This document shows positions 1-64,000 of a stretch of 64,000 bases of DNA, one piece after another (position 1 is the stretch's first letter; each line of letters opens with the position of its first letter). The notes under the pieces were generated by a model. The model did not search any database, was not told the DNA's origin, and saw only the letters and a list, made by a program, of their open reading frames with translations. Both the position numbers and the translations under genes were made by a program. The DNA is taken from contig JADFAD010000002.1 of assembly GCA_015665455.1 (NCBI GenBank), positions 186,001 through 250,000 on the forward strand, in the 5' to 3' direction. Origin of the DNA: Oceanospirillaceae bacterium. GTDB taxonomy: Bacteria > Pseudomonadota > Gammaproteobacteria > Pseudomonadales > Litoribrevibacteraceae.

Positions 1-59
1 CCAGCCTTGTAAGCAAGTGCTGAAGCGTTGAAGATACAAATAAGTAACAATAAAAATAA
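1..59 (-). CDS. possible 5' end of an exported-protein gene, cut by the window edge
   Basis: On the reverse strand this stretch reads LFLLLLICIFNASALAYKAG, which looks like the hydrophobic core and Ala-x-Ala cleavage site of a signal peptide. The frame has no ATG: upstream it meets a TAA four codons before the leucine run. An ATG at about 77 lies in another frame. The only in-frame candidate I see is a TTG at 50-48, which would leave a short signal. The gene may be frameshifted, may start at an unusual codon, or the resemblance may be chance. Nothing can be said about function. Confidence 0.2.
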
Positions 60-135
60 CGTTTTTTAGCATAGGATTATTAATCTTGAGCCGCTTGTCG
101 GGTATTATATGCACTCTCGAACTTGGGAGCACTCA

Positions 136-936
136 ATGAGAATCATAAGTCTCAACGTAAATGGCATAAAAAAAGCGGCTGAACGCGGCTTTTTTGAATG
201 GATGATAGAACAAGACGCAGACGTCGTTTGCGTACAAGACCTACAAGCCAAAGAATATCAACTCAGTGAAGAGATGATTAACCCAGGCAGTTACTCTGGT
301 TATTTCTTTGATGCGGAAGAAGACGGATTCTCAGGCGTTGCGGTTTACTGCAAAGAACCTCCCAAAGCGATCATGTTTGGCTTAGGCAATCCAGAGTTCG
401 ACATGGAAGGCCGTTTTATCCAAGCGGACTTTGAAAAAGTAAGTGTAGCGTCCGTGTTATTTCCCTCTGGCGTTGCAGGCACTCCCCTGCAAGATCATAA
501 ATTTCAATTTATGAAAGCCTTCATGGGGCATTTAAAGAAGACGTTACGTAAACGCCGCGACTTCTTGTTTTGCGGAACACTGTACGTGGGTCACAAAACA
601 GGTGACGTCTATGACTGGAAAAACCAACAAGGTAAATCCGGCTTCATGGACGAAGAGCGCGCCTGGATGGATCACATTCTAGGGCCAATGGGCTATATAG
701 ATTGTTTCCGTGAAGCCAACTACGATAATGATGAATTTACTTGGTGGCCAAACGAAGCGGGCTCTTGGGAACGCAATGAAGGCTGGAGAATTGATTACCA
801 TCTTGGTACACCAGGGCTTAAACGTCGAGCGGCACATGCTAAAGCCTATAAAAACAAACGTTTTAGCGATCATGCCCCGGTCATCATTGACTACGACTAC
901 GAACTGAACGGCGAAGAAGATTTCAACTTCTTCTAA
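136..936 (+). CDS. crc: Crc-type catabolite repression control protein (ExoIII fold)
   Basis: The 266-residue protein opens MRIISLNVNGI and follows Pseudomonas Crc through to SDHAPVIIDYDY. In Pseudomonas, Crc works with Hfq to hold catabolic mRNAs in translational repression and has no nuclease activity. The sequence agrees with loss of catalysis: the ExoIII glutamate region reads CVQDLQ, and the GDxN catalytic segment reads CGTLYV, so key metal and catalytic residues are missing, while the terminal DHAP stays. I chose the ATG at 136 over one at 109 because GGAG lies just upstream and homologues start with MRII. Crc is usually encoded near rph, pyrE and yicC, and here the related genes lie elsewhere in the window. 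A misannotated exonuclease III is less likely. Confidence 0.85.
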   Translation: MRIISLNVNGIKKAAERGFFEWMIEQDADVVCVQDLQAKEYQLSEEMINPGSYSGYFFDAEEDGFSGVAVYCKEPPKAIMFGLGNPEFDMEGRFIQADFEKVSVASVLFPSGVAGTPLQDHKFQFMKAFMGHLKKTLRKRRDFLFCGTLYVGHKTGDVYDWKNQQGKSGFMDEERAWMDHILGPMGYIDCFREANYDNDEFTWWPNEAGSWERNEGWRIDYHLGTPGLKRRAAHAKAYKNKRFSDHAPVIIDYDYELNGEEDFNFF

Positions 937-945
937 CCAAATACA

Positions 946-972
946 AAGGTCGCCACGGCGACCTTTTTTTTG
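946..972 (+). terminator. intrinsic terminator of crc
   Basis: AAGGTCGCC and GGCGACCTT form a perfect 9-bp stem with a tiny loop. It is followed directly by a run of T residues, ten bases after the crc stop. Confidence 0.9.
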
Positions 973-1142
973 TTACTTCTAACATCATGTCTGTTTGTTG
1001 ATCTTATGCAAAGATCAATTCCATTACGCATTGCCCGCTTCCTCCTACAATCAATAGAAATGAGTCAACGTTCATTCTGAGTTCATTAATCAAGTAATGA
1101 ATCACTCAGTTGTTTCAGCGTCTGTTGAAGAGGGTATGTATC

Positions 1143-1409
1143 ATGAAAAAACTCATCATAGTGACTTTTACTGTTTGTTTTTCAGGACAGTTGACGGCCT
1201 TCGGGATTCCCGGCGTTGATCTCAAAGTCGGCACTGACGCTCAAAATACAATGACAGCGCTTAAAGTGCTTCAGGACAAAGGCATAAAATGCGATAACAT
1301 TACGGATATGGAGCCCAAAGGTACTGGCATGAAAGTGCAATGCGATGGAGGAAAGCACTACACCTTAATAAAGAACGGAAAAGGCGAATACGTAATGAAA
1401 ACCAATTAA
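1143..1409 (+). CDS. small exported protein of unknown function
   Basis: The 88-residue product starts MKKLIIVTFTVCFSG and has a short basic N-terminus, a hydrophobic stretch and a likely cleavage after about residue 20 (LTAFG). That makes it a probable periplasmic or secreted protein. The mature part has two cysteines, in KCDN and QCDGG, which could form a disulfide, and it ends with a lysine- and glycine-rich segment. An upstream in-frame ATG at 1110 exists, but AGAGGG eight bases before 1143 and the signal peptide favour 1143. It stands alone between a forward gene and a reverse-strand reductase. I do not recognise the family. Confidence 0.65.
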   Translation: MKKLIIVTFTVCFSGQLTAFGIPGVDLKVGTDAQNTMTALKVLQDKGIKCDNITDMEPKGTGMKVQCDGGKHYTLIKNGKGEYVMKTN

Positions 1410-1459
1410 CGGTCGAATTTATGTTTCGCCCGTACATTCACTTTACTCGGCAATAGCCG

Positions 1460-2419
1460 TTACGTGATGGCAGGTTCAAACGCATCAATCAATAAATTAT
1501 CTCGTGTGACACCACGCATAAAACATTTCACCTGGAGATTAGAAATCATCTCAGATGCACCACAAAGGTAAAAACGCTTACCTTTCATCGTTGGGTAGGT
1601 CTCTAAAATAACCTCCTCAACATTACCTTGATGCATATCCTTTTCCGGATCTCGACGAACAACCCAATGAACAGACAACTGCTTATTCCGGGCTTGAAGT
1701 TCCATTAATTCCTGCTGAAAGTAAAAATGACTGGGCTCCCCTGCGCCTAAATACAGATCTATTTTTCCTTGATGGTGGTTCGAAGTTGCATCCTTTATAA
1801 CCCCAACGAGAGGAGCTAGTCCTGTCCCCGTCGCGACTAATACCAAGTCTTGCTCATAACTTGCAACATCATAAACACATTCGCCAAAAGGAGCCTCAAC
1901 ACGAATTAAACCGCCCACACTTAACTCATTCTTGGCCCACTGGCCAAATATCCCGTTAGGATAAATACGTACATGCAATTCAACATAGCCGTCCGACGGT
2001 ACACTCGCGATCGAATAGCTTCGAACAAGCGTGTCGTCTTTCATGCAATTAATCACCTGACCCGCCTGCCATTTAAAATCAACTCGCAACCTTAAGCATA
2101 AAACGTTTTCTGATAAGAGTTCATGCCCAATCACCTCCGCTTTTTGGCTGATTGTCTGAGCATCAGGCAAACGCACCGTGAGGTCGTTTTTCGGTTTACA
2201 ACAACACGCCAAAAACAGCCCGTCTTGTAATTGAGCAGGTAAGAGTCCACTCTGGGCTTCAGTAGGAAGAGAGCCATCAAGGGCCTGCATCTTACACGCC
2301 TGACAAATGCCAGCACGACAGCTGTTGGGAATGGAATGACCCGCCTCGATCAACGCTTCAAGCACGGTTTGATCAGGTTTAATAAGGATTTCCTTATTGT
2401 CGTAAGTAATCAATGGCAT
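1460..2419 (-). CDS. 2Fe-2S ferredoxin / FAD-NAD(P) oxidoreductase fusion
   Basis: The N-terminal ~90 residues are a plant-type ferredoxin with the cluster cysteines at 34, 39 and 42 (SCRAGICQAC) and a last ligand in the ACCC run at 72-74. A ferredoxin-NADP reductase unit follows: RSYSIAS is the flavin-binding RxYS motif, VATGTGLAPL starts the NAD(P) half, and YLCGAS lies near the C-terminus. This layout is that of electron-transfer subunits of phenol or methane hydroxylases and of CDP-6-deoxy-glucose reductase. No oxygenase is next to it, so the electron acceptor is unknown. The gene is divergent from the type II NADH dehydrogenase gene, and the 150-bp gap must hold both promoters. Confidence 0.85.
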   Translation of the reverse strand: MPLITYDNKEILIKPDQTVLEALIEAGHSIPNSCRAGICQACKMQALDGSLPTEAQSGLLPAQLQDGLFLACCCKPKNDLTVRLPDAQTISQKAEVIGHELLSENVLCLRLRVDFKWQAGQVINCMKDDTLVRSYSIASVPSDGYVELHVRIYPNGIFGQWAKNELSVGGLIRVEAPFGECVYDVASYEQDLVLVATGTGLAPLVGVIKDATSNHHQGKIDLYLGAGEPSHFYFQQELMELQARNKQLSVHWVVRRDPEKDMHQGNVEEVILETYPTMKGKRFYLCGASEMISNLQVKCFMRGVTRDNLLIDAFEPAIT

Positions 2420-2535
2420 TTTTCTGACTCTCTTACAGTGAACGAAATAGCACTATTTTGGACTAATAAATGTAGAACCACGACAAACTAGCACTAACAA
2501 AGTGCATATAATTCTGTTTTTCTAAGATGGTTCTA

Positions 2536-2541
2536 TATAAT
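2536..2541 (+). promoter_or_regulatory. -10 box for the NDH-2 gene
   Basis: A TATAAT followed by GCGCGC lies 30 bases before the start codon. The region 17 bases upstream (TCTGTT) is a poor -35, so the promoter may depend on an activator. The assignment rests on the -10 alone. Confidence 0.45.
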
Positions 2542-2570
2542 GCGCGCAAACAATCTTCAGGATTAGAACC

Positions 2571-3872
2571 ATGATAAAACAAAAAATCGTTATTGTCGGT
2601 GGGGGCGCTGGAGGGTTAGAGCTTGCTACAAAACTTGGCAACAAGTTAGGCAAGAAAGACCGAGCCACCATAAAATTAATCGATGCCAACAATACCCACC
2701 TATGGAAGCCCTTACTCCACGAGGTCGCAACGGGCTCAATGGATTCCGGTATTGATGAGCTTAGTTATCGTGCTCATGCACATAACCATGGCTTTACATT
2801 TCACCTAGGCCGCATGTCGGGTGTCGACCGTGAAGCCAAGGAGATCGTACTTGCGCCCATTCTCGATGACGGAACAGAGGTATTACCCGAGCGCCGTCTT
2901 AGCTATGACAAACTTATTATTGCGATTGGCAGCGTAACCAATGACTTTGGCACCAAAGGCGCAGAGCAGAATTGTTATTTTCTGGACAGCCGCCATCAGG
3001 CTGAGAGATTCCATAAAAAACTGCTAAACACGTACCTTAAAGCCAATGCAGCAGCGCAAGGTTGCGACGACTTTAAACTGAATATTGCCATCGTTGGCGC
3101 AGGCGCAACAGGCGTTGAGCTTGCAGCTGAACTGCACAATACCGCAGAAGAGCTCTCTGCCTATGGCCTAGACAACTTAAAGCACAATCAACTGAAAGTA
3201 AGCATTCTAGAAGCAGGAGAACGCATTCTTCCTGCGTTACCGCCGAGAATTTCAGCATCAGCCCATAAAGAGTTAGAGAAATTGGGGGTCACGGTTTCAA
3301 CTCAAACCATGATCACCCAAGTAACGGACGAAGGGTTTGAGACAAAAGACGGCAGCTTAATTAAAGCCGATCTTCGAGTATGGGCAGCGGGTGTGAAGGC
3401 ACCTTCATTTCTGAAGGACATCGAAGGGCTTGAAACCACTCGAACCAATCAGCTCAATGTAAAGCCGACCTTACAAACCACCAACGACGATGATATTTAT
3501 GCCATTGGTGATTGTTCATTCCTACTTCAAGACAACGGTAAACCCGTGCCCCCTAGAGCACAGGCAGCCCACCAGCAAGCATCTCATGTGTATAAAAACA
3601 TCATGAATCGCTTCAACAATAAAGAACAGCAGGCTTACACCTACCATGACCATGGATCCCTAGTGTCATTAAGCCGCTATTCCACGGTTGGAAGTTTAAT
3701 GGGGAACCTAACCAGCGGCTCAATGATGGTAGAAGGCCGCATTGCCAGAATCGTATACGTGTCCCTCTATCGACTTCATCAAATTGCGCTGCATGGTTAT
3801 TTCAAAACGCTTTTGATTGGCTTGAGCGGTCGTATTAATCGAGTCATTCGACCTCGATTAAAACTGCATTAG
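2571..3872 (+). CDS. ndh: type II NADH dehydrogenase (NDH-2)
   Basis: The 433-residue flavoprotein has an N-terminal FAD-binding Rossmann motif ([11 protein letters not shown], residues about 8-18) and a second dinucleotide motif for NADH near residue 170 ([11 protein letters not shown]). The distal FAD motif YAIGDC is near residue 310. The C-terminal region with basic and aromatic residues ([13 protein letters not shown]) fits the membrane-anchoring helices of NDH-2. The enzyme oxidises NADH and reduces quinone at the cytoplasmic membrane without pumping protons. Length fits the family. It is followed by a strong hairpin and is probably monocistronic. A sulfide:quinone reductase is less likely because the redox cysteines of that family are not in the expected places. 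Confidence 0.85.
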
Positions 3873-3881
3873 TAATGACCC

Positions 3882-3901
3882 GCGCCTGAGCCCTCAGGCG
3901 C
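3882..3901. terminator. hairpin between convergent genes
   Basis: GCGCCTGAG and CTCAGGCGC form a 9-bp perfect stem. It sits just after the NDH-2 stop and before the end of the convergent gene at 3968. The T tract after it is weak (TCTTATT). Confidence 0.7.
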
Positions 3902-3967
3902 TCTTATTCATTCAACCCAAGTCTCACATCTCATCAAACGTGATACACGTGGGATTAGGCATGTGCG

Positions 3968-4468
3968 CTAAGGGTGTAACTTAATCAACCCTTGCATTCC
4001 ATTTAAATCAGGAATGACCCAAATTTCGTGAAATGGGTGAACCCTTGGGATCGTTAAGCGTTGAAGTGCAATCTCAAAGTCTCTACGTTGCCATTTCGGT
4101 GATCCATTACGAATGACCAACCAAGGCCGATTACTTTGATAAGATTTTGTGGATTTCTTAGTTAACAGCTCAGTTAACGCATCAACCAAATCAGTTAACA
4201 GAGGCGTCACAGTAGCATGGGGTTTAACCGCGATAATGGCACCCGATGGTGGCTGCAAGCAGACGTTTTTGAGCTGCATCGCCTCATCTTGATTTCGGTA
4301 TAAATGGGCTATTTCTAGATCTTGAGGCAGACCGTCAATGCACACGGTCACGTCTGGTTTACGAGGTAAGTTCAAGTGGTCAAATGCCGCCCGAACTTGG
4401 TATAGAGCAGAATAAGCATGACAAAAGGCATTAGCGGCGGTCACTTCAAGATACTCTTTCTCTTCCAT
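3968..4468 (-). CDS. protein of unknown function
   Basis: The 166-residue soluble protein starts MEEKEYLEVTAAN when read from the ATG at 4468. GGAG lies six bases before that codon, so I prefer it to the ATG four codons upstream. No signal peptide, membrane segment or metal motif is visible. The middle holds a lysine-rich segment (LLTKKSTKSYQSN) followed by PWLVIRNGSPKWQRRDFE, which could be a nucleic-acid contact surface, though this is a guess. The gene ends 67 bases before the convergent NDH-2 gene's stop and lies downstream of recG on the same strand with a short gap, so it may be cotranscribed with recG. I do not recognise the family. Confidence 0.6.
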   Translation of the reverse strand: MEEKEYLEVTAANAFCHAYSALYQVRAAFDHLNLPRKPDVTVCIDGLPQDLEIAHLYRNQDEAMQLKNVCLQPPSGAIIAVKPHATVTPLLTDLVDALTELLTKKSTKSYQSNRPWLVIRNGSPKWQRRDFEIALQRLTIPRVHPFHEIWVIPDLNGMQGLIKLHP

Positions 4469-4537
4469 CCTACACTCCATAACTCATTCTATTAAGCATG
4501 GCACATATATAGATGATTGCCGATTCAGTGCATGACA

Positions 4538-6631
4538 TCACACTTCAGCGTATCGCTCACCATAACCTAACCATCTCCGAATCAGTAAATCCACTCTGTC
4601 AGGTGCATGACGAATGATCCAATCGGCGGCTTGCTTTACATCCCCCAACATATCCTTATCTCGAAGTAAGTCCGCGACGCGCATGCTCACCAACCCCGTT
4701 TGACGCGTCCCCATCACTTCACCGGGACCACGAATTTCAAGATCCTTTTCAGCAATCACAAAACCATCACTGGTTTCTCGCATGACTTGCAATCTGGCTT
4801 TGCCAAATTTAGATAAAGGCGCATGATACAAAAGAACGCAAAATGACTCCGTTGCACCACGACCCACACGACCGCGCAACTGGTGAAGCTGTGCTAAACC
4901 TAATCGTTCTGGATTCTCAATCACCATAACACTGGCATTCGGCACATTTACGCCCACTTCAATCACCGTCGTAGCCACTAGAACCTGAATGTCTCCGCGT
5001 TTAAAGCCCGCCATTACATCCGCTTTCTCCTTGGCTTTCATCTTGCCATGCACCAACGCAACATTGATGCCCGGAAGATTACTTTGAAGTAAGGTCGTTG
5101 CATCTTGAGCCGCTTGAGCGTCCATCTCCTCATTCTCTTCAATCAAGGTACAAACCCAATAGGCTTGTCGACCCTCTGCGCAACTCTGGCGCAATCGCTC
5201 GATAACCTGATCTCTTCGCTGATCTGAGATGGCAACCGTTTCAACCGGTGTTCTCCCTGGTGGTAATTCATCAATGACGGAAACGTCTAAATCAGCGTAG
5301 GCAGCCATCGCTAAGGTTCTCGGGATCGGCGTCGCCGTCATGATTAACTGATGAGGGCGAACGCCGCTCACTTCGTCAGCGACCATGCCTTTATCCCTCA
5401 GCGCCATTCGTTGATCCACACCGAAACGATGTTGTTCATCAATAACAACCAAAGCCAATCGATCAAAAATCACATCCGGTTGAAACAGCGCATGTGTTCC
5501 CACCATGATGTCAATTTCACCACCCGCCAATTCAGCCAATATCTTTTCGCGCTTCTTACCTTTAACTTTTCCTGCTAACCAACCCACTTTGAGACCCAGC
5601 GGTTCAAACCACTCGCAAAACTGTTGAAAGTGCTGTTCAGCCAAAATTTCCGTGGGCGCCATAATGGCAGCCTGTTGACCGGAGCTGATGGCGTAAAGCA
5701 TGGCCAACGCAGCCACCGCCGTTTTACCACTGCCCACGTCGCCTTGCACTAGGCGCAACATTGGGTGACCTAACGACAAATCGGCCCCAATTTCAGAGAT
5801 AACCCGCGCCTGAGCACCGGTTAACTGGAACCCCAACTGCGCCATGAACTGGGTCTCTCGTTCACGATCAATCATTAACACCCGAGCTTGGTCTTTCTGC
5901 GTTTTATGGCGTAATCGTAATAAACTTAAATGCTGTGCTAACAACTCTTCAAAAGCCAAACGACGCTGGCTCGGGTGCAAACCTTCTTGAATTTCTGTTT
6001 GATCCACATCCGGCATTGGCGCATGCAATAACCGCAGACTGTCATGAAGCGTAGGTAAACCCCAATGTTGAAGCAGTTCGGCGGGTAAATAATCTAAAAT
6101 AGAATATGGGTTTAAACGCTTGAGAGCCTGCTCACAGAAACTTCGCATACGAGGTTGCTGTATGCCTTCCGTTAACGGATAAATAGGTGTCAGGTGTTGC
6201 TCGACGGCCTTAGCCTTATATTCAGCCACCACTTGATATTCTGGGTGTACCATTTCAAGGCCGTTTGGCCCAGGTCTCACACTGCCATAACAACGCAGCT
6301 TCGCACCTGGTGTCATCTGACTCTTCTGAGCCCCAGAGAAATGGAAGAACCGTAATGTCATGAATCCGGAGCCATCACGTACTTTACACAACAGACTTCG
6401 TCTTCTTCGCGTTACCACATCTGCCAACACGACTTCCGCTTCAATCACCACGTCCATGCCAGGTGACAAACTGCCAATCGGGTGTATCCGAGTTCTATCT
6501 TGATAACGATTCGGAAGATGAAACAGTAAGTCTTCGTAAGAAGACAAACCAAAACCTTTTAACTTTTCAGCCAACGAAGGCCCAACACCTTTCAGTTGAC
6601 TGACGGGAATAGATGAAAGAGGTTGGCTCAT
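4538..6631 (-). CDS. recG: ATP-dependent DNA helicase RecG
   Basis: The 697-residue protein has the full RecG layout. The N-terminal wedge domain opens LKGVGPSLAEKLKGFG. The OB fold follows, then helicase motif I (GDVGSGKTAVA), motif II (DEQHRFG), motif III (TATPIPRT) and motif VI (QLRGRVGRG), and the C-terminal TRG segment with the RLGLAQLHQLRGR region. RecG remodels stalled replication forks and Holliday junctions. Length matches E. coli RecG. It lies 31 bases downstream of oxyR on the same strand, an order also seen in Pseudomonas, and the two may share transcripts. Confidence 0.97.
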   Translation of the reverse strand: MSQPLSSIPVSQLKGVGPSLAEKLKGFGLSSYEDLLFHLPNRYQDRTRIHPIGSLSPGMDVVIEAEVVLADVVTRRRRSLLCKVRDGSGFMTLRFFHFSGAQKSQMTPGAKLRCYGSVRPGPNGLEMVHPEYQVVAEYKAKAVEQHLTPIYPLTEGIQQPRMRSFCEQALKRLNPYSILDYLPAELLQHWGLPTLHDSLRLLHAPMPDVDQTEIQEGLHPSQRRLAFEELLAQHLSLLRLRHKTQKDQARVLMIDRERETQFMAQLGFQLTGAQARVISEIGADLSLGHPMLRLVQGDVGSGKTAVAALAMLYAISSGQQAAIMAPTEILAEQHFQQFCEWFEPLGLKVGWLAGKVKGKKREKILAELAGGEIDIMVGTHALFQPDVIFDRLALVVIDEQHRFGVDQRMALRDKGMVADEVSGVRPHQLIMTATPIPRTLAMAAYADLDVSVIDELPPGRTPVETVAISDQRRDQVIERLRQSCAEGRQAYWVCTLIEENEEMDAQAAQDATTLLQSNLPGINVALVHGKMKAKEKADVMAGFKRGDIQVLVATTVIEVGVNVPNASVMVIENPERLGLAQLHQLRGRVGRGATESFCVLLYHAPLSKFGKARLQVMRETSDGFVIAEKDLEIRGPGEVMGTRQTGLVSMRVADLLRDKDMLGDVKQAADWIIRHAPDRVDLLIRRWLGYGERYAEV

Positions 6632-6662
6632 GATCCTTTAGCCCCTAAAAACGATCCGGTAT

Positions 6663-7577
6663 TTACTGGCCTGCATTAACAACCCTGCATTGGCGAGTGG
6701 CTTGAGTTAATACATCAATGGCCTTTGGTCGAGCAAAGCTAACACGCCATGCCAAAGCAATGGTTCGATAGGGCTGAGGGTTCGACAATGGCCGAGTGGT
6801 CACTACGTCATCGGTGTAACTGTTGATGCCCGTTGCCGTGTATGGCAGAAGAGTAATACCAATACCCGACGCCACCATATGTCGTAACGTTTCAATGGAA
6901 CTGCCTTCCGCAATTCGAGTATTAGTATCACGATTACGTTCAATCAACTTAGGACAAAATTCTAAGATCTGGTCGCGCATGCAATGACCTTCACCCAGTA
7001 ACATTACATCTTCACTGGTCAAATCCTGTATGTCTAAAGACTTTTTCTGAGCCAACTCGTGCTGAGAGGGCATAAGAACTTCAAACGGTTCGTCGTAAAG
7101 TGTTTGAGTAACCACTTCAGGCTCATGGAAAGGCAAGGCAATAAAAATCGCGTCCAGCTCGCCTCGACGCAATTTCTCTCGCAATACAGCGGTGTAATTC
7201 TCTTCAATGTATAACGGCATATTAGGGGCGGCACGACGGACTTCCGGAACCAAATGTGGGAAAAGATACGGCCCTACCGTATAAATAGCGCCCACTCGCA
7301 AAGCACCGCTGAGTTGATCCTTGCCTGCGTGAGCCAGCTCTTGGACACGCTGCGTTTCTGCCAACACCTTTTCCGCTTGAAGCACCACTTGTTGGCCGAC
7401 TTCCGTCAGGCGAATGGAGCCTGAGCTGCGCTCAAATAAAGAAACGCCCAGTTCATCTTCCAACTTCTTAATCGCAACACTCAACGTCGGCTGGCTAACA
7501 AAGCACTTACTGGCTGCCTTACCAAAATGAAGTTCCTGTGCCAGTGTTACTAGGTATTTGAATTCCGTCAGAGTCAT
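6663..7577 (-). CDS. oxyR: hydrogen peroxide sensor and transcription regulator OxyR
   Basis: The 304-residue LysR-type regulator has an N-terminal winged HTH (FGKAASKCFVSQPTLSVAI) and a substrate-like domain that carries the peroxide-sensing cysteines at exactly 199 and 208 in the motif GEGHCMRDQILEFC, as in E. coli OxyR. Peroxide forms a disulfide between them and switches on catalase and alkyl-hydroperoxide reductase genes. Upstream of recG on the same strand. The 188-bp AT-rich region before it is where autoregulation would act. Confidence 0.97.
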   Translation of the reverse strand: MTLTEFKYLVTLAQELHFGKAASKCFVSQPTLSVAIKKLEDELGVSLFERSSGSIRLTEVGQQVVLQAEKVLAETQRVQELAHAGKDQLSGALRVGAIYTVGPYLFPHLVPEVRRAAPNMPLYIEENYTAVLREKLRRGELDAIFIALPFHEPEVVTQTLYDEPFEVLMPSQHELAQKKSLDIQDLTSEDVMLLGEGHCMRDQILEFCPKLIERNRDTNTRIAEGSSIETLRHMVASGIGITLLPYTATGINSYTDDVVTTRPLSNPQPYRTIALAWRVSFARPKAIDVLTQATRQCRVVNAGQ

Positions 7578-7801
7578 TTACGTCGCCTATACTTTTAAAC
7601 CAAACTGTATATATAACCAGTTTTTGTGATTACATCAATCTTTTTTGATTAATATAGCCTATCAATATTAAGTTCTGATAAATCTTAGCCTATATCTGAA
7701 AAATTATAAGAAACAAACACTGAACCCTAAGAAGCAAATACCACTGATTCGAGTCTTCCTATAATATGTGCAACAACAGTAACTTAATAATGGATGACGC
7801 T
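7578..7801. promoter_or_regulatory. AT-rich divergent promoter region of oxyR and the epimerase gene
   Basis: The stretch separates two divergent genes and is strikingly AT-rich. It holds two identical copies of TAGCCTAT at 7655-7662 and 7686-7693, 31 bases apart or about three helical turns. The first sits inside ATAG-N7-ATAT, a partial match to an OxyR half-site pair. OxyR family members often bind their own promoter. The assignment as an OxyR operator is an inference. Confidence 0.35.
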
Positions 7802-8683
7802 ATGACACACAACGGACTGAACATTCTGATTGCTGGCTTTGGAGACATAGGGCAACGCATCGCAACCGATTTACTGGCGAATGCAGATCAATCAGGCAAT
7901 GACATTCATATCTCAGTCATTCGACGAAGTAACGTATCCGCCCCCTCCGTGACCGCCATTCAATGGGACATGAATCAGCCATTCAACGGAACCTTACCTA
8001 CCGTGGATTACGTCATCTTTTGCGCGTCAGCCGACGAACTCTCTGAAGAAGGTTATCAACGTACTTATATTGACGCTCAGAAGCAGTTAATCACAGAACT
8101 CACCAAGCAGAATACGCCAATCAAACGCTATTTCTTTTGTTCCAGCACCAGCGTTTACGGCCAACAAGATCACGAATGGATCGACGAACAAAGCGCCACA
8201 GAGCCAACTCGGTTTTCAGGCATTAAGATGCTAGAAGCTGAACACGCCGTGACCAAACACGCGCCTTGGCCAGCCACCATCGTTCGCGCAACAGGCATCT
8301 ATGGTCCGGGGCGCACACGAATGATCAGCCAAGTGGCACAAGGAAAAGTATCAAGCGCGGAACCCATTCATTACAGCAACCGAATCCATGCCGATGACCT
8401 TGCACGCTTCTATGGTTTCTTAATTCATCAAGATCAAAAAGGCGAATCCATCAGCGACGTTTACCTGGCTTGCGATGACCTTCCCGTCACCATGCACGAT
8501 GTACAAACGTGGATGGCCGAACAAATGAATACGAAGATCACAGAGTTCACCCCAGCAGGACGGACAGGAAGCAAACGAATCAGTAACCAAAGAATGAAAG
8601 CCTCGGGTTTTTCATTGCTCTACCCAAGTTATCAAGAGGGGATGCCTGCTCAGCTGAAATCGTTTTCTGAGCAAACCAAATAG
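7802..8683 (+). CDS. NAD(P)-dependent epimerase/dehydratase (YeeZ-like SDR)
   Basis: The 293-residue protein begins with a nucleotide-binding fold (ILIAGFGDIGQRIA) and carries SSTSVYGQ and RATGIYGPGR, typical of extended or atypical short-chain dehydrogenases of the YeeZ type. The catalytic Tyr is the one in SVYG, but the usual lysine four residues later is absent (YGQQD), as in other atypical SDRs, so activity on a sugar nucleotide is uncertain. Three in-frame ATGs compete (7766, 7790, 7802); I chose 7802 because the Rossmann motif follows closely and GGATGA lies upstream. The gene is divergent from oxyR and convergent with the rhombosortase gene, with three bases between the two stops. Confidence 0.75.
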   Translation: MTHNGLNILIAGFGDIGQRIATDLLANADQSGNDIHISVIRRSNVSAPSVTAIQWDMNQPFNGTLPTVDYVIFCASADELSEEGYQRTYIDAQKQLITELTKQNTPIKRYFFCSSTSVYGQQDHEWIDEQSATEPTRFSGIKMLEAEHAVTKHAPWPATIVRATGIYGPGRTRMISQVAQGKVSSAEPIHYSNRIHADDLARFYGFLIHQDQKGESISDVYLACDDLPVTMHDVQTWMAEQMNTKITEFTPAGRTGSKRISNQRMKASGFSLLYPSYQEGMPAQLKSFSEQTK

Positions 8684-8686
8684 ACG

Positions 8687-9298
8687 CTACATGTCCTCAT
8701 TCTCATCGATCATAGTCGAACGTTTTTGCCTAGCAAAGCGTTCCGCTATGGCCATCAAAATACCAACGATGCTGCCAAACAAATGCGCATCTACGGCAAC
8801 AAAGCCACCGATGTAATCTTCCGTACTTTGATTCAATCCAGGCCAAAACTGTTCAACAACCACTTTCAACAAAACGGCAGAAAGCAATAACGACTTCACT
8901 TTAAATGGAATAGAACGATCTATGAGGGTGCCATAAAACAGCAAGGTATAGAGCAAACCAGAGAGCCCAACATACCCCTGAATATCGGTAAACCACAACC
9001 CCAAGCTAATAAATACGCTACCGACTACACAAGCCAACAACCATCGAAACCTGCTCAAGAGCATGGGAAGCAACCAGAGAATCAAAGCAAAACCCAGTTG
9101 ATTCATTAACCAATGATTCCAACTCAAATGTTGAAAATGGCCCGTAATCAAGCGCCAAATCTCACCTTGCTCAATCGAGCTCCGATACCAAGCCAAATCC
9201 CACCAACCGATTGAAAAACCGATCATGATGCTCGCATTAAGCAACACGACACCAGGCACCACAAACAACCAGTTCTTTGTATGATCCGTCAGTTTCAT
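8687..9298 (-). CDS. rrtA: rhombosortase (rhomboid-family intramembrane protease)
   Basis: The 203-residue polytopic membrane protein has about six hydrophobic segments. The rhomboid signature is present: GEIWRLITGHFQHLSWNHWLMN in the first half, the nucleophile serine in YVGLSGLLY, and the paired histidine in VDAHLFGS. Rhombosortases are compact rhomboids that cleave exported proteins with a GlyGly-CTERM tail and so are linked to surface display or release through type II secretion. No GlyGly-CTERM protein is seen in the window, so substrates must be elsewhere. It lies 41 bases downstream of the PLP enzyme gene on the same strand. Confidence 0.85.
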   Translation of the reverse strand: MKLTDHTKNWLFVVPGVVLLNASIMIGFSIGWWDLAWYRSSIEQGEIWRLITGHFQHLSWNHWLMNQLGFALILWLLPMLLSRFRWLLACVVGSVFISLGLWFTDIQGYVGLSGLLYTLLFYGTLIDRSIPFKVKSLLLSAVLLKVVVEQFWPGLNQSTEDYIGGFVAVDAHLFGSIVGILMAIAERFARQKRSTMIDENEDM

Positions 9299-9339
9299 TA
9301 ATGTTTTAACCTCGAATTCCTTTTCAAATCACTCATTGC

Positions 9340-10395
9340 TTAAGGCCATCGACCAGTACTGACAAAGCGTTCAACCTTCTCGATGCTTTCCGACAAGTCT
9401 AACCCTTTCTCCGCCAGCCAGTCATCATTGTAATACGTATCCAAATAACGATCCCCTGAGTCGCAAATCAAGGTGACAACACTGCCTGCCTCTTCACGCT
9501 TAATCATCTCCCCTACCAACTGAAACGTTGCATAGAGGTTCGTCCCTGTGGAACCACCGCATTTGCGATTAATCATCTTCTCAAGAACGCGAATGGTCGC
9601 CAAACTGTCTACGTCTTGAACCTTTATGCCATGATCAATGACCGAAGGAATGAACGAAGGCTCAACCTTTGGTCGGCCAATCCCTTCTATTCGAGAACTG
9701 GTTTTCAACGTCAATTGATCATCTCTTGTATTAAAATGATCAAAGAAGACTGAATTTTCCGGGTCCGCCAAGCATAACTTAGTCTCTAGACAACCGTAGC
9801 GAATGTACCGACCAATAGTTGCTGTTGTTCCGCCCGTGCCCGCGCTCATCACCACCCAACTTGGAATAGGATGTGGCTCTTCCTGCATTTGAGTGAAAAT
9901 AGACTGAGCAATATTATTATTGCCTCGCCAATCCGTTGCGCGTTCAGCGTAAGTAAACTGATCCATATAATGACCATTCAACTCATTGGCCAAACGACGC
10001 GACTCAGTATAAATATCCTTCGCTTCCACCAAATGACACTTGCCACCATAGAACTTGATGTTATCTATCTTTTCTTTTGATGTAGTCTTCGGAATTACCG
10101 CGATGAAAGGAAGATTCAATAAACGCGCAAAATAGGCTTCAGATACCGCAGTACTCCCTGAAGACGACTCAATGACCGTCGTCCCTGAATGAATCCAACC
10201 GTTGCACAACGCATACAAAAACAGTGATCGCGCAAGACGGTGTTTCAAACTCCCAGTCGGGTGCGTTGATTCATCTTTCAGGTACAAATCGATGCCGCTT
10301 AATGCAGGGATGTCCAATTTAATTAAATGCGTGTCCGCTGATCGATTAAAATCTGCATTAATCGCTCGAATGGCGTTATTCGTCCATGCGTCCAT
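9340..10395 (-). CDS. PLP-dependent cysteine synthase-family enzyme
   Basis: This is a fold-type II PLP enzyme of 351 residues. The Schiff-base lysine is K51 in HPTGSLKHR, the phosphate-binding glycine-rich loop is SAGTGGTTATIGRY, and the substrate-binding serine motif SSSGSTA is around residue 80. Relatives are called cysteine synthases or cysteine desulfhydrases, and the sequence alone does not fix the reaction. I start at the ATG at 10395 because GAGG lies six bases upstream. The longer reading to 10413 would need a TTG start. Upstream of rrtA, downstream of ridA on the same strand. RidA removes reactive enamines that PLP enzymes make, so the closeness may be functional. Confidence 0.85.
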   Translation of the reverse strand: MDAWTNNAIRAINADFNRSADTHLIKLDIPALSGIDLYLKDESTHPTGSLKHRLARSLFLYALCNGWIHSGTTVIESSSGSTAVSEAYFARLLNLPFIAVIPKTTSKEKIDNIKFYGGKCHLVEAKDIYTESRRLANELNGHYMDQFTYAERATDWRGNNNIAQSIFTQMQEEPHPIPSWVVMSAGTGGTTATIGRYIRYGCLETKLCLADPENSVFFDHFNTRDDQLTLKTSSRIEGIGRPKVEPSFIPSVIDHGIKVQDVDSLATIRVLEKMINRKCGGSTGTNLYATFQLVGEMIKREEAGSVVTLICDSGDRYLDTYYNDDWLAEKGLDLSESIEKVERFVSTGRWP

Positions 10396-10480
10396 GAGAG
10401 ACCTCAAAGGCAATAAGGAAAGATAAAAGGTAATAGGGGAGTATAGAACACGAATGGAAGGCGTATGTGTTCACATTAAA

Positions 10481-10507
10481 TCAGCGCCCAGAGAATCTGA
10501 GCGCTGA
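10481..10507 (-). terminator. hairpin downstream of ridA
   Basis: TCAGCGC pairs with GCGCTGA, and the inner CAGA/TCTG extends the stem to a nearly perfect 27-base hairpin. On the reverse strand it is followed by TTTAAT, a weak T tract, 32 bases after the ridA stop. Confidence 0.55.
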
Positions 10508-10538
10508 AAGAACTATAGCAACGAATGCCAAAGCACGA

Positions 10539-10952
10539 TTACAGCGAATAGTGGTCAGAAGCCGAGCTGCCTACTTCTAAGATACCATCCATTTCAACTT
10601 CAGCACCCTTAGGTAATGCAGCAACACCAATGGCCGCACGCGCAGGGTAAGGCTCAACGAAATGACGAGCCATCACTTCATTCACCAAAGCAAAATTACT
10701 TAGATCCGTCAGGAAGATATTCAATTTCACCATGTCCTGAATTGTACCGCCAGCTTCTTCAATAACGGCTTTAAGGTTAGCGAAAACCTGTTCGATCTGG
10801 TCCTCGATGCCAGTATCAACCAATTCCATTGTCTCAGGAATTAATGGGATCTGACCTGATAAATACAAAGTCGTTCCCACTTTAACCGCTTGTGAATAAG
10901 TACCGATCGCTTTCGGCGCTTTATCCGTATTAACAATTGCTTTGTTCGTCAT
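10539..10952 (-). CDS. ridA: enamine/imine deaminase RidA
   Basis: The 137-residue protein has the RidA/YjgF/UK114 signatures: [15 protein letters not shown] near the start, YLSGQIPL, and the C-terminal [22 protein letters not shown] with the arginine that binds the substrate carboxylate. It hydrolyses the 2-aminoacrylate-type enamines made by PLP-dependent dehydratases. It lies 77 bases downstream of spoT on the same strand, the same arrangement as in Pseudomonas. Confidence 0.95.
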
Positions 10953-11029
10953 ACTTATCCCTTAAAGTTATCCCTTAAAATACTACGTCACTGTGTTTGA
11001 TTGGTCTCAAACGTAGACCAAATCAGTCG

Positions 11030-13171
11030 TTAACCTCGTTCACGAGAAATGCTTACTACGGATTTATTCACCTTCAAGCGCTTCATGACGCGAGCTAAGT
11101 GCTCACGGCCTTGAACATTAATGACCAAGGCAATCACACGAATACGAGCATCATGATCTTCCATCGAAATGGATTCAATATTAGCGTCCGCTTCGGTGAC
11201 CGACGTTGCAATGCTCGCAACTACACCACGTACGTTTTCAACGCCAACCTTCAATTCGACAGAGAACTCTTGTTCAAGCTGCTTCTGCCACGTTAACGTG
11301 ACGAGCTTCTCTGAGTTACCTCTAAATTCATTAAGGTTACGACAGCCTTCGTTATGAATGACCAACCCGCGCCCTGAACTCATGTGCCCCACAATCGGAT
11401 CACCCGGAATCGGACGACAGCACTTAGCAAACTTAATGATTAACCCTTCCGTGCCCGTAATCTGCAACGGCATGGCGTCATCGTTCTCAGTATCGGTGTC
11501 GCTTAATTCGGTCTCACTCAGCTCCATGAGCTGTCGAGCAACCAAATACGCCATACGATTACCAAGGCCGATCTCTTCAAGCAAATCATCAAGAACTTTA
11601 AGCCCTGCTTGCTCTAACCAACGCTCAGTCACGGAGGAGGTCAACTCATCCAAATTCAATTCAAAATTGTACAACGACTTATTCAACAACCTACGACCAA
11701 GCTCTACCGACTCAGAACGTTTCTGGTTCTTAAGGAAGTGTCTGATCGCACTGCGCGCTTTTGCCGTAACCACAAAATCCAACCATGCAGGATTAGGCTG
11801 TGAACCCGGCGAAGTAATGATCTCAACCGTCTGACCACTTTGCAGCGGTTGACTCAAAGGCGCTAAATGACGATCGATTCGACAAGCAACGCAACTGTTA
11901 CCAATGTCGGTATGCACGTTATACGCAAAATCCACTGCGGTCACACCCGTCGGCATTTCGAGAATATCGCCCTTTGGGGTAAACACATAAACTTCATCCG
12001 GGAACAAATCCAGCTTAACGTTTTCAATGAATTCAAGTGGATTACCCGCATTCTTTTGGATTTCCAACAGACCTTTCACCCATTGGCGAGCACGCGCATG
12101 GTGGTTGTGAAGGTGATTGTTCGCTTCGTCCTGATCTTTATCGTTCTTATACAACCAATGCGAAGCAATCCCCATGTTCGCCACGGTATCCATTTCTTGG
12201 GTGCGAATCTGAACCTCAATAGGAATGCGATAAACACCGAATAGAGTGGTATGAAGTGATTGATAGCCATTCGCTTTAGGAATGGCTACATAGTCTTTAA
12301 AACGATCAGGAACGGGCTTAAACAGGTTGTGGATAACACCTAATATTCGGTAGCAACTGTCTACGGTGTCGGTCACGATGCGGAACGCGAATACATCCAT
12401 GATTTCATGAAAGGATTTTTCGTGGCGATCCATTTTTTGATAAATACTGAACAGATGCTTTTGTCGGCCTTCTACTCGGCCTTCCAGCCCTTCATTCTTA
12501 AGGCGATCTTCAATGTCGTGCTTAATGTCTTCTACGATTTCTTTACGGTGGCCAGTGATCTTATTCACAGCCTTTTGAATCATGCGAGCCCGCATCGGGT
12601 ACATGGCTTGAAAACAAAGGTCTTCAAGTTCAATTCGGAAATCGTTAATACCTAAACGGTGCGCAATGGGCGAATAGATATCCAATGTTTCTCGGGCAAT
12701 GCGTCGTCGTTTGTCCGGTCGCAACGCGCCCAACGTTCGCATGTTATGCATGCGATCCGCCAATTTCACCAAAATGACTCGAATGTCACGAGACATGGCC
12801 AAGGCCATTTTCTGGAAGTTTTCTGCTTGCGCTTGTTCTTTACTCTCAAAGTGGATCTGAGTCAGTTTTGAAACCCCATCCACGATTTCAGTCACTTCTT
12901 CTCCGAATTGCTCCAACAACGCAACCTTCGGCACTTCCGTATCCTCAATCACATCATGCAGCATCGCTGCCATAAGGCTTTGATGATCCATTCGGATCTC
13001 AGACAGGATTTGAGCAACTTCAAGAGGGTGTATAACGTAAGGTTCGCCGCTTCGACGACGCTGGCCATCGTGGGCTTGTTCTGCGTAATAGTATGCTCTA
13101 CGAACCAGATCGATCTTATCGGAAGGTAAATAACTGGCTAATTGTTCAGCAAGCACATCTATTGTAAGCAA
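11030..13171 (-). CDS. spoT: bifunctional (p)ppGpp synthetase/hydrolase SpoT
   Basis: The 713-residue RelA/SpoT homologue carries the hydrolase HD domain (LHDVIEDT, His72-Asp73), the synthetase domain with the YQSLHTT motif, the TGS domain (VYVFTPKGDILEMP), the zinc-finger-like segment FAKCCRPIPGD and a C-terminal ACT domain. The intact HD motif and the synthetase domain point to SpoT rather than RelA. It sets the alarmone level in response to carbon, fatty acid and iron starvation. The start codon is TTG with AAGG eight bases upstream; the first downstream ATG would remove the N-terminal helix. Upstream is rpoZ, separated by a terminator, so spoT should have its own promoter. Confidence 0.96.
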   Translation of the reverse strand: MLTIDVLAEQLASYLPSDKIDLVRRAYYYAEQAHDGQRRRSGEPYVIHPLEVAQILSEIRMDHQSLMAAMLHDVIEDTEVPKVALLEQFGEEVTEIVDGVSKLTQIHFESKEQAQAENFQKMALAMSRDIRVILVKLADRMHNMRTLGALRPDKRRRIARETLDIYSPIAHRLGINDFRIELEDLCFQAMYPMRARMIQKAVNKITGHRKEIVEDIKHDIEDRLKNEGLEGRVEGRQKHLFSIYQKMDRHEKSFHEIMDVFAFRIVTDTVDSCYRILGVIHNLFKPVPDRFKDYVAIPKANGYQSLHTTLFGVYRIPIEVQIRTQEMDTVANMGIASHWLYKNDKDQDEANNHLHNHHARARQWVKGLLEIQKNAGNPLEFIENVKLDLFPDEVYVFTPKGDILEMPTGVTAVDFAYNVHTDIGNSCVACRIDRHLAPLSQPLQSGQTVEIITSPGSQPNPAWLDFVVTAKARSAIRHFLKNQKRSESVELGRRLLNKSLYNFELNLDELTSSVTERWLEQAGLKVLDDLLEEIGLGNRMAYLVARQLMELSETELSDTDTENDDAMPLQITGTEGLIIKFAKCCRPIPGDPIVGHMSSGRGLVIHNEGCRNLNEFRGNSEKLVTLTWQKQLEQEFSVELKVGVENVRGVVASIATSVTEADANIESISMEDHDARIRVIALVINVQGREHLARVMKRLKVNKSVVSISRERG

Positions 13172-13281
13172 TCTTATGACCTTTTTGAGAAGAGGTTTCG
13201 TTAACGGACCGATATCTTTCTATAAAAAGAGAATGCTTGGATTAGAAGGGAACGTCAACTAAAAGACAAATACTTCAAATA

Positions 13282-13308
13282 AAAAGCCGGCTTAGACAGC
13301 CGGCTTTT
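13282..13308 (-). terminator. terminator between rpoZ and spoT
   Basis: AAAAGCCGGC and GCCGGCTTTT flank a short loop. The A and T flanks make it usable in both directions. It follows the rpoZ stop and so limits read-through into spoT. Confidence 0.85.
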
Positions 13309-13313
13309 CAATA

Positions 13314-13532
13314 TTATTCAGAACGAAGGTTAGACGCTTCGATCATTGCCGGAGTCATAGTACCCTCAGCAATTTCACGTAGAGCAACTACCGTAGGCTT
13401 ATCGTTATCCCAAGGCACTGTCGCTTCTTTACCGCCAGTAGTGATTTGGCGAGCACGTTTAGACGCTACCATTACAAGTTCAAAACGGTTATCTACGTGT
13501 TCTAAACAATCTTCAACAGTCACTCGAGCCAT
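13314..13532 (-). CDS. rpoZ: RNA polymerase omega subunit
   Basis: The 72-residue protein begins [20 protein letters not shown] and includes ASKRARQI, the hallmark of the omega subunit, which helps assemble the core polymerase and forms part of the ppGpp binding site. It lies 100 bases after gmk, the standard gmk-rpoZ-spoT order. Confidence 0.97.
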
Positions 13533-13631
13533 GTCGCGTTAATCTCCAACAATAAGCAAAATATAAAATAGGACCTAGCATTCTAGCCAACCCCCGGAAC
13601 TAATACCAGAGGGCGAGCCCAACTCTGTCGA

Positions 13632-14261
<630 letters not shown>

Positions 14262-14310
14262 TTAATTCTTTTCAATAACAATATTATGTACATTTACGAA
14301 ATGCATTATC

Positions 14311-14329
14311 ACTCAATATTCTGGATCTG
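14311..14329. repeat. island attachment site at the gmk side (attL)
   Basis: ACTCAATATTCTGGATCTG occurs here and again at 35880-35898 in the same orientation. The second copy is the last codons of yicC. On the reverse strand this copy reads through the yicC end and is followed by TGATAA, the probable original stop. The two repeats enclose the integrase and all accessory genes, as expected for site-specific integration. Confidence 0.9.
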
Positions 14330-15184
14330 AATACTGAGCAAAACAACAAACTAAAGATAACATACTGATTAATATGTAAAATACTAAAAACAACAACAAA
14401 CAATAAAGACAGCACCCACCAATAAGCCCACCAATCAAAAATTTATTCTGAGGAAATGAGTTTCTCAGCTTCATACTTAACAACAAGCACACCTTGAGAG
14501 GCCTTTGTTAAAGACCTTAATGAAAGAGCCGAACTTCACTCATCATAAGAGTATAACTCTTTCCACATAATTCGTTATGCCATAGCACTTTGCGTGCCCT
14601 ATCTTCCTCTCATCTGCACTCACAAGACATCCAGAAGTGAGCGTTTCTCTGACAGTATTAACAGTACGAATGATTCAAAAACTGCGATATTGATAGAGTA
14701 GAAACTATGCAATACGACTCAAAAACAAGCAGGTCTCAATTATAAGGGCTTAGTAAGTTGAACAGCTAATAGGCCAAAAAAATGACTAATACACACCTCA
14801 CAATACTGTTCTACACTCATTAAAAAAACAGATCTATTAGTTTAGATTTTAAGCTACCTTTTCTGACACTCACCATACTTTGTAAACAGTCTTAAGTTAG
14901 CTACCTGCTAACCTTAACAAGGATGATACAGGACAAAAAATGGGCGATTGTACATCTCATATTTTACAAAAAACGGAAATAATATAAACCTTAAAGTACC
15001 AAAAGAAGAAATATTAGAAACGTTAATTAAAAATTTGGGTTGCCGAAGAGTACAGCTCATAGCGCACCACTGATTTTGATAAAATTACAAACTGGTGAGT
15101 AAATTCGATATGACTACAGAGTAAGTAGAATGAGTATCACAATCAATTAATTTTTGAAGTAACTAAACCGCGAATTCAACTCCG
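14330..15184. other. long non-coding stretch at the island's left end
   Basis: About 850 bases carry no convincing gene. It is AT-rich with many stops. One coding-like remnant runs at 14948-15073 on the plus strand: a TTG-started frame that includes KNGNNINLKVPKEEILETL and ends in RRVQLIAHH before a stop. The ATG just upstream (14940) is in a different frame. This looks like the tail of a decayed gene next to an insertion sequence. Confidence 0.5.
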
Positions 15185-16236
15185 AAGTGCAACACTCTCT
15201 CTAAGCCGCAGCTCTTAAGTCTTCATAGACTTTCTGTGGCTGTTTAAACCCAAGGCATTTTCTTGGTCTTAGGTTTAACTTCTTTTCAATAATTTCTAAA
15301 TCGTCATTTGTGACTAACCTGAGATCACTTCCTTTTGGAACGTATTGCCTCAGCAAACCATTAAAGTTTTCATTAAGGCCACGCTCCCAAGAGGAGTAAG
15401 GGTGAGCAAAATACGTCATTGCTTGTAGCTCTTTTTCTATCTTTTTATGCTGAGCAAATTCACCACCATTATCAAACGTTATTGTCTTCACTAACTCCTT
15501 GTGTGGAGTAAGCATATCAATGATTGCGTCGGTTACATCGTCCGAAGATTTACTGTCAACTCGGCGTATTAGGTACAACCGACTCTTTCGTTCAGCAAGC
15601 GTGACGATAGCTCCTGTACCGTGTTTTCCTAATACTGTATCCGCTTCCCAGTCACCTAACCTAAGTCGTTCGTCCACTTCTTGCGGCCTCAGATCTATTG
15701 ATCGAGCATCAGCAATGGGTAATCTATTGTGGTGCTTTCCTTTCCTGTACTTTCTTTTTCCTTGTCTTAGGTGCTTAAACAAAATGCCACCTAATTGCTT
15801 GTCACGGCTAATATACTGATAAATCCATTCATGACTCACCGGAAAATCAAGCTCCCTAAGCACCGCAGATATTTGTTCAGGGCTCCAGTCAGCCTCTATG
15901 AAACAACGAACATAGAACTCTGTTAGGGCTGGTATTTCGTGTTTAGTAGCGCTGATTCTTCGGATTTTAGCTGTCTTCTGAGCTTGCGCTGGGCAATAAA
16001 TCTGATCAGTAGCATTTCGCTTCAACTCTCTACTGATCGTGCTGGGGTTAACACCCAGTAAATCAGCAATCTTTCTTTGGCTTAGGTTCTGAGATAAATA
16101 AGCTTGGATCTGGTATCGTTGTCCTTCGACTAGCTGCCTGTAACTCATGGTGATTATCTTTTGTTGTGGTGATTAAAGCATACCACCAACAGGCAGTTAG
16201 TCTCCTTTCACCAATTCAATCATGAGTGTTGCACTT
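15185..16236 (-). mobile_element. IS30-family insertion sequence
   Basis: A 1052-bp element with ends AAGTGCAACACTC (15185-15197) and its exact inverse GAGTGTTGCACTT (16224-16236) encloses a single IS30-type transposase. I see no clear target duplication. GAATTCA lies just outside on the left and TGAATTC on the right, so the empty site would be largely palindromic, the kind of target IS30 elements prefer. Confidence 0.85.
15201..16148 (-). CDS. IS30-family transposase
   Basis: The 315-residue protein begins with an HTH (LSQRKIADLLGVNPSTISREL) that binds the element's ends, followed by a linker and a DDE integrase core: D in GDWEADTVLG, D in TFDNGGEF, and E in SSWERGLNENFNGLLRQY. The C-terminus has the IS30 LNLRPRKCLGFKQP signature. 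Length is normal and the frame is intact, so the element may be active. It fills its insertion sequence with short non-coding ends. Confidence 0.95.
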   Translation of the reverse strand: MSYRQLVEGQRYQIQAYLSQNLSQRKIADLLGVNPSTISRELKRNATDQIYCPAQAQKTAKIRRISATKHEIPALTEFYVRCFIEADWSPEQISAVLRELDFPVSHEWIYQYISRDKQLGGILFKHLRQGKRKYRKGKHHNRLPIADARSIDLRPQEVDERLRLGDWEADTVLGKHGTGAIVTLAERKSRLYLIRRVDSKSSDDVTDAIIDMLTPHKELVKTITFDNGGEFAQHKKIEKELQAMTYFAHPYSSWERGLNENFNGLLRQYVPKGSDLRLVTNDDLEIIEKKLNLRPRKCLGFKQPQKVYEDLRAAA

Positions 16237-16282
16237 ATTATCTGAATTCAGGAACTTATTATATTGTTTAAAATGAACTTTT

Positions 16283-16549
16283 ATGGAAATCATTTTAGCT
16301 ATCATTATTGGGTTAATGTATGACAAGATAATTAACTCTAAACTTGCCCAAGGAAAATATTTATTTAAAGAAACGATTTTTGGCTTTGGAGTTTTTGGAG
16401 AAAGTATTATATTCGCGGTTAGCGCTTGGTATATACCATATAAATTTTCAACAGACACCTCTAAAAATGGATTTTATACTTTTGGCGCTTTAAAAGCGGG
16501 ATTAATACCAATTGCTGCATATTCTTATTGTATTATATTAGGTGTTTGA
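16283..16549 (+). CDS. small predicted membrane protein
   Basis: The 88-residue product has hydrophobic segments near residues 1-14 (EIILAIIIGLM), 33-52 (FGFGVFGESIIFAVSAW) and 66-87 (GALKAGLIPIAAYSYCIILGV), so it is likely an inner-membrane protein. It starts 46 bases after the IS30 right end, with no strong ribosome binding site visible. A GTTTGAC/GTCAAAC hairpin overlaps its end. Codon use is very AT-rich like the genes that follow. It may be a real orphan gene or the shortened remainder of one cut by the insertion sequence. No family recognised. Confidence 0.45.
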   Translation: MEIILAIIIGLMYDKIINSKLAQGKYLFKETIFGFGVFGESIIFAVSAWYIPYKFSTDTSKNGFYTFGALKAGLIPIAAYSYCIILGV

Positions 16550-16617
16550 CGCACGTCAAACAACACAAACATTTTGGTTAAGTTATTCTTCATTTTTTCT
16601 TTGTAAGCTTTATATTA

Positions 16618-16656
16618 AGCGACCGCCAACCAAAATAAAAATGGTGACAGGTCGCT
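16618..16656. terminator. possible terminator hairpin between convergent genes
   Basis: AGCGACC (16618-16624) pairs with GGTCGCT (16650-16656) and is followed by TTCGATTTTT. It lies between the small membrane gene and the convergent gene at 16739. The loop is long, so the call is tentative. Confidence 0.4.
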
Positions 16657-16738
16657 TTCGATTTTTCAGCCTGAACTCTCTATTAAAATACACCATATAT
16701 TTTTAAACAGCTTTATCTTCTTTGAAGTTTATCTTTCA

Positions 16739-17392
16739 TTATGTATTTAAAAAATCTCTCTCAAACTCCTCAATAGCACTCATAACTTTACTATTTACTT
16801 CCTCTAAGCCTTTCTTTGCTTTGTTTAATTTCGATTGAAGAGCACTTTTATCATGTGGTTGACCTGATAAGAAAAGCGATGAAAACTTGGTTTTATATAT
16901 CTCTTGATTTTTTTCTTCAATTTTAGCTTTCAGCTTATTTCTTTGTTTTTTTAGTTTTTGCTTTTGCTCTTTTAAGCCTTCCATTTCATCTGTAATAGCT
17001 TCATTAACCTTTGATTTAAAGTCGTTTCTAAGTATCAGAAGTTCTTCTATTAATTGTGATGCTGTTATTCTTTCTTGCGTTGAGATTCTTTCAATTTCGT
17101 TGTAGCTTTCCGTGGTAATACTCAGATTAAGTTGCTTTTTATTGCTCCTTTTTTTAAATACCCTAGCCCTCCATCGATCTTTTATTTTTTTCACTACATG
17201 AGATGTGTTTGGATTGATGTAAAGCTCTTTCAGTAGGTCGTGAATATTATTTGTAGTGTTCTGCCACCCCCCCTGAATAAGCCCTTCTTTTTGTAATTGA
17301 CCATGAACCCATCGTAGCTCATCAGGTTTGTTTGGATCTGGCCACGGTTTTCCTTGGTACTCGATCAAATTTTTTGCCAGCTTCTCATTCAT
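16739..17392 (-). CDS. predicted DNA-binding coiled-coil protein of a mobile element
   Basis: The 217-residue protein has three visible parts. The N-terminal ~75 residues hold WPDPNKPDELRWVHGQL. Residues about 85-120 (LNLSITTESYNEIERISTQERITASQLIEEL) look like a ribbon-helix-helix DNA-binding unit. The rest is lysine- and glutamate-rich and predicted to form a long coiled coil (LKEQKQKLKKQRNKLKAKIEEKNQEI). Such proteins serve as accessory factors in mobile elements, but I cannot assign a role. It is divergent from the wHTH gene at 17489, with a 96-bp intervening promoter region. Confidence 0.6.
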   Translation of the reverse strand: MNEKLAKNLIEYQGKPWPDPNKPDELRWVHGQLQKEGLIQGGWQNTTNNIHDLLKELYINPNTSHVVKKIKDRWRARVFKKRSNKKQLNLSITTESYNEIERISTQERITASQLIEELLILRNDFKSKVNEAITDEMEGLKEQKQKLKKQRNKLKAKIEEKNQEIYKTKFSSLFLSGQPHDKSALQSKLNKAKKGLEEVNSKVMSAIEEFERDFLNT

Positions 17393-17488
17393 ATTTTCTA
17401 CTTATCTATTCATATAAAGCTATGTTTAAAGCTATGATTCTATAAATTTTAGTCTATATTTGTAGAATAACAAATTTGGAGGTGGGTA

Positions 17489-18781
17489 GTGAAACTAGCC
17501 TTACTATGGAAGAGTTTACCTAGATCAAAGCCTGAAACGAGGCTATTCTTAACGTGTTTTCTGAACTCAAATCTTAATAATCAAATAATTGATCTTCCGG
17601 TAAAAGTCATTGTCGAACGCCTTGGATTTAACAGGAAAATTATTGTCGAGGCTTTCGATTACTTAGTCGAAAATGGGTACTGTCAGGAAGAACAGCTCAG
17701 AAAAGTTCGGGGCATGGCAAGTAAGAGATATTCTTGGACTAAAAAATTCAAACCTTTTTTTGAGCATGAATCTTATTTAAATAATGGGAAACATGGGGTC
17801 ATTAAAAAAGTTCTGAGTTTGGCTAATCAAAATACAGACAAGCTGAGTCCATTTAAACGACCATCGATTTGGCTCCTATGCGTGTTGGTCTATCACGGTA
17901 ACGAATTAGGAATAGTTGATCATATTTCGTATAAAAATTTATCGAACTTAACAGGAATGTCGGTCACTCGACTTAAGTCTCAAATGAAAATATTGAGACA
18001 ACATGGTTATCTTATTAAGATTGTACCAGGGGTTAAGTCTAAGTCTTTATTTGGCACGGCTAATTCGCTTATTTATTTGAATTTGAAAAAACCAATTATT
18101 AAGAATAAAAATATTACTTACTACCCTATAGTCTGTACTGGTAAAGCTGTTGGTTCAGTTTTTTCCCTATTTTCAGACATCAAGGAAATCAATCGAGTAA
18201 TTAAACTCTCAAATGGTAAAGAGAGGAATTCTGGACAATTAAAAAAATCTATTAACTTGTTTCATGATAAGTGGAAGATTGCAGATCATATATTTTCTTT
18301 ACATAGCTTGAGAGCGGAGGATAAAGAATATCAAGAAGTAAAGGAAATCGTGTTAGGTGTTTTAAGTTTTTTTGATTGTAATGATCTATTTAGGTTAATC
18401 GAATACTTCCAATCTGTGTGTGATATCTATTCCTCAAGGATCTTAAATTATGTTATTGAATTAGAATTGCTTACTTATTTCTATGAGGCTAAGTCACACG
18501 AAACCGATGGTGGTAATAATAAACCATTTGAAGACGCAATGAATAGCAAGAAAGGTAAAATTATCTTAAAGGAATTGGCTGATGTTATTTTACCTGAAGG
18601 GGCTGAGGAAGACCTTCAAATGCTGAATGATAATGAATTTAATTTCCTGAAATTTATATTTAGAATAATAATCGATAGCTTAACACCTACTTTACTGAAC
18701 AGTATCCAGAATAATTCAGATACTTTAATTATTAGCTTATCTGAAAGAGACTGGAATAACTTCAGAGTGATATGCTCTTAA
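17489..18781 (+). CDS. protein with two predicted winged-helix regions, unknown function
   Basis: The 430-residue product starts at a GTG preceded by a strong GGAGGTGGG. Residues about 35-70 (LPVKVIVERLGFNRKIIVEAFDYLVENGYCQEE) and 140-190 (ISYKNLSNLTGMSVTRLKSQMKILRQHGYLIKI) each look like a winged helix of the kind found in replication or regulatory proteins. The remaining half is helical with no motif I recognise. It is very AT-rich. The inovirus Gp2-like gene follows after a 250-bp gap with repeats. It could be a plasmid- or island-type replication or partition regulator, which is only a guess. Confidence 0.6.
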   Translation: MKLALLWKSLPRSKPETRLFLTCFLNSNLNNQIIDLPVKVIVERLGFNRKIIVEAFDYLVENGYCQEEQLRKVRGMASKRYSWTKKFKPFFEHESYLNNGKHGVIKKVLSLANQNTDKLSPFKRPSIWLLCVLVYHGNELGIVDHISYKNLSNLTGMSVTRLKSQMKILRQHGYLIKIVPGVKSKSLFGTANSLIYLNLKKPIIKNKNITYYPIVCTGKAVGSVFSLFSDIKEINRVIKLSNGKERNSGQLKKSINLFHDKWKIADHIFSLHSLRAEDKEYQEVKEIVLGVLSFFDCNDLFRLIEYFQSVCDIYSSRILNYVIELELLTYFYEAKSHETDGGNNKPFEDAMNSKKGKIILKELADVILPEGAEEDLQMLNDNEFNFLKFIFRIIIDSLTPTLLNSIQNNSDTLIISLSERDWNNFRVICS

Positions 18782-18960
18782 TTAAACCCGTATTAATTGA
18801 TGTTCACTGGATGAAAGCACACTATAACGACATGAACATATGTTGGTATAAATAATATAAGTAATCTTATTTATATATTGTTATCCCCTCCTCAAGGGAC
18901 AACATAATCATCTATTAGGTAAACACTAACACCTACTCGAAACTAGATAATGCAGCAGTA

Positions 18961-19021
18961 GTAGCCAGACACTAAGCAAAAAAATACAGACCTCATTGTT
19001 CCTATGTAACTAGACACTAAG
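18961..19021 (+). repeat. pair of 16-bp direct repeats upstream of the Gp2-like gene
   Basis: GTAGCCAGACACTAAG (18961-18976) and GTAACTAGACACTAAG (19006-19021) match at 14 of 16 positions and are 45 bp apart. A weaker copy (GTAAACACTAAC) starts at 18919. TGTTCC and GGAACA also flank the second copy as an inverted repeat. They end 12 bases before the start codon, where a replication or regulatory protein could bind. Confidence 0.55.
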
Positions 19022-19032
19022 GAACAGGTTAA

Positions 19033-19686
19033 ATGAAAATTTCAAATTCCAGCACGCACCTAATACTTCACTATGAAGCAACCTATCTTGAACTCCCAGT
19101 CCAGAATCAATTTTCCCCACTAATTACTCAGTACATGGATGGTATTCTTGAGGTGTTACACAAGGCAGTACTAGAGCATCCAAGAACCTATTGTTTAAGA
19201 GTAGACTTAAAATACCCACTGGGTATCAGTTTTGATAACAGTAATGTGATGTCTAGATTTATTGAGTCACTAAAATCTCAAATTAATGCTGATTTAAATC
19301 AAAAAGAAAGAGAGGGGACGCGAATCTACCCTTGTAGCGTTAGATATGTATGGGTTAGAGAGAAAGACAGCAGTATTAATCATCATTACCATGTTTTACT
19401 TTTGTTCAATAAAGATACCTATCATACGCTTGGAAACCTAAAAGCAAGTGATGGTAACTTGGGCGCAAGGGTTAGGAAGGCTTGGGCTAGCGCACTAGGC
19501 CTTCCTATAGAAAACTCAATAGGCGGTGTTCACTTCCCCAAGAATTGTGGCTATTACTTACACTGGAATTTACCAACCTTTAAAATGGAGTTGAAAGCTG
19601 TCTTTCGTCGAGTAAGTTATTTAACCAAGTTGAGAACCAAAGACTTTAGTGACGGGAAACGTAATTTTGGCTGTAGCTGTAAATAG
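19033..19686 (+). CDS. inovirus Gp2-family / YagK-YfjJ-like protein
   Basis: The 217-residue protein has the features of the YagK/YfjJ C-terminal family: an N-terminal YCLRVDLKYPLG strand, a central YVWVREKDSSINHHYHVLLLFNKD in which histidines lie on a strand, and a C-terminal NCGYYLHWN followed by FRRVSYLTKLRTKDFSDG. The family is common in enterobacterial and vibrio islands and is named for inovirus Gp2; the histidine strand recalls rolling-circle replication proteins, but no activity is proven. Repeats lie just upstream. It is convergent with the small recombinase gene. Confidence 0.75.
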   Translation: MKISNSSTHLILHYEATYLELPVQNQFSPLITQYMDGILEVLHKAVLEHPRTYCLRVDLKYPLGISFDNSNVMSRFIESLKSQINADLNQKEREGTRIYPCSVRYVWVREKDSSINHHYHVLLLFNKDTYHTLGNLKASDGNLGARVRKAWASALGLPIENSIGGVHFPKNCGYYLHWNLPTFKMELKAVFRRVSYLTKLRTKDFSDGKRNFGCSCK

Positions 19687-19737
19687 CCATAACGACCGTT
19701 TTTAAACATAATGTATATCTCAAAAAAAATGGGGTAG

Positions 19738-19758
19738 AGAGGGCTGTGATGGCCCTCT
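19738..19758. terminator. hairpin between convergent genes
   Basis: AGAGGGC and GCCCTCT form a 7-bp stem with a 7-base loop, followed by TGTTTAT. It lies between the Gp2-like gene and the convergent recombinase. Confidence 0.6.
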
Positions 19759-19773
19759 GTTTATACCCTAATT

Positions 19774-20334
19774 TCAGATCTCCAATTCAACAAAATCCTT
19801 ATCAACGTCTTCCTGAGTTATCCCTATGTACCTTAGAGTTACCCCCTCTGAAGAATGCCTAAGCATTTTCATCACTCGGGCAATATCTTTGGTATTTTGA
19901 TAGAGATGGTAGCCTCTGGTTTTTCTCATGGAGTGTGTTCCAAGTTTCAAGTTCAACTCCTGACCCACTTCAGCAAAAGCTCGTGTAACGTATCGACGAG
20001 AAATCGGATGAGCAACTCGATTAATGGCCTGTCGGTTTCGGAATGACTGAAAGAGGTATTCATGGTTAGGATGCTCTTGTTGTATTCGTTTGATCCGCTC
20101 CTGTGTTTTAAGGTTAAGTGGGATATTGGCTGTTTTACCTGTCTTGCCTTCTTTCAGGATTAAACGGTCTTCCTGAATGTCACAAAACCGGATAGCAAGA
20201 AGATCTGATATTCGAAGTGCCAGATTTAAACCAACATGCCAAACGTCAGACACTTGCTTACTGAACCGTCTTTCCAGAAGATGACCGATCAACCGAATCG
20301 TATCTAGATCTTTCACTGCCTGTACTTCAGACAT
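19774..20334 (-). CDS. minimal tyrosine recombinase (catalytic domain only)
   Basis: The 186-residue protein matches the catalytic half of tyrosine recombinases. The first arginine is in LALRISDLL, the lysine on the beta-turn is in KEGKTGKTANIPL, H-x-x-R is in HSMRKTRG, the second histidine is in LRHSSEGVTLRYIG, and the nucleophile tyrosine is the Y of that segment. There is no N-terminal core-binding or arm-binding domain, so it is far shorter than the 400-residue integrase of this island. Short recombinases of this kind occur near radC in other islands, but their role is unclear. Intact rather than truncated in sequence, because an ATG opens it and no upstream frame continues. Confidence 0.85.
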   Translation of the reverse strand: MSEVQAVKDLDTIRLIGHLLERRFSKQVSDVWHVGLNLALRISDLLAIRFCDIQEDRLILKEGKTGKTANIPLNLKTQERIKRIQQEHPNHEYLFQSFRNRQAINRVAHPISRRYVTRAFAEVGQELNLKLGTHSMRKTRGYHLYQNTKDIARVMKMLRHSSEGVTLRYIGITQEDVDKDFVELEI

Positions 20335-20532
20335 GGCTTAATTCCTTATTTAATCAGAGGCACCGAATTGAGTACTTCAAACACAACATAGACAAAGAAG
20401 CCCCGTTTCATGAGGCATCCAAAGTTCCCAAACTTATAAATTGAGAACTTAAGCCATATTTATACTTTTGAAGTGAATCAATAGTGATCTGAGAATGAAT
20501 TAAATGAGTTTTTGAATGACAGAAGTAGATAG

Positions 20533-21009
20533 CTAAAGAAGATCTCGTTCAGCAAGAGATACTGAGTCCTTACCAACGACAATGTGATCAAGCACTCTGA
20601 CATCTATCAACTTCAACGCTTCATCCAAATGCTTCGTAATTTGAATATCTGCCCGAGATGGCTCTGCAATCCCTGATGGATGGTTATGGGCAAAAACAAC
20701 AGCTGAAGCCTGAGACTCCAGCACTACCTTAACAACTTCTCTCGGATACACACTGGCCGCATTGATCGTACCGAAAAATAACTCTCTGTAAGCAATAAGT
20801 TGATGTTGGTTATCCAGCAACATCACACTAAACACTTCACGATCATACTGATTAAGTTTAAAGCGTAAAAAGTCTTTTGTGGCATTAGGGCTTTGAAACA
20901 CATCCCCACGCATGTACTGTTTCTGAATGATCTCTGCCGCCCGCTCCAAGACTTGATACTCTGTCACTGGCTGATTGAACAAGTACATATTAGTTATTTG
21001 ATTACGCAT
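20533..21009 (-). CDS. radC: RadC-family JAB-domain protein
   Basis: The 158-residue protein has the JAMM metalloprotease-like core: the glutamate in YRELFFGTI, the paired histidines and proline in VFAHNHPSG, and the distal aspartate in RADIQI. The N-terminal helix-hairpin-helix of chromosomal RadC is missing, as in the short versions carried by many islands and prophages. Despite its name, its cellular role is unknown. A second, broken copy lies at 23294-23497, and its N-terminal half (SYDREV) matches the QYDREV of this one. It shares a long divergent intergenic region with the AHH-toxin gene. Confidence 0.88.
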   Translation of the reverse strand: MRNQITNMYLFNQPVTEYQVLERAAEIIQKQYMRGDVFQSPNATKDFLRFKLNQYDREVFSVMLLDNQHQLIAYRELFFGTINAASVYPREVVKVVLESQASAVVFAHNHPSGIAEPSRADIQITKHLDEALKLIDVRVLDHIVVGKDSVSLAERDLL

Positions 21010-21407
21010 AATATCACTCCTTATTTGTCTATGTGCTTTATGCGTATTGGTAATATGTGTTTGAAAACTTTTGGAATCGAGTTTTGAGATGATCGGAGCA
21101 GTTAGTTTTTACATGACTCCGAAATTTCATGAACTTAACTTCACAACTAATATCATGACATTACCAGCAGCCATAGAACCCTAGAGATTCTTTTACTTTT
21201 TAAAATAGTTTCAATAAACGTAAAGCAGCCTGGAATTTGTATTTCTCAATAATCTCTATCATTACACACTGTATTAAATGTCGCTTAATTTCTAAGTGAT
21301 CGAGTTTCTTATATTTTAGTGACCTAAGTACAATTCTTATTTTAGTTTTCACTTTATGATGCTATTCCTTGTAACTGAGTGTAATCAATCTATCAAGGAA
21401 GATAATT
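21010..21407. other. non-coding divergent region upstream of the toxin gene
   Basis: No gene is visible in about 400 bases. It must carry the radC promoter on one strand and the toxin promoter on the other. A TATGAT lies at 21355-21360, and AAGGA lies just before the toxin ATG. No clear -35 was found. Confidence 0.5.
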
Positions 21408-22166
21408 ATGAACACAGCGTATATTCCTCTAATCACACCATCTCGACCGGATAATCCTACACCTTTAGAGCTTGCTATTTACCTATATGAGAAATCTTGT
21501 GCATCTTTTCATAACAACAAAAACGCCATTGCACCTAAGAATGAAACACAACAACAATTAAATAAAAGGATTGAAGCAAGGGATCAGGATTGGAAGCATT
21601 TGCAACTACGGAAAATATCAATCAGTGCTCAAGCCAAACTTGAAGAGGGCTTAGCTGAGTATCGAGCCGAGTCTATGAGCAAAAGCAAAATAGAACTTCA
21701 ATTAGAAAAACATCATCCAACAGACAAACTTGTTGATAATTTAGAAGCTATAGGTGAAGTAAAGCCGTCAGTCAAACATGAGCCACATCATATTGTCATG
21801 GGTAAAGGACAATACTTAATCTCTGAGATGATGCGTTCTCGGCTTGCACTACACTCATACGGAATAGGAATTAATGATTCAATTAATGGTGTTTGGCTTG
21901 CTAACTATAAAAAAGATTCAGAAGAATGGAGAATACCTGAGTCATCAAAAGAAGACCCTCGACACTGGGCAACACCTGATTCACCAACCCATCGGCCAAT
22001 GCACGGTAAAAATTACGAATTATGGATTACCCGAACACTTAGGTTGAATCTATCTGAAAAAGTTTTTATGACACACCTAAGAAACATAAAACTTAAACTA
22101 AGATCTGGCTCGTTTCCAAAAGAGATACTTCAATCGTTCGATCCCTCTTGGAGTGGCAAGGCATGA
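21408..22166 (+). CDS. stand-alone AHH-nuclease toxin
   Basis: The C-terminal half of this 252-residue protein matches the AHH nuclease fold of polymorphic toxins: paired histidines H127-H128 (HEPHHIVMG), the NGVWL segment at 160-164, and histidines 195 and 199 with Tyr203 in THRPMHGKNYELW. The family cuts DNA or RNA in target cells. Most members are the C-terminal tip of very large secreted proteins with RHS, PAAR or LXG regions. Here residues 1-120 are a short helical region with no signal peptide or trafficking domain. The stop overlaps the next gene's start by four bases, and that gene resembles an Imm11 immunity protein. Nuclease function is inferred from motifs. Confidence 0.75.
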   Translation: MNTAYIPLITPSRPDNPTPLELAIYLYEKSCASFHNNKNAIAPKNETQQQLNKRIEARDQDWKHLQLRKISISAQAKLEEGLAEYRAESMSKSKIELQLEKHHPTDKLVDNLEAIGEVKPSVKHEPHHIVMGKGQYLISEMMRSRLALHSYGIGINDSINGVWLANYKKDSEEWRIPESSKEDPRHWATPDSPTHRPMHGKNYELWITRTLRLNLSEKVFMTHLRNIKLKLRSGSFPKEILQSFDPSWSGKA

Positions 22167-22732
22167 CTTATCAACTTAAAAATATTGATGAAGAGTTCAA
22201 AACCTTGGCCCTGGATCCGATGGAGTTACTTGAGCAACTTGGAACCGAAGATGCCCTTGATGTGTTCTTAAGGCAACCAACCACAAACGACTCACTGCTA
22301 CCTATTTGGAAAAACATTCACAGTACTATGAGGGCAATGTTTGATAGTGCCCTTACACAACCAGATGTATCTCTCTGGAATTTTTTATATTTATTGATTA
22401 ATGAAAAAGCATATTCAATCTTAAAGGACCATATCAGTCCCTATGGTGAATTCCTCCCAATCACCGTGGATGGAAAGAAAATGTTTATTTTTAATTGCTT
22501 AGACTATGCCAAAGAAGACCAAGATCAGTGTCTTAGAGAGTATATTGATGGCATAGAGTGTGGATTAAAATTATTAACGTTTGATACTACAGATACGAAG
22601 GACAAACTCTTGTTTAAATCTAAACTAGAAGGGGGGTCATTATTATTTGCTTCCGATCACTTTAAGCAAATCTGCGAAAGGCATGAACTAAAGGGCCTAC
22701 GCTATGATGAAGACCTATTAAGCATTTTTTAA
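22163..22732 (+). CDS. Imm11-like immunity protein
   Basis: The 189-residue acidic protein starts at an ATG that overlaps the toxin stop (ATGA). The frame extends 15 bases further up, but only to a TTG. The C-terminus GGSLLFASDHFKQICERHELKGLRYDED follows the pattern of Imm11/DUF1629 immunity proteins, which end in a strand, a helix and a GLRF-like strand. Immunity proteins bind and block the cognate nuclease in the producing cell. Placement directly after the AHH gene, with translational coupling, supports the pairing. The family match is by eye. Confidence 0.65.
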   Translation: MTYQLKNIDEEFKTLALDPMELLEQLGTEDALDVFLRQPTTNDSLLPIWKNIHSTMRAMFDSALTQPDVSLWNFLYLLINEKAYSILKDHISPYGEFLPITVDGKKMFIFNCLDYAKEDQDQCLREYIDGIECGLKLLTFDTTDTKDKLLFKSKLEGGSLLFASDHFKQICERHELKGLRYDEDLLSIF

Positions 22733-22958
22733 TGCTTATTCTGACCTAAGGAACCAACTTCTTTTTGCCTTAAAACATAGATAAACGTCAAAAAAGTGAA
22801 TCAATGAGAAAGCTAGTGTAACCCGAAAACCTGTCCGAATTAAAACGAAGACGGTGCCTGGAAACACTAAAAGATGTATTTATGGGCTGAAAGGGCGAAG
22901 GGAAATAATAATCTACATACTTCACCTATCTCATGAACGAAACTATGAGGACAAGTTC

Positions 22959-23156
22959 ATGAGATTAATAAGACTAAAAGAAGTAATTCAGATGACAGGG
23001 TTAGCAAGAGCCACTATCTACAAATACATGGCATCTGGAAGCTTTCCTCCAAGCGTCAGTCTTGGCCCTAAGCTCGTTGCTTGGGTTGAAGAAGAAATTG
23101 AAGAGTGGATTTCAACCCGAATATCAGAAAGAGATTTTAATAAGATTGAATGTTGA
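22959..23156 (+). CDS. AlpA-family DNA-binding regulator
   Basis: The 65-residue protein reads MRLIRLKEVIQMTGLARATIYKYM and then GSFPPSVSLGPKLVAWVEEEIEEWI, the standard AlpA layout of a MerR-type HTH and a wing. AlpA proteins activate excision or integrase genes of islands and some serve as directionality factors. A longer reading from 22854 is possible, but AGG eight bases before 22959 and the conserved start fix this one. It lies 226 bases after the immunity gene on the same strand. Confidence 0.85.
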   Translation: MRLIRLKEVIQMTGLARATIYKYMASGSFPPSVSLGPKLVAWVEEEIEEWISTRISERDFNKIEC

Positions 23157-23240
23157 GCCGAAAGGCTCTTCCACTAGACCAGTACATGCTCCCTTTTAAA
23201 CTTGAAGTTAAACTTCAATACAACCCGAAGCCTAGCTTCG
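23155..23240. repeat. cluster of three short hairpins after the first AlpA gene
   Basis: GAGCC-GAAA-GGCTC at 23155-23169, TTGAAGT-TAA-ACTTCAA at 23202-23218 and CGAAGC-CTA-GCTTCG at 23226-23240 are three independent short perfect hairpins within 86 bases. None has a good T tract. Confidence 0.5.
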
Positions 23241-23293
23241 TTCTTTAGCAACTGCTATCTACATAGCATAACAACACTGTAACTTTATGTGTG

Positions 23294-23497
23294 TCATGAA
23301 ATGAGTACTTCACGGTCATACGAACCAAGCTTTAGCTGTAGATACTCTTTCACGTTCTCTGGGTTAGTGAAGGTTCCTTCACGCTTGTACTTTTGTGCGA
23401 GCGCTTCAGCTGCGTGTTCTAGCAGCTCATTGAGGCTAGAGGTTTGGTGAGCTGGATATTGGTTATTAGTTGGAATGGTTGGTCGAGATGTACGCAT
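23294..23497 (-). pseudogene. truncated radC remnant
   Basis: The 67-codon frame carries only the N-terminal part of an island-type RadC: LNELLEHAAEALAQKYKREGTFTNPENVKEYLQLKLGSYDREV, ending with LIS and a stop where the intact copy at 20533-21009 goes on into the JAB domain. No HxHP motif follows on this strand. So it is a deletion-truncated copy rather than a new gene. It keeps a start codon upstream that lies next to the second AlpA gene in divergent orientation, repeating the layout of the first radC. Confidence 0.7.
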
Positions 23498-23678
23498 AGG
23501 GACCTTCTATATCTGTGAATTCAGTTTTATCAACTGGGCTATGCGTAGTGATGAAATATATCTGAAAGGATTTTGAATACGGGTTATCGGGAGAGGAGCG
23601 GTAAGACAGGTGGAATCTAGGTAAAAAAATAATGGCGAGTCCTTGGTATGAACGAGCTAATACACAAGGATTACTATC

Positions 23679-23903
23679 ATGGGATACTCACAACAGCATG
23701 AACTGAATAAAGCGCCGCTGAGATTTTTAAAACTACAGCAAGTCATGGACAAAACAACATTGTGCCGCAGTAGTATCTACCTCTTAATCAAAGCTGGCGA
23801 CTTTCCTAAGAACGTTACGGTCATGGGCAAGCACAAAGCTTGGTTAGAAAGTGAGATTGACGATTTGATGATGGAGAAGATGCAAGCATCTGAGTTAGAT
23901 TAA
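23679..23903 (+). CDS. second AlpA-family DNA-binding regulator
   Basis: The 74-residue protein has the AlpA pattern: LRFLKLQQVMDKTTLCRSSIYLLIKAGDFPKNV followed by GKHKAWLESEIDDLMMEK. AAGGA precedes the ATG by seven bases. It is a paralogue of the regulator at 22959, similar in layout but divergent in sequence. It is 124 bases upstream of the small HTH gene that leads the defence block and could control it or the island's excision; I cannot tell which. Confidence 0.82.
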   Translation: MGYSQQHELNKAPLRFLKLQQVMDKTTLCRSSIYLLIKAGDFPKNVTVMGKHKAWLESEIDDLMMEKMQASELD

Positions 23904-24027
23904 GATTCAAAACCGAACATATAAAACAAGAGTCACATAAACACACGTCAACGTATTGTTACCTCCTCAATTTTCCCATATTCTCTCTATTAAGTACTAA
24001 AAATGACATAGCAGAGAGCACAACCAG

Positions 24028-24204
24028 ATGGTTGACCAAATCCTTACACTTAAAGAAGTAGCGGCTTATCTAAAGTTAGCCGAGAAAACAGCATACAGAT
24101 TAGCAAGCGAAGGCAAGCTACCAGGCTTCAAGGTTGGTGGCTCATGGCGCTTTAAGCGAGAAGATTTAGAAGCTTGGATAGAAAAGCAAAAGGATAATGG
24201 ATGA
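24028..24204 (+). CDS. MerR-like helix-turn-helix (excisionase-type) protein
   Basis: This short gene of 58 residues reads MVDQILTLKEVAAYLKLAEKTAYRLASEGKLPGFKVGGSWRF and ends REDLEAWIEKQKDNG. It is the compact excisionase/MerR-like HTH domain with the GSWRF wing. Its TGA overlaps the ATG of the mrr-like gene (ATGA at 24201-24204), so the two are translationally coupled. Such small HTH proteins sit at the head of other defence operons as regulators, or act as excisionases. Regulation of the restriction genes is the simpler reading here. Confidence 0.85.
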   Translation: MVDQILTLKEVAAYLKLAEKTAYRLASEGKLPGFKVGGSWRFKREDLEAWIEKQKDNG

Positions 24205-25133
24205 TCCCCAATTACCAAGAGTTTATGCGCCCATTCCTTGAAGTGGCAAAGTCAGCCAATGGGAAAGAGGTAAAGCTTAGGGATGTGATTAATCAGTTAG
24301 CACAACGGTTCAATCTGTCAGAAGAAGAGCGAGAAGAGCGATTGCCTAGTGGTAAACAAACCATTCTAGATAACCGTATTGGCTGGGCTCGCACATACCT
24401 CACTAAAGCAGGTTTGCTTGAAGCCACTAAGCGGGCGCACTTCATTATTACAGATAGAGGTATTCAAGCGCTGCAAGATAAAGATGCGGTTATCAATAAT
24501 CAGTACTTAAAGCAGTTTGATGAGTTTGTTGCGTTCAAAGAGCAGAAAAATGACTCTTTAAGTTCGCAAACAGCCTCTACTGAAGTAATTGAAGATACAG
24601 TAGATGAAACCACTCCAGATGAAGTGTTAAGAGCTGCGTATAAACAAATAAATGACGCCTTGGCCTCAGATATCTTATCCCGAACCCGTAAAGTATCCCC
24701 AGCTTTCTTTGAGCAATTACTTATCGATCTGCTACTAGCAATGGGCTATGGGGGCAGCGATGAGGGAATGGCCCATACGCTTGGGAAGAGCGGTGATAAC
24801 GGAGTTGATGGCGTGATTAATCAAGACCCACTTGGCGTTGATCAGGTTTACATTCAAGCCAAGCGTTATGCTGATGGCAATAACGTTGGCGCTGGTGAAA
24901 TCCGAGACTTCTTTGGTGCACTCAATCTGAAGAAGGCACAGAAAGGGATTTTTATTACGACTTCAGAATTTACCTCATCAGCGACTCAAACAGCCAAAGA
25001 CCTTGGTATGCGTATAGTGCTTATTAACGGTAAAGAGTTAGCAAAACTGATGCTGCGCTACAACATTGGTAGCCGAGATGAGCAAGTTCTAAAGCTCAAG
25101 AAAATTGATGAAGAGTTCTTCGAAGGATACTAA
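24201..25133 (+). CDS. mrr: Mrr-type restriction endonuclease
   Basis: The 310-residue protein has the Mrr N-terminal winged-helix domain (MIPNYQEFMRPFLEVAK and DNRIGWARTYLTKAGLLEATKRAHFIITDRG) and a C-terminal PD-(D/E)xK nuclease (SPAFFEQLLIDLLLAMGYGGS, then GDNGVDGVINQDPLG and VYIQAKRYA). The catalytic D of DGVI and Q-x-K of IQAK lie as in family members. Mrr-type enzymes cut DNA carrying certain methylated bases. It overlaps the small HTH gene upstream and stands nine bases before hsdR with AAGGAAAGG between them, so it belongs to the same operon. Its relation to the adjacent methylase is discussed in the findings. Confidence 0.93.
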   Translation: MIPNYQEFMRPFLEVAKSANGKEVKLRDVINQLAQRFNLSEEEREERLPSGKQTILDNRIGWARTYLTKAGLLEATKRAHFIITDRGIQALQDKDAVINNQYLKQFDEFVAFKEQKNDSLSSQTASTEVIEDTVDETTPDEVLRAAYKQINDALASDILSRTRKVSPAFFEQLLIDLLLAMGYGGSDEGMAHTLGKSGDNGVDGVINQDPLGVDQVYIQAKRYADGNNVGAGEIRDFFGALNLKKAQKGIFITTSEFTSSATQTAKDLGMRIVLINGKELAKLMLRYNIGSRDEQVLKLKKIDEEFFEGY

Positions 25134-25142
25134 GGAAAGGTT

Positions 25143-28100
25143 ATGGAACAAGTAAGTAATTTCGATTTTTTAAAAAAACATCAAGATTGGTTATTTAAAT
25201 TGGCCGAAAGTGCTGAACTCAACTTTTCTTCCGATCCTAATACTTCGCTTATAAAGATACGACAACTAGGTGAGGCTATAGCGCAATCAATCGCTGCTCG
25301 TATAGGTGTTGAGGCAGGTGGTAACGTAAAACAAGTCGACCTTCTTCGAGACCTCGATTACAACTTACGTTTAGATGATAACGTTCGAGATGCTTTTCAC
25401 ACAATTCGAAAGCTAGGTAACACCGCCACCCATAATTTTGACAGTACTAGTCACCGTGATGCGTTAAAAGCAATAATGGTCGGGCATGCCTTGTCAATGT
25501 GGTTCCATATAACTTTTGGTGGCAATGCAGCCAAAGGTTTTAAGATAAAGAAATTTGTAAAACCACAAGATCCTTCAGAATATGTACGTTTGCTAGAAGA
25601 ACAAGTAGAACAACTAAAAACAGAATCTCAACGTAGCTCTGAACGTATAAAAACAGCCGAAGAACTGAGACACATTGAGTCTGAAAAGGCCGTTGCTGAG
25701 CGAGAGCGTGCTGAGCAAATGGCCGAAGATAAAGCCGTGTGGGAGCAAATAGCGCTAGAAAATGAAAAAGAAGCCGCACAGTACAAATCGGCAGCAGAGG
25801 CTGCAAATAAAGAATACATAAAATCATTCCAAGCTAAACCGAAAGAAGAACAAGCCGCAGAACTTAAACGTATTGAAAAATCTCTATTTGAGATGGATGA
25901 AGCGGAAACTCGTGTCATCATAGATCAACAACTAGTTGATGCTGGTTGGGAAGCCGATACTGTAAATATCAGGCATGCTGACAGAATTGTTAATGGAAAA
26001 AGAGTCCCCGGTTCCAAACCAGAGCCAAATAAAAACAAAGCAATCTCTGAATGGCCAACAGCATCAGGTCCAGCCGACTATGCACTATTTATCGGTATGA
26101 CTCTCGTAGGGGTTATCGAAGCAAAGAAGAATGCTAAAAATGTCTACGGCGCTATCGACCAAGCGAAGCGTTATGCAACAGGGATTGAAGACCTACCAGC
26201 AGATGTAGAAGTCACACAACACGGTGAATTTAATGCCCCCCTTACTTTTGCCACTAATGGCCGGGCTTACTTAAAGCAATTAGAGCAAGAAAGTGGTATC
26301 TGGTTTTTAGATGTGCGTGACAAGTCTAACCGCCGTAAAGCACTCAAAGGTTGGTATTCCCCACAAGAAATTAAAACCTATTTACGTCAAACACCTCAAC
26401 AAGCAAATGCTGAACTCGATGACATGGGATTTGATTACGAGTTAAAACTTCGTGATTACCAGAAAAAAGCGATTCTAAATGTTGAGAAGTCTATTAAAGA
26501 TGGCAAAGAAAGAGCAATGGTTGCTATGGCAACGGGTACAGGTAAAACTAAAACCTGTATAGCGCTTGTTTACCGCTTACTAAAAGCCGAAAGATTTCGC
26601 CGCATCCTATTTCTCGTTGACCGAAGTGCATTAGGTGAGCAAGCGACTGTCGATTTTGGTGAAGTGAAAATGGAAAGCATTACTAACTCCTTTGCTGATA
26701 CATTTGAAGTATTGGGCATTGAGCCAGATAAATCAGCGGTACCATTTCCAGAAGATGATACGAAAGTTCACATAGCGACCGTTCAAGGATTGGTAAAGCG
26801 TATTATGTACCCATCAGATAATGGCGCTAAGCCGGGTGTAGGGCAGTATGACTGTATTGTTGTAGATGAGTGCCATAGAGGCTATTTACTTGACCGAGAA
26901 CTCAGTGAAACTGAAGTTAAGTTCCGCGATCAAAAAGACTATATGTCAAAATATCGAGCCGTAATTGAATATTTTGATGCATTCAAAGTTGGATTAACGG
27001 CAACCCCAGCACTACACACGAAAGATATCTTTGGTGATCCTGTTTTTACTTACACATATACAGAAGCCGTTATCGATGGGCACTTAGTGGACCATCTTCC
27101 ACCAACACGAATCCATACCAAGCTCAATACGGATGGGATTAAATATCAGGTTAACGAAGAAGTTCAAGTGTATGACCCTCAAACTCATCAACTTGACTTA
27201 ATCAATACACCTGATGAATTAAACTTTGATGTTGCACAGTTTAACCGTAAGGTCATAGCACCTGAGTTTACGAAAGAAATATGTCGCTGGTTGATCGAAA
27301 GTGATTCTTTAAATCCATATTCTCAAGAGAAATCCTTAATATTTTGTGTTACCGATAAACACGCAGATGACGTAGTTGAAGCGTTGAAAGAAGCGTGTGA
27401 CAACTATTTAGGTGAGGTTGATGATGATGCTATTCAAAAAATCACAGGTGCATCAGACAAACCACTCGAAAAAATCCGTCGATACAAAAACGATAGGCTC
27501 CCTAACATAGCGGTTACAGTAGATTTGCTCACAACAGGGGTCGATGTCCCACGTATATGTAATCTAGTATTTTTACGCAGAGTGAACAGCCGAATCTTGT
27601 TTGAACAAATGCTTGGCCGTGCAACTCGTCGTTGTGATGAGATTTCTAAAGAACGTTTTCGTATTTTTGATGCTGTAGATATCTACAGGCAGCTTGAAAA
27701 AGTTAACAGCATGAAACCCGTTGTTACCAAGGTTGATATTACCTTTACTGAACTTGAAAGTGAGATAAAAGACAGCCCAGATCCTAAATTGCAGCAACTC
27801 GCTAAAGATCAGTTTCTTGCCAAACTTCAAAGTAAAAAGAATTACCTTTCACATAGCCAGCACTCAGATTTTGAACGCATAGTTGGTAAGCCTCCTCAAA
27901 AATTTGCACAAGAATTGAAAAAAATGAAAGTGCAAGACGTTGCAGACTGGTTTGTTAAAAACCCTGGTTTAGGTGAGCTGCTTGATATGAAAGTAAAAGG
28001 CACTGGTGGTAACAATAAAGTGGTTATTTCCACTCACGGCGATAAAGTTACAGGCACCTCAACGGGTTACGGTAGTGGTCAAAAACCTGAAGACTATCTG

Positions 28101-28604
28101 TCATCTTTCAACAAGTTTGTTAATGCCAATAGCAATCGTATGGTCGCAATTCAAACTGTTATCCAGCGTCCTTGGGAGTTAACACGTAATAGCTTAAAAC
28201 AATTGGCATTAGAGCTGGAAAAAAATGAATTCCGAGAAGAAGATCTAAAAGTTGCTTGGAAAGAAGTCAAAAACGAAGATATTGCCGCCCGTATTATCGG
28301 TTTTATTCGTCAAGCAGCGCTAGGTGAAGCGCTTGTTCCATATGAACAGCGTGTCGATAGCGCATTAGCTAAGATACTTAATAGCCAACCTTGGAAAACC
28401 CCACAACGAGAGTGGCTAGAAACCATTGCAGGACAAATAAAAGCTAACATCATTGTTGATGAAAGCAATCTTAATGAAGGTATTTTTAAACAAATAGGTG
28501 GTATTAAACGAGCCACTAAATTATTCGAACAACCCATTACTGATATTTTGAGCCAATTTAATAAATCTATTTGGTCAGAGGATGAACAACAACAGTCGGC
28601 TTAA
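25143..28604 (+). CDS. hsdR: type I restriction endonuclease subunit HsdR
   Basis: The 1153-residue protein starts with a DUF4145-like helical domain (residues 1-140, with RKLGNTATHNFDS), then a charged coiled coil (about 140-245). The nuclease domain carries the acidic residue in GPADYALFIG and E-x-K in GVIEAKKNAKN. The SF2 translocase has motif I (MATGTGKTKTC), motif II (DECHRG), motif III (LTATPA) and motif VI (QMLGRATRR). The C-terminal third matches EcoEI-type HsdR ends. It makes ATP-driven cuts at a distance from the recognition site when bound to HsdM and HsdS. Longer than EcoKI-type HsdR. Confidence 0.95.
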   Translation: MEQVSNFDFLKKHQDWLFKLAESAELNFSSDPNTSLIKIRQLGEAIAQSIAARIGVEAGGNVKQVDLLRDLDYNLRLDDNVRDAFHTIRKLGNTATHNFDSTSHRDALKAIMVGHALSMWFHITFGGNAAKGFKIKKFVKPQDPSEYVRLLEEQVEQLKTESQRSSERIKTAEELRHIESEKAVAERERAEQMAEDKAVWEQIALENEKEAAQYKSAAEAANKEYIKSFQAKPKEEQAAELKRIEKSLFEMDEAETRVIIDQQLVDAGWEADTVNIRHADRIVNGKRVPGSKPEPNKNKAISEWPTASGPADYALFIGMTLVGVIEAKKNAKNVYGAIDQAKRYATGIEDLPADVEVTQHGEFNAPLTFATNGRAYLKQLEQESGIWFLDVRDKSNRRKALKGWYSPQEIKTYLRQTPQQANAELDDMGFDYELKLRDYQKKAILNVEKSIKDGKERAMVAMATGTGKTKTCIALVYRLLKAERFRRILFLVDRSALGEQATVDFGEVKMESITNSFADTFEVLGIEPDKSAVPFPEDDTKVHIATVQGLVKRIMYPSDNGAKPGVGQYDCIVVDECHRGYLLDRELSETEVKFRDQKDYMSKYRAVIEYFDAFKVGLTATPALHTKDIFGDPVFTYTYTEAVIDGHLVDHLPPTRIHTKLNTDGIKYQVNEEVQVYDPQTHQLDLINTPDELNFDVAQFNRKVIAPEFTKEICRWLIESDSLNPYSQEKSLIFCVTDKHADDVVEALKEACDNYLGEVDDDAIQKITGASDKPLEKIRRYKNDRLPNIAVTVDLLTTGVDVPRICNLVFLRRVNSRILFEQMLGRATRRCDEISKERFRIFDAVDIYRQLEKVNSMKPVVTKVDITFTELESEIKDSPDPKLQQLAKDQFLAKLQSKKNYLSHSQHSDFERIVGKPPQKFAQELKKMKVQDVADWFVKNPGLGELLDMKVKGTGGNNKVVISTHGDKVTGTSTGYGSGQKPEDYLSSFNKFVNANSNRMVAIQTVIQRPWELTRNSLKQLALELEKNEFREEDLKVAWKEVKNEDIAARIIGFIRQAALGEALVPYEQRVDSALAKILNSQPWKTPQREWLETIAGQIKANIIVDESNLNEGIFKQIGGIKRATKLFEQPITDILSQFNKSIWSEDEQQQSA

Positions 28605-28735
28605 TCCGATACAATAGCGCTCACTATCTTAAACGCAGATTTTGGCGATGAATAGCCTAGTTTGGAAGAATTTTAAAGCCCATATTGAAGGGCTGCATGG
28701 CTAATACACAATAACGAATTTATAAGTAGAAACTA
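28605..28735. promoter_or_regulatory. 131-bp gap between hsdR and hsdM
   Basis: This is the only sizeable gap inside the defence block and may hold a promoter for the modification subunits. No clear -10/-35 pair is visible. An 18-codon ATG frame at 28648-28704 is too short to support as a gene. Confidence 0.35.
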
Positions 28736-30247
28736 ATGAGCACACAAGACCTAATTAACAAACTCTGGAATTTATGTAACCTGTTGCGAGATGACGGTGT
28801 AACTTACCACGAGTACTTAAACGAATTAACCTACTTAATATTTTTAAAAATGGTAGAAGAAACAGGGCAAGAAGAACTTATCCCTGAAGGTTTTCGTTGG
28901 TCTGACATTGAAGAGTTCAATGCTGTAACTCGTTTAGATGAATACAAAAAACTGCTTATTCACCTAGGTTCACACGGTTCACTAATAACCAAAGCTATTT
29001 TTGCTGATGCCTCAACTTGTATTCGTAAACCAGCGACCTTAAACAAGCTAGTGACTGAAATTGATAATCTTGACTGGTACTCGGCTAAAGCAGAAGGTTT
29101 GGGCGATATGTACGAAGGCTTACTAGAGATAAATGCTAGTGAGAAAAAGTCAGGTGCTGGTCAATACTTTACCCCGCGAGTACTCATCGAGGCGATGGTT
29201 GAGCTCATGAAACCAAGCTTAGATGATGTAATAGTAGACCCAACCGCTGGTACAGGCGGTTTCTTGATTGCAGCCCATCATGAGCTTAAAAAGCACAACA
29301 ACATAAAAACCCTTGATGAGCTAGCATACGAGAAATACCAGCACGGTACATTTTTTGGAATGGAATTAGTACCTGATACTCGCCGTTTGGCGATGATGAA
29401 CCTAATGTTACATGATTTAGCAATAGACGATGACAACGCAGGTGTTTTATATGGTGATACGCTTTCAAACGAAGGCAAAAATTCACTACCCAAAGCGAGT
29501 TTAATTTTAGCCAACCCCCCCTTTGGTACCAAACAAGGTGGTGGGATACCTACGCGTGATGACTTAGTACATTATACCTCCAATAAACAATTAGCCTTTT
29601 TACATACCATGTACCACAGCATGTTAAAGCCCGGTGGCCGTGTGGCAGTAGTATTACCTGACAACGTGTTATTTGAAGGTTCAACTGGCCGTAAAATTCG
29701 CAATGATTTAATGGAAAAGTGTAATCTGCATACCATTTTACGCTTACCTACGGGCATCTTCTATGCGGCAGGTGTAAAAACCAATGTTTTGTTTTTTGAT
29801 AAGCCTACGGATATAAATCAAGATAAAGGCAATACCAAAAAGGTATGGGTATATGACCTTCGTGCCAACATGCCGCAATTTGGAAAACGCACCGTATTAA
29901 CCAAAGACCACTTTAAAGAGTTTTATCAAGCCGTTGGTAGTGATTTAACCCAAGTAGATGAAAGCAAACGCCAAGCTTTTATTGATAACCACCAAGACGG
30001 CAGTGAAATTGGTAATGTGGATACGTGCCGACTAAGAGCGTTTACTCGTGAAGAAATTGCAGCCAAAGAAGATTCTTTAGATTTAGCATGGATACGAGAC
30101 GACAGTATTGAAGATGCGGCCAATCTGCCAGAACCTGATATTCTCATTAACGAAGCCATTGAAGAGTTAGCAGGTGCGATAACAGATTTAAAATCAATCT
30201 TAGTTGAGTTGGATGTGGCAATAGATTCTGACGAGGTTATGGTATGA
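28736..30247 (+). CDS. hsdM: type I DNA methyltransferase subunit HsdM
   Basis: The 503-residue N6-adenine methyltransferase has the N-terminal HsdM helical domain (LINKLWNLCNLLRDDGVTYHEYLNELTYLIFLKM), the SAM-binding motif VDPTAGTGGFL and the catalytic NPPF of LILANPPFGTKQ. It adds a methyl group to adenine within the bipartite site chosen by HsdS and so protects the host DNA. The last four bases overlap the start of hsdS. An AGAA stretch precedes the ATG as a weak ribosome site. Confidence 0.96.
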   Translation: MSTQDLINKLWNLCNLLRDDGVTYHEYLNELTYLIFLKMVEETGQEELIPEGFRWSDIEEFNAVTRLDEYKKLLIHLGSHGSLITKAIFADASTCIRKPATLNKLVTEIDNLDWYSAKAEGLGDMYEGLLEINASEKKSGAGQYFTPRVLIEAMVELMKPSLDDVIVDPTAGTGGFLIAAHHELKKHNNIKTLDELAYEKYQHGTFFGMELVPDTRRLAMMNLMLHDLAIDDDNAGVLYGDTLSNEGKNSLPKASLILANPPFGTKQGGGIPTRDDLVHYTSNKQLAFLHTMYHSMLKPGGRVAVVLPDNVLFEGSTGRKIRNDLMEKCNLHTILRLPTGIFYAAGVKTNVLFFDKPTDINQDKGNTKKVWVYDLRANMPQFGKRTVLTKDHFKEFYQAVGSDLTQVDESKRQAFIDNHQDGSEIGNVDTCRLRAFTREEIAAKEDSLDLAWIRDDSIEDAANLPEPDILINEAIEELAGAITDLKSILVELDVAIDSDEVMV

Positions 30248-31869
30248 ATCAAGTTCCTTCAGGATGGATAGAATCTAAATTGGGTGACTTTGTTAAGCTT
30301 AAAAATGGTTTTGCATTTAAAAGTAAAGATTACATCGATGCTACGGAAAACTCCGTTCCCGTAATAAGAATATCTGATATTCAGAACGGGAAAGCTTTAA
30401 CAGATAAAGCTTCCCATGTAGATCAATCAAAGACTGATGAAAGGTTTTTAATTAATAAGGGTGACTTATTAATAGCAATGTCTGGCGCAACAACTGGTAA
30501 AACGGGAATTTATAAATCCGACAAAGAAGCTTATCAGAATCAACGTGTAGGCAATTTGAAGTTAGTTTCAGAAGACACTTCATGCCCACGGTACAGAAAT
30601 TATCTTATAAAAAGTTTACAAAATGAGATTCTAAAGAAAGCTTACGGCGCTGCACAACCCAACATATCTGCAAAAGATTTAGGCGACATTGACATAATGC
30701 TGGCTCCTTTCAAAGAGCAAAATCGCATTGCAGATAAATTGGATTCGGTATTAGGCAAAGTTGAAACTGCACAAGTTCGACTCGATAAAATCCCAACCAT
30801 CTTAAAGCGCTTCCGCCAATCCGTCCTTGCAGCCGCTACCTCAGGCGAACTCACCAAAGACTGGCGTGAGGAAAATGGCATTGATTTAAGTCGTTGGAAG
30901 AACTCTAATATCGGCGAGTTGGCTGAAGTCAAAACAGGTAGTACTCCATTAAAATCGAATAAGGAATTTTATTTAAATGGCACTGTTCCTTGGTTAACCA
31001 GTACAGTTACAGGGCAGAATTTAGTTACAAAAGCAGAAAAATTCGTCACAACTAAAGCCGTTGAAGAGTGCAGGCTGAAGGTTTTTCCTTCAGGTACACT
31101 TTTAGTAGCGATGTACGGAGAAGGAAAAACTAGAGGGCAAGTCACAGAACTCGGTATAGAGGCAACTATAAACCAAGCTTGTGCAGCAGTATTAGTAGAT
31201 CAGTCAAAAGCGAATAATAATTTTATTAAGCTTTCTATTATATCCAATTATGAAAAAACAAGACTTATGGCTGAAGGGGGAGCGCAACCAAACTTGAATT
31301 TGAGCAAAGTTAGAGCTATATCGGTTAATCTACCTTCAGATGGTGAACAATTGGAGATAGTCCGTATAGTAACTGAATTATTTTCCAACATAGAGCTGGT
31401 AGAAAAGCAATATAAGGAAGCAAAGCTTCGAGTCGAAAAGGTGACTCAATCAATACTAGCGAGAGCGTTTAGTGGCAAACTATTCTCACCAATATCAAAT
31501 GATGAAAGAGAAGCAGCCACAGTTAAAACACAAAGTTCCCAAGCGCCGAATATTAAGTCAAAGCAAAAAGAAACTTCGCAGGTAAGTAAGGATGCACAAG
31601 CTCTCAAGATTGAGAATAAGTTTAGATCACAAATAAAAATAGTTTCAGAACCCGCGACTGAAGGTGCTGAAGAGAAAATTAGCGAAGTGTTTAAGCTATT
31701 AAAGGGCAATAGTAACGGTATGTCCGCACAGGCATTATTTGATTCTTTATCTGATAATACCTTCAGCGCGATTGATGATCTTTTTAGTGAGTTAAAAAAG
31801 CTTATTGAACAAAAAACCGTTATGCAGACTGGAGAAGGTGATAGTAGTACTTTTAAGGTGGCTAAATAG
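30244..31869 (+). CDS. hsdS: type I specificity subunit HsdS with an unusual C-terminal extension
   Basis: The 541-residue protein has the two target-recognition domains expected of HsdS. TRD1 covers about residues 1-150, the first conserved helical region follows (EQNRIADKLDSVLGKVETAQ to QSVLAAATSGELTKDWRE), then TRD2 (about 215-375), then the second helical region that ends LARAFSGKL. Normal HsdS ends close to this point, about residue 410. Here 130 further residues follow: a low-complexity linker (KTQSSQAPNIKSKQKETSQ) and a compact helical domain that resembles a winged helix (EEKISEVFKLLKGNSNGMSAQALFDSL). The stop overlaps the next start by one base (TAGTG). Confidence 0.92.
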   Translation: MNQVPSGWIESKLGDFVKLKNGFAFKSKDYIDATENSVPVIRISDIQNGKALTDKASHVDQSKTDERFLINKGDLLIAMSGATTGKTGIYKSDKEAYQNQRVGNLKLVSEDTSCPRYRNYLIKSLQNEILKKAYGAAQPNISAKDLGDIDIMLAPFKEQNRIADKLDSVLGKVETAQVRLDKIPTILKRFRQSVLAAATSGELTKDWREENGIDLSRWKNSNIGELAEVKTGSTPLKSNKEFYLNGTVPWLTSTVTGQNLVTKAEKFVTTKAVEECRLKVFPSGTLLVAMYGEGKTRGQVTELGIEATINQACAAVLVDQSKANNNFIKLSIISNYEKTRLMAEGGAQPNLNLSKVRAISVNLPSDGEQLEIVRIVTELFSNIELVEKQYKEAKLRVEKVTQSILARAFSGKLFSPISNDEREAATVKTQSSQAPNIKSKQKETSQVSKDAQALKIENKFRSQIKIVSEPATEGAEEKISEVFKLLKGNSNGMSAQALFDSLSDNTFSAIDDLFSELKKLIEQKTVMQTGEGDSSTFKVAK

Positions 31870-33464
31870 TGAAGGTAGACTTTTTAAAAATCAGGGATGG
31901 CTTTAAAAATATCCACAATTTAGAAATAGACTTTGATGATAAAGAGTTATTAACGGTTCTTATTGGTAGAAACGGATCTGGAAAATCGAATATTATTGAA
32001 GCCTTAGTGCGTATTTTCAGAGCTTTAGACCTTGGTGAAGAACTAGCGCCCTTTAGCTATAAATTAATATATTCATTAGGCGCTAATAATGAAAAGCGCA
32101 TTGAAATTGATGCCTCACCAAATTATGGCAGTACTCCTCACCAACAACACAAAATAAAGGTTGCGATTAAGCAGGAAGGTAATACCTATTCAAAACCTGA
32201 AACAGTGGCTCTGTCAAAGGTTAAGCGTGATAAAAATGGGGCTTCTGAGTACTTACCTCAACACCTTTTCGCCTATTATTCAGGACCTAGTGATAGATTG
32301 GAAGACTTGTTTAAGCCTCATAGAACAAAGTTTTATAATCAACTATTAAAAAACAAAGTAAAAATTGAAGATGAGGTTCGCCCATTATTTTACGCGAAAC
32401 CATTTCATAGCCAATTTGTGCTACTCGCTTTCTTTTTAAACCAGCAACATGGTGTAGGTCGTGAATTTCTATCAGAGCAGTTGGGTATAAAAGACTTTCA
32501 TTCGGTTCACTTTGTATTTCGCAGACCTGAATGGGGTAAAAATAATAAGAAAGATATCTTTTGGGGCGCTCGTGGCGTAGTTCGTGAGTTTTTAGATAGG
32601 CTACTCCCTTATAGTTATGGCCCTATAAAATCTACAAGAGAAGAAGCAACATCGTTAACAGGTAAAGGCGTTGATAATGAGTTCGTACATTTGTTTTTGC
32701 CCGATATATACGGTTTAAAGAAAGTAGCCAAAGGCCTAAAGCCGAAAGACTTTTTTAAAATGCTAGAAAGCACATTGCTTTCTGAGCTTATTGATAGCGT
32801 AAATATCAAAGTTAAATTACATAACGATGAAATTGTTAGCTTTAGTGAATTAAGTGAAGGTGAGCAACAGCTACTGACCGTATTAGGTCTTCTAGAGTTT
32901 ACTGTAGAAGATGACTCCTTATTTTTGCTAGATGAGCCAGATACTCATTTAAACCCTGCATGGGCTGCCAAATACCATACTTTTCTTAAGCGCTTTATAC
33001 CGAATCAAAAGTTCTGCCATATCTTAATGGTAACCCATCACCCACTAGCGATTGCTGAATTAGATAAAAAGCAAATACAAGTAATACGTAATAATACCGA
33101 TGGATTGTCGATAGCTGAAGTGCCAGCTGAAAGCCCAATAGGAATGGGCGTTAATGGCATACTAACCAGTGACATGTTTGGCATGGCTACAACGCTAGAT
33201 AGGCACACAAGCTGTGTTATTGAGAAACGAAGGACGTTACTCGAAAAAGAGGCTTTAACTGAACACGAAACCAAAGAACTAAGAAAGCTAAACGGTTCGT
33301 TAGAGCGGTTAGGTTACGGCTATACCCACCCAGATGAAGATTATAGGCAGTTCCTAATTGCTAGGAAAAGAGCAATGGACGCTATGGATTCTAAAGGTAT
33401 AGATGACACTCAGTATCGGTTGAAGATAATTGAAAATATCTTGAAGACAAAAGGGCTGGTCTAG
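31869..33464 (+). CDS. AAA ATPase, PtuA-like, linked to the restriction genes
   Basis: The 531-residue ATPase belongs to the SMC/RecF/OLD-type AAA group: Walker A GRNGSGKSNI near residue 33, the ABC-like signature LSEGEQQLLTVLGLL near 325, and Walker B LFLLDEPDTHLNP near 345. The C-terminal ~130 residues after TTLDRHTSCVIEKRRTLL have no recognised domain. The start is a GTG that overlaps the hsdS stop, and the stop abuts the HNH gene. In Septu systems PtuA is such an ATPase paired with the HNH nuclease PtuB. It also matches the group called restriction-system-associated ATPases. No TOPRIM domain is seen, so OLD nuclease is unlikely. Confidence 0.75.
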   Translation: MKVDFLKIRDGFKNIHNLEIDFDDKELLTVLIGRNGSGKSNIIEALVRIFRALDLGEELAPFSYKLIYSLGANNEKRIEIDASPNYGSTPHQQHKIKVAIKQEGNTYSKPETVALSKVKRDKNGASEYLPQHLFAYYSGPSDRLEDLFKPHRTKFYNQLLKNKVKIEDEVRPLFYAKPFHSQFVLLAFFLNQQHGVGREFLSEQLGIKDFHSVHFVFRRPEWGKNNKKDIFWGARGVVREFLDRLLPYSYGPIKSTREEATSLTGKGVDNEFVHLFLPDIYGLKKVAKGLKPKDFFKMLESTLLSELIDSVNIKVKLHNDEIVSFSELSEGEQQLLTVLGLLEFTVEDDSLFLLDEPDTHLNPAWAAKYHTFLKRFIPNQKFCHILMVTHHPLAIAELDKKQIQVIRNNTDGLSIAEVPAESPIGMGVNGILTSDMFGMATTLDRHTSCVIEKRRTLLEKEALTEHETKELRKLNGSLERLGYGYTHPDEDYRQFLIARKRAMDAMDSKGIDDTQYRLKIIENILKTKGLV

Positions 33465-34343
33465 TTGCGATATATAGATATTAACTTAATTGATGCATGT
33501 AAACCTGACGACTGGGATGTTAATGCCACACAGTGGTTAACTGATATTCAGAATGCCCAGGATAAATCAGCAGAATTTAAGCGACTTGGTAGTAAATGGT
33601 CACCATTCAAGGATAACTTTATCAACCAATTTGGCGATAAATGTTGGTATTCGGAAGTTCCAAGAATTGGTACGGATTTCAATGTCGATCACTTTAGACC
33701 CAAAGGAGCCGTTAAAAAGGCCAAGGAGTCTTATGCAGTCCAAGTCGTTAATGGGCAGAGTCAAAAGCATCCTGGATATTGGTGGTTAGCATTTGAGCCA
33801 AAAAATTATCGATATTCTTGTCAGTACGCAAACCAACCAAGAGATAACGGTGGGAAACACGATTATTTCCCACTGGATAATGAAACTAATAGAGTTTGGA
33901 GTCAATGTTCATTAAGGAATCATAACGCTGAAATTCCCGTTCTTATAGATCCATGTGTACTTGCTGATGTTCAATTATTATCATTTGAAAAATCCCCAGG
34001 CATGGCACATTCTAGATACGATCAAACCACAGATAAATCTAAATATGAGAGAGTGAGGACTAGCGCTAAGTGCTATAACCTTAATCATAAGACGGTGAAA
34101 GATGAGCGGCTAAAAGTAATAACATCGGTTCAGCGAGACTTAGAACTATTGGAAAGTATTTACGGTTTACCATTGGCAAGCAAGCAGGCTATGCAAGTCC
34201 ATTCAGGCAATGCTGAAAATCGACTAATTGAAGCCTGTAATAGGTATGCCCCATTTTCAGCAGCCGCAGTAGCTTTTGTTAAACCCAAGAAAGCAGAGCC
34301 TTGGTTGGCTAATATTTTACCTAGATTAGACCTTAGCGATTAA
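33465..34343 (+). CDS. HNH endonuclease, PtuB-like
   Basis: The 292-residue protein starts at a TTG right after the ATPase stop with no gap. The HNH core runs from C60WYSE through D75-H76 (NVDHFRPKG) to GYWWLAFEPKNYRYSCQYANQ. Related HNH proteins use CxxC knuckles at both ends to hold zinc; here each keeps only the first cysteine (C60WYS, C119QYA). The catalytic histidine and the asparagine of the core are kept. The C-terminus (VKPKKAEPWLANILPRLDL) has no known domain. The pairing with an ATPase gives the Septu-like reading, but I cannot exclude an accessory nuclease specific to this restriction system. Confidence 0.72.
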   Translation: MRYIDINLIDACKPDDWDVNATQWLTDIQNAQDKSAEFKRLGSKWSPFKDNFINQFGDKCWYSEVPRIGTDFNVDHFRPKGAVKKAKESYAVQVVNGQSQKHPGYWWLAFEPKNYRYSCQYANQPRDNGGKHDYFPLDNETNRVWSQCSLRNHNAEIPVLIDPCVLADVQLLSFEKSPGMAHSRYDQTTDKSKYERVRTSAKCYNLNHKTVKDERLKVITSVQRDLELLESIYGLPLASKQAMQVHSGNAENRLIEACNRYAPFSAAAVAFVKPKKAEPWLANILPRLDLSD

Positions 34344-34464
34344 AGCTTTATTGGTATTATTTTTCTGAAAAGTATAACTTTTACATTTCTTGTTGACGGC
34401 ATTTTTCTTTAACTACGTGCCGACCTTGTAATTTAAATTGCCCAGTGATCACCCAGCTTGAGAA

Positions 34465-35688
34465 TTATGGATAATCTGAGTTTATAAGCTTAATTAGTTT
34501 ATTTGAGAGCAACTTCAAAGCCTCTCTCCGTTCTTTCAAATAATCATACTGGTCATAAATACCTTCAACACCCTTTAACTTGTGATTCAAGCATCTCTCG
34601 GCCACATGGCCGGGAGTGCCTTGTTTTGCCAGTAACGTACGACATGTACGGCGCAGGTCATGCACAGTGAAGTGCGGCGTATTCCCCATCAAGTTGGGCG
34701 GTTGCTTCTTCTTGCCAGCCTCATGCCCAAATAGCTTGGTAATGGCTCGGTTAAGCGTATCAGGGCCCATATAAGGCCGCTTACTAGCTCTTCTATTGGG
34801 GAATACATAATCAGCGCCACAAGCCCTTATTTTAAGCTCGTTAAACCACTCAATCGCCAGCTCTGGCAATGGAATATCAATCCCCACCCCCGACTTACTT
34901 CTCTCTGCTGGCAACGACCAAACGCCTTTCTTAAGATCAAACTCAGACCAAGGCGCTTCTGTAAGCTCCCCCTTCCTTACCCCCAACAACACCAGCAAGG
35001 CACACGCTAGATAATTATCACGAGTAAAGCTGTCGCTGTTTTCCCTAAAGATTTTAAACACTGCTTTAAGCTCATCTATAGATAAAGCTCTGCTCTTACT
35101 CTTTTCCATACCACCAGCATCATCAACTGAAAATGCAGCAGCAGGATTAGAACTGACTACATCTAGCTTTATGCCGTGATTAAAGAGCTGCTTGCAGTAC
35201 ATGAGCGTATCATTCGCAACAGTAGGGCGACCGCTATTCACAACCTTAGTTATGATCTCTCGAATGTCTCTAGGAGAGATTGAGGTTGCTTTTGAATCAC
35301 CAATAAAAGGGGCAATGTCTTTTCTATATATGCGTTCGGGAATATTCGGGTATTTGAGTCGCTTGACTAGCCCTTTATGCCAATCCTTAAAAAGATCATC
35401 GACCGTGAAAATCTTTGCTTGATCAGAGCGTCTTTTGAGTAAAAGAGGGTCTGAGCCCTCTCTAAGTTGTTTCTTCTTTATAGCTGCTTCTAGCCTTGCC
35501 TCGGCTAATGAAAGATCCATTAGTTTACCAAGCGTCATCTCTTTGCGCTTTTTGTTCGAGGTATAGCGAAGCATCCAATAGGGCTTACCTGACTTAGGTA
35601 CAACAAAATAAAGCCCATCACCATCAGCGAACCGTCCAGGCTCGCCTTTCGTTTTAGCATTGATTTCTTTTGCCGTTAAGCTACCCAT
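34465..35688 (-). CDS. int: yicC-type island integrase (tyrosine recombinase)
   Basis: The 407-residue integrase has the DUF4102 N-terminal arm-binding domain (MGSLTAKEINAKTKGEPGRFADGDGLYF), a core-binding domain, and a full catalytic domain. The catalytic residues are R in LLGVRKGELTEA, H-x-x-R in HDLRRTCR, the second histidine in LNHKLKGVEG and the nucleophile Tyr in YDQYDYLKERREAL. It sits next to the attachment site in yicC and points away from it. Integrases of SXT-mobilizable islands (MGIs) such as MGIVflInd1 also use the 3' end of yicC, and this one is the natural candidate for that group. Confidence 0.95.
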   Translation of the reverse strand: MGSLTAKEINAKTKGEPGRFADGDGLYFVVPKSGKPYWMLRYTSNKKRKEMTLGKLMDLSLAEARLEAAIKKKQLREGSDPLLLKRRSDQAKIFTVDDLFKDWHKGLVKRLKYPNIPERIYRKDIAPFIGDSKATSISPRDIREIITKVVNSGRPTVANDTLMYCKQLFNHGIKLDVVSSNPAAAFSVDDAGGMEKSKSRALSIDELKAVFKIFRENSDSFTRDNYLACALLVLLGVRKGELTEAPWSEFDLKKGVWSLPAERSKSGVGIDIPLPELAIEWFNELKIRACGADYVFPNRRASKRPYMGPDTLNRAITKLFGHEAGKKKQPPNLMGNTPHFTVHDLRRTCRTLLAKQGTPGHVAERCLNHKLKGVEGIYDQYDYLKERREALKLLSNKLIKLINSDYP

Positions 35689-35798
35689 CTACTCTGCTCA
35701 CTTTTATCGAAGAATAACACCCACCACTTCAAATAAACTATATCACAGCAAACCCACCTAAACACCCACCATAAAAACGTAGAAGCAGATAGATAAAG

Positions 35799-35877
35799 AT
35801 AGACAATCAGAGACTAAAAATAAATTTTAACCCCTGAAAAACAACAAGTTATAGACAACAACAGACAAGTATAGACA
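35799..35877. repeat. ATAGACA repeats beside the integrase end of the island
   Basis: ATAGACA occurs at 35799-35805, 35851-35857 and 35871-35877, with a related CAGACA at 35862-35867, all between int and the attachment core. The placing suits arm-type integrase binding sites or directionality-factor sites, an inference from position. Confidence 0.45.
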
Positions 35878-36744
35878 CTACTCAATATTCTGGATCTGCT
35901 CACGCATCTGCTCGATCAACACCTTCAATTCCACCGCGCACTTAGTCGTTTCTGTCACAATGGACTTTGATGACAGGGTATTGGCTTCGCGATTCATTTC
36001 TTGCATTAAGAAATCCAAACGTCGACCCACAGGGCCTTTTTGTTTCAGTACACGAGCAACTTCTGTCACGTGGGCATCGAGACGATCAATTTCTTCGTCC
36101 ACGTCGGCTTTTTGAGCCAAAATCACAATTTCTTGTTCAACGCGCTGGTTATCCAATTCAGACGTCAGCTCTTCCAGACGTTCTTTAAGATTTTGGCGTT
36201 GACGATCCAATATTTCTGGCAGCTTTTCACGGACTTGTTTGGTGATCTCAGAGATAGAAACCAAACGCGTTTCAATGAATGTCTTAAGCTCCGCACCTTC
36301 ACGAGAGCGAGTATCCAGCAATTCATCCAAGGCTTTATTCAGAACGGTCGCCGCGTCTTTCAAAATAATTTTACGATCTATTTCAGAAAGCACTTGAACA
36401 CCCGGCCAGTTCAAAACGGTCGCAGGGCCAATTGAACCTTGCTTAGGCAACAATTCGTTAATGCTGGTTAAGGCGGAAACAACTTCTTGTGCGCGTTGCA
36501 TGTCCACTTCAATAGCTGAACTGCTTTCAGTATCGGTTTGGACTCTTAACTGCAATTCGACTTTACCGCGATTGAGTTTCTTACGAACGGTCTCGCGTAC
36601 GGTCTGCTCTAGGTCTCGATAACCCTCAGGCAACTTAGGGTACACTTCCAGATAACGGTGATTTACAGAGCGTAACTCCCAAACCAATGAACCCCAGTCA
36701 AATACACCCTCAGCTCGGGCAAAAGCAGTCATACTACGCGTCAT
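35878..36744 (-). CDS. yicC: YicC family endoribonuclease
   Basis: The 288-residue protein starts MTRSMTAFARAEG, keeps the family region LVWELRSVNHRYLEVYPKLPE, and ends IEQMREQIQNIE, the near-invariant YicC C-terminus. The E. coli protein is an RNase that degrades RyhB. I start at the ATG at 36744 because AAGGA precedes it; the frame extends to 36792 without homology. The gene is intact even though the island is joined to its last codons. It is divergent from rph. Confidence 0.93.
   Translation of the reverse strand: MTRSMTAFARAEGVFDWGSLVWELRSVNHRYLEVYPKLPEGYRDLEQTVRETVRKKLNRGKVELQLRVQTDTESSSAIEVDMQRAQEVVSALTSINELLPKQGSIGPATVLNWPGVQVLSEIDRKIILKDAATVLNKALDELLDTRSREGAELKTFIETRLVSISEITKQVREKLPEILDRQRQNLKERLEELTSELDNQRVEQEIVILAQKADVDEEIDRLDAHVTEVARVLKQKGPVGRRLDFLMQEMNREANTLSSKSIVTETTKCAVELKVLIEQMREQIQNIE
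35880..35898. repeat. island attachment site at the yicC side (attR)
   Basis: ACTCAATATTCTGGATCTG is the reverse complement of the last six yicC codons plus the first base of its stop, and matches 14311-14329 exactly. The island supplies a new TAG stop here, while the other copy leads into TGA, so the encoded yicC protein is unchanged. Confidence 0.9.
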
Positions 36745-36931
36745 GATTATTCCTTGGAAAAAAGTCTGTGCTGAATTGTAGCGGTTTTCCACCCAGAGGT
36801 CAGGTTGTGAATATTGGATTAATTAATCCATGAGTTGTCTGTTTACTCTTAAATCGCGGATACAAAGTACAAAACGTTAAATAGAGCAATCAATATAGAT
36901 CAATGGTTGAAGTTAAGGGGCAGTCCTTTGC

Positions 36932-36937
36932 TATAAT
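36932..36937 (+). promoter_or_regulatory. -10 box upstream of rph
   Basis: TATAAT lies 40 bases before the rph start. TTGAAG starts at 36907, giving a 19-base spacer, so the -35 match is imperfect. Confidence 0.45.
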
Positions 36938-36977
36938 GCGAATCAATTTTTAAGACCCATACAATTAGGAAGCTCAT

Positions 36978-37700
36978 ATGCGCCCAAGTGGACGAAGCAC
37001 AGACCAACTTAGAGAAGTCAAAATCACTCGTAATTTTACTCGTCATGCCGAAGGTTCGGTGTTGGTTGAATTTGGGGATACAAAAGTTATTTGTACTGCC
37101 AGTGTTGAGTCTCGCGTACCAGGATTTCTAAAAGGAAAAGGCCAAGGTTGGGTAACCGCTGAATACGGCATGCTTCCTCGTTCTACGGGCAGCCGTATGA
37201 TTCGTGAAGCAGCAAAAGGCAAGCAGAGTGGTCGTACGGTTGAGATTTCTCGCCTGATCGGTCGTTCACTTCGCGCAGCCATCGATCTTGACGTATTGGG
37301 TGAGAACTCAATTACAATCGATTGTGATGTGATCCAAGCAGACGGCGGTACACGTACTGCGTCGATTACGGGTGCGTGCGTTGCTATGGTTGACGCGGTA
37401 AACCACATGTTGAAAGAAGGCATGATCAAGAAGAACCCAATCAAACAGATGATCGCGGCAATTTCTGTAGGTGTTTATAAGGATCACGCAGTACTGGATC
37501 TTGATTACCCTGAAGATTCCAACGCAGAAACCGACATGAACGTCATTATGGCGGAAGACGGCGGTTTTGTAGAAATCCAAGGCACTGCAGAAGGCGCACC
37601 TTTCAGCGGTGATCAACTGACTGCCATGTTGGATCTTGCTAAAAAAGGAATTGCTGAAATCATTGAACTTCAGCGTCAGGCACTTGATCAAACAAACTAG
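36978..37700 (+). CDS. rph: ribonuclease PH
   Basis: The 240-residue phosphorolytic exonuclease carries [16 protein letters not shown] at the start, [19 protein letters not shown] with the phosphate-binding arginines, and [31 protein letters not shown]. It trims tRNA 3' ends. Length equals the family norm. It is divergent from yicC, as in Pseudomonas. Confidence 0.97.
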
Positions 37701-37994
37701 TCTTTCTTAGCCGTTGATGTCTGAGGAATACTCGAACATCAGCGGCGTCTGAATTACTCAGAACCGCAACTGTTTCACGGTTGCGGCGCTTACCTCTTTT
37801 CCTCCCATTCAATCCCCTTCGTCATTAGTAACAAAGTTCAACAGTTGAACTACACTTCTCAGAATAAGATTTCGTTAAACTTTCCGGTGAATCTGGCCGA
37901 TAACTACCAAACGCGTATAAGAAATCGCTCAGTAAATTGAGCTCAGGTATTCAAATTAGTTCAAATTTCGACATCCATGATTTGCAGGTAGTAT
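37701..37994. other. intergenic region after rph
   Basis: Two hairpins follow the rph stop: GCCGTTGATGT with ACATCAGCGGC (37710-37746) and CCGCAAC with GTTGCGG (37764-37786). Neither has a good T tract. The rest presumably holds the promoter of the chemoreceptor gene. Confidence 0.4.
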
Positions 37995-39878
37995 ATGACT
38001 CAACGTTGGCGCATAGGCATCACTCTTACCGCTGTGTTTATCACTGTAGCCGTTGTGACCATCGTCTTAATCAATCGTTTTCAGACCCATTTTGTTGCTG
38101 AGCAATTGTCGTTAAGTGATCAAAAAGAAAGAAACCACTTTGATAGTTTAATTGCCAAGCAAGTCGACAAACAATTGAACCGATTATCAGAAACCACCAA
38201 CGACCTTGCATCGCAAGAATGGACGTTCGATGCCTTAACGCATTTCGAAATGGGCATTTCATTTCTAAGCAACATGTCGCTGACCCCTAATCAACACTTG
38301 GATGTCTTTTATCAGCGCGAGAAAAGTAGTTTATTTTCAGGTACCAATGTATCAAAAGATCAATGGTTCTCTTCGCTCGATGAAATAACCAAGCAACTTC
38401 AAATCAGATACCTTGCTGGCAACAAATACTCGGCCTCTGAAGCGATGGAGTTTGAAGGCCCAAACAACGGTGACGATTACAACAGAATCCACAGAACCTT
38501 CCATCCGGCCTTTCAAAGGATTGTCCGTTTAACCGATGCCACCGATCTCTTTCTGATTAACAAAGATCTTCGCATCATTTATTCCACCAGCAAACGTATT
38601 GATTTGGGGGTGAACCTCAAGACCATGCCTGCGGAACAGAATAATCTGGCCAATTTTATTCAAACCAAATTCAAAAAGTTCCGACATTTAAAAACCCATA
38701 ACATCGGCTTCGGCCCCTACCTGCCAGCGGGCAATCAACCACAAGCATTTATACTTACTAAGCTTGAAAGGGATAGGAAAACCTTCGGTTACATTGCTAT
38801 GAGTTTTTCTACAGAAGGCATGACTCAAGCGATAACTGATCATCCCATGCCTTACAGCCAATACACGCTCAGTTTTGTTAATGAAGCCCCCAACCAAGCA
38901 ATTAAGTTTTATAAATTATGGAACATGAGCTTAACCGCAGATCACCAATTGCCAGACATTCATGGCAACGCCAATGCAATGACTTGGGTGATTATTATCT
39001 TAAGCTTCTTGGGTTGCCTATCCGCGTGTTTATTTATTGTGTTCAGACAAAAGGCACATGTGCCAACAGAACAACCAGTGGAAAGCTATCTCGGTCATAC
39101 AGACAATTCGCCCGCATTAAGCAGCCAACAACAAGATCAGTTATTGGAATTGAAAGCGTTGGCTGAGCAAACAAATCAGCTGACTCATGAACCTGAATCA
39201 ATCAATCAGAACGTGTTAGCCAAGTCTCGTAATGATATTACTCGTAACTTAAACCAGTTAACGAATGACCTTCAGCAACTGGAAACAGAGCATCAAACAA
39301 AAGATGAAAACGCGTCCAATCAAATAGAGCATCACATTCAACAAATGCATACGCTAAGAAAACAGCTCAACGCATTCAACTTCACTGACGCGTGGACATC
39401 CATCTTAGAGCCCACATCAGGCATGGAAACAGAACTTAAGAGCATTCAAGAAATTGCGGACCAAACCAACCTTCTTGCGTTGAATGCAGCGATTGAAGCC
39501 GCTAGGGCAGGCGAACAGGGTCGAGGATTTGCCGTGGTGGCAGATGAAGTTCGAAAACTTGCCCATAAGTCTCAAGAAGCATCTTTAACCGTAGAAAGTC
39601 ACATCAAACAGCTGCGTTCTGCTACGTGCCAAGTGGATAAAACCATTAATGACCAGCTCGGTGAACTGCACCAGTCGATCGAAGATAAAGAGACATTTGA
39701 AGAACTTGCTCAGCAAGTCTCTTTCAGTAATTTATACTCGGTCATCAAGGAACTCGAAACCCTGGCGAATGAAATCGAGCACGCATCAGAAGGCCAAGCT
39801 GATGATCTTCAAAAGAATATTCAAGCCAAGCTCACTGCCATTCTAAATGCAATCGACGCGATTATTGCGCAAGAATAG
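37995..39878 (+). CDS. methyl-accepting chemotaxis-type membrane protein
   Basis: The 627-residue protein has an N-terminal membrane segment (about 8-28, [20 protein letters not shown]), a large periplasmic sensor of about 300 residues, and a second membrane segment near 330-350 ([22 protein letters not shown]). The cytoplasmic part holds long coiled coils and the signalling hairpin tip [42 protein letters not shown] is not evident. The region after the tip is shorter than in classical receptors and no NWETF-type tail is present. It may signal to CheA or act through another partner. No che genes are nearby. Confidence 0.85.
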
Positions 39879-39964
39879 CCAGTACATGTTGTCGATTTAG
39901 TCTAAACTAGGGTAAGTTAATTTTTTATGATCAAGGCATGATCATTTGTAGTTTTGGAGCCATT

Positions 39965-41362
39965 ATGTCAATTGCAGCCTCATTAAAGCTGTTACTCACC
40001 AAAAATCAGATTGAATACGTTATCGAAGAAGAACTACAACATCTGGACGGATTCTCTCAAAAAGCACAAACCCTAAGCCATTGTACTCGTTCAACCGTGT
40101 TAGCCGATCAAATTGGCAAAGTACAAATCATCACACCGTACAATAGTTTTCTGGATCTGACGTTGCTGAACAACGCCATCGGTCGGCAGCTTACGCCCGC
40201 CAAACCCGACGTTGTTACTCGCATGTGTCAAACCATCAATGCAGAAACATTACCCGCTGTACCTGCACTTACTCGGTTGGATGTCATCATTGATAAACAA
40301 TTACTTGAACTGCCGTTCATTTATATTGAATCCGGCAAAGACGGTAATTGGATCAAGATGGAAACGAAAGATTTCTTGAAGCTATGTCCTAAAGCTCGAC
40401 CGGAAACCATCAGTACCCCAATCGATATTCGACACAGCGGTGAAATCAATACGACCACGGACGAAGACAAAGAGACCATACAGCAAGCGGTCATCGCGTT
40501 TAACCCAACTCGTATGAAGCAGCGTTTAGAAGAGACAATGGAAATTCCGCCATTGCCTACCTCTGCACAAAAGATCATTCGATTACGATCAGACCCAAGC
40601 GCAGACATCGATAAGTTAACCAACATCATTGAAACGGACCCAAGCCTAGCGGCTCAAATTGTCAGCTGGGCGTCATCGCCAATCTACAATCCGCCAGGGA
40701 CTGTAAGATCCGTTCATGACGCATGCATGCGAGTTCTGGGCTTTGACATGGTACTTAACCTGTCGCTTGGCCTTGCATTGGGTAAAACGCTGCCACTGCC
40801 AAAAGAAGGCCCTAACGGTTATACGCCGTTCTGGTACGAGTCTGTGTTTGTTGCGGCGTCCATCGGGGGGTTAGTCACAGCCATTCCACGTGAAAAGCGA
40901 CCGTCTTTCGGCTTAAGCTATCTAACGGGGTTATTGCACGAAATTGGTTACTTAGTGTTGGCATACGTATTCCCGCCACACTTCGATAAGCTGTGCCGTC
41001 ACCTTGAAGTGAACAAGCATTTGCCTGACGTTGCCGTTGATGATCAGATCATGAAGGTGAATCGTTATCAGATTGGTAGCTGGTTAATGAACTACTGGCA
41101 GATGCCGACTGAGATCTGCATCGGCCTTAAGCACCAATTAAACCCGGATTACAACGGCAAGTTCCACGCTTACGCAAACCTGATTTATCTGGCAAAAGCC
41201 GAACTTAAAAAACGCGGTATCGGAAATGCGGCTTCTTCGTATGTGCCGGAATCACTCTATGATAGACTGGGTCTAGATCCTGATGCGGTTACAGAGATCA
41301 TTGATAAAGTCATAGAGTCCAGTACGGATCTTAAGAATATGGCTCAAGCGCTGATGCGTTAA
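39965..41362 (+). CDS. HDOD protein with an N-terminal YbaK-like (aminoacyl-tRNA deacylase) domain
   Basis: The 465-residue protein joins an N-terminal YbaK/ProX-like domain (residues ~1-140) to a central HDOD domain (about 180-390; IPPLPTSAQKIIRLRSDPSADIDKLTNIIETDPSLAAQIV and GLLHEIGYLVLAY). HDOD proteins lack the catalytic HD metal site and act in signalling. The two-domain form is found across Oceanospirillales and Pseudomonas. I start at the ATG at 39965 (MSIAASLKLL) with GGAG upstream rather than at 39938. A signalling role is inferred. Confidence 0.8.
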   Translation: MSIAASLKLLLTKNQIEYVIEEELQHLDGFSQKAQTLSHCTRSTVLADQIGKVQIITPYNSFLDLTLLNNAIGRQLTPAKPDVVTRMCQTINAETLPAVPALTRLDVIIDKQLLELPFIYIESGKDGNWIKMETKDFLKLCPKARPETISTPIDIRHSGEINTTTDEDKETIQQAVIAFNPTRMKQRLEETMEIPPLPTSAQKIIRLRSDPSADIDKLTNIIETDPSLAAQIVSWASSPIYNPPGTVRSVHDACMRVLGFDMVLNLSLGLALGKTLPLPKEGPNGYTPFWYESVFVAASIGGLVTAIPREKRPSFGLSYLTGLLHEIGYLVLAYVFPPHFDKLCRHLEVNKHLPDVAVDDQIMKVNRYQIGSWLMNYWQMPTEICIGLKHQLNPDYNGKFHAYANLIYLAKAELKKRGIGNAASSYVPESLYDRLGLDPDAVTEIIDKVIESSTDLKNMAQALMR

Positions 41363-41398
41363 CTTAGAACCAACGACCAGAGATGTTACCGGTCCCAC

Positions 41399-41875
41399 AT
41401 GCCAGAAGATCAACGAATATATTTCCTGTTAAGTCAGGCGCAGCACAAAATGAGTTTGCAGATAGACCGAGTGTTAATGCAGGTCTCAGGAATTTCCGGC
41501 CCTCAAGCGGGGGCCTTGTTCTACCTTGAAAAGAACGACGGTTGTCAGCAAAAGGATATGGCAAACGGGCTCAAGTTAGATACCTCTGCAATCACAGGGA
41601 TGGTTGAACGCCTAACCAAAAAAGGCATGATCGCAAAACAACGTTCCGAAAAAGACAAACGCGCATTTACTTTGCATCTAACACCCGGCGGGCGTGAGGC
41701 ACTTGCCAACGTTCAACCCATGTTGGATCAATTCAATCTGCATATGCTCGATAAATTCGGGGCAGAGAAGCTGAGCCATTTTTGCGAGGTTTTAACTGAG
41801 CTTATGTCTCTGGGACAGAAAGGTTGTTTTTCACAACCAAGCGCTGAAAGTGAAGATCCATCGCTTTCTCAATAA
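41399..41875 (+). CDS. MarR-family transcription regulator
   Basis: The 158-residue protein has a winged HTH typical of MarR: QKDMANGLKLDTSAITGMVERLTKKGMIAKQRSEKDKRAFTLHLTPGG. The conserved D-x-R wing (EKDKRAF) is present. Its 3' end runs 74 bases into the convergent gene that ends at 41802, an unusually long overlap. The ligand and targets are unknown. Confidence 0.85.
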   Translation: MPEDQRIYFLLSQAQHKMSLQIDRVLMQVSGISGPQAGALFYLEKNDGCQQKDMANGLKLDTSAITGMVERLTKKGMIAKQRSEKDKRAFTLHLTPGGREALANVQPMLDQFNLHMLDKFGAEKLSHFCEVLTELMSLGQKGCFSQPSAESEDPSLSQ

Positions 41876-42650
41876 CCGTTATTAACTGCTGGTAAGCGGC
41901 GCCTTCGTAGAAGGTTAACGCTTGCCGAATGTCCTCATCACTTACGTTCTTTAGCGCATAGGTCAGTAAGTTAACCGACTTACGGTAGCTGTCACTCTGT
42001 AAATCAGGATCAGAACGATCAATATCAACCCTTAGCCAACGGTCAATCGCCTGTTGCGCGTCCGTATCTTTGGGAGTCGTTTCACTGAACATCCAAGCTT
42101 CCACTTGATCAACCATGTATAAGCCAATGAACGAGTGATTGACCTGCTGGGCTTTCATCGTCAAACGCGACAACCCATAAGCCGTATCAAGTCGTTCGAT
42201 TAAATACCTTCGCGTTTCTCGCATCCTTATCCACATCAAACGTCGAATGTATTCCTCGACGGTTTGACGACTCGCCGTGGAAGCTTCGTTTAGGGCGTCT
42301 GATACAGTCTTGTAGCTGCCTTCAGTCACTTGTTGATGTAAATGATTTAATTCCTTACCTTTTAAGTTTCGTCGAGTATAACGAGCCAGATATCGCCCCA
42401 TGTGACTCTCACTCAACACTTGATAGCCGTTCATGTAAGTCTGATAAGTAGGGGCATCATTGATGGTCAGTAATAAGTTGGCCCAAGCATCCAACTGACC
42501 GTTCATATCCACCAAAACAAATGGCACAGGCGTAACGGCCACGCTCTGTCGTGTTTTACAGAGACGATCACAAGGTGCTTCGGAGTTGGCGTAAACGGGT
42601 AGGCTTAATACGAACAATGAAAGACAAAAAAAACGAATCGTTTTCAACAT
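41802..42650 (-). CDS. exported protein of unknown function
   Basis: The 282-residue product has a clear signal peptide (MLKTIRFFCLSLFVLSLPVYANS) and then SEAPCDRLCKTRQ, with two cysteines that could form a disulfide. The C-terminal region DEDIRQALTFYEGAAYQQLITVIEKAMDLHFQRL resembles the end of DUF2059-type proteins. I prefer the ATG at 42650 over 42695 because it begins the signal peptide. The tail overlaps the MarR gene. Function unknown. Confidence 0.65.
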   Translation of the reverse strand: MLKTIRFFCLSLFVLSLPVYANSEAPCDRLCKTRQSVAVTPVPFVLVDMNGQLDAWANLLLTINDAPTYQTYMNGYQVLSESHMGRYLARYTRRNLKGKELNHLHQQVTEGSYKTVSDALNEASTASRQTVEEYIRRLMWIRMRETRRYLIERLDTAYGLSRLTMKAQQVNHSFIGLYMVDQVEAWMFSETTPKDTDAQQAIDRWLRVDIDRSDPDLQSDSYRKSVNLLTYALKNVSDEDIRQALTFYEGAAYQQLITVIEKAMDLHFQRLVVKNNLSVPET

Positions 42651-42681
42651 ACTTAATACAATTTCAGTTCTTGAAGCAATA

Positions 42682-42706
42682 AAAAAGCCGGGCAAGCCCG
42701 GCTTTT
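42682..42706 (-). terminator. terminator of the HU gene
   Basis: AAAAAGCCGGGC and GCCCGGCTTTT form a long stem with an AA loop, 14 bases after the HU stop on the reverse strand. Confidence 0.9.
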
Positions 42707-42720
42707 AGGGTAAGGAGCAA

Positions 42721-42993
42721 TTAGTTTACAGCTTCTTTAAGTGCTTTACCCGGTTTGAAAGCAACGTAATTGCTTGCAGGGATTTGAATCGCTTCACCCG
42801 TCTGAGGGTTTTTACCCGTGCGCTCGTTACGGCGACGTGTTTCAAACGTACCAAAACCGATCAACTGAACTGCATTACCACCGCTTACCGCGCGTGTGAT
42901 TTCATCAGTGAGAGCAGTTAGAACTTCATTTGCTTTAGTTTTAGATAGTCCAGCAGACTCTGCAATTGCAGCAGCTAATTCTGGCTTACGCAT
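42721..42993 (-). CDS. HU-type histone-like DNA-binding protein
   Basis: The 90-residue protein starts MRKPELAAAIAESAGLSKTKANEVL and has the HU/IHF beta arm with GFGTFETRRRNERTGKNPQTGE and the NYVAFKPGKALKEAVN tail. It bends and packages DNA. GAAGGG precedes the ATG at 42993; a longer frame to 43035 has no homology. In Pseudomonas an HU paralogue also lies next to the rubredoxin reductase gene. Confidence 0.95.
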   Translation of the reverse strand: MRKPELAAAIAESAGLSKTKANEVLTALTDEITRAVSGGNAVQLIGFGTFETRRRNERTGKNPQTGEAIQIPASNYVAFKPGKALKEAVN

Positions 42994-43164
42994 AAATATC
43001 CCTTCTATTATTGTTATCAAATTAAACCTGATCATTTGGATCAGTAATCCTGATTACACTCTATTCTCAATGGAATGTATAGAGACTAGAACAAAAAGAA
43101 CGTAATACCAGAAAATCACAAAGAAATACCTTAACCATGGGCTTTAAGTGTCAAATTCAAAATA

Positions 43165-43199
43165 AAAAAAGGGAAATCTCTTACGAGATTTCCCTTTTT
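43165..43199 (-). terminator. terminator of the rubredoxin reductase gene
   Basis: AAAAAGGGAAATCTC and GAGATTTCCCTTTTT form a 15-bp stem with a TTAC loop, downstream of the rubredoxin reductase stop. Confidence 0.92.
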
Positions 43200-43235
43200 A
43201 ATACCGAAACGGAGTTTAACCTCCGATCAACGGAT

Positions 43236-44393
43236 CTAGCCTAAAAGCGGTGGCAGCTGCTTAGAAAGCGCTAACTTATCCACAACTTTTGCACCCGTTA
43301 GGACAAAGCCTTTGAGTTGCCCTTCAGCATCTTTGAATAAGCAGCTTAAGTCTTGGCCTTCACCTTCAACATGCCATTCACCGTTTGTATCTGCAGGTGT
43401 TGCAATGACGGTTGGACATGCAGGACTTTTAACAACCACAGGCATAGGACCAAACGTAACTTCAGTCGGAGTACCTGACAGTGTTTTAGCCAACGCTCTC
43501 GCACTGTTCATAAGAGGCAGTACGTATAAAAGCACCATGCCGTCGATTTCAGCGCAGTCACCTAATGCATACACATCTGGGTCAGATGTCTGTAGCGACC
43601 GATCCACTGAAATGCCTTTCTGATATTTCAGGCCTGCTTTACTGGCCAACTCTACGCGTGGAGCCAAGCCAATCGCAGAAATAATCAAATCGGTTTCAAT
43701 CTCTTCACCGTTCGACAAACACAGCTTAACGCCATCTTCGTGCTTAATAACGCGATGAGCCAATGCACCTAAATGAAAACGTACACCAATACTTTCAAGC
43801 CCTGCTTGCAACGCTTTCGCCGGCACTTCTGGCAACATGGTTGGCAATACGGACGTACTTGGCGCAATCACATCAACTTCATAACCGCCATTAACCAAGT
43901 CATTGGCAAACTCACAACCAATAAGACCCGCACCTACAATGGCTACACGCTTTTTACCAATAGCAGCTTGGCGGAAGCGATCATAATCTTCCAAGTCATT
44001 AATGGAATAAACAACATCAATACCGTCGCCTTCCAAGGGTGCTTGATGCGTTTTAGCCCCTAAAGCCAGCACAAGCTTGCTGTACTCAAGTACTTCTTCG
44101 CCTAACTGAATGGTGTGCTCTTCAGTATTAATCGCAGTAACTTCTGCCTTGGTTCTGATGGAAGCTTTCAGGTTAGTTGCCATATCACCTGCTGTAGCAA
44201 GCGCTAATGCAGCAGCCGTTTTGTCTTTCGTAAACCCAGCAGACAACATAGGTTTGGAATATGAACGGCCATCATCATTAGAAATAATAGTAACAGGCGT
44301 TTCAGCGTCTAACTTACGAAACTCCTTCGCCAAGGTATACCCTGCTAAACCCGATCCTAAGATAATAATCGGTTTTTCGTTTGTTTCTGTCAT
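43236..44393 (-). CDS. rubB: rubredoxin-NAD(+) reductase
   Basis: The 385-residue FAD/NAD enzyme has the N-terminal FAD motif ILGSGLAGYTLAKEFRK, the NADH motif VGAGLIGCEFANDL and the distal FAD motif YALGDCAEI. Fold, size and the neighbouring rubredoxin gene point to rubredoxin reductase, which passes electrons from NADH through rubredoxin to alkane hydroxylases or oxidative stress enzymes. No alkane hydroxylase is in the window, so a stress role is possible. Confidence 0.9.
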   Translation of the reverse strand: MTETNEKPIIILGSGLAGYTLAKEFRKLDAETPVTIISNDDGRSYSKPMLSAGFTKDKTAAALALATAGDMATNLKASIRTKAEVTAINTEEHTIQLGEEVLEYSKLVLALGAKTHQAPLEGDGIDVVYSINDLEDYDRFRQAAIGKKRVAIVGAGLIGCEFANDLVNGGYEVDVIAPSTSVLPTMLPEVPAKALQAGLESIGVRFHLGALAHRVIKHEDGVKLCLSNGEEIETDLIISAIGLAPRVELASKAGLKYQKGISVDRSLQTSDPDVYALGDCAEIDGMVLLYVLPLMNSARALAKTLSGTPTEVTFGPMPVVVKSPACPTVIATPADTNGEWHVEGEGQDLSCLFKDAEGQLKGFVLTGAKVVDKLALSKQLPPLLG

Positions 44394-44519
44394 ACAGTAA
44401 CCCTTAATTTGAAATCGTTACGACTAACCAACGTTGTATTGGTCAGCGGGTACAAAAGTAAGAACACATTGCGCTTTTGGCGGCTATCCATTGTGTCTGA
44501 GATTGCTCTAAGGGTATTT

Positions 44520-44687
44520 TTAAGCAATTTCGATCATTTCGAAGTCTTCTTTTCCGACTCCGCAATCAGGACATTCCCAATCGTCCGGTACATCTTCCCA
44601 TCGAGTTCCAGCTATTAACCCTTCTTCTGGGGCGCCTAGAGCCTCGTCGTAAACCCAGCCACATACTACGCATTGCCACTTTTTCAC
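44520..44687 (-). CDS. rubA: rubredoxin
   Basis: The 55-residue protein, starting at GTG, reads KKWQCVVCGWVYDEALG and later WECPDCGVGKEDFEMI. The four iron-binding cysteines lie in CVVCG and CPDCG, the rubredoxin signature. GAGG sits seven bases before the start codon. It lies 126 bases upstream of the reductase on the same strand and the two very likely work together. The product is the electron carrier. Confidence 0.95.
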   Translation of the reverse strand: MKKWQCVVCGWVYDEALGAPEEGLIAGTRWEDVPDDWECPDCGVGKEDFEMIEIA

Positions 44688-44913
44688 GGTACAACCTCAA
44701 ACTTATTTGTTGTTTTATATCTGTTTATCTGAGAGCCTGTGCCAATTTTAACAATGCGGCAGAGTAAACGCTCGGCAATATATCATTAGAAATTGGTAAG
44801 CGCATTCTAAAAGATAAACAATTGTTCTACAATCTTACTAAAAAATGGTTTTTTAGTGCATTTTATAATCAGCACTAATTAAGCTTTGATCTACCTCAAT
44901 CATAGATAGGCCA

Positions 44914-45435
44914 ATGACACAGAATTTACCTTATATACATCGTTGGACATCAGCCTATAAAAAATATTCCCCGCTTTTGTCTTCTTTAAATAAAAGTTGG
45001 TTATTGGACAGTGGTTCCCTAACTCGACGCCTCATCAAGCAAAGTACTCAGGATTTCAGAGTAAGAGTCGTCAGTGAAGGCGTTGCAAGAATGTTCCAGC
45101 ATGAAAAGGACGTTCTTAAGAGCCCTGTCGGTTGCGCTTGGATTCGAGAAGTGGAACTCATCGTCGATGGCCAAGTTTGGGTCTTCGCACGCAGTGTGGT
45201 TCCATTATCAACACTGAATGGCCAAGACTTACAACTACGATACTTAGGGAATAAGCCGCTTGGCCACCTTCTTTTCAGCAGCCCTAGATACAAACGCAGT
45301 CAATTTCAAATAGGTAAAATTGCACTCGAAAACACGCAATCTATTTGGGGTCGCCGATCAATATTTTCCTGTAATGGCCAACAAAAAAACTTATTGGTCA
45401 GCGAAACCTTCATGCCCGTTGTTTTTTCCGATTAA
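44914..45435 (+). CDS. ubiC: chorismate pyruvate-lyase
   Basis: The 173-residue protein resembles UbiC: WLLDSGSLTRRLI near residue 30, REVELIVDGQVWVFARSVVP in the middle, and GNKPLGHLLF near residue 110. UbiC turns chorismate into 4-hydroxybenzoate and pyruvate, the first step of ubiquinone synthesis. It is followed by ubiA 55 bases later, and is divergent from the rubredoxin gene. Confidence 0.92.
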   Translation: MTQNLPYIHRWTSAYKKYSPLLSSLNKSWLLDSGSLTRRLIKQSTQDFRVRVVSEGVARMFQHEKDVLKSPVGCAWIREVELIVDGQVWVFARSVVPLSTLNGQDLQLRYLGNKPLGHLLFSSPRYKRSQFQIGKIALENTQSIWGRRSIFSCNGQQKNLLVSETFMPVVFSD

Positions 45436-45490
45436 TCCCCCTAGTATTCAAGGCTTCAACACGGAGCCTACCGGATAGATAGCGGAAATC

Positions 45491-46369
45491 ATGTCAAATT
45501 CTACCTTTCAAATAAAACAGCAACTTCCTGATTACGTACGCTTAATGCGATTAGATAAACCCATCGGGATATTGTTACTGCTCTGGCCAACGCTTTGGGC
45601 ATTATGGGTAGCCGCTGAAGGCCTACCAAACCTGGGCAATCTAGTCATTTTTGTACTCGGTGTTGTGTTCATGCGCTCCGCTGGTTGCGTCATTAACGAT
45701 TACGCCGATCGCGATTTTGACCTCCATGTTCGACGCACCAAAGAACGACCATTAACGTCAGGCCGAGTCACCACAAAAGAAGCACTCAGCCTTTTTGCGT
45801 TGTTAATCGTAGCCTCGTTTGTACTGGTACTCTTTACTAATAAAGAAACCATTTTAATGTCTTTCGGAGGCGTGTTTTTGGCCGCTCTTTATCCATTCAT
45901 GAAGCGTGTCACTTATTTTCCGCAGGTTTTTTTAGGGGCTGCTTTTGGCTGGGCTGTTCCCATGGCGTTCACCGCTGAAACAGGGACCGTCGTAGAGGAA
46001 ACCTGGTTACTGTATATAGCGACGTTACTTTGGACCATTGCATACGACACACAATATGCCATGGTAGACAGAGAAGACGACTTAAAAGTAGGCATTAAAT
46101 CCACCGCAATTTTATTTGGTGAAATGGATAACATCGCAATCCTAAGCCTACAAACTCTGACGATCATTACGTTAGCGCTCATGGGAAATCAACTCTCTGC
46201 AGGCGTGGTTTTTTACCTTGGTCTGGCCATTGCGGGTGGGTTATTTGTCTATCAACACACGCTGACCCGCCACCGAGATGCAGACATGTGTTTTAAAGCA
46301 TTTCTGAATAATCACTGGGCTGGCGCAGCCATCTTTGGCGGCATCCTAATCGACTACTTTTTTAAGTAA
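45491..46369 (+). CDS. ubiA: 4-hydroxybenzoate octaprenyltransferase
   Basis: The 292-residue membrane enzyme has about eight membrane segments and two aspartate-rich motifs: NDYADRDFD near residue 77 and [13 protein letters not shown] near residue 198. They bind the prenyl diphosphate through magnesium. It attaches the octaprenyl chain to 4-hydroxybenzoate. GATAGATAGC precedes the ATG. Operon partner of ubiC. Confidence 0.96.
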
Positions 46370-46402
46370 TTCGAAAAAGATCAACAGCAAAGCGAATAAA
46401 AC

Positions 46403-46420
46403 CTGTCATACTTCTGTAAC
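46403..46420 (+). promoter_or_regulatory. Pho box upstream of phoB
   Basis: CTGTCATACTTCTGTAAC matches the PhoB binding consensus, two CTGTCA-type 7-mers with a four-base spacer, at 15 of 18 positions. A TAATAC follows at 46432 as a -10. It implies phosphate-starvation autoregulation of phoBR. Confidence 0.8.
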
Positions 46421-46474
46421 AAAAGTGTCTTCTAATACAGTTGTCTTTTAATAACCACACTACAGGCAAAAGTG

Positions 46475-47170
46475 ATGGCGGGAAAAAAAGTTCTTATTGT
46501 TGATGATGAAGCACCTATCCGTGAAATGATCATGGTTGCTCTCGAAATGGCTGGTTATGACTGCTTAGAAGCAGAGAATACCCAGATGGCTCACTCAATC
46601 ATCGTAGATCAACAGCCAGACCTGATTCTATTGGACTGGATGTTGCCTGGCGCCTCAGGGATTGAGTTCGCACGTCGCCTTAAAAAAGACGAGTTAACAG
46701 CAGATGTACCCATCATCATGCTGACAGCGAAGAGCGAAGAAGATAACAAAATTCAAGGGTTGGAAGCAGGCGCGGATGATTACATCACCAAACCTTTCTC
46801 CCCGAGAGAATTAGTCGCGCGATTAAAAGCAGTACTTAGACGCACGACGCCTCAAGGCATCGAAGAAACGATTGTTGTAAACGGCTTAGAGTTAAACCCA
46901 GTTTCACATCGCATTATTGCGAATGGTGATGCGATTGATATGGGGCCAACGGAGTTTCGTTTGCTTCAGTTTTTCATGACGCATCAGGAAAGAGCTTACT
47001 CTCGTAGCCAATTACTCGACCATGTTTGGGGCGGTAACGTTTACGTTGAAGAAAGAACCGTTGATGTTCATATTCGTCGTCTACGCAAAGCCTTAACAGA
47101 AACGGGGCACGATAACTTAATCCAAACCGTTCGAGGCACAGGTTACCGATTTTCCGTGAACGCGGCATAG
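46475..47170 (+). CDS. phoB: phosphate regulon response regulator PhoB
   Basis: The 231-residue OmpR-type regulator has a receiver domain with the acidic pair (IVDDEAPI), the phosphoacceptor in [13 protein letters not shown] and the lysine in YITKPFSP, followed by a winged-helix domain ([51 protein letters not shown]). The closeness to E. coli PhoB and a Pho box before it fix the name. I chose the ATG at 46475, one codon after a GTG. phoR follows. Confidence 0.97.
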
Positions 47171-47282
47171 CGATACCTTGTTGCACTATAGATAGTAATA
47201 ACTCATTCGCAGCCTTTTTATGGCTGCGAGTTCATTATGAAAGAACAAAACTTTTATCTGCTCTACCTGCTGAGGATGCCAA

Positions 47283-48590
47283 GTGTTAAGTAATTGGTAC
47301 ATAGAATTACAGCGCGTAACCCTATTGGCTCTAGCCTCTACTTTCATAGGATATCTCTTTGGTTTCCCCGTTGCCGGACTGCTTTTTGGCCTCACGTCCT
47401 ACATCATATGGACCATCCGCCAAATGTCCCGTTTGGAATCTTGGTTGCAACATCAAGAACTCGATAAACTGCCGTTAAGTGAAGGTTTATGGGGTAAACT
47501 GTTTGATTCCATTTATCGTCAAGAAAAAGCACACCAAGCCGCGAAAAAGCGCCTGCAAACCATCATTGATCGAATACAGCAATCAACGTCGGCTCTGCAA
47601 GACGGCGTGATCATGGTAGAAAGCGATGGCACCCTTGAATGGTGGAATCGCTCCACTGAAGCACTACTTGGCTTCAGAACGCCTGTTGATGGCGGACAGC
47701 ACATCACGAACTTAATACGCGACCCCGATTTCGTTGAATACTTTGAGTACGGCGATTACACCACGCCTCTGACACTGAACAGCCCGATCAATCAGGGTGT
47801 CGCCCTTGAAATGACTGTAACACCATTCGGAAATGACGAACGCCTGATTACGGCGCGAGACATCACGCACATCGAACACTTAGAGCGTATGCGTAAAGAC
47901 TTCGTGGCCAACGTAAGCCACGAGCTTAAAACGCCATTGACCGTATTGATTGGCTACCTTGAAACGTTGATCGATTACACCGACGAAAGTGATACCCGAT
48001 GGCTGAGAATCTATCATCAGATGCAATCTCAAGCGATCAGAATGCAAGATCTGGTTCACGATCTTCTCATCCTAACTCGATTAGAAACCACGGAGATCAA
48101 CACCCAAGAACAACCGGTTAATATCAAACAACTGCTAGAGCACGTCACGGCAGAGGCCAGAAGTTACAGTAACGGAGAACACGAGCTTCGTGTTTCATCT
48201 GTGGATATTGAAATCACCGGAAACTACGATGAACTTCGTAGTGCTGTTGGCAACCTAGTGTTTAATGCCGTGAAATACACCCCAAGTGGCGGTCGTATTG
48301 ACGTTACTGGTTACCGAGATAAAACCAGTATTCGCATAGACATTATTGATAACGGGCCAGGCATTGACCAAAAGCACATTCCTCACCTTACCGAGCGATT
48401 TTATCGTGTGGATGCGAGCAGAAAATCTGATACTGGCGGAACAGGGTTAGGGTTGGCCATTACCAAACACATCATTATGCGTCATAACGGTCAGCTGTTG
48501 ATTGAAAGTAGAGTAGGGTATGGCAGTAAATTTAGCTGTGAATTTCCGCTGTCTCTGCTGAACTCTTCGTTGCCCGATCCGTTAAACTAA
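47283..48590 (+). CDS. phoR: phosphate regulon sensor histidine kinase PhoR
   Basis: The 435-residue kinase has an N-terminal membrane pair (LLALASTFIGYLFGFPVAGLLFGLTSYII), a PAS region, the HisKA box FVANVSHELKTPLTVL with the phospho-histidine, and a HATPase domain with NAVKYTPSG (N box), DNGPGID and GTGLGLAI. The start is GTG. It senses phosphate through the Pst system and phosphorylates PhoB. The last 59 bases overlap the convergent gene. Confidence 0.95.
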   Translation: MLSNWYIELQRVTLLALASTFIGYLFGFPVAGLLFGLTSYIIWTIRQMSRLESWLQHQELDKLPLSEGLWGKLFDSIYRQEKAHQAAKKRLQTIIDRIQQSTSALQDGVIMVESDGTLEWWNRSTEALLGFRTPVDGGQHITNLIRDPDFVEYFEYGDYTTPLTLNSPINQGVALEMTVTPFGNDERLITARDITHIEHLERMRKDFVANVSHELKTPLTVLIGYLETLIDYTDESDTRWLRIYHQMQSQAIRMQDLVHDLLILTRLETTEINTQEQPVNIKQLLEHVTAEARSYSNGEHELRVSSVDIEITGNYDELRSAVGNLVFNAVKYTPSGGRIDVTGYRDKTSIRIDIIDNGPGIDQKHIPHLTERFYRVDASRKSDTGGTGLGLAITKHIIMRHNGQLLIESRVGYGSKFSCEFPLSLLNSSLPDPLN

Positions 48591-49485
48591 CACCTGCTGG
48601 TAAACTCACATCGATTGCAACCGGCAGGTGATCAGAAATCGGGTGATCTAAAACATCAATGGCATGAGTTCTTAGATTTGGACTAATCAGAATATGATCC
48701 AAGCCCTTCTGAGGCGCCCAGCTAGGAAAAGTACTGATGCCGTCAGTAGCAAGCGCTAAAGAGGTTTCTTTTAAAGGAGAGTCGTCCAGAAGTCGTTCTG
48801 CATGACAGTTTAAATCCCCCATCAACACAACATACTTATATTTCTGAATTTGCTCTTTGACGTACGCCAGTTGATTCATTTGCGCCCGTTGAGATAACGA
48901 TAAGTGCATCATCACGACCAGAAGAGGGTCATCCGTAGAGGTCTGATACTCAATGAACATAGCACCTCGACCAGGAATCAGTGACGGTAACGCATGATTG
49001 TTCACACTCAAGGGGACGATTCGACTTAGCACACCATTCCCATGCTGTGCTAATAAGCCAAAATCACGGTTCAGCTGTTGATGCCAAAAAGAAAAGCGAC
49101 CCTTTTCGGCCAAATACTTAACTTGATTTACAAACCCACTGCGTAAACTACCACCATCGGCTTCTTGAAGTGCAACAACATCAAAGTGAGACAGCACATC
49201 AGAGATGCGATCCATATTATCAATTCGTTCAGAATGCGGTAATACGTGTTGCCAACTGCGAGTAAGGTAATGAAGATATCGGCCAACAGAATTGCCAACC
49301 TGAATATTAAAAGAAATGAGACGAACATGCTCAAGGCCGTCGTCTTCAATCATAGGCAGAGACTTTTGAGCGGGATAGTCCACGGGCGCTTGAATAACAG
49401 AACGGTCTGCAGATAAAGAGCGCAATTCTTCCAACGCTTCTTTTACCCGATCAACCCGTTTCTTAACTTGTTCAAGCATGGACAA
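48532..49485 (-). CDS. endonuclease/exonuclease/phosphatase-family protein
   Basis: The 317-residue protein has the EEP catalytic motifs: the N-terminal RLISFNIQVG, the metal-binding glutamate in ALQEADGGSL, VLMGDLNCHAE and the terminal DHLPVAID. The first ~50 residues (EQVKKRVDRVKEALEELRSL) are helical and not part of the core. The substrate could be nucleic acid or a phosphoester and cannot be deduced. No signal peptide. Its 3' end overlaps phoR by 59 bases. Confidence 0.8.
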   Translation of the reverse strand: MSMLEQVKKRVDRVKEALEELRSLSADRSVIQAPVDYPAQKSLPMIEDDGLEHVRLISFNIQVGNSVGRYLHYLTRSWQHVLPHSERIDNMDRISDVLSHFDVVALQEADGGSLRSGFVNQVKYLAEKGRFSFWHQQLNRDFGLLAQHGNGVLSRIVPLSVNNHALPSLIPGRGAMFIEYQTSTDDPLLVVMMHLSLSQRAQMNQLAYVKEQIQKYKYVVLMGDLNCHAERLLDDSPLKETSLALATDGISTFPSWAPQKGLDHILISPNLRTHAIDVLDHPISDHLPVAIDVSLPAGVSLTDRATKSSAETAEIHS

Positions 49486-49531
49486 TCCCTTTTGTCTCTT
49501 GCGCTATTAATAGAACGAATAATAGAACGAA

Positions 49532-50161
49532 CTACTTTTTAGCAGTACGTTCTAAGTCTACCAGATAATCAACGACTTGCAGCATACGATCAAACGAACC
49601 TGCCGAACGAGAATCAACGCGATACTTACCATTTACAATCATTGCAGGCACACCCGTTACTTTATAACTACGAGTACGAGACTGCGCCATGTTGACTTTG
49701 CTCTTTACCGAGAACGAGTTCCACGCTTTCGTGTAGTCTGCTTCAGACACACCCAACGTTTTAAAGAATGCGATGCGCTTAGAATCGCTGCGCAGTTTGT
49801 TTCGCATTACATGGTATTCATTAAACGCCGCAGCACGGCCTTTATCAAGCACATCCAATATTTCCATGGTGTAGTGCAATTGAGTTTCAGGAACCCAACC
49901 ACCGAAGTCACCCGGCTGATGGTGAAAATCCACATCTTCAGGAATTGTCTTCATCCATTGATTTACCATTGGTTCAAACTTGTAACAGTGACCGCAGCCG
50001 TACCAAAACAATTCAATCACTTCGATCTTACTCTCGTCTCTCACGGGTACAGGGTAGGCCACCTGATGATAGTCTTTACCTGAAATGTAGCTCTCTGCTA
50101 CAGCCATCTGAGTAAGTAACAACGCAAATGCTGCCACCATAGAAACCATTAAATTCTTCAT
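49532..50161 (-). CDS. dsbA: thiol:disulfide interchange protein DsbA
   Basis: The 209-residue periplasmic oxidase has a signal peptide (MKNLMVSMVAAFALLLTQMAVA) and the active site C56GHC59 in ELFWYGCGHCYKF. The cis-proline is in VTGVPAMIVNG. It inserts disulfides in exported proteins. It lies downstream of cytochrome c4 on the same strand, as in Pseudomonas, with a terminator between them. Confidence 0.96.
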   Translation of the reverse strand: MKNLMVSMVAAFALLLTQMAVAESYISGKDYHQVAYPVPVRDESKIEVIELFWYGCGHCYKFEPMVNQWMKTIPEDVDFHHQPGDFGGWVPETQLHYTMEILDVLDKGRAAAFNEYHVMRNKLRSDSKRIAFFKTLGVSEADYTKAWNSFSVKSKVNMAQSRTRSYKVTGVPAMIVNGKYRVDSRSAGSFDRMLQVVDYLVDLERTAKK

Positions 50162-50248
50162 TCACTGCTCCTGCTGATTATTATTAAATTTTCACTGTCC
50201 ATAAATATGGAGGCCTGCGGGGAATCCAATTTATCTTTATTCCAGGCA

Positions 50249-50282
50249 AAATAAAAGGGAGTCAAAAGACTCCCTTTTATTT
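50249..50282 (-). terminator. terminator after cytochrome c4
   Basis: AATAAAAGGGAGTC and GACTCCCTTTTATT form a long perfect stem with an AAAA loop. It lies between cytochrome c4 and dsbA. Confidence 0.9.
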
Positions 50283-50366
50283 AGATGCTTCAAATAAGGG
50301 TTTGTTCCCTTAAAAGACTGCCCAATAGATTAATTGACCATCCATTGATTCAGATCAATCACCAAA

Positions 50367-50969
50367 TTAGTGAAGACCTTGGATATACTGAGATACCGCA
50401 TCAATTTCATCGTCACGCAATGTATACGCGTTGTCACGCATCATTGAGTTAGGGTCGTTTGCACGCTTACTGTCACGGAAGTCTTTTAACTGTTTAGCCG
50501 TGTACGCTGCATGTTGGCCGCCAAGCTTAGGAAAACCAGCAGGCTCATTACCTTCACCTGTTGGCGAGTGACAACCAGCACACGCTGCAATGCCACGATC
50601 AGCAATACCTGCACGGTATATTTTCTGACCCTTTTCTACTTTATCTTTGTCTGCATAACCAACAGTGCCCGTCTGCGAAGCAAAGAAAGCTGCGATATCA
50701 GCTAAATCCTGATCACTTGATGCATTCAGAAGACCCGTCATTTCAAGAACGTTACGATCGCCGTTCTTAATATTTTGCATTTGCTTCAACAGGTACTTTT
50801 CACCCTGACCAGCTAATTTAGGGAAGTTAGGAGCAGCGCTGTTGCCGTCAGGACCGTGGCAAGCACCACACATTACAGCTTTTGCCTTACCAGCTTCAGC
50901 GTTACCTTCAGCATGACTATAACCAGCAACACTCATTGCCATTAAAGCAGTCAGAATGATTTTTTTCAT
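50367..50969 (-). CDS. diheme cytochrome c4
   Basis: The 200-residue protein has a signal peptide (MKKIILTALMAMSVAGYSHA) and two haem c motifs, CGACHG and CAGCHS, each in one half of a duplicated domain with distal methionines (VLEMTGL and SMMRDNAY). It carries electrons to terminal oxidases in the periplasm. The ATG at 50969 begins the signal peptide; the frame runs on to 51005. In Pseudomonas its gene lies between engB and dsbA, as here. Confidence 0.95.
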   Translation of the reverse strand: MKKIILTALMAMSVAGYSHAEGNAEAGKAKAVMCGACHGPDGNSAAPNFPKLAGQGEKYLLKQMQNIKNGDRNVLEMTGLLNASSDQDLADIAAFFASQTGTVGYADKDKVEKGQKIYRAGIADRGIAACAGCHSPTGEGNEPAGFPKLGGQHAAYTAKQLKDFRDSKRANDPNSMMRDNAYTLRDDEIDAVSQYIQGLH

Positions 50970-51193
50970 TGGAAGACCCGTTTCTTTTCTTAAACGTCTG
51001 AGCAAATATGCATCTAAATGTGCAATTTCGCTCTCCTCATCATTATAATTCTTATGAAATCCGGAAATATTCAGGACTCCACCAAAAAAGTGCGGGTATT
51101 ATATACTATCTATCTGAACTTCCAAACGGTTATTCCTGTACGTGCTAAGATATCCCAATTATTCGTATATCGCTGTTTCACAAGAGATCACTA

Positions 51194-51850
51194 ATGTCTG
51201 AACTAGCCCCTGTAAAGTTTTATGCTGCCACATTCCTAACGAGTGCACCTTCAATTAAGCAGTGTCCTCCTGACCTTGGCTCTGAAGTTGCCTTCGCCGG
51301 TCGATCCAATGCGGGGAAATCCAGTGCGATTAATACCCTGACTCAGCAAAAGAAATTGGCACGAACCAGTAAAACGCCTGGCCGTACGCAACTCATTAAC
51401 TTTTTCACGTTAGGAGACGATCACCTTCGTCTTGTGGATCTGCCGGGTTACGGTTTTGCCAAAGTCCCCCTCAAAATTAAAAACGAGTGGCAAAAGAATC
51501 TAGCAAAGTACCTTGAAGAACGAGAATCATTAAAAGGTTTGATCTTAGTCAGCGATATTCGCCACCCAATGACCGACTTCGATAAAATGATGATTGACTG
51601 GGCTGAAGAGAGTGGCATGCCATTGCATGTACTTTTGACCAAATCAGACAAGTTGAAGCGTGGCCCAGCAAAAGCAACCATGTTGGATGTGACTCGCCAA
51701 CTTAAAGATTTTAAAGGTGAAGTAACGGTACAAACATTCTCAGCATTAAAACGAGAAGGCTTAGATCAATTGAAAGCACGCCTAAACGATTGGTTACGCT
51801 ACGAAGAAGCAGAACAAGTGATTGATTATTTATCGGAAGACGATGAATAA
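51194..51850 (+). CDS. engB: ribosome biogenesis GTPase EngB (YihA/YsxC)
   Basis: The 218-residue GTPase has G1 ([11 protein letters not shown]), G3 ([12 protein letters not shown]), G4 (LLTKSDKL) and G5 (FSALKREGL). It assists assembly of the large ribosomal subunit. Length is normal. Between it and polA lies a conserved small RNA position. Confidence 0.97.
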
Positions 51851-51864
51851 AAATGAACTGGACA

Positions 51865-52040
51865 AAAAAATGCCCCGATAAAAATCGGGGCTAACTACCT
51901 GAAAACAGAGAATAACGAGGAAAACACTACACACTCGGTGTGAAACACTAAAGTGGTGAAGCACATTATGTGCGTGTTATTGATTTAGAACTCAGTACAT
52001 CGTTTTAGTTCAGGCTTTATTCCAAAAACTTTCAAACACT
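51865..52040 (-). ncRNA. probable small RNA between polA and engB (Spot 42/ErsA position)
   Basis: On the reverse strand a strong hairpin, GCCCCGAT-TTTT-ATCGGGGC followed by ATTTTTTT, ends at about 51865. A TTGAAA lies 17 bases before TGAACT near 52020-52035, a reasonable sigma-70 pair. The transcript of about 140 bases would include a pyrimidine-rich single-stranded stretch (TTTTCCTCGTTATTCTCTG). No frame of useful length exists here. E. coli carries spf (Spot 42) and Pseudomonas carries ErsA at this same place and orientation between polA and engB. Start position is approximate and function is by position only. Confidence 0.6.
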
Positions 52041-52077
52041 CGTTTGATTGTCTCGAATTTGTCGCTTTTTTGTTGTA

Positions 52078-54840
52078 TTAATGCGCCTCATCCCAAGAGT
52101 CACCAACACCAACATCAACCAGTAAAGGCACCGCCAAAGACGCCGCATTTTCCATTCTGAATCGAACCCCTGCCGTCACCGCATCCACATCGCCTTCTGC
52201 AACTTCCAAAACCAATTCATCGTGCACTTGCATCACAATACGCGCATCCACGTTCGACTCTCGCAACCAATTATGAACATCAATCATCGCCATTTTAATT
52301 ACGTCTGCCGCTGTTCCTTGCATCGGAGCATTGATGGCTGTTCGTAAAGCGCCTTGTTTTACCATCTGATTGGACGCTCGAATACCAGGTAAATACAAAC
52401 GACGACCAAAGATCGTTTCTACGAATCCTTTGTCTTCTGCTTCACTGCGCGTTTGGTCCATATACTCTTTCACGCCTGGGTATTTCTCAAAATACCGTTT
52501 TACGTATTCGGCTGCCTCACCACGAGCAATGTCTAATTGCTGTGCCAAACCAAACGCAGACATACCGTATATCAAACCAAAGTTAATCGCTTTGGCTTTT
52601 CTTCGTTGATCCGCCGTTACTTCTTCCAACGTTTCGTGAAATACTTCAGCAGCCGTGGCTTTGTGAACATCCAAATTATCTTTAAACGCATTCACAAGCC
52701 CTTCATCACCCGACAAGTGCGCCATAATACGAAGCTCTACTTGAGAGTAGTCGGCCGCTAAAATCTTATACCCTTTCGGAGCAACAAAGGCTTTTCTGAC
52801 TTTACGACCTTCTTCTGTTCGAATGGGAATATTCTGAAGGTTTGGGTCCGTTGAAGACAAACGGCCTGTGGCAGCCACCGCTTGTTGATAAGTGGTATGT
52901 AAACGACCCGTCTCTGGTCGAATCAATTCCGGTAGAGCGTCGGTATAAGTCGACTTAAGTTTCGCCAAACTGCGTTGTACTAAAATCAGCTTCGGCAAAG
53001 GAAACTCCAACGCCAACTCCTGCAAGACAGGTTCAGCAGTAGAAGGGGCACCTTTTGGCGTTTTCTTTTTAACCGGCAGCTCCAACTTCTCATACAAGAC
53101 TTCACCAATTTGCTTGGGTGAGTTCATATTGAAGGGTTCGCCAGCCAAGTCATACGCTTCTTTCTCGATCTCCGCTAACGTTTCGGCAAGGTAAGTGCTT
53201 TGCTGATGCAGTTCTGCTTGATCCAAAGTCACACCGTTGGCTTCGATGTCGGTCAAAACGGGCGACAGTTTTCGTTCAATCCACTGATAGACCCAATCCA
53301 ATTGAGCATCATTCTTTAACTTCGCGGCTAAAACTTGATGAACACGAATGATCATATCCACTTGCTGACAGGCAAACTCAGTCATCGGCTCTATTTCGAG
53401 TTGGCCAGCCGCTAAACGTTTCTTACCTTTACCTAACAGGTCAATGTCCGTTGGGATTTCTTCATTCAAATGGGCACTCACTATCTCATGCAATTCATGT
53501 TTAGTTTCAACCGAATTAAAGACATAAGATTGCAGCATCACATCATGAATTTGACCGGCAAATTTTTGCTGATAGTTTGAAAAAATATGACTTACTTTTT
53601 TGGTGTTATAACCCACTTGATTACTATGACCTTCGGTAATCAACGGAGCCAGAATATTGAGAGCGTCTTCAGCAGAAAGCTGTTCAGGCGCCCCCACAAA
53701 ATCATGCAAAAATGGAATATATACGGCTTTACCAGGGGTCACACTGAACGCAAGCCCAACCAATCGTGTTGCTTGGTAATGATCATCGGTGATCACTGGG
53801 TAAAACGCATAAAATGACTTTCTGGCGGCTTGCGTAACCCACGCAGTCAGGTCATCTGCGGTCAGAATGGTTTGATAATCCGTTTCTGTTATAACAGGAA
53901 CTTCAGCATCATCGGCATCAGTACGATTGCTCGAAGTAGGGACGGTCGACGTGGCAGAGCTTCCACCTTTTGGCTCAAAGCCCTCTTTTTTAAGATTCTC
54001 GACCCAGCCTTTGAAGCCAAAGTTATCAAAGAAATCAATCAAAGCATCTTGATCAGGCGCTTCCAAAGCAAAATCCTTCGGCCCCTTATCTAACTCAACA
54101 TCACACTTAATGGTTGCCAGTGCTTTAGATAAAGGAATTTGCTCCAAATTATCGCGCAGCTTTTCACCAATCTTCCCTTTGATCTCTCCGGCATGCTCGA
54201 TCAAGTTTTCTAACGTCTCGTATTGAGCTAACCACTTCACCGCCGTTTTCGGACCACAACCCGGAACCCCCGGAATGTTATCAACCTTATCGCCCATCAA
54301 CGCTAAATAATCGATGATCTGCTCAGGCGCCAAACCAAATTTCTCAACCACACCTTCTCGATCCATGGTGGTGTTGGTCATCGTATTAATCAAAGAAACG
54401 TGTTCAGTCACCAATTGCGCCATATCTTTATCGCCAGTGGAAACAATGGTATCCACACCTTGCTCTGTGGCTTGACGGCACAAGGTACCAATAACATCAT
54501 CCGCCTCAACCCCTTCAATCACCATCATAGGCAATCCCATTGCACGAATAATATCGTGAATAGGCTGAATCTGGACGCGTAGGTCATCGGGCATAGGCGG
54601 GCGGTTGGCTTTGTATTCCGAGTACATATCATTTCGGAACGTTTTGCCTTTCGCATCAAAAATGACTGAAATATCACTGTCCGGATAATCACTCATCATA
54701 CGGCGCAGCATGCTAACCACACCCTTGATCGCACCCGTTGGATGGCCTTCTTTATTCGTTAATGGTGGTAAACCATGAAACGCACGGAACAAATAAGAAG
54801 ATCCATCAACTAGAATTAAAGGAGCGGCGGGCTGATCACT
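52078..54840 (-). CDS. polA: DNA polymerase I, proofreading site lost
   Basis: The 920-residue enzyme has a 5' nuclease domain with metal ligands kept (LVDGSSYLFRAFHG, GVEADDVIG, STGDKDMAQ), an inactive 3'-5' exonuclease domain, and the polymerase domain with motif A (ADYSQVELRIMAHLSGD), motif B (RRKAKAINFGLIYGM) and motif C (MQVHDELVLEV). Aligned with E. coli, the exonuclease residues Asp355, Glu357, Asp424 and Asp501 are replaced (FYAFYPVITDD, YNTKKVSHIF, FACQQVDMII). I chose the ATG at 54840 with GGATGAG upstream; a TTG reading ten codons longer is possible. It fills gaps after primer removal and in repair. Confidence 0.95.
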   Translation of the reverse strand, partial: SDQPAAPLILVDGSSYLFRAFHGLPPLTNKEGHPTGAIKGVVSMLRRMMSDYPDSDISVIFDAKGKTFRNDMYSEYKANRPPMPDDLRVQIQPIHDIIRAMGLPMMVIEGVEADDVIGTLCRQATEQGVDTIVSTGDKDMAQLVTEHVSLINTMTNTTMDREGVVEKFGLAPEQIIDYLALMGDKVDNIPGVPGCGPKTAVKWLAQYETLENLIEHAGEIKGKIGEKLRDNLEQIPLSKALATIKCDVELDKGPKDFALEAPDQDALIDFFDNFGFKGWVENLKKEGFEPKGGSSATSTVPTSSNRTDADDAEVPVITETDYQTILTADDLTAWVTQAARKSFYAFYPVITDDHYQATRLVGLAFSVTPGKAVYIPFLHDFVGAPEQLSAEDALNILAPLITEGHSNQVGYNTKKVSHIFSNYQQKFAGQIHDVMLQSYVFNSVETKHELHEIVSAHLNEEIPTDIDLLGKGKKRLAAGQLEIEPMTEFACQQVDMIIRVHQVLAAKLKNDAQLDWVYQWIERKLSPVLTDIEANGVTLDQAELHQQSTYLAETLAEIEKEAYDLAGEPFNMNSPKQIGEVLYEKLELPVKKKTPKGAPSTAEPVLQELALEFPLPKLILVQRSLAKLKSTYTDALPELIRPETGRLHTTYQQAVAATGRLSSTDPNLQNIPIRTEEGRKVRKAFVAPKGYKILAADYSQVELRIMAHLSGDEGLVNAFKDNLDVHKATAAEVFHETLEEVTADQRRKAKAINFGLIYGMSAFGLAQQLDIARGEAAEYVKRYFEKYPGVKEYMDQTRSEAEDKGFVETIFGRRLYLPGIRASNQMVKQGALRTAINAPMQGTAADVIKMAMIDVHNWLRESNVDARIVMQVHDELVLEVAEGDVDAVTAGVRFRMENAASLAVPLLVDVGVGDSWDEAH

Positions 54841-55010
54841 CATAAGATACTCATCCAGATAAGCTAACAAAAGATTTAAGAATTAATGTCTGAGGGCTTA
54901 AAAATGATCGTTTCAGACAGGATCAAATCGATGGGCAGTGTACAGCGGGTTACTCTAACCGTTATCATCGAACAGGCGCACGATATTAGCAGACAAGAGA
55001 GGGTTAAGCC

Positions 55011-55316
55011 ATGAAGCAACAGCGAACAAAACTAGTCAATTTGGCCATGGCTGCAAGCCTAATATTATCAGCTACGGTTTACTCCACCAGCAGTTCTGCC
55101 GAAAACGGACAAGAACTGTCTGAACCAGAAGTTATCATCAAGCAATCTGGCAATGAAAAAATATCCGAGTATTACGTCAATGGTATTTTGGTTGAAATCA
55201 AAGTCGAACCGAAAAATGCGCCCACTTACTACCTTGTGCCAGCAGAGGGCGGTCAAATGCTTCGTACAGACGAATCGCAGCTATTAGTTCCTAGCTGGAA
55301 AATCCTTGAGTGGTAA
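55011..55316 (+). CDS. DUF2782 exported protein
   Basis: The 101-residue protein has a signal peptide (about residues 1-30, LVNLAMAASLILSATVYSTSSSA) and the DUF2782 body: EVIIKQSGNEKISEYYVNGILVEIKVEPKNAPTYYLV. In Pseudomonas a homologue lies between polA and thrB, as here. Function unknown. It ends 26 bases before thrB, likely one transcript. Confidence 0.85.
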   Translation: MKQQRTKLVNLAMAASLILSATVYSTSSSAENGQELSEPEVIIKQSGNEKISEYYVNGILVEIKVEPKNAPTYYLVPAEGGQMLRTDESQLLVPSWKILEW

Positions 55317-55341
55317 CCACTCGCATCGTTGAGCAGTAGAT

Positions 55342-56283
55342 ATGTCGGTATACACCCAACTCAATCACCAAGACTTTGAATTCATCAGTCAAGCTTACCA
55401 GCTGGGCCGCCCGATTGATTTCAAAGGCGTTGCAGATGGCATTGAAAATACAACGTACTTTTTCCGAACAGAAAAAGACAACCAAATAAGTGAATGGGTT
55501 TTTACCTTATTTGAATACACCCAAGCAGATGCTTTACCATATTACCTCGAGCTCTACGATCATCTCTTTAAGGGCGGTGTACCCGTACCTGACCCACTAT
55601 TAAACAAAGACAAGTCACGACTGATTCAGCTATATAAAAAACCCGGAGCGGTCTTCCCCCGTTTACCAGGCCGACCACCTGAACACCTAACTACTGAGTT
55701 ATGTTTTCAGTGCGGCGTTGAGTTGGCTAAGCTCCACTTAGTGGGCGAGAGTTACGCTGATCACCACACAGACCAAAAAGGCTTAACGTTCTGGCAAAAC
55801 AGTATCCAGCAATTCAAGTCCCTTACTGACGACGATAAGGCATTGATTCAAGAGACCATCGATCAATACCTGACGGTTTCTCATTCATTACCTAAGACCA
55901 GTGTCCACGGAGATTTATTTTCAGACAATGTCTTGGTCAATGAAGGGAAGCTCACGGCCATCATCGATTTATTTAACGCAAGCTATGACATTGCCGTATT
56001 TGATTTAGCCATCACACTAAATGACTGGACCATCGCTCACAAAAGTCATGAAGTAAATGCAGAGAAATACCAAGCAATGATCTCTGGTTATCAAAGCGTT
56101 CGACCTCTCTCGGATGCAGAACACTCAGCCCTGCCGATCATGCAACAAACGGCAGCCTTGCGCTTTTGGCTCTCGCGTATTGATACCGAACAAGCATTTG
56201 AGCAGCATAAGAACGACGGACACATTTCATCAAAAGACCCAAAAGAAATGAAAAACCTTCTTTTGTCCCTTAGAAATCAATAA
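55342..56283 (+). CDS. thrB: homoserine kinase (type II, ThrB)
   Basis: The 313-residue protein belongs to the aminoglycoside phosphotransferase-like homoserine kinases. Residue positions: an N-terminal nucleotide-binding region with ENTTYFFRT, the catalytic HGDLFSDNVL (H-G-D-x-x-x-x-N) and the metal-binding IDLFNASYD. It phosphorylates L-homoserine in threonine synthesis. The GHMP-type ThrB of E. coli is unrelated. Matches the Pseudomonas ThrB in layout and place. Confidence 0.94.
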   Translation: MSVYTQLNHQDFEFISQAYQLGRPIDFKGVADGIENTTYFFRTEKDNQISEWVFTLFEYTQADALPYYLELYDHLFKGGVPVPDPLLNKDKSRLIQLYKKPGAVFPRLPGRPPEHLTTELCFQCGVELAKLHLVGESYADHHTDQKGLTFWQNSIQQFKSLTDDDKALIQETIDQYLTVSHSLPKTSVHGDLFSDNVLVNEGKLTAIIDLFNASYDIAVFDLAITLNDWTIAHKSHEVNAEKYQAMISGYQSVRPLSDAEHSALPIMQQTAALRFWLSRIDTEQAFEQHKNDGHISSKDPKEMKNLLLSLRNQ

Positions 56284-56317
56284 ATTACATTCGGGAAAGA
56301 AGCACGCATTCCCTTCC

Positions 56318-56348
56318 AAGGGCTCTATTCCAGAGCGAGTGAGCCCTT
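56318..56348 (+). terminator. hairpin after thrB
   Basis: AAGGGCTC and GAGCCCTT pair across a 15-base loop. There is no T tract, so termination efficiency is uncertain. Confidence 0.4.
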
Positions 56349-56494
56349 ACTTAATATTCCCCACAAGAAAACTATCAAAAAGTTCCGTTCCGCATAGGAA
56401 TATCTCATAGTCTTAAACTTCATTATCTTAACCATACAGTCAAACGTTAGATTGACGACCCTAATTCATCAACACTATGAACAAGGGGTATTCT

Positions 56495-57835
56495 ATGCTC
56501 TCACACAAACTAACTGCAAAATCTAGCGCTCAAACAACGTCCATCCAAGAGCACAAGTTTAAAAAAGCCTCCATGATTACAGCATTGGTTATTGGTAGTC
56601 CCTTGTTAACATCACAAGCTCACGCAGTTGGTTTGCAACTCATGCCCGGTTCATCAAACTTTGGTACCGCAGGTGCGGGTCACGCAGCGGAAGGCAATGG
56701 CGCAGGCTCAACATGGGCTAACCCAGCCTCCATGACCTTAGTCGAAGGAAACCAAATCGGTTTTGGCGTCATCGCGGCTGAAACAGACCTTGAGTTTAGT
56801 CCTGAAGATTCTACCCTTGATGGCGGTGGGGATGCAGGCAGCTCCATCTACATTCCTTCTTTTGCTTATGTACACAGCATCAGTGACGACTTTAAATTAG
56901 GTTTCTCTGTTGTTGTTCCGTTCGGCAATGAAATTGACTATGGATCAAGCTGGGCAGGCAGCAATGCTGTTACCTCTGCAAGCATGGAAACAATTCAAGC
57001 CCAGCCGACGTTTGCCTATCGTGTAAACGACAACTTATCTTTGGGCGGCGGGATCAATATTAACTACACCCGCACCCAGCAGGAGCTGTCCCCAAGTTTC
57101 GTCGTGGATATGCCGAGACCGATTCCTGATCTAGAGGCGGATGCAAATCTCGCATTGGACGCAGACGGCATTGAATACGGTTGGACCGCAGGTGCTCTTT
57201 GGGAGTTTAACCCTCAGCACAGAGTGGGAATTGTTTACCGTTCGAAAATAGAATCGGATTTAAAAGGGGATGCGGATGTTGCAGCCGATTTAGGCGGCAC
57301 ACCTGTTATGGATGACAGTGTTACAGCGCGTTTAAATTGGGAAAACCCTGGCAGTGTTGTCATCAGTGGTTACCACGAAGTGACCAACAAAGTCGCTATC
57401 CTATGGGACTTAGGCAGAACCTTTTACAGTGACTTTGAAACCACCAACATCAACGCCGAGTTAGCTGGTGGGCTGGATATTCCAATCGAGCGTAACTGGC
57501 AGGACGCCAATCGATATGCCATTGGCGCCCACTATAAGCTATCCCAGAAGCTGGTTTTACAAGCGGGCTTTGCCTACGATGAAAGCCCTGTAGAAACAGC
57601 AGACCGAACCGCAGATTTACCGTTGGATGACATCAAGCGTTATACCGTTGGCGCAATGTATCAAGCGACTGACGATATAGGTCTCGCACTCGGCCTTGAA
57701 TACGCCGATTTAGGAAATGCAAAAGTATTGGATCATACAAGCGGAGACCCATTAGGCGATGCACTGGCCAGCCCTGCTGGAGATTACGATAACAGTGCCA
57801 TCGCAGGATCATTCTCTGTAAACTACAAGTTCTAA
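56495..57835 (+). CDS. FadL-family outer membrane transporter
   Basis: The 446-residue protein starts at an ATG preceded by AAGGGG. It has an extended signal region (ITALVIGSPLLTSQAHAVGLQ) and then the FadL/OMPP1 hallmarks: the N-terminal plug with SNFGTAGAGHAAEGNGAGSTWANPASM and beta-strand repeats, ending in SVNYKF with a C-terminal aromatic as for outer membrane barrels. It imports hydrophobic substrates such as long-chain fatty acids or alkanes. A LysR gene follows directly and may regulate it. Confidence 0.93.
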   Translation: MLSHKLTAKSSAQTTSIQEHKFKKASMITALVIGSPLLTSQAHAVGLQLMPGSSNFGTAGAGHAAEGNGAGSTWANPASMTLVEGNQIGFGVIAAETDLEFSPEDSTLDGGGDAGSSIYIPSFAYVHSISDDFKLGFSVVVPFGNEIDYGSSWAGSNAVTSASMETIQAQPTFAYRVNDNLSLGGGININYTRTQQELSPSFVVDMPRPIPDLEADANLALDADGIEYGWTAGALWEFNPQHRVGIVYRSKIESDLKGDADVAADLGGTPVMDDSVTARLNWENPGSVVISGYHEVTNKVAILWDLGRTFYSDFETTNINAELAGGLDIPIERNWQDANRYAIGAHYKLSQKLVLQAGFAYDESPVETADRTADLPLDDIKRYTVGAMYQATDDIGLALGLEYADLGNAKVLDHTSGDPLGDALASPAGDYDNSAIAGSFSVNYKF

Positions 57836-57860
57836 CATGTTTACTTACGACAGAACGTTT

Positions 57861-58793
57861 ATGAAGATAGAAGAACTTGCTCGATACGACATAAAGCTGT
57901 TGGTGGCACTGCAAGTTCTTCTTGAAGAACAAAACGTTTCTCGTGCAGCTGAGCGACTCTATGTCACTCAGTCTGCTATGAGTAAAATGCTGGCTCGTTT
58001 AAAAGAGATGTTTGGCGAAGACTTATTCTTCCGCACAACACACGGCATCCAACCCACTGAGCGCGCACTGGCTCTAAAAGAACCTCTCTACGATGCGCTT
58101 GAACAGCTTAAGAATTTATTGGAACCCCCTCAGTTTGACCCGGCATTATGTGATCGTACGTTCCGAATTTCTATCATGGATCACATCGCAACTCGGTTGT
58201 GTCCTCAACTGCTCAAAACACTGAGTAACATTGCCCCGAATGTAACGCTGCAAGTGAAGCCTTGGACGAACAACAGTTTTGACGAAATGTCATCCGGCCA
58301 ATTAGATCTGGCCGTCAACCTAGTAGAAGTTGACCGCGCTAACTTTTACCAAAGTAAACTGGCAGACATCAAGCCTTGCGCCATTCTACGAAAAGACCAT
58401 CCTCTCATTAAAGGCGTTCAGGGAGAAAAACAAGCCACCCTTGATGAATTTCTGATGTATTCGTTCATTAAAATGGTTGTTCCCGAGTTCAATGATACCC
58501 ACCAAAAAGACAAACAAGCTTTAGAAACCTTGGGGAAAGAGCGTCACATCGTATTTGAAACCAGCAATATCAACAGCGCACTTCAAAGCCTAATTTCAAC
58601 AGACTACATAATGCTTGGCGGGAAAGGCATTAACGACACCATGTTTGAAGCGCTCGGGTTAACGACCATCAAATTGCCCAAAGAATTAAAAACGCCTTCA
58701 TTCAGCTATAAAGCCATTTGGCATCAACGCCAGCACAAACAACCGGATCAGGTTTGGTTCCGACAAACGGTGCTTGATCACATAGAGATCTAA
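57861..58793 (+). CDS. LysR-family transcription regulator
   Basis: The protein reads MKIEELARYDIKLLVALQVLLEEQNVSRAAERLYVTQSAMSKMLARLKEMFGEDLFF, the LysR HTH, followed by an effector-binding domain. The frame can also start at 57837, one base after the porin stop, which would add eight residues; neither start has a strong ribosome site. Effector unknown. Its closeness to the FadL-type porin suggests local control of lipid or hydrocarbon uptake, an inference. Confidence 0.88.
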   Translation: MKIEELARYDIKLLVALQVLLEEQNVSRAAERLYVTQSAMSKMLARLKEMFGEDLFFRTTHGIQPTERALALKEPLYDALEQLKNLLEPPQFDPALCDRTFRISIMDHIATRLCPQLLKTLSNIAPNVTLQVKPWTNNSFDEMSSGQLDLAVNLVEVDRANFYQSKLADIKPCAILRKDHPLIKGVQGEKQATLDEFLMYSFIKMVVPEFNDTHQKDKQALETLGKERHIVFETSNINSALQSLISTDYIMLGGKGINDTMFEALGLTTIKLPKELKTPSFSYKAIWHQRQHKQPDQVWFRQTVLDHIEI

Positions 58794-58821
58794 AGAGCCT
58801 GAAGAGCGCTTTCGATACGCC

Positions 58822-59298
58822 TTATAATGTTTTCAAATACAGTACGTCGCACGCCGAGTGCCCACTATTACCAAGGCGTTCCTCTATCCGTTGAAAACCG
58901 TTTTTCTGATATAAAAAGTTCGCGCCTGTCATAGGACCTATGGTCTCTAAATAACAATGCTGATACCCCATCTCTTTGGCGCGACAGAACAAATCAGACA
59001 TCAATGTCTGACCCAACCCAAGGCCTCTTGTTTCTGGCAGTAAATACATTTTTTGTAACTCACACACATTCGGCAAATCACACTGAAATGGCGCTATGCC
59101 TGCCCCTCCTACAACTTTTCCCTGATGTTCTGCGACCAAATAGCATTTGTCGTCGCCTTGATACACACCCGCTAAACGGCTTAATTCAGGATCTTGCCAT
59201 GCAAAACCAGGTTTATTCGCACCAAACTCCGTAAGCACCGTACGAATGATAGTCTCGATGATTGGGTTATCTTTAGGTTCAATCAACCTTAGAATCAT
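58822..59298 (-). CDS. GNAT-family N-acetyltransferase
   Basis: The 158-residue protein has the GNAT fold: the beta-bulge GGAGIAPF, the acetyl-CoA motif LPETRGLGLGQTLM and the C-terminal YLETIGPMTGANFLYQKNGF. Substrate unknown. It is convergent with the LysR gene, with a 28-base gap. Confidence 0.88.
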   Translation of the reverse strand: MILRLIEPKDNPIIETIIRTVLTEFGANKPGFAWQDPELSRLAGVYQGDDKCYLVAEHQGKVVGGAGIAPFQCDLPNVCELQKMYLLPETRGLGLGQTLMSDLFCRAKEMGYQHCYLETIGPMTGANFLYQKNGFQRIEERLGNSGHSACDVLYLKTL

Positions 59299-59504
59299 AG
59301 CTCACCTCTCCCTTATTATTTCCATATAAATCCATTAAGATAGCTCTACGCTATTGATATAAATAACAATATACAATAGAAGAACTAGAACGCTGTCACG
59401 CTATTCAATCTTACTGCCTTACGGCGAGAATTTTTTGCTAAGTTTATATCTGCCCAGTTCTTTTAATACAGATAAACTCAATAAAGCTGAGATAGGAATT
59501 ACCG

Positions 59505-59993
59505 ATGAAAGCGCGAGAACCAAAGTCAATTAAAAGATTCTGTTTAAACGGATTTTTAAGTGCCATCCTTTTGCTGTGTACTGGTATCGTCTCAGCTTAC
59601 GAACTGACATTAATCCATCAGAATCAAACGCACTCCATCGAACAGTCCTCTTTAAAAGAAATTAATGGTCAAACATTGGAAACCATAACGCCTTGGACGG
59701 ACAACCCTCTTACGTTTCAGGGAATATCATTAGCATCACTGCTGGCCAAATACAAAATCAAAGGTCGTATCGCTAAGGCAAAAGCATTGAATGACTACGT
59801 AGTCGAAATTGATCTCCAAGAAGCCATTGAAGCCAATGCATTTATCGTTTCTCATATAGACAATCAACCCATGAAAGTTCGTAATAAAGGACCATTCTGG
59901 ATTATCTTTCCTTGGAGTGAGAAACCTGAATTGAATGATCGTAAATACCAAGATTGGTCCATATGGCAAATGGTGGAACTCAAAATTGAATAA
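59505..59993 (+). CDS. periplasmic molybdopterin-fold protein lacking the metal cysteine
   Basis: The 162-residue protein has a signal peptide (residues about 13-31, NGFLSAILLLCTGIVSAYE) and then the reduced sulfite-oxidase-like domain with TFQGISLASLLAKYKI, KALNDYVVEIDLQEA, MKVRNKGPFWIIFPW. Proteins of this group are small Mo-pterin-fold domains. The mature part has no cysteine, so it cannot coordinate molybdenum in the usual way. It lies 66 bases before a hybrid histidine kinase, and the two probably form a sensing unit. Confidence 0.75.
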   Translation: MKAREPKSIKRFCLNGFLSAILLLCTGIVSAYELTLIHQNQTHSIEQSSLKEINGQTLETITPWTDNPLTFQGISLASLLAKYKIKGRIAKAKALNDYVVEIDLQEAIEANAFIVSHIDNQPMKVRNKGPFWIIFPWSEKPELNDRKYQDWSIWQMVELKIE

Positions 59994-60059
59994 ACACAGT
60001 TCAAACTGAACCCGTTTCCCGACCACAAACTAACGAATAAAAGCGCAGTCCATCAATCA

Positions 60060-61817
60060 ATGAAACGTTACAGTATTTTCAGCATTTGGCTTTTTTTGCT
60101 TATTGGTGTCTCTATTTGGCTGGCAATTATCTTTGTTCGTATTTCTACGGAAACTCAAAACTACTCTGCCATCATTACCGATAATCGGCCTTGGCATTTG
60201 TCTCAGCTTCAAATTGAAATGGAGCGTTTAAACAGCGCCTTGCTGACTTACCAACACACCCCCACAAAAGACACGCAAACCAAAGCCATTCTTCGAATGG
60301 AGCTTATGTGGAATAGAGCAGAAGTACTGATTGGAGGGGCAGCAGGTAAAGACCTCAATCACTACGATCCCACGTCATATCAATTCATCATAAACATCCA
60401 AAGTTATCTGTCAGAGCATGAAAACAGCTTATACCGAATGTCAGAAAAAACAGCTAGGCAACTAGCCGTTGAAAACAACCGTTGGTCCGCCGAATACCAA
60501 TTACGAATGGGCGAGGTATTTCAAAGAAGTTACTCCAACTTCCATGACATTGCAGCACAGGTACAAGACACCTACCGAGTCACTAAGAACCTTGTCGTAG
60601 CTCTTGGGCTGGTCATTTTTGTGCTGTCATTCGTTTTATATCAAGAGTTTCAACGCAGCCGAAAACTACGCATCTCTGCAGAACGTGCCAGCAAAACAAA
60701 AAGCCAATTCTTGGCCAATATGAGTCATGAAATAAGAACGCCATTGAACGGTATTATCGGCAGTATTCAGCTGATGCGGGCAACGCCAAAAGCAGACGAC
60801 TGCTCTGCATTAATGGATACACTGGAGCAATCCTCTGAAGCGCTGTTAGCTCAAATAAACGATGTGCTTGATTACAGCCGGATGGAATCAGAAAAGCACG
60901 TTATCGAACATGTACCTTTTGATTTGGTTGGGTTGGCTCGTGCCGTCATTTCGATTTATTCAGCTCAAGCGACCAATAAAGGCCTCGACCTAACATTAAA
61001 CACAGAAGAACTTGCCACTGTACTACGCACTGACAACCAGCTCATTATTCTCGGAGACCCAAGTAAACTTCGCCAGATTTTATTAAACCTCATCAGCAAC
61101 GCCATTAAGTTCACTGAAGAGGGCAAAATCAGCATATCGATTGCAGCCATTGAAGACGAACTCACTATTCGGGTCAAAGACTCTGGTGTCGGCATCTCAT
61201 CAGAGAACCTTGACGCCATTTTCAAACCCTTTGGCCAAGAAGATTCCTCGATCAGTCGTCGCTTTGGCGGGTCTGGTCTGGGTTTAACCATCAGTAAAAA
61301 ACTAACAGAAGTCTTAAACGGAAGTTTAACCGTCAACAGCAAACCCGATCACGGCAGCACCTTCATTGTGACACTGCCATTTAATCCTGTTGAAGAAGAT
61401 GTGTTGTTAACCAGCGAAGTGCCCACCAAGACGGAAGAAGCCATTCCCCTATTAAGCGGCAAAGTACTGTTGGTTGAAGACAATGCCGTTAATCAAAAAA
61501 TCGCTAAAGCCATGTTGACCAAATTAGGGCTGACCGTATCTGTCGCGAACAACGGCAATGAAGCCGTTTCAGCGGTTGTCGAAGATCGCTTTGATTTAAT
61601 TTTGATGGATTTACAAATGCCAGAGAAAGACGGCATTCAAGCAGCAAAGGAAATCCGGGCGTTTGGTTATGACATGCCGATCGTAGCACTGACAGCAAAT
61701 ACGACAATAGAAAGCCAACAATCCTGTTTTGATGCAGGTATGGTTGGCTTTATTTCCAAACCGTTCAAACTCGATTCTTTACACTCTGCATTGAAACTTC
61801 ATTTCGATGCAATGTAA
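60060..61817 (+). CDS. hybrid sensor histidine kinase / response regulator
   Basis: The 585-residue protein has two membrane segments (about 8-30 and 178-198) around a periplasmic sensor, the HisKA box FLANMSHEIRTPLNGIIG, the HATPase motifs NAIKFTEEG, DSGVGIS and GSGLGLTIS, and a C-terminal receiver domain with VEDNAVNQKIAK, the phosphoacceptor LILMDLQMPEKDG and SKPF. There is no HPt domain in this protein, so the phosphoryl group must pass elsewhere or act in cis. The upstream periplasmic protein probably presents the signal. Confidence 0.93.
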   Translation: MKRYSIFSIWLFLLIGVSIWLAIIFVRISTETQNYSAIITDNRPWHLSQLQIEMERLNSALLTYQHTPTKDTQTKAILRMELMWNRAEVLIGGAAGKDLNHYDPTSYQFIINIQSYLSEHENSLYRMSEKTARQLAVENNRWSAEYQLRMGEVFQRSYSNFHDIAAQVQDTYRVTKNLVVALGLVIFVLSFVLYQEFQRSRKLRISAERASKTKSQFLANMSHEIRTPLNGIIGSIQLMRATPKADDCSALMDTLEQSSEALLAQINDVLDYSRMESEKHVIEHVPFDLVGLARAVISIYSAQATNKGLDLTLNTEELATVLRTDNQLIILGDPSKLRQILLNLISNAIKFTEEGKISISIAAIEDELTIRVKDSGVGISSENLDAIFKPFGQEDSSISRRFGGSGLGLTISKKLTEVLNGSLTVNSKPDHGSTFIVTLPFNPVEEDVLLTSEVPTKTEEAIPLLSGKVLLVEDNAVNQKIAKAMLTKLGLTVSVANNGNEAVSAVVEDRFDLILMDLQMPEKDGIQAAKEIRAFGYDMPIVALTANTTIESQQSCFDAGMVGFISKPFKLDSLHSALKLHFDAM

Positions 61818-61838
61818 TGAAGCGAGTGAAATAGACCC

Positions 61839-63740
61839 TTAAGCTTTACTGCCTCGCAGTGCTCTAATCGTACTTTCTAAATATACCGACGTTGCGTCTT
61901 CTGCCGTCACCATCGCCCCTGCATGAATATCTACCTTAGACCAAAAACGCTTTGGCAAGCTGTTCAAGGCAGAGCCATTCCCATGACTGAAAAACGACCC
62001 CCATAAACCACGAAGCGCAACAGGAAGTACAGGCACAGGGTTACGCTCTAGGATTAACTCAATACCTCGACGGAACGTATCAATCTCACCTGTGCGGGTT
62101 AGCCGACCTTCAGGGAAGATGCAAACCACTTCGCCATTCGACAACGCTTCACTGACTTGATCCATTGCATATTGATAGGCAACTGGGTCTCTGCGCTCAG
62201 AAGTAATCGGAATGGCTTGAGCCAAACGGAAGAACCAGTTTAATCCCTTATTTTCATAGATGGGTTTATCCATCACAAATCGAAGCGGTCTGCGGCACGC
62301 CCCCGCAATGAGCATCGCATCCACAAAGCTCACATGATTCGCCACGATGACAGCAGCCCCCTCATCAGGTAAGTTATCTAAGTTTTTCTGATCCACTCGA
62401 TACATAGTGTGAGACAACATCCACAGACAGAAACGTAATACGAACTCAGGTACTTGTTTATAAATGTAACCCGCAACCACCAAATTCATGATGGCTAAAA
62501 CAAAGAAGTACTCTGGAATAGATAATTCAAAAACGGTCAGGAATAAAATACCGCACGCTGCACTGGCCACCATGAATAAAGCACCAAAAACATTACTCGC
62601 AGCTATCACTTGCGCACGCTCTTTTTCATCACTTCGTTCTTGAATAAGCGCATTCAAAGGCACAATAAACAACCCACTGAACATCGAAAGCAACAGTAAA
62701 TCTATCATGAGACGCCAGTTTGCAGAGTCTTGGATAAACGCCATTGCACCAATCTCAGCTCCACTCACCACATCTGGAACAGCAAAATACAAATCAATAC
62801 CAAAGATACTTAACCCCAAGGACCCAATAGGAACGATGCCCAATTCAATTTTATGACCCGACAAACGCTCACACACCAGAGATCCAAGCGCGATCCCCAC
62901 TGAGAATAAAGTTAATAGGAGCGTCACAACCTGAGCATTGCCTTGAAGTACATCTTTTGCAAAATTGGGGAACTGGGTTAAATAACTGGCGCCTAAAAAC
63001 CAAAACCAACTGATGGCCATGATCGATAAATACACGGGGCGATTATTTAACGTTCGCTTCCAAACGCCGATCAATTCAGTAGCAGGATTCCAATTGATTT
63101 TAAGCTCAGGACTTGGAGCTTCTCCTTTTGGAATCGAGCGACAAACCAAATAACCAAAAATAGAAAACGCGACGATAGAGACAGGGATCGTGAACTTTGA
63201 ATCCGTTGCATCCACCAAATAACCCGCCAGAATCGTTCCAGATAAAATGGCAAGAAACGTCCCCATTTCAACCAAGGCATTCCCCCCCACCAATTCATCT
63301 TTCTTTAAATGCTGGGGCAATATAGAGAATTTCACTGGTCCAAAAAAGGCCGATTGAGTACCCATGGCAAACAAGAGAAAGATCATTCCCCATAGGGATT
63401 CAGTCCAAATCGCGACACACGCCAGCCCCATAACCACAATTTCAAAAATTTTTATTTTTCTAATAAGCTGTGATTTTTCATATTTATCCGCCAATTGCCC
63501 AGCCAAAGGCGAGAATAAAAAGAACGGTAAAATGAACAACCCCGCCGCTAAATTATTGATTAGGTTTTTATCCATCCCACCATCAGCGCCATTACTGATG
63601 GTTGTAAATGTCCCAAATGCAACAAACAGCAACAGCGCATTTTTATAAACATTATCATTAAATGCACCAAGGGCCTGCGTAAGAAAGTAGGGCAGGAAGC
63701 GCCTACTTTTCAGTAATTCAAATTGACTGTTCTGGCTCAT
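61839..63740 (-). CDS. MFS transporter / 1-acylglycerol-3-phosphate acyltransferase fusion
   Basis: The 633-residue protein starts with an MFS transporter of ~410 residues (FLPYFLTQALGAFNDNVYKN, GNALVEMGTFLAILSGTILAG), similar to the lysophospholipid flippase LplT, followed by a PlsC-type acyltransferase (VANHVSFVDAMLIAG, the HX4D motif, then VCIFPEGRLTRTG). In E. coli LplT and Aas are separate proteins. The acyl-ACP synthetase part of Aas is absent here. It may flip lysophospholipids inward and reacylate them. Four bases overlap the tetR-type gene upstream (ATGA). Confidence 0.88.
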   Translation of the reverse strand: MSQNSQFELLKSRRFLPYFLTQALGAFNDNVYKNALLLFVAFGTFTTISNGADGGMDKNLINNLAAGLFILPFFLFSPLAGQLADKYEKSQLIRKIKIFEIVVMGLACVAIWTESLWGMIFLLFAMGTQSAFFGPVKFSILPQHLKKDELVGGNALVEMGTFLAILSGTILAGYLVDATDSKFTIPVSIVAFSIFGYLVCRSIPKGEAPSPELKINWNPATELIGVWKRTLNNRPVYLSIMAISWFWFLGASYLTQFPNFAKDVLQGNAQVVTLLLTLFSVGIALGSLVCERLSGHKIELGIVPIGSLGLSIFGIDLYFAVPDVVSGAEIGAMAFIQDSANWRLMIDLLLLSMFSGLFIVPLNALIQERSDEKERAQVIAASNVFGALFMVASAACGILFLTVFELSIPEYFFVLAIMNLVVAGYIYKQVPEFVLRFCLWMLSHTMYRVDQKNLDNLPDEGAAVIVANHVSFVDAMLIAGACRRPLRFVMDKPIYENKGLNWFFRLAQAIPITSERRDPVAYQYAMDQVSEALSNGEVVCIFPEGRLTRTGEIDTFRRGIELILERNPVPVLPVALRGLWGSFFSHGNGSALNSLPKRFWSKVDIHAGAMVTAEDATSVYLESTIRALRGSKA

Positions 63741-64000
63741 AACATTTCTCCTTGTTGTTTCTGCGACGACCCTGTGCACCAGCCGGAAAGATAATGAGTA
63801 ATTAATGTTTCTACCATTTGCTCATTTGGTGTGTCCACCGGTGAAAACAGTTTGTCATCCACGGCTAACACAGTAATGCCATGTACGCTTCCCCAAAGTA
63901 TTCTGGCATTTTGTTCAAGCTCCGTTTCAGACGCTGCCTGATTCACTCTTTTAAGTAACTCCTTCAGCTGGGTAAATAGACGATCTATCCGTTTCATTTG
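63737..64000 (-). CDS. TetR-type regulator, C-terminal part
   Basis: Only the last ~87 residues are in the window. They read KRVNQAASETELEQNARILWGSVHGITVLAVDDKLFSP and end WCTGSSQKQQGEML, which matches the ligand-binding C-terminal domain of TetR-family proteins. The reading frame is open past the edge, so the DNA-binding part lies outside. Its stop overlaps the transporter-acyltransferase start, so the two form one transcript. Confidence 0.65.
   Translation of the reverse strand, partial: QMKRIDRLFTQLKELLKRVNQAASETELEQNARILWGSVHGITVLAVDDKLFSPVDTPNEQMVETLITHYLSGWCTGSSQKQQGEML

Follow-up and report, generated by a model that had tools for sequence, protein, structure and literature searches.

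Proposed steering of a Septu nuclease by a type I methylase through a winged-helix extension of HsdS

Do seven defence genes that follow one another in one direction act as a single system, and what would tie their products together? The question is raised by a block in a 64,000-nucleotide stretch of Oceanospirillaceae DNA (contig JADFAD010000002.1; hereafter the window), in which an HTH gene, an mrr gene, a type I restriction-modification system and an ATPase/HNH pair lie in a row. A sequence-only reading had proposed that these three defence logics are coupled in translation and may act as one, with the ATPase/HNH pair as a back-up when restriction is blocked.

Results

Layout of the block

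The seven same-direction open reading frames were confirmed, and the pair that had been called Septu-like is a Septu pair, PtuA and PtuB, as indicated by nearly full-length matches to the PADLOC models PDLC00293 and PDLC00343. The features of the block and of the mobile element that carries it are as follows.

14311..14329, + strand: 19-bp direct repeat, probable left attachment site
24028..24204, + strand: HTH protein (HTH_17), 58 aa, probable regulator outside the conserved core; MAD1 NCBIfam score over the cut-off
24201..25133, + strand: Mrr-type (type IV) restriction endonuclease, accessory; Mrr_N and Mrr_cat
25143..28604, + strand: HsdR, 1153 aa, optional in the family; NF008521, 1410.7 bits (cut-off 729)
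28605..28735, + strand: hsdR/hsdM gap of 131 bp, edge of the conserved core
28736..30247, + strand: HsdM, N6-adenine methylase subunit, core; N6_Mtase and HsdM_N
30244..31869, + strand: HsdS, two target-recognition domains and a C-terminal extension, core; Methylase_S in 2 stretches
31486..31680, + strand: HsdS linker, residues 415-479, predicted to be disordered (full-length model, pLDDT under 50)
31654..31866, + strand: HsdS winged-helix extension, residues 471-541; profile and structure model
31869..33464, + strand: PtuA, Septu ABC-type ATPase, 531 aa, GTG start, core; PDLC00293, E 1.4e-193
33465..34343, + strand: PtuB, Septu HNH nuclease, 292 aa, TTG start, core; PDLC00343, E 2.7e-78
34465..35688, - strand: tyrosine integrase of the block-carrying element
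35880..35898, + strand: 19-bp direct repeat, probable right attachment site, at the 3' end of a yicC-like gene

The junctions were as claimed: two overlaps of 4 bases and one of 1, gaps of 9 and 131 bases, and abutting ATPase and HNH genes. Translational coupling, by contrast, held only in part: exact as the junctions are, it is not uniform, since the 131-bp gap splits the genes into two runs, HTH-Mrr-HsdR and HsdM-HsdS-PtuA-PtuB. In relatives the slot of this gap is occupied by a gene, for Fic in L071 and for Abi in L006. The GTG start of PtuA and the TTG start of PtuB match those of relatives, M1 being invariant in the PtuA alignment and M1-R2 in the PtuB alignment. Intact motifs were found in PtuA (Walker A, signature, Walker B), PtuB (HNH region), HsdM (DPxxGxG and NPPF) and HsdR (helicase motifs). 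A promoter scan returned 17 sites, fewer than shuffled sequence (mean 27.3), and a terminator scan 11, near the shuffle mean of 9.1.

DNA homology running from the HTH gene, or from just before it, to the PtuB stop codon was found in two other loci, in aligned pieces that are 75.8-86.7% identical. The target domains of hsdS fall outside these pieces, as does most of ptuB in L003. Because this block-wide homology recurs, the block is more than a chance assembly.

The conserved core comprises four genes

PtuA of the window type, defined by a profile score of at least 398 bits, was encoded directly behind hsdS in all 21 evaluable distinct loci, the window included; these loci were collected through PtuA, so that the frequency of PtuA loss from such systems is outside their reach. 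PtuB lay downstream of PtuA in 23 of 23 rows. The shared hsdS-ATPase-HNH order means that the pair did not land behind hsdS by chance insertion. These loci lie in Alpha- and Gammaproteobacteria, on plasmids and on viral contigs. A scan of genome contigs added two loci, a scan of viral contigs with an E. coli PtuA gave no match, and among phages a single distant match was found (23.5% identity). In a tree, the window-type PtuA group requires two label changes, one being also possible.

Mrr and HsdR, on the other hand, come and go among the loci, and a single coupled seven-gene system was rejected for this reason; the proposal that three defence logics form one system is not supported as it was worded. 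Mrr looks dispensable, to judge from gene content, because mrr is split in L071, where the remaining genes are open, and because no close Mrr relative was seen in most other loci, Mrr being found in close relatives alone. The genes that we tried upstream of hsdM received no name from Pfam (E. coli, L023) or from PADLOC (E. coli, L022, L023). On the evidence of gene order, the conserved core is the four genes HsdM, HsdS, PtuA and PtuB, the seven-gene unit having been drawn too wide, and a joint action of their products is supported at the level of comparison.

Loci without HsdR

Neither an HSDR_N domain nor an HsdR relative was detected in the two whole draft genomes G051 and G319, both of which hold the core, or on four core-bearing plasmids, where the search covered the plasmid sequences. 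For the E. coli loci the absence of HsdR is a statement on the locus itself. HsdM retained NPPF in all 11 HsdR-less loci examined. These loci suggest that the system does not require restriction.

HsdS of these loci carries an additional winged helix

The HsdS encoded next to window-type PtuA has an additional winged helix at its C terminus, at the end of a long linker predicted to be disordered. An iterated profile of this extension detected it in 18 of the 21 HsdS of window-type PtuA loci, 13 of these 21 having served as seeds and 5 of the 8 non-seeds being detected. The three non-seeds that were missed, L073, L085 and L086, gave a probability of 78% and an E of 1.7e-5 in a profile comparison. 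The profile found nothing in 14 HsdS followed by other ATPases, nor in 29 HsdS loci sampled regardless of their neighbours; the two sets have one gene in common, listed as L106 among the 29.

In a phylum sample of 398 genomes, matches below E 1e-20 occurred in G000, G051 and G319 alone, which are the same three genomes that hold window-type PtuA. Forty weak matches in this sample (E 3.3e-6 or worse) were rejected as signal. Seven of them were inspected by eye: L033, L034 and L045 were IHF-alpha, L032, L038 and L048 Fur-like, and L053 another protein. The PDB sequence matches of the extension likewise began with IHF-alpha, with a Fur-family entry further down. Plasmid searches with the extension returned two loci already known, or none. 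In the sets tested, and as far as profile matches tell, the extension is confined to HsdS followed by window-type PtuA.

In the structure comparison the model of the extension resembled domains of histone H1, Fur and PerR, among others; no Foldseek match reached E 0.001, the best being at 0.013. The small domain had a pLDDT of 60-72 per block in the full-length HsdS model, and residues 529-541 were below 50.

The extension follows PtuA

Two E. coli loci have HsdM proteins that are 89% identical, yet their extensions share only 25%, their PtuA 46% and their PtuB 35%. Comparison of one of them with a viral contig gave the reverse: 64% for the extension, 77% for PtuA and 75% for PtuB, but only 46% for HsdM. 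This viral contig has another type I backbone.

The extension is missing in two loci with close methylases. The HsdM of L027 is 74% identical to that of L005, and its HsdS ends where the extension would begin; the HsdM of L077 is 80% identical to that of the window, its HsdR is also close (66%), and its HsdS ends at the same point. In both, another ATPase comes next. Conversely, L022 and L023 have the extension and no detectable HsdR. Taken together, L022, L023 and L077 show that the extension follows PtuA and not HsdR.

Across 19 loci, identity in the extension correlated with identity in PtuA when the other proteins were held (partial r 0.59; none of 2000 permutations as high), the partial r being -0.04 for PtuB, 0.09 for HsdM and 0.18 for the HsdS core, which kept a weak signal (51 of 2000 permutations). 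Rank correlations hardly differed (rho 0.36 for PtuA, 0.33 for HsdM, 0.24 for PtuB and 0.17 for the HsdS core), so that the partial-correlation result rests on the closer pairs. By partial correlation, with ranks nearly equal, the extension sequence tracks PtuA more closely than it does the other three. As the extension adjoins ptuA on the DNA, their joint swapping could stem from linkage alone.

Discussion

A methylase that may gate a Septu nuclease

We propose that HsdS tethers PtuAB through its winged helix and that the methylase acts as the gate of the nuclease; a type I methylase would in this way steer a Septu effector. We hold this to be slightly better than an even bet. HsdM and HsdS would form the usual sequence-specific methylase, marking the host's own sites, and the winged helix on its flexible linker would dock PtuA, holding PtuA-PtuB on the methylase. 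As long as the methylase met methylated sites only, PtuAB would stay quiet; when it met unmethylated (phage) sites, the winged helix would relay the change to PtuA, the ATPase, and PtuB would then cut nucleic acid, either phage DNA or host tRNA. HsdR would be a second, classical output of the same complex in the window, and PtuAB the sole output in HsdR-less loci. The structure models are of single chains, and we infer the docking of PtuA, as we do the gating by methylation and the nuclease target.

Excerpts of the literature put both phage DNA and host tRNA on record as targets of other PtuAB pairs. They report that tRNA-Tyr is depleted or cleaved by two such pairs, one from retron-Eco7 and one from a Septu system (PMC11555353, PMC13096335); a passage of PMC11555353 leaves direct cutting of tRNA by PtuAB open and considers retron-Eco4 likely to have no tRNA target. 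The excerpts of the Septu literature name no signal that switches Septu on, and no description of an HsdS-PtuA link appeared, by title or passage, among the matches listed in the open-licence literature. If our proposal is correct, PtuAB placed on a sequence-specific methylase would provide Septu with a defined, testable signal, and type I recognition would be able to drive effectors other than HsdR.

It is possible, and we put it forward tentatively, that these loci represent a distinct defence class. A type I methylase, accompanied by HsdR or not, would here steer a Septu nuclease through the HsdS winged helix; the methylation state of a specific sequence would gate the HNH effector (DNase or tRNase), and recognition would drive abortive infection, not restriction. 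Extended HsdS is also a marker for annotation, as it predicts a Septu partner, and whole defences may hide behind what is now taken for orphan methylases or for incomplete type I systems.

Alternative explanations

We considered the possibility that the methylase/restriction complex silences PtuAB and that a phage anti-restriction protein, by seizing the complex, releases them as a suicide back-up. This guard role, the idea of the sequence-only reading, is possible but less likely than gating by methylation. Its model is EcoprrI-PrrC: passages of PMC2610378 and PMC12707154 describe PrrC as an ABC-ATPase tRNase with linkage to a type Ic system, which keeps it silent until T4 Stp frees it, and one in PMC11555353 has PrrC170 cloned together with HsdR, HsdS and HsdM. 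PtuA is likewise an ABC-type ATPase encoded behind hsdS, and the winged helix would suit equally well as a leash. Yet in loci without detectable HsdR there is no restriction for which PtuAB could stand in, even if the methylase alone could still bait Ocr-like inhibitors there. As HsdR was not found in many loci, blocked restriction cannot be the one trigger in all of them.

Septu and the type I system might also be independent and share one cassette, the HsdS extension being an unrelated add-on. There are precedents for such co-mobilisation: excerpts describe TgvAB, in a type I locus, as giving protection alone, which against several phages falls 10- to 100-fold short of that of the complete cluster (PMC11411939), DarTG2 as embedded between hsdS and hsdR (PMC12255303), and Septu as placed within Hma systems or close to them. 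There are also annotated ATPase-HNH pairs that lack HsdS (L130, L132). However, window-type PtuA was apart from HsdS in none of the 21 loci, the extension was confined to these HsdS in the sets tested, and L027 and L077, despite their close HsdM, miss extension and PtuA together; we therefore regard independence as improbable.

Lastly, winged helices commonly bind DNA, and the modelled resemblance to histone H1, Fur and PerR domains agrees with this, so that the extension might bind DNA instead. An extension that binds HsdR or DNA, with PtuAB tied in through operon expression only, nevertheless seems very improbable: L022 and L023 combine the extension with no detectable HsdR, and L077 shows the reverse, a close HsdR without the extension.

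Relation to known systems

The PtuA ABC motifs, the adjacent PtuB and the order of ATPase and HNH nuclease are those of Septu type I; unlike the pairs of L130 and L132, which have neither gene alongside, the window-type pair lies behind hsdS in every evaluable locus, with hsdM nearby where visible. In its logic the proposed system would be close to EcoprrI-PrrC, as both have an ABC-ATPase toxin gene inside a type I locus and excerpts of the literature describe tRNA attack by some PtuAB pairs. It differs in that two proteins, one of them an HNH nuclease, take the place of the single PrrC, in that HsdR can be missing, and in the winged helix on HsdS. No PrrC-type Pfam match was listed for the window ATPase at E up to 0.1, judged by the model that we take to hold PrrC.

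Retron type I-A (Eco7/Ec78), also Septu type II, similarly places a PtuAB effector on a separate sensing or gating module, but there the partner is a reverse transcriptase with msDNA, not HsdM-HsdS. It was rejected (NF041760, 65.3 bits against a cut-off of 500), and no Pfam match to a reverse transcriptase was found in 17 block and flanking proteins. MADS shares a MAD1-like HTH (88.1 bits, cut-off 80), and its methylase, ATPase and HsdS models match weakly; it was rejected on MAD2 methylase (102 versus 720), MAD3 ATPase (30.1 versus 420) and MAD5 HsdS (34.3 versus 400). The restriction system-associated AAA ATPase TIGR04435 also lies behind hsdS (L134, L135), but the HsdS of these loci lack the extension, and the window PtuA scored 126.1 against a cut-off of 300, which rejects this assignment. 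Literature searches on MADS and on the TIGR04435 name returned nothing. TgvAB and DarTG2 resemble the present case as second defences within a type I operon and differ in their effectors; a matched HsdS domain does not figure in the excerpts on them. In several relatives no HsdR was found; the window itself carries HsdR, HsdM and HsdS with their motifs, as a type I restriction-modification system does.

The seven-gene block and its nearest relatives

The sequence-only reading had suggested that seven coupled genes may act as a single system, for example with the ATPase/HNH pair backing up restriction. The seven open reading frames and all of the junctions that it claimed are borne out by the sequence, and the motifs of the encoded proteins are intact.

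24028-34343, + strand: the block, with the genes in the following order
HTH: HTH_17
Mrr: Mrr_N and Mrr_cat
HsdR: NF008521 (1410.7 bits vs 729)
HsdM: type I methylase
HsdS: Methylase_S, two stretches
PtuA and PtuB: Septu pair (ATPase and HNH nuclease)
14311-14329 and 35880-35898: 19-bp direct repeat bounding the element that holds the block

The HTH protein reaches the MAD1 model of MADS, but HsdM, PtuA and HsdS of the window fail MAD2, MAD3 and MAD5. A close relative of the window Mrr accompanies the block in L071 (where it is split), in L003 and in the Vibrio anguillarum plasmid copy L008. Among the nearest relatives, the DNA is common from the HTH gene to the ptuB stop, in pieces that are 75.8-86.7% identical, interrupted in the target domains of hsdS, between hsdR and hsdM and, for L003, over most of ptuB. 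HsdR, HsdM, HsdS and PtuA are broken up in L008, through either decay or sequencing errors.

hsdS directly precedes ptuA in type I loci of different kinds

Loci were taken from two Marinomonas contigs, plasmids, E. coli chromosomes, further genomes and viral contigs, and were annotated by blastp and with profiles built in the analysis. From 39 matching plasmid records, the six best (at least 76% of the query covered) and some weak ones were taken. Five of 10 matching E. coli genomes were used; in four of the remaining five, PtuA is identical to the one in L021, and the fifth, H66, scored the same as H65, itself taken. Eleven of 18 viral loci were annotated, the other seven being weak (E 9e-8 or worse). 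A PtuA score of at least 398 bits defined the type studied here, which is rare (3 of 398 genomes). This yielded 23 rows, 22 of them distinct (L082 and L083 agree in all values) and 21 evaluable, window included, as the contig of L024 starts just ahead of PtuA. Left out of the 21 were L002 (same genes as L071), L008 (frameshifts throughout) and L020 (about 99% like L021), all with the same gene order as the counted loci.

hsdS was found directly upstream of PtuA in all 21 loci, including L023, where PtuA is split. The spacing ranged from -14 to +22, except in L023 and in L084 (+80, with the start chosen by script), and PtuB followed PtuA in 23/23 rows. The order was HsdM-HsdS-PtuA-PtuB in the window, E. 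coli, Vibrio, Pseudoalteromonas and others, and HsdS-PtuA-PtuB-HsdM in L007 (Pantoea), L009 (Roseomonas), L072, L081, L082 and L084, hsdS-ptuA-ptuB being kept together in both. Nine further weak relatives (47-85 bits) had no HsdS identified directly upstream. The stretch of a Rhizobium plasmid (L137) that encodes a PtuB relative (E 6.8e-36) and an ATPase of 761 aa has no annotated HsdS; the PtuB family is therefore wider than the HsdS-linked set.

The type I backbone differs between loci: HsdR is of the window kind, of a 925-935 aa kind (L072, L081, L082) or of a further kind (L086), or was not found at all. By tblastn, HsdR was present in the window, L071, L003, L006, L008, L072, L081, L082 and L086, and was not found in the fetched stretches of L004, L005, L007, L009, L018-L023, L085 and L136, nor in those of L024, L073 and L084, which hold little upstream sequence and are not counted as HsdR-less. 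Searches of entire records, namely G051 and G319 (both 100% complete, in about 60 and 110 contigs) and the plasmids of L004, L005, L007 and L009, detected neither an HSDR_N domain (E 0.01) nor anything related to the window HsdR (E 1e-6). As controls, the window's own HsdR was recovered and HSDR_N matched in 10 of 14 control genomes. HsdM of the HsdR-less loci has NPPF in 11/11 cases examined and the stricter DPxxGxG pattern in 8/11. The core thus consists of HsdM, HsdS, PtuA and PtuB. In the barest case, L136 (E. coli), JAB and DUF2787 genes are followed by HsdM-HsdS-PtuA-PtuB and dinD. Upstream of hsdM, other E. coli cassettes encode a family of 476-494 aa proteins (L021:3184-4665, L018:3000-4427) with no match in Pfam or PADLOC.

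HsdS of these loci ends in a winged helix

HsdS is 516-665 aa long in these loci (397 aa in L073, near a contig end) and ends in a segment of about 70 residues, 471-541 in the window. Modelled alone, residues 415-541 are disordered in their first half and then form a helix-helix-helix-strand-strand winged helix (pLDDT about 90). In Foldseek, the best E value for this model was 0.013, with matches that include linker histones, Fur and PerR; alignment to winged helices by VIA-align gave Z up to 9.4. The full-length model is an ordinary HsdS (solved HsdS 1yf2, E 1.9e-25) with a disordered 415-479 and a small C-terminal domain, there less confident (60-72 per block, below 50 for residues 529-541).

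Across 398 genomes, the extension profile gave matches below E 1e-20 only in G000 (the window's genome), G051 and G319, which are also the genomes with this PtuA type. In a control of 100 genomes, 40 of which had HsdS, 30 loci were taken by score, G051's HsdS not among them; only the window's own carried the extension. An iterated profile found it in 18 of 21 test HsdS (13 had seeded the profile; 5 of 8 non-seed rows were found), in 0/14 HsdS preceding more distant ATPases (75-159 bits; L087 has an intervening ORF and L028 is split) and in 0/29 others, one of which (L106) is the same gene as L028. The three missed, L073, L085 and L086, look similar to the extension by eye (profile comparison probability 78%, E 1.7e-5). 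In L026, L076 and L089, HsdS precedes a different type of ATPase and, by eye, ends in an extension that is similar among the three but is not the one described above; there may thus be a separate HsdS adaptor for each type of ATPase.

The extension varies with PtuA

L018 and L021 are E. coli loci, each with ygbA and hyp genes close by; they share 89% identity in HsdM, versus 25% in the extension, 46% in PtuA and 35% in PtuB. L018 and the viral contig L081 share 46% in HsdM, versus 64%, 77% and 75%. In L021 and L019, the extension (82%) and PtuA (74%) are both kept while PtuB differs (33%), so that in this pair the extension follows PtuA and not PtuB. HsdM of L027 is 74% identical to that of L005, and HsdM of L077 is 80% identical to that of the window, but HsdS lacks the extension in both loci and a different ATPase is present. 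PtuB is also exchangeable by itself, since that of L003 (11599-12477) is 57% identical to that of the window (33465-34343), versus 92% for PtuA.

Over 19 loci, extension identity correlated with that of PtuA (0.82), HsdM (0.65), HsdS core (0.56) and PtuB (0.53). With the others held, the values were 0.59 for PtuA (0/2000 permutations as high), 0.18 for HsdS core (51/2000), 0.09 for HsdM (312/2000) and -0.04 for PtuB. Rank correlations were close together (0.36, 0.17, 0.33 and 0.24, in the same order); the PtuA contrast therefore rests on closer pairs, and part of the correlation could be caused by neighbouring position. In a PtuA tree from which five split, cut, duplicate or short rows were left out, extension-linked rows cluster (20 rows, 2 changes vs a shuffled mean of 13.9); a single origin of this group is neither shown nor excluded.

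Possible role of HsdS

We favour a model in which HsdS would dock PtuAB and the methylation state would serve as its signal. PtuAB might instead guard restriction as a back-up, much as the sequence-only reading had suggested. We rank this second because in the loci without HsdR there is no restriction for PtuAB to back up, though the methylase alone can still be bait. tRNA-Tyr is depleted, whether directly or indirectly, by PtuAB of retron-Eco7; retron-Eco4 likely does not target tRNA, and nicked DNA is given as the target of PtuAB from another Septu system (PMC11555353). EcoprrI keeps PrrC silent until Stp releases it (PMC2610378, PMC12707154); TgvAB (PMC11411939) and DarTG2 (PMC12255303) are embedded in type I loci, and Septu occurs with Hma (PMC8565338). 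As far as the literature searched shows, three features are new: the constant joining of HsdS to PtuA, the winged helix that matches it in HsdS, and the form that lacks HsdR.

The element and its insertion site

Within 13632-36792, the element is flanked by a gmk-like and a yicC-like gene (by eye), with its right repeat copy at the 3' end of the latter and an integrase at its right end. The flanking genes are presumably gmk, rpoZ, spoT, yicC and rph, names that we assigned by reading the ORFs. The E. coli copies L019 and L136 adjoin dinD-yicG-ligB-gmk-rpoZ-spoT, and one and the same chromosomal neighbourhood may therefore be an insertion hotspot common to distant hosts. Left of the block, 15201-21009 holds mobile-element remains, namely a transposase-like ORF (15201-16148, by eye), a YagK/YfjJ protein, an integrase fragment and a RadC-like protein. 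An AHH nuclease-family gene (21408-22166; PF14412, 33 bits vs 22.3) overlaps by 19 bases a 194-aa gene (22148-22732) with no match in Pfam or NCBIfam; the pair resembles a nuclease toxin gene and its cognate immunity gene.

Follow-up and report, generated by a model that had tools for sequence, protein, structure and literature searches.

What does the specificity subunit of a type I restriction-modification system gain from a long C-terminal extension that runs straight into the gene of an ATPase? The role known for HsdS is, to our knowledge, that of reading DNA and not that of a docking platform. The question is raised by a stretch of 64,000 nucleotides from an Oceanospirillaceae bacterium (contig JADFAD010000002.1, positions 186,001 to 250,000; hereafter the window), in which hsdR, hsdM, hsdS, ptuA and ptuB follow one another in a single operon on the + strand. 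The restriction subunit gene hsdR (25143..28604, 1153 aa) matches NCBIfam PRK11448 with 1410 bits, and hsdM (28736..30247, 503 aa) encodes the N6-adenine methyltransferase subunit (Pfam N6_Mtase, 1.6e-69). The hsdS ORF (30244..31869, 541 aa) contains two Methylase_S stretches (Pfam E 1.3e-43), and its product has the two target recognition domains and the two conserved helices of an HsdS, its predicted structure resembling 1yf2 (E 1.5e-28) and EcoKI 2y7c (E 2.1e-22). It lies outside the EcoKI HsdS equivalog PRK09737, scoring 184 bits against a curated cut-off of 662 bits. The two distal genes are those of a Septu pair: ptuA (31869..33464, 531 aa) encodes the ABC-type ATPase (PADLOC PDLC00293, E 1.4e-193), with intact Walker A (G33-S40), signature (LSEGE, 328), Walker B (to E356) and H-loop (390), and the adjacent ptuB (33465..34343, 292 aa) encodes the HNH-type nuclease (PADLOC PDLC00343, E 2.7e-78), in which DH 75-76 and N114 are conserved in the alignment.

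The operon belongs to a probable mobile island (14262-35688), flanked by gmk (13632-14261) and by yicC/rph (35878-37700), which also holds an IS30-like transposase, a JAB/RadC-like gene and a tyrosine integrase at 34465-35688, all named by eye. An Mrr-like type IV restriction gene (24201-25133) lies immediately 5′ of hsdR. A close relative of the operon with many frameshifts, tail and ptuA included, is found on the Vibrio anguillarum plasmid p15 (L002:2379-13737), and upstream of this degraded version, too, lies a gene for a restriction endonuclease. In two E. coli loci (L022 and L023), the cassette adjoins dinD-yicG-ligB, which we take to lie beside yicC-rph in this species; hence the island of the window and the E. 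coli cassette possibly share an insertion spot.

In the HsdS of the window, residue 413 (nt 31482) is the last of the helix motif ARAFSGKL and 128 residues remain, in agreement with the extension of about 130 residues that a sequence-only reading of this DNA had placed past the motif, from a start (31471) just inside it. When HsdS was predicted alone, as that reading had advised, the full-length model (pLDDT 86) was a confident canonical HsdS with a compact C-terminal domain. The body, TRD1-CR1-TRD2-CR2, covers residues 1-413 (30244..31482) and is followed by a linker of residues 414-478 (31483..31677), made of a short helix (419-432) and an unstructured low-complexity part (428-478, pLDDT below 50), and then by the domain of residues 479-541 (31678..31866), a putative PtuA-docking adaptor, in which residues 481-539 hold the helices and strands and the pLDDT by block is mostly 86-91, 62 and 68 being the lowest block values. 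The linker and the compact domain that had been anticipated are thus both present, but the compact part accounts for only about 62 residues, half of the 130, so that the other 65 or so form the linker. The ATPase gene does follow directly, since the ptuA start at 31869 shares one base with the hsdS stop.

The last 78 residues predicted on their own gave a weaker model than the whole protein (pLDDT 70.5, pTM 0.50), with the succession helix-helix-helix-strand-strand, which is the winged-helix arrangement and was also obtained by AF2 within the full protein. Foldseek/VIA searches with the tail model returned winged-helix proteins as weak matches (best E 0.007, Z up to 8.6), and its fold relatives, all with modest scores, include linker histone H1, Fur/PerR and BlaI/MecI. 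The winged-helix-like character suspected from the letters is therefore borne out as a predicted fold of moderate confidence (pLDDT 70-90, best E 0.007), and by sequence the tail had no match above chance in Pfam, NCBIfam, PADLOC or PDB. The nearest E. coli EcoKI-type HsdS without PtuA (L220, 455 aa) ends at ...EKIKAERAASGGKKASRKKS, a point past which the HsdS of an E. coli locus with PtuA (L221) continues into the domain. More than 75 homologous loci have kept the domain, so the tail is not a chance read-through. These tails form one alignable domain with the consensus LxxxLxxAxxxLSxQxLFxxxGxxxxxxTxxxExFFxELRxxL...I...DxFxL, which diverges most in tails of the KG3 type (L025) and in those from the outer edge of the PtuA family (L113, L114).

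The link between tail and ATPase was followed in 88 loci, consisting of the best 80 from a scan with a PtuA alignment (one genome per species), annotated records and the window. In 86 of them, the end of an hsdS ORF and the start of ptuA are no more than about 70 bases apart; another, with a divergent tail (L090), was at first missed because of Ns in hsdS, and in the last (L045) a contig end truncates the upstream DNA. Hence hsdS lies immediately before ptuA in all 87 loci with readable upstream DNA, nearly always with a recognisable domain, in either of two gene orders, M-S-A-B and S-A-B-M. As the loci were gathered by PtuA similarity, this count is biased in the direction from PtuA to tail. 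The opposite direction is free of that bias but offers fewer cases, and its tail profile, derived from the same loci, misses the most divergent tails (L025, L113, L114). Within this scope, the tail was found in 9 of 5,426 E. coli genomes, always accompanied by PtuA, twice among 72,556 plasmids, both times before ptuA, in 2 further genomes among 398 random ones of the phylum, again with ptuA next door, and twice in viral contigs, both with PtuA. In another genome (G128), a tail remnant at the contig start is followed by ptuA. The tail of the window and one other tail gave no match in viral scans, nor did tblastn on plasmids with the tails of two other subfamilies. No HsdS with the domain but without PtuA was encountered in the E. 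coli genomes, the plasmids, the two random-genome sets or the viral contigs, so that the expectation of finding tails solely in loci with the ATPase gene behind hsdS held in all these searches.

The domain is not a general feature of HsdS: among 369 random Gammaproteobacteria, 181 of which have Methylase_S genes, the profile matched no HsdS except that of the window, and none of the control HsdS loci that were read carries it. One genome provides an internal control, since near its tailed system it encodes a second HsdS (L064:18151-19512, 453 aa) with neither a tail match nor an adjoining PtuA. Profile matches to IHF alpha and to proteins of about 780 aa, seen in many genomes, were partial and lay outside HsdS. 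The length of HsdS was rejected as a marker of the tail because many long HsdS proteins gain their length from other parts. In one locus, a short PtuB reading frame (L031:10899-11336, 145 aa) stands beside an intact PtuA and a tailed HsdS.

The restriction subunit is a less constant member of the operon. HsdR is present in 45 of the 88 loci, and in 29 of the 74 loci (about 40%) that have either HsdR or some 10 kb of upstream DNA, it is absent and no DExH helicase ORF is found. HsdM-HsdS-PtuA-PtuB loci of this kind include L022, L023, L024, L037-L039, L042, L043, L047 and L050. As far as the DNA of the loci tells, HsdMS and PtuAB can therefore be a unit, and the tail persists in the loci without hsdR.

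Pairwise distances compared across 79 loci point to the partner of the tail. Its distances correlate at 0.90 (bootstrap 0.88-0.92) with those of the PtuA ATPase core, against 0.48 with CR2 of the same HsdS, 0.60 with HsdM and 0.57 with PtuB, and when HsdM and the HsdS body are controlled for, the partial correlation between tail and PtuA is 0.83 (permutation p 0.0005). Three modules emerge, each diverging as one, namely HsdM with the HsdS helices, the tail with the first 80% of PtuA, and the last fifth of PtuA (window 33150-34343 and homologues) with PtuB, this last fifth showing a correlation of 0.85 with PtuB versus 0.61 with the rest of PtuA. Natural swaps follow the same lines. Between loci L056 and L068, HsdM and CR2 are 86% and 88% identical whereas PtuA and the tail have 45% and 12% identity, and between L022 and L054 the PtuA core (85%) and the tail (84%) are alike while CR2 (43%) and PtuB (34%) are not. 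From such comparisons, PtuB seems to be exchanged jointly with the PtuA C-terminus, L022 versus L054 being an example.

It is thus probable, direct binding being our inference, that the HsdS tail is an adaptor that docks PtuAB onto HsdM-HsdS. The sequence-only reading had the tail recruit the ATPase/HNH pair to the restriction complex. The linkage, the co-divergence and the swaps support recruitment, but they suggest a contact with PtuA and not with the HNH protein PtuB, and only HsdM-HsdS, not the whole restriction complex, is almost constantly present to receive it, since 29 of the 74 loci that could be assessed lack HsdR.

Other roles for the tail would fit part of these observations. The tail and the first 80% of PtuA make up one correlated block that is contiguous on the DNA, much like a recombination block, and because the two are adjacent, linkage could account for part of their co-divergence. 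The 3′ end of hsdS might then simply travel with ptuA, the domain having no role specific to PtuA. This is unlikely as the whole cause because the domain was never found alone; moreover, 87 loci from several phyla retain the junction and its domain, whereas a neutral tail would be expected to decay, the boundaries of the correlated blocks fall inside genes, and in loci of the TIGR04435 family a different tail goes with a different ATPase. A winged-helix fold also brings DNA to mind, since domains of this fold are frequent DNA binders and are also present in other restriction enzymes (PMC12707154), so that the tail could widen the DNA footprint of HsdS and be tied to PtuA only indirectly. However, the domain is acidic in 75 of 79 homologues, the linker being basic, and helix 3, which is the recognition helix of DNA-binding winged helices and would be expected to be neutral or basic, is acidic in 77 of 79 and positive in none. 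Such charges make it more likely, judging from the residues, that the domain binds protein rather than DNA. Together with a divergence that tracks PtuA and not HsdS, and with the absence of the domain from ordinary HsdS proteins, they render a DNA-binding role very improbable. Finally, the presence of HsdR in about half of the loci would suit a tail that recruits HsdR, or a protease for restriction alleviation, instead of PtuA; but the tail is kept where HsdR is missing, and HsdS proteins of ordinary RMS operons have none, which leaves this reading hardly any probability.

If the tail is the adaptor proposed above, a flexible tether ending in an acidic domain of winged-helix fold would bind the ATPase core of PtuA, presumably on the ATPase head, for which the winged helix of kleisins on SMC heads is a precedent. 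The tail would thereby fix PtuA, and through it PtuB, to an HsdM-HsdS complex that reads both the DNA sequence and its methylation state, and PtuAB would act as an effector under HsdMS control, added to HsdR or replacing it. The trigger could be the recognition of unmodified foreign DNA, with PtuAB as an alternative or added effector, or else the inhibition of HsdMS by a phage, which would release PtuAB in the manner of PrrC.

The latter trigger defines a guard, which has the same docking step as the adaptor model but specifies what sets the effector off: HsdMS would silence PtuAB through the tail, and phage inhibitors of the Ocr, Stp or ArdA type would release an abortive effector, perhaps one that targets tRNA. 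We regard this as a real possibility, though with a probability below even, and we know of no HsdS tail associated with PrrC. PrrC is an anticodon nuclease of the ABC-ATPase kind whose gene is always tied to a type IC hsd locus; the enzyme EcoprrI keeps it silent, and Stp, a peptide of T4, activates it (PMC3874168, PMC3874165). The PtuAB of Retron-Eco7 is toxic, depletes tRNA-Tyr and is held neutralised by RT-msDNA (PMC11555353), and the Septu EcB88 cleaves tRNA-Tyr (PMC13096335), making control by a partner module an established property of the PtuAB effector. However, another Septu PtuAB was reported to act on nicked DNA and not on tRNA, according to the part of PMC11555353 that cites this work. 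Under the adaptor model, guarding and targeting could be told apart by deleting or swapping this one domain.

With the adaptor as its central element, HsdM-HsdS-PtuA-PtuB could constitute a distinct defence system and a third type of Septu, a proposal that we hold to be evenly balanced. In it, a methylation-reading complex would aim or release the PtuAB nuclease without needing HsdR, by means of an acidic HsdS adaptor, and the TIGR04435 sisters would use different adaptors for different PtuA-like ATPases. Should this be true, a type I restriction complex would be seen to hand over to a second effector, and PtuAB would gain a third type of controller beside none, as in Septu I, and retrons. The genomic rule that a tailed HsdS implies a PtuA-type ATPase next door also helps to annotate such defence loci, which current tools report as two separate systems. 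In the open literature, to which the search was confined, no prior description was found of the HsdS tail, of an HsdS winged helix or of a Septu-HsdMS system.

Septu is listed in PADLOC with types I and II only (PMC8565338). Like type I, whose PtuA and PtuB models are the best PADLOC matches, the system of the window has an ABC-type ATPase and an HNH protein encoded by adjacent genes; however, canonical type I is a two-gene system, whereas here the pair follows a tailed hsdS in every readable locus. In retron I-A or Septu type II (Ec78/Eco7), another module likewise controls PtuAB and can act as an antitoxin (PMC11555353, PMC8565338), but the controller there is RT-msDNA and here it would be HsdMS. 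No reverse transcriptase match was obtained among the seven operon proteins scanned, and the PtuA of the window scores 65 bits against a cut-off of 500 for the retron-type PtuA NF041760. EcoprrI-PrrC also ties an ABC-ATPase-coupled nuclease gene to a type I R-M operon that regulates it. Yet PrrC is a single polypeptide with an anticodon-nuclease domain, found in type IC loci, whereas the window encodes a PtuA with no match to a second nuclease domain, a separate HNH-type PtuB and an adaptor domain on HsdS. MADS similarly joins HsdM-like (MAD2 methylase), HsdS-like (MAD5) and AAA ATPase (MAD3) components in one system, but scores against its cut-offs are far too low (34/400 and 102/720 bits). 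A winged helix docked on an ABC-ATPase head is known from the kleisin C-terminus on SMC heads, and 4i99 and 1w1w are both in the fold list of the tail (Z 7.6-7.7, tied with many other winged helices); the fold alone is common to them and there is no evidence for a shared origin.

The nearest parallel in gene arrangement is offered by TIGR04435, which NCBI names a "restriction system-associated" AAA family ATPase, a name in which the link between ATPase and restriction is already recorded for this sister family. Its PtuA-like ATPase also comes right after hsdS and has an HNH-like partner, and its HsdS also bears an extra C-terminal stretch, but that tail is unlike the one in the window, whose ATPase reaches 126 of the 300 bits required. 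Three control loci (L187:5716-10179, L188:5853-10254 and L197:2746-7165) have other HsdS C-terminal extensions followed by PtuA-like ATPases, those of L187 and L197 belonging to TIGR04435, and four plasmid loci of the family (L216, L217, L218 and L219) are organised likewise, with hsdS broken in one of them. In all seven, the TIGR04435-type or similar ATPase directly follows the extended HsdS and precedes a partner protein of about 340-390 aa, HNH-like where tested. The association of an extra HsdS tail with an ABC ATPase hence seems to be wider than the subfamily of the window.
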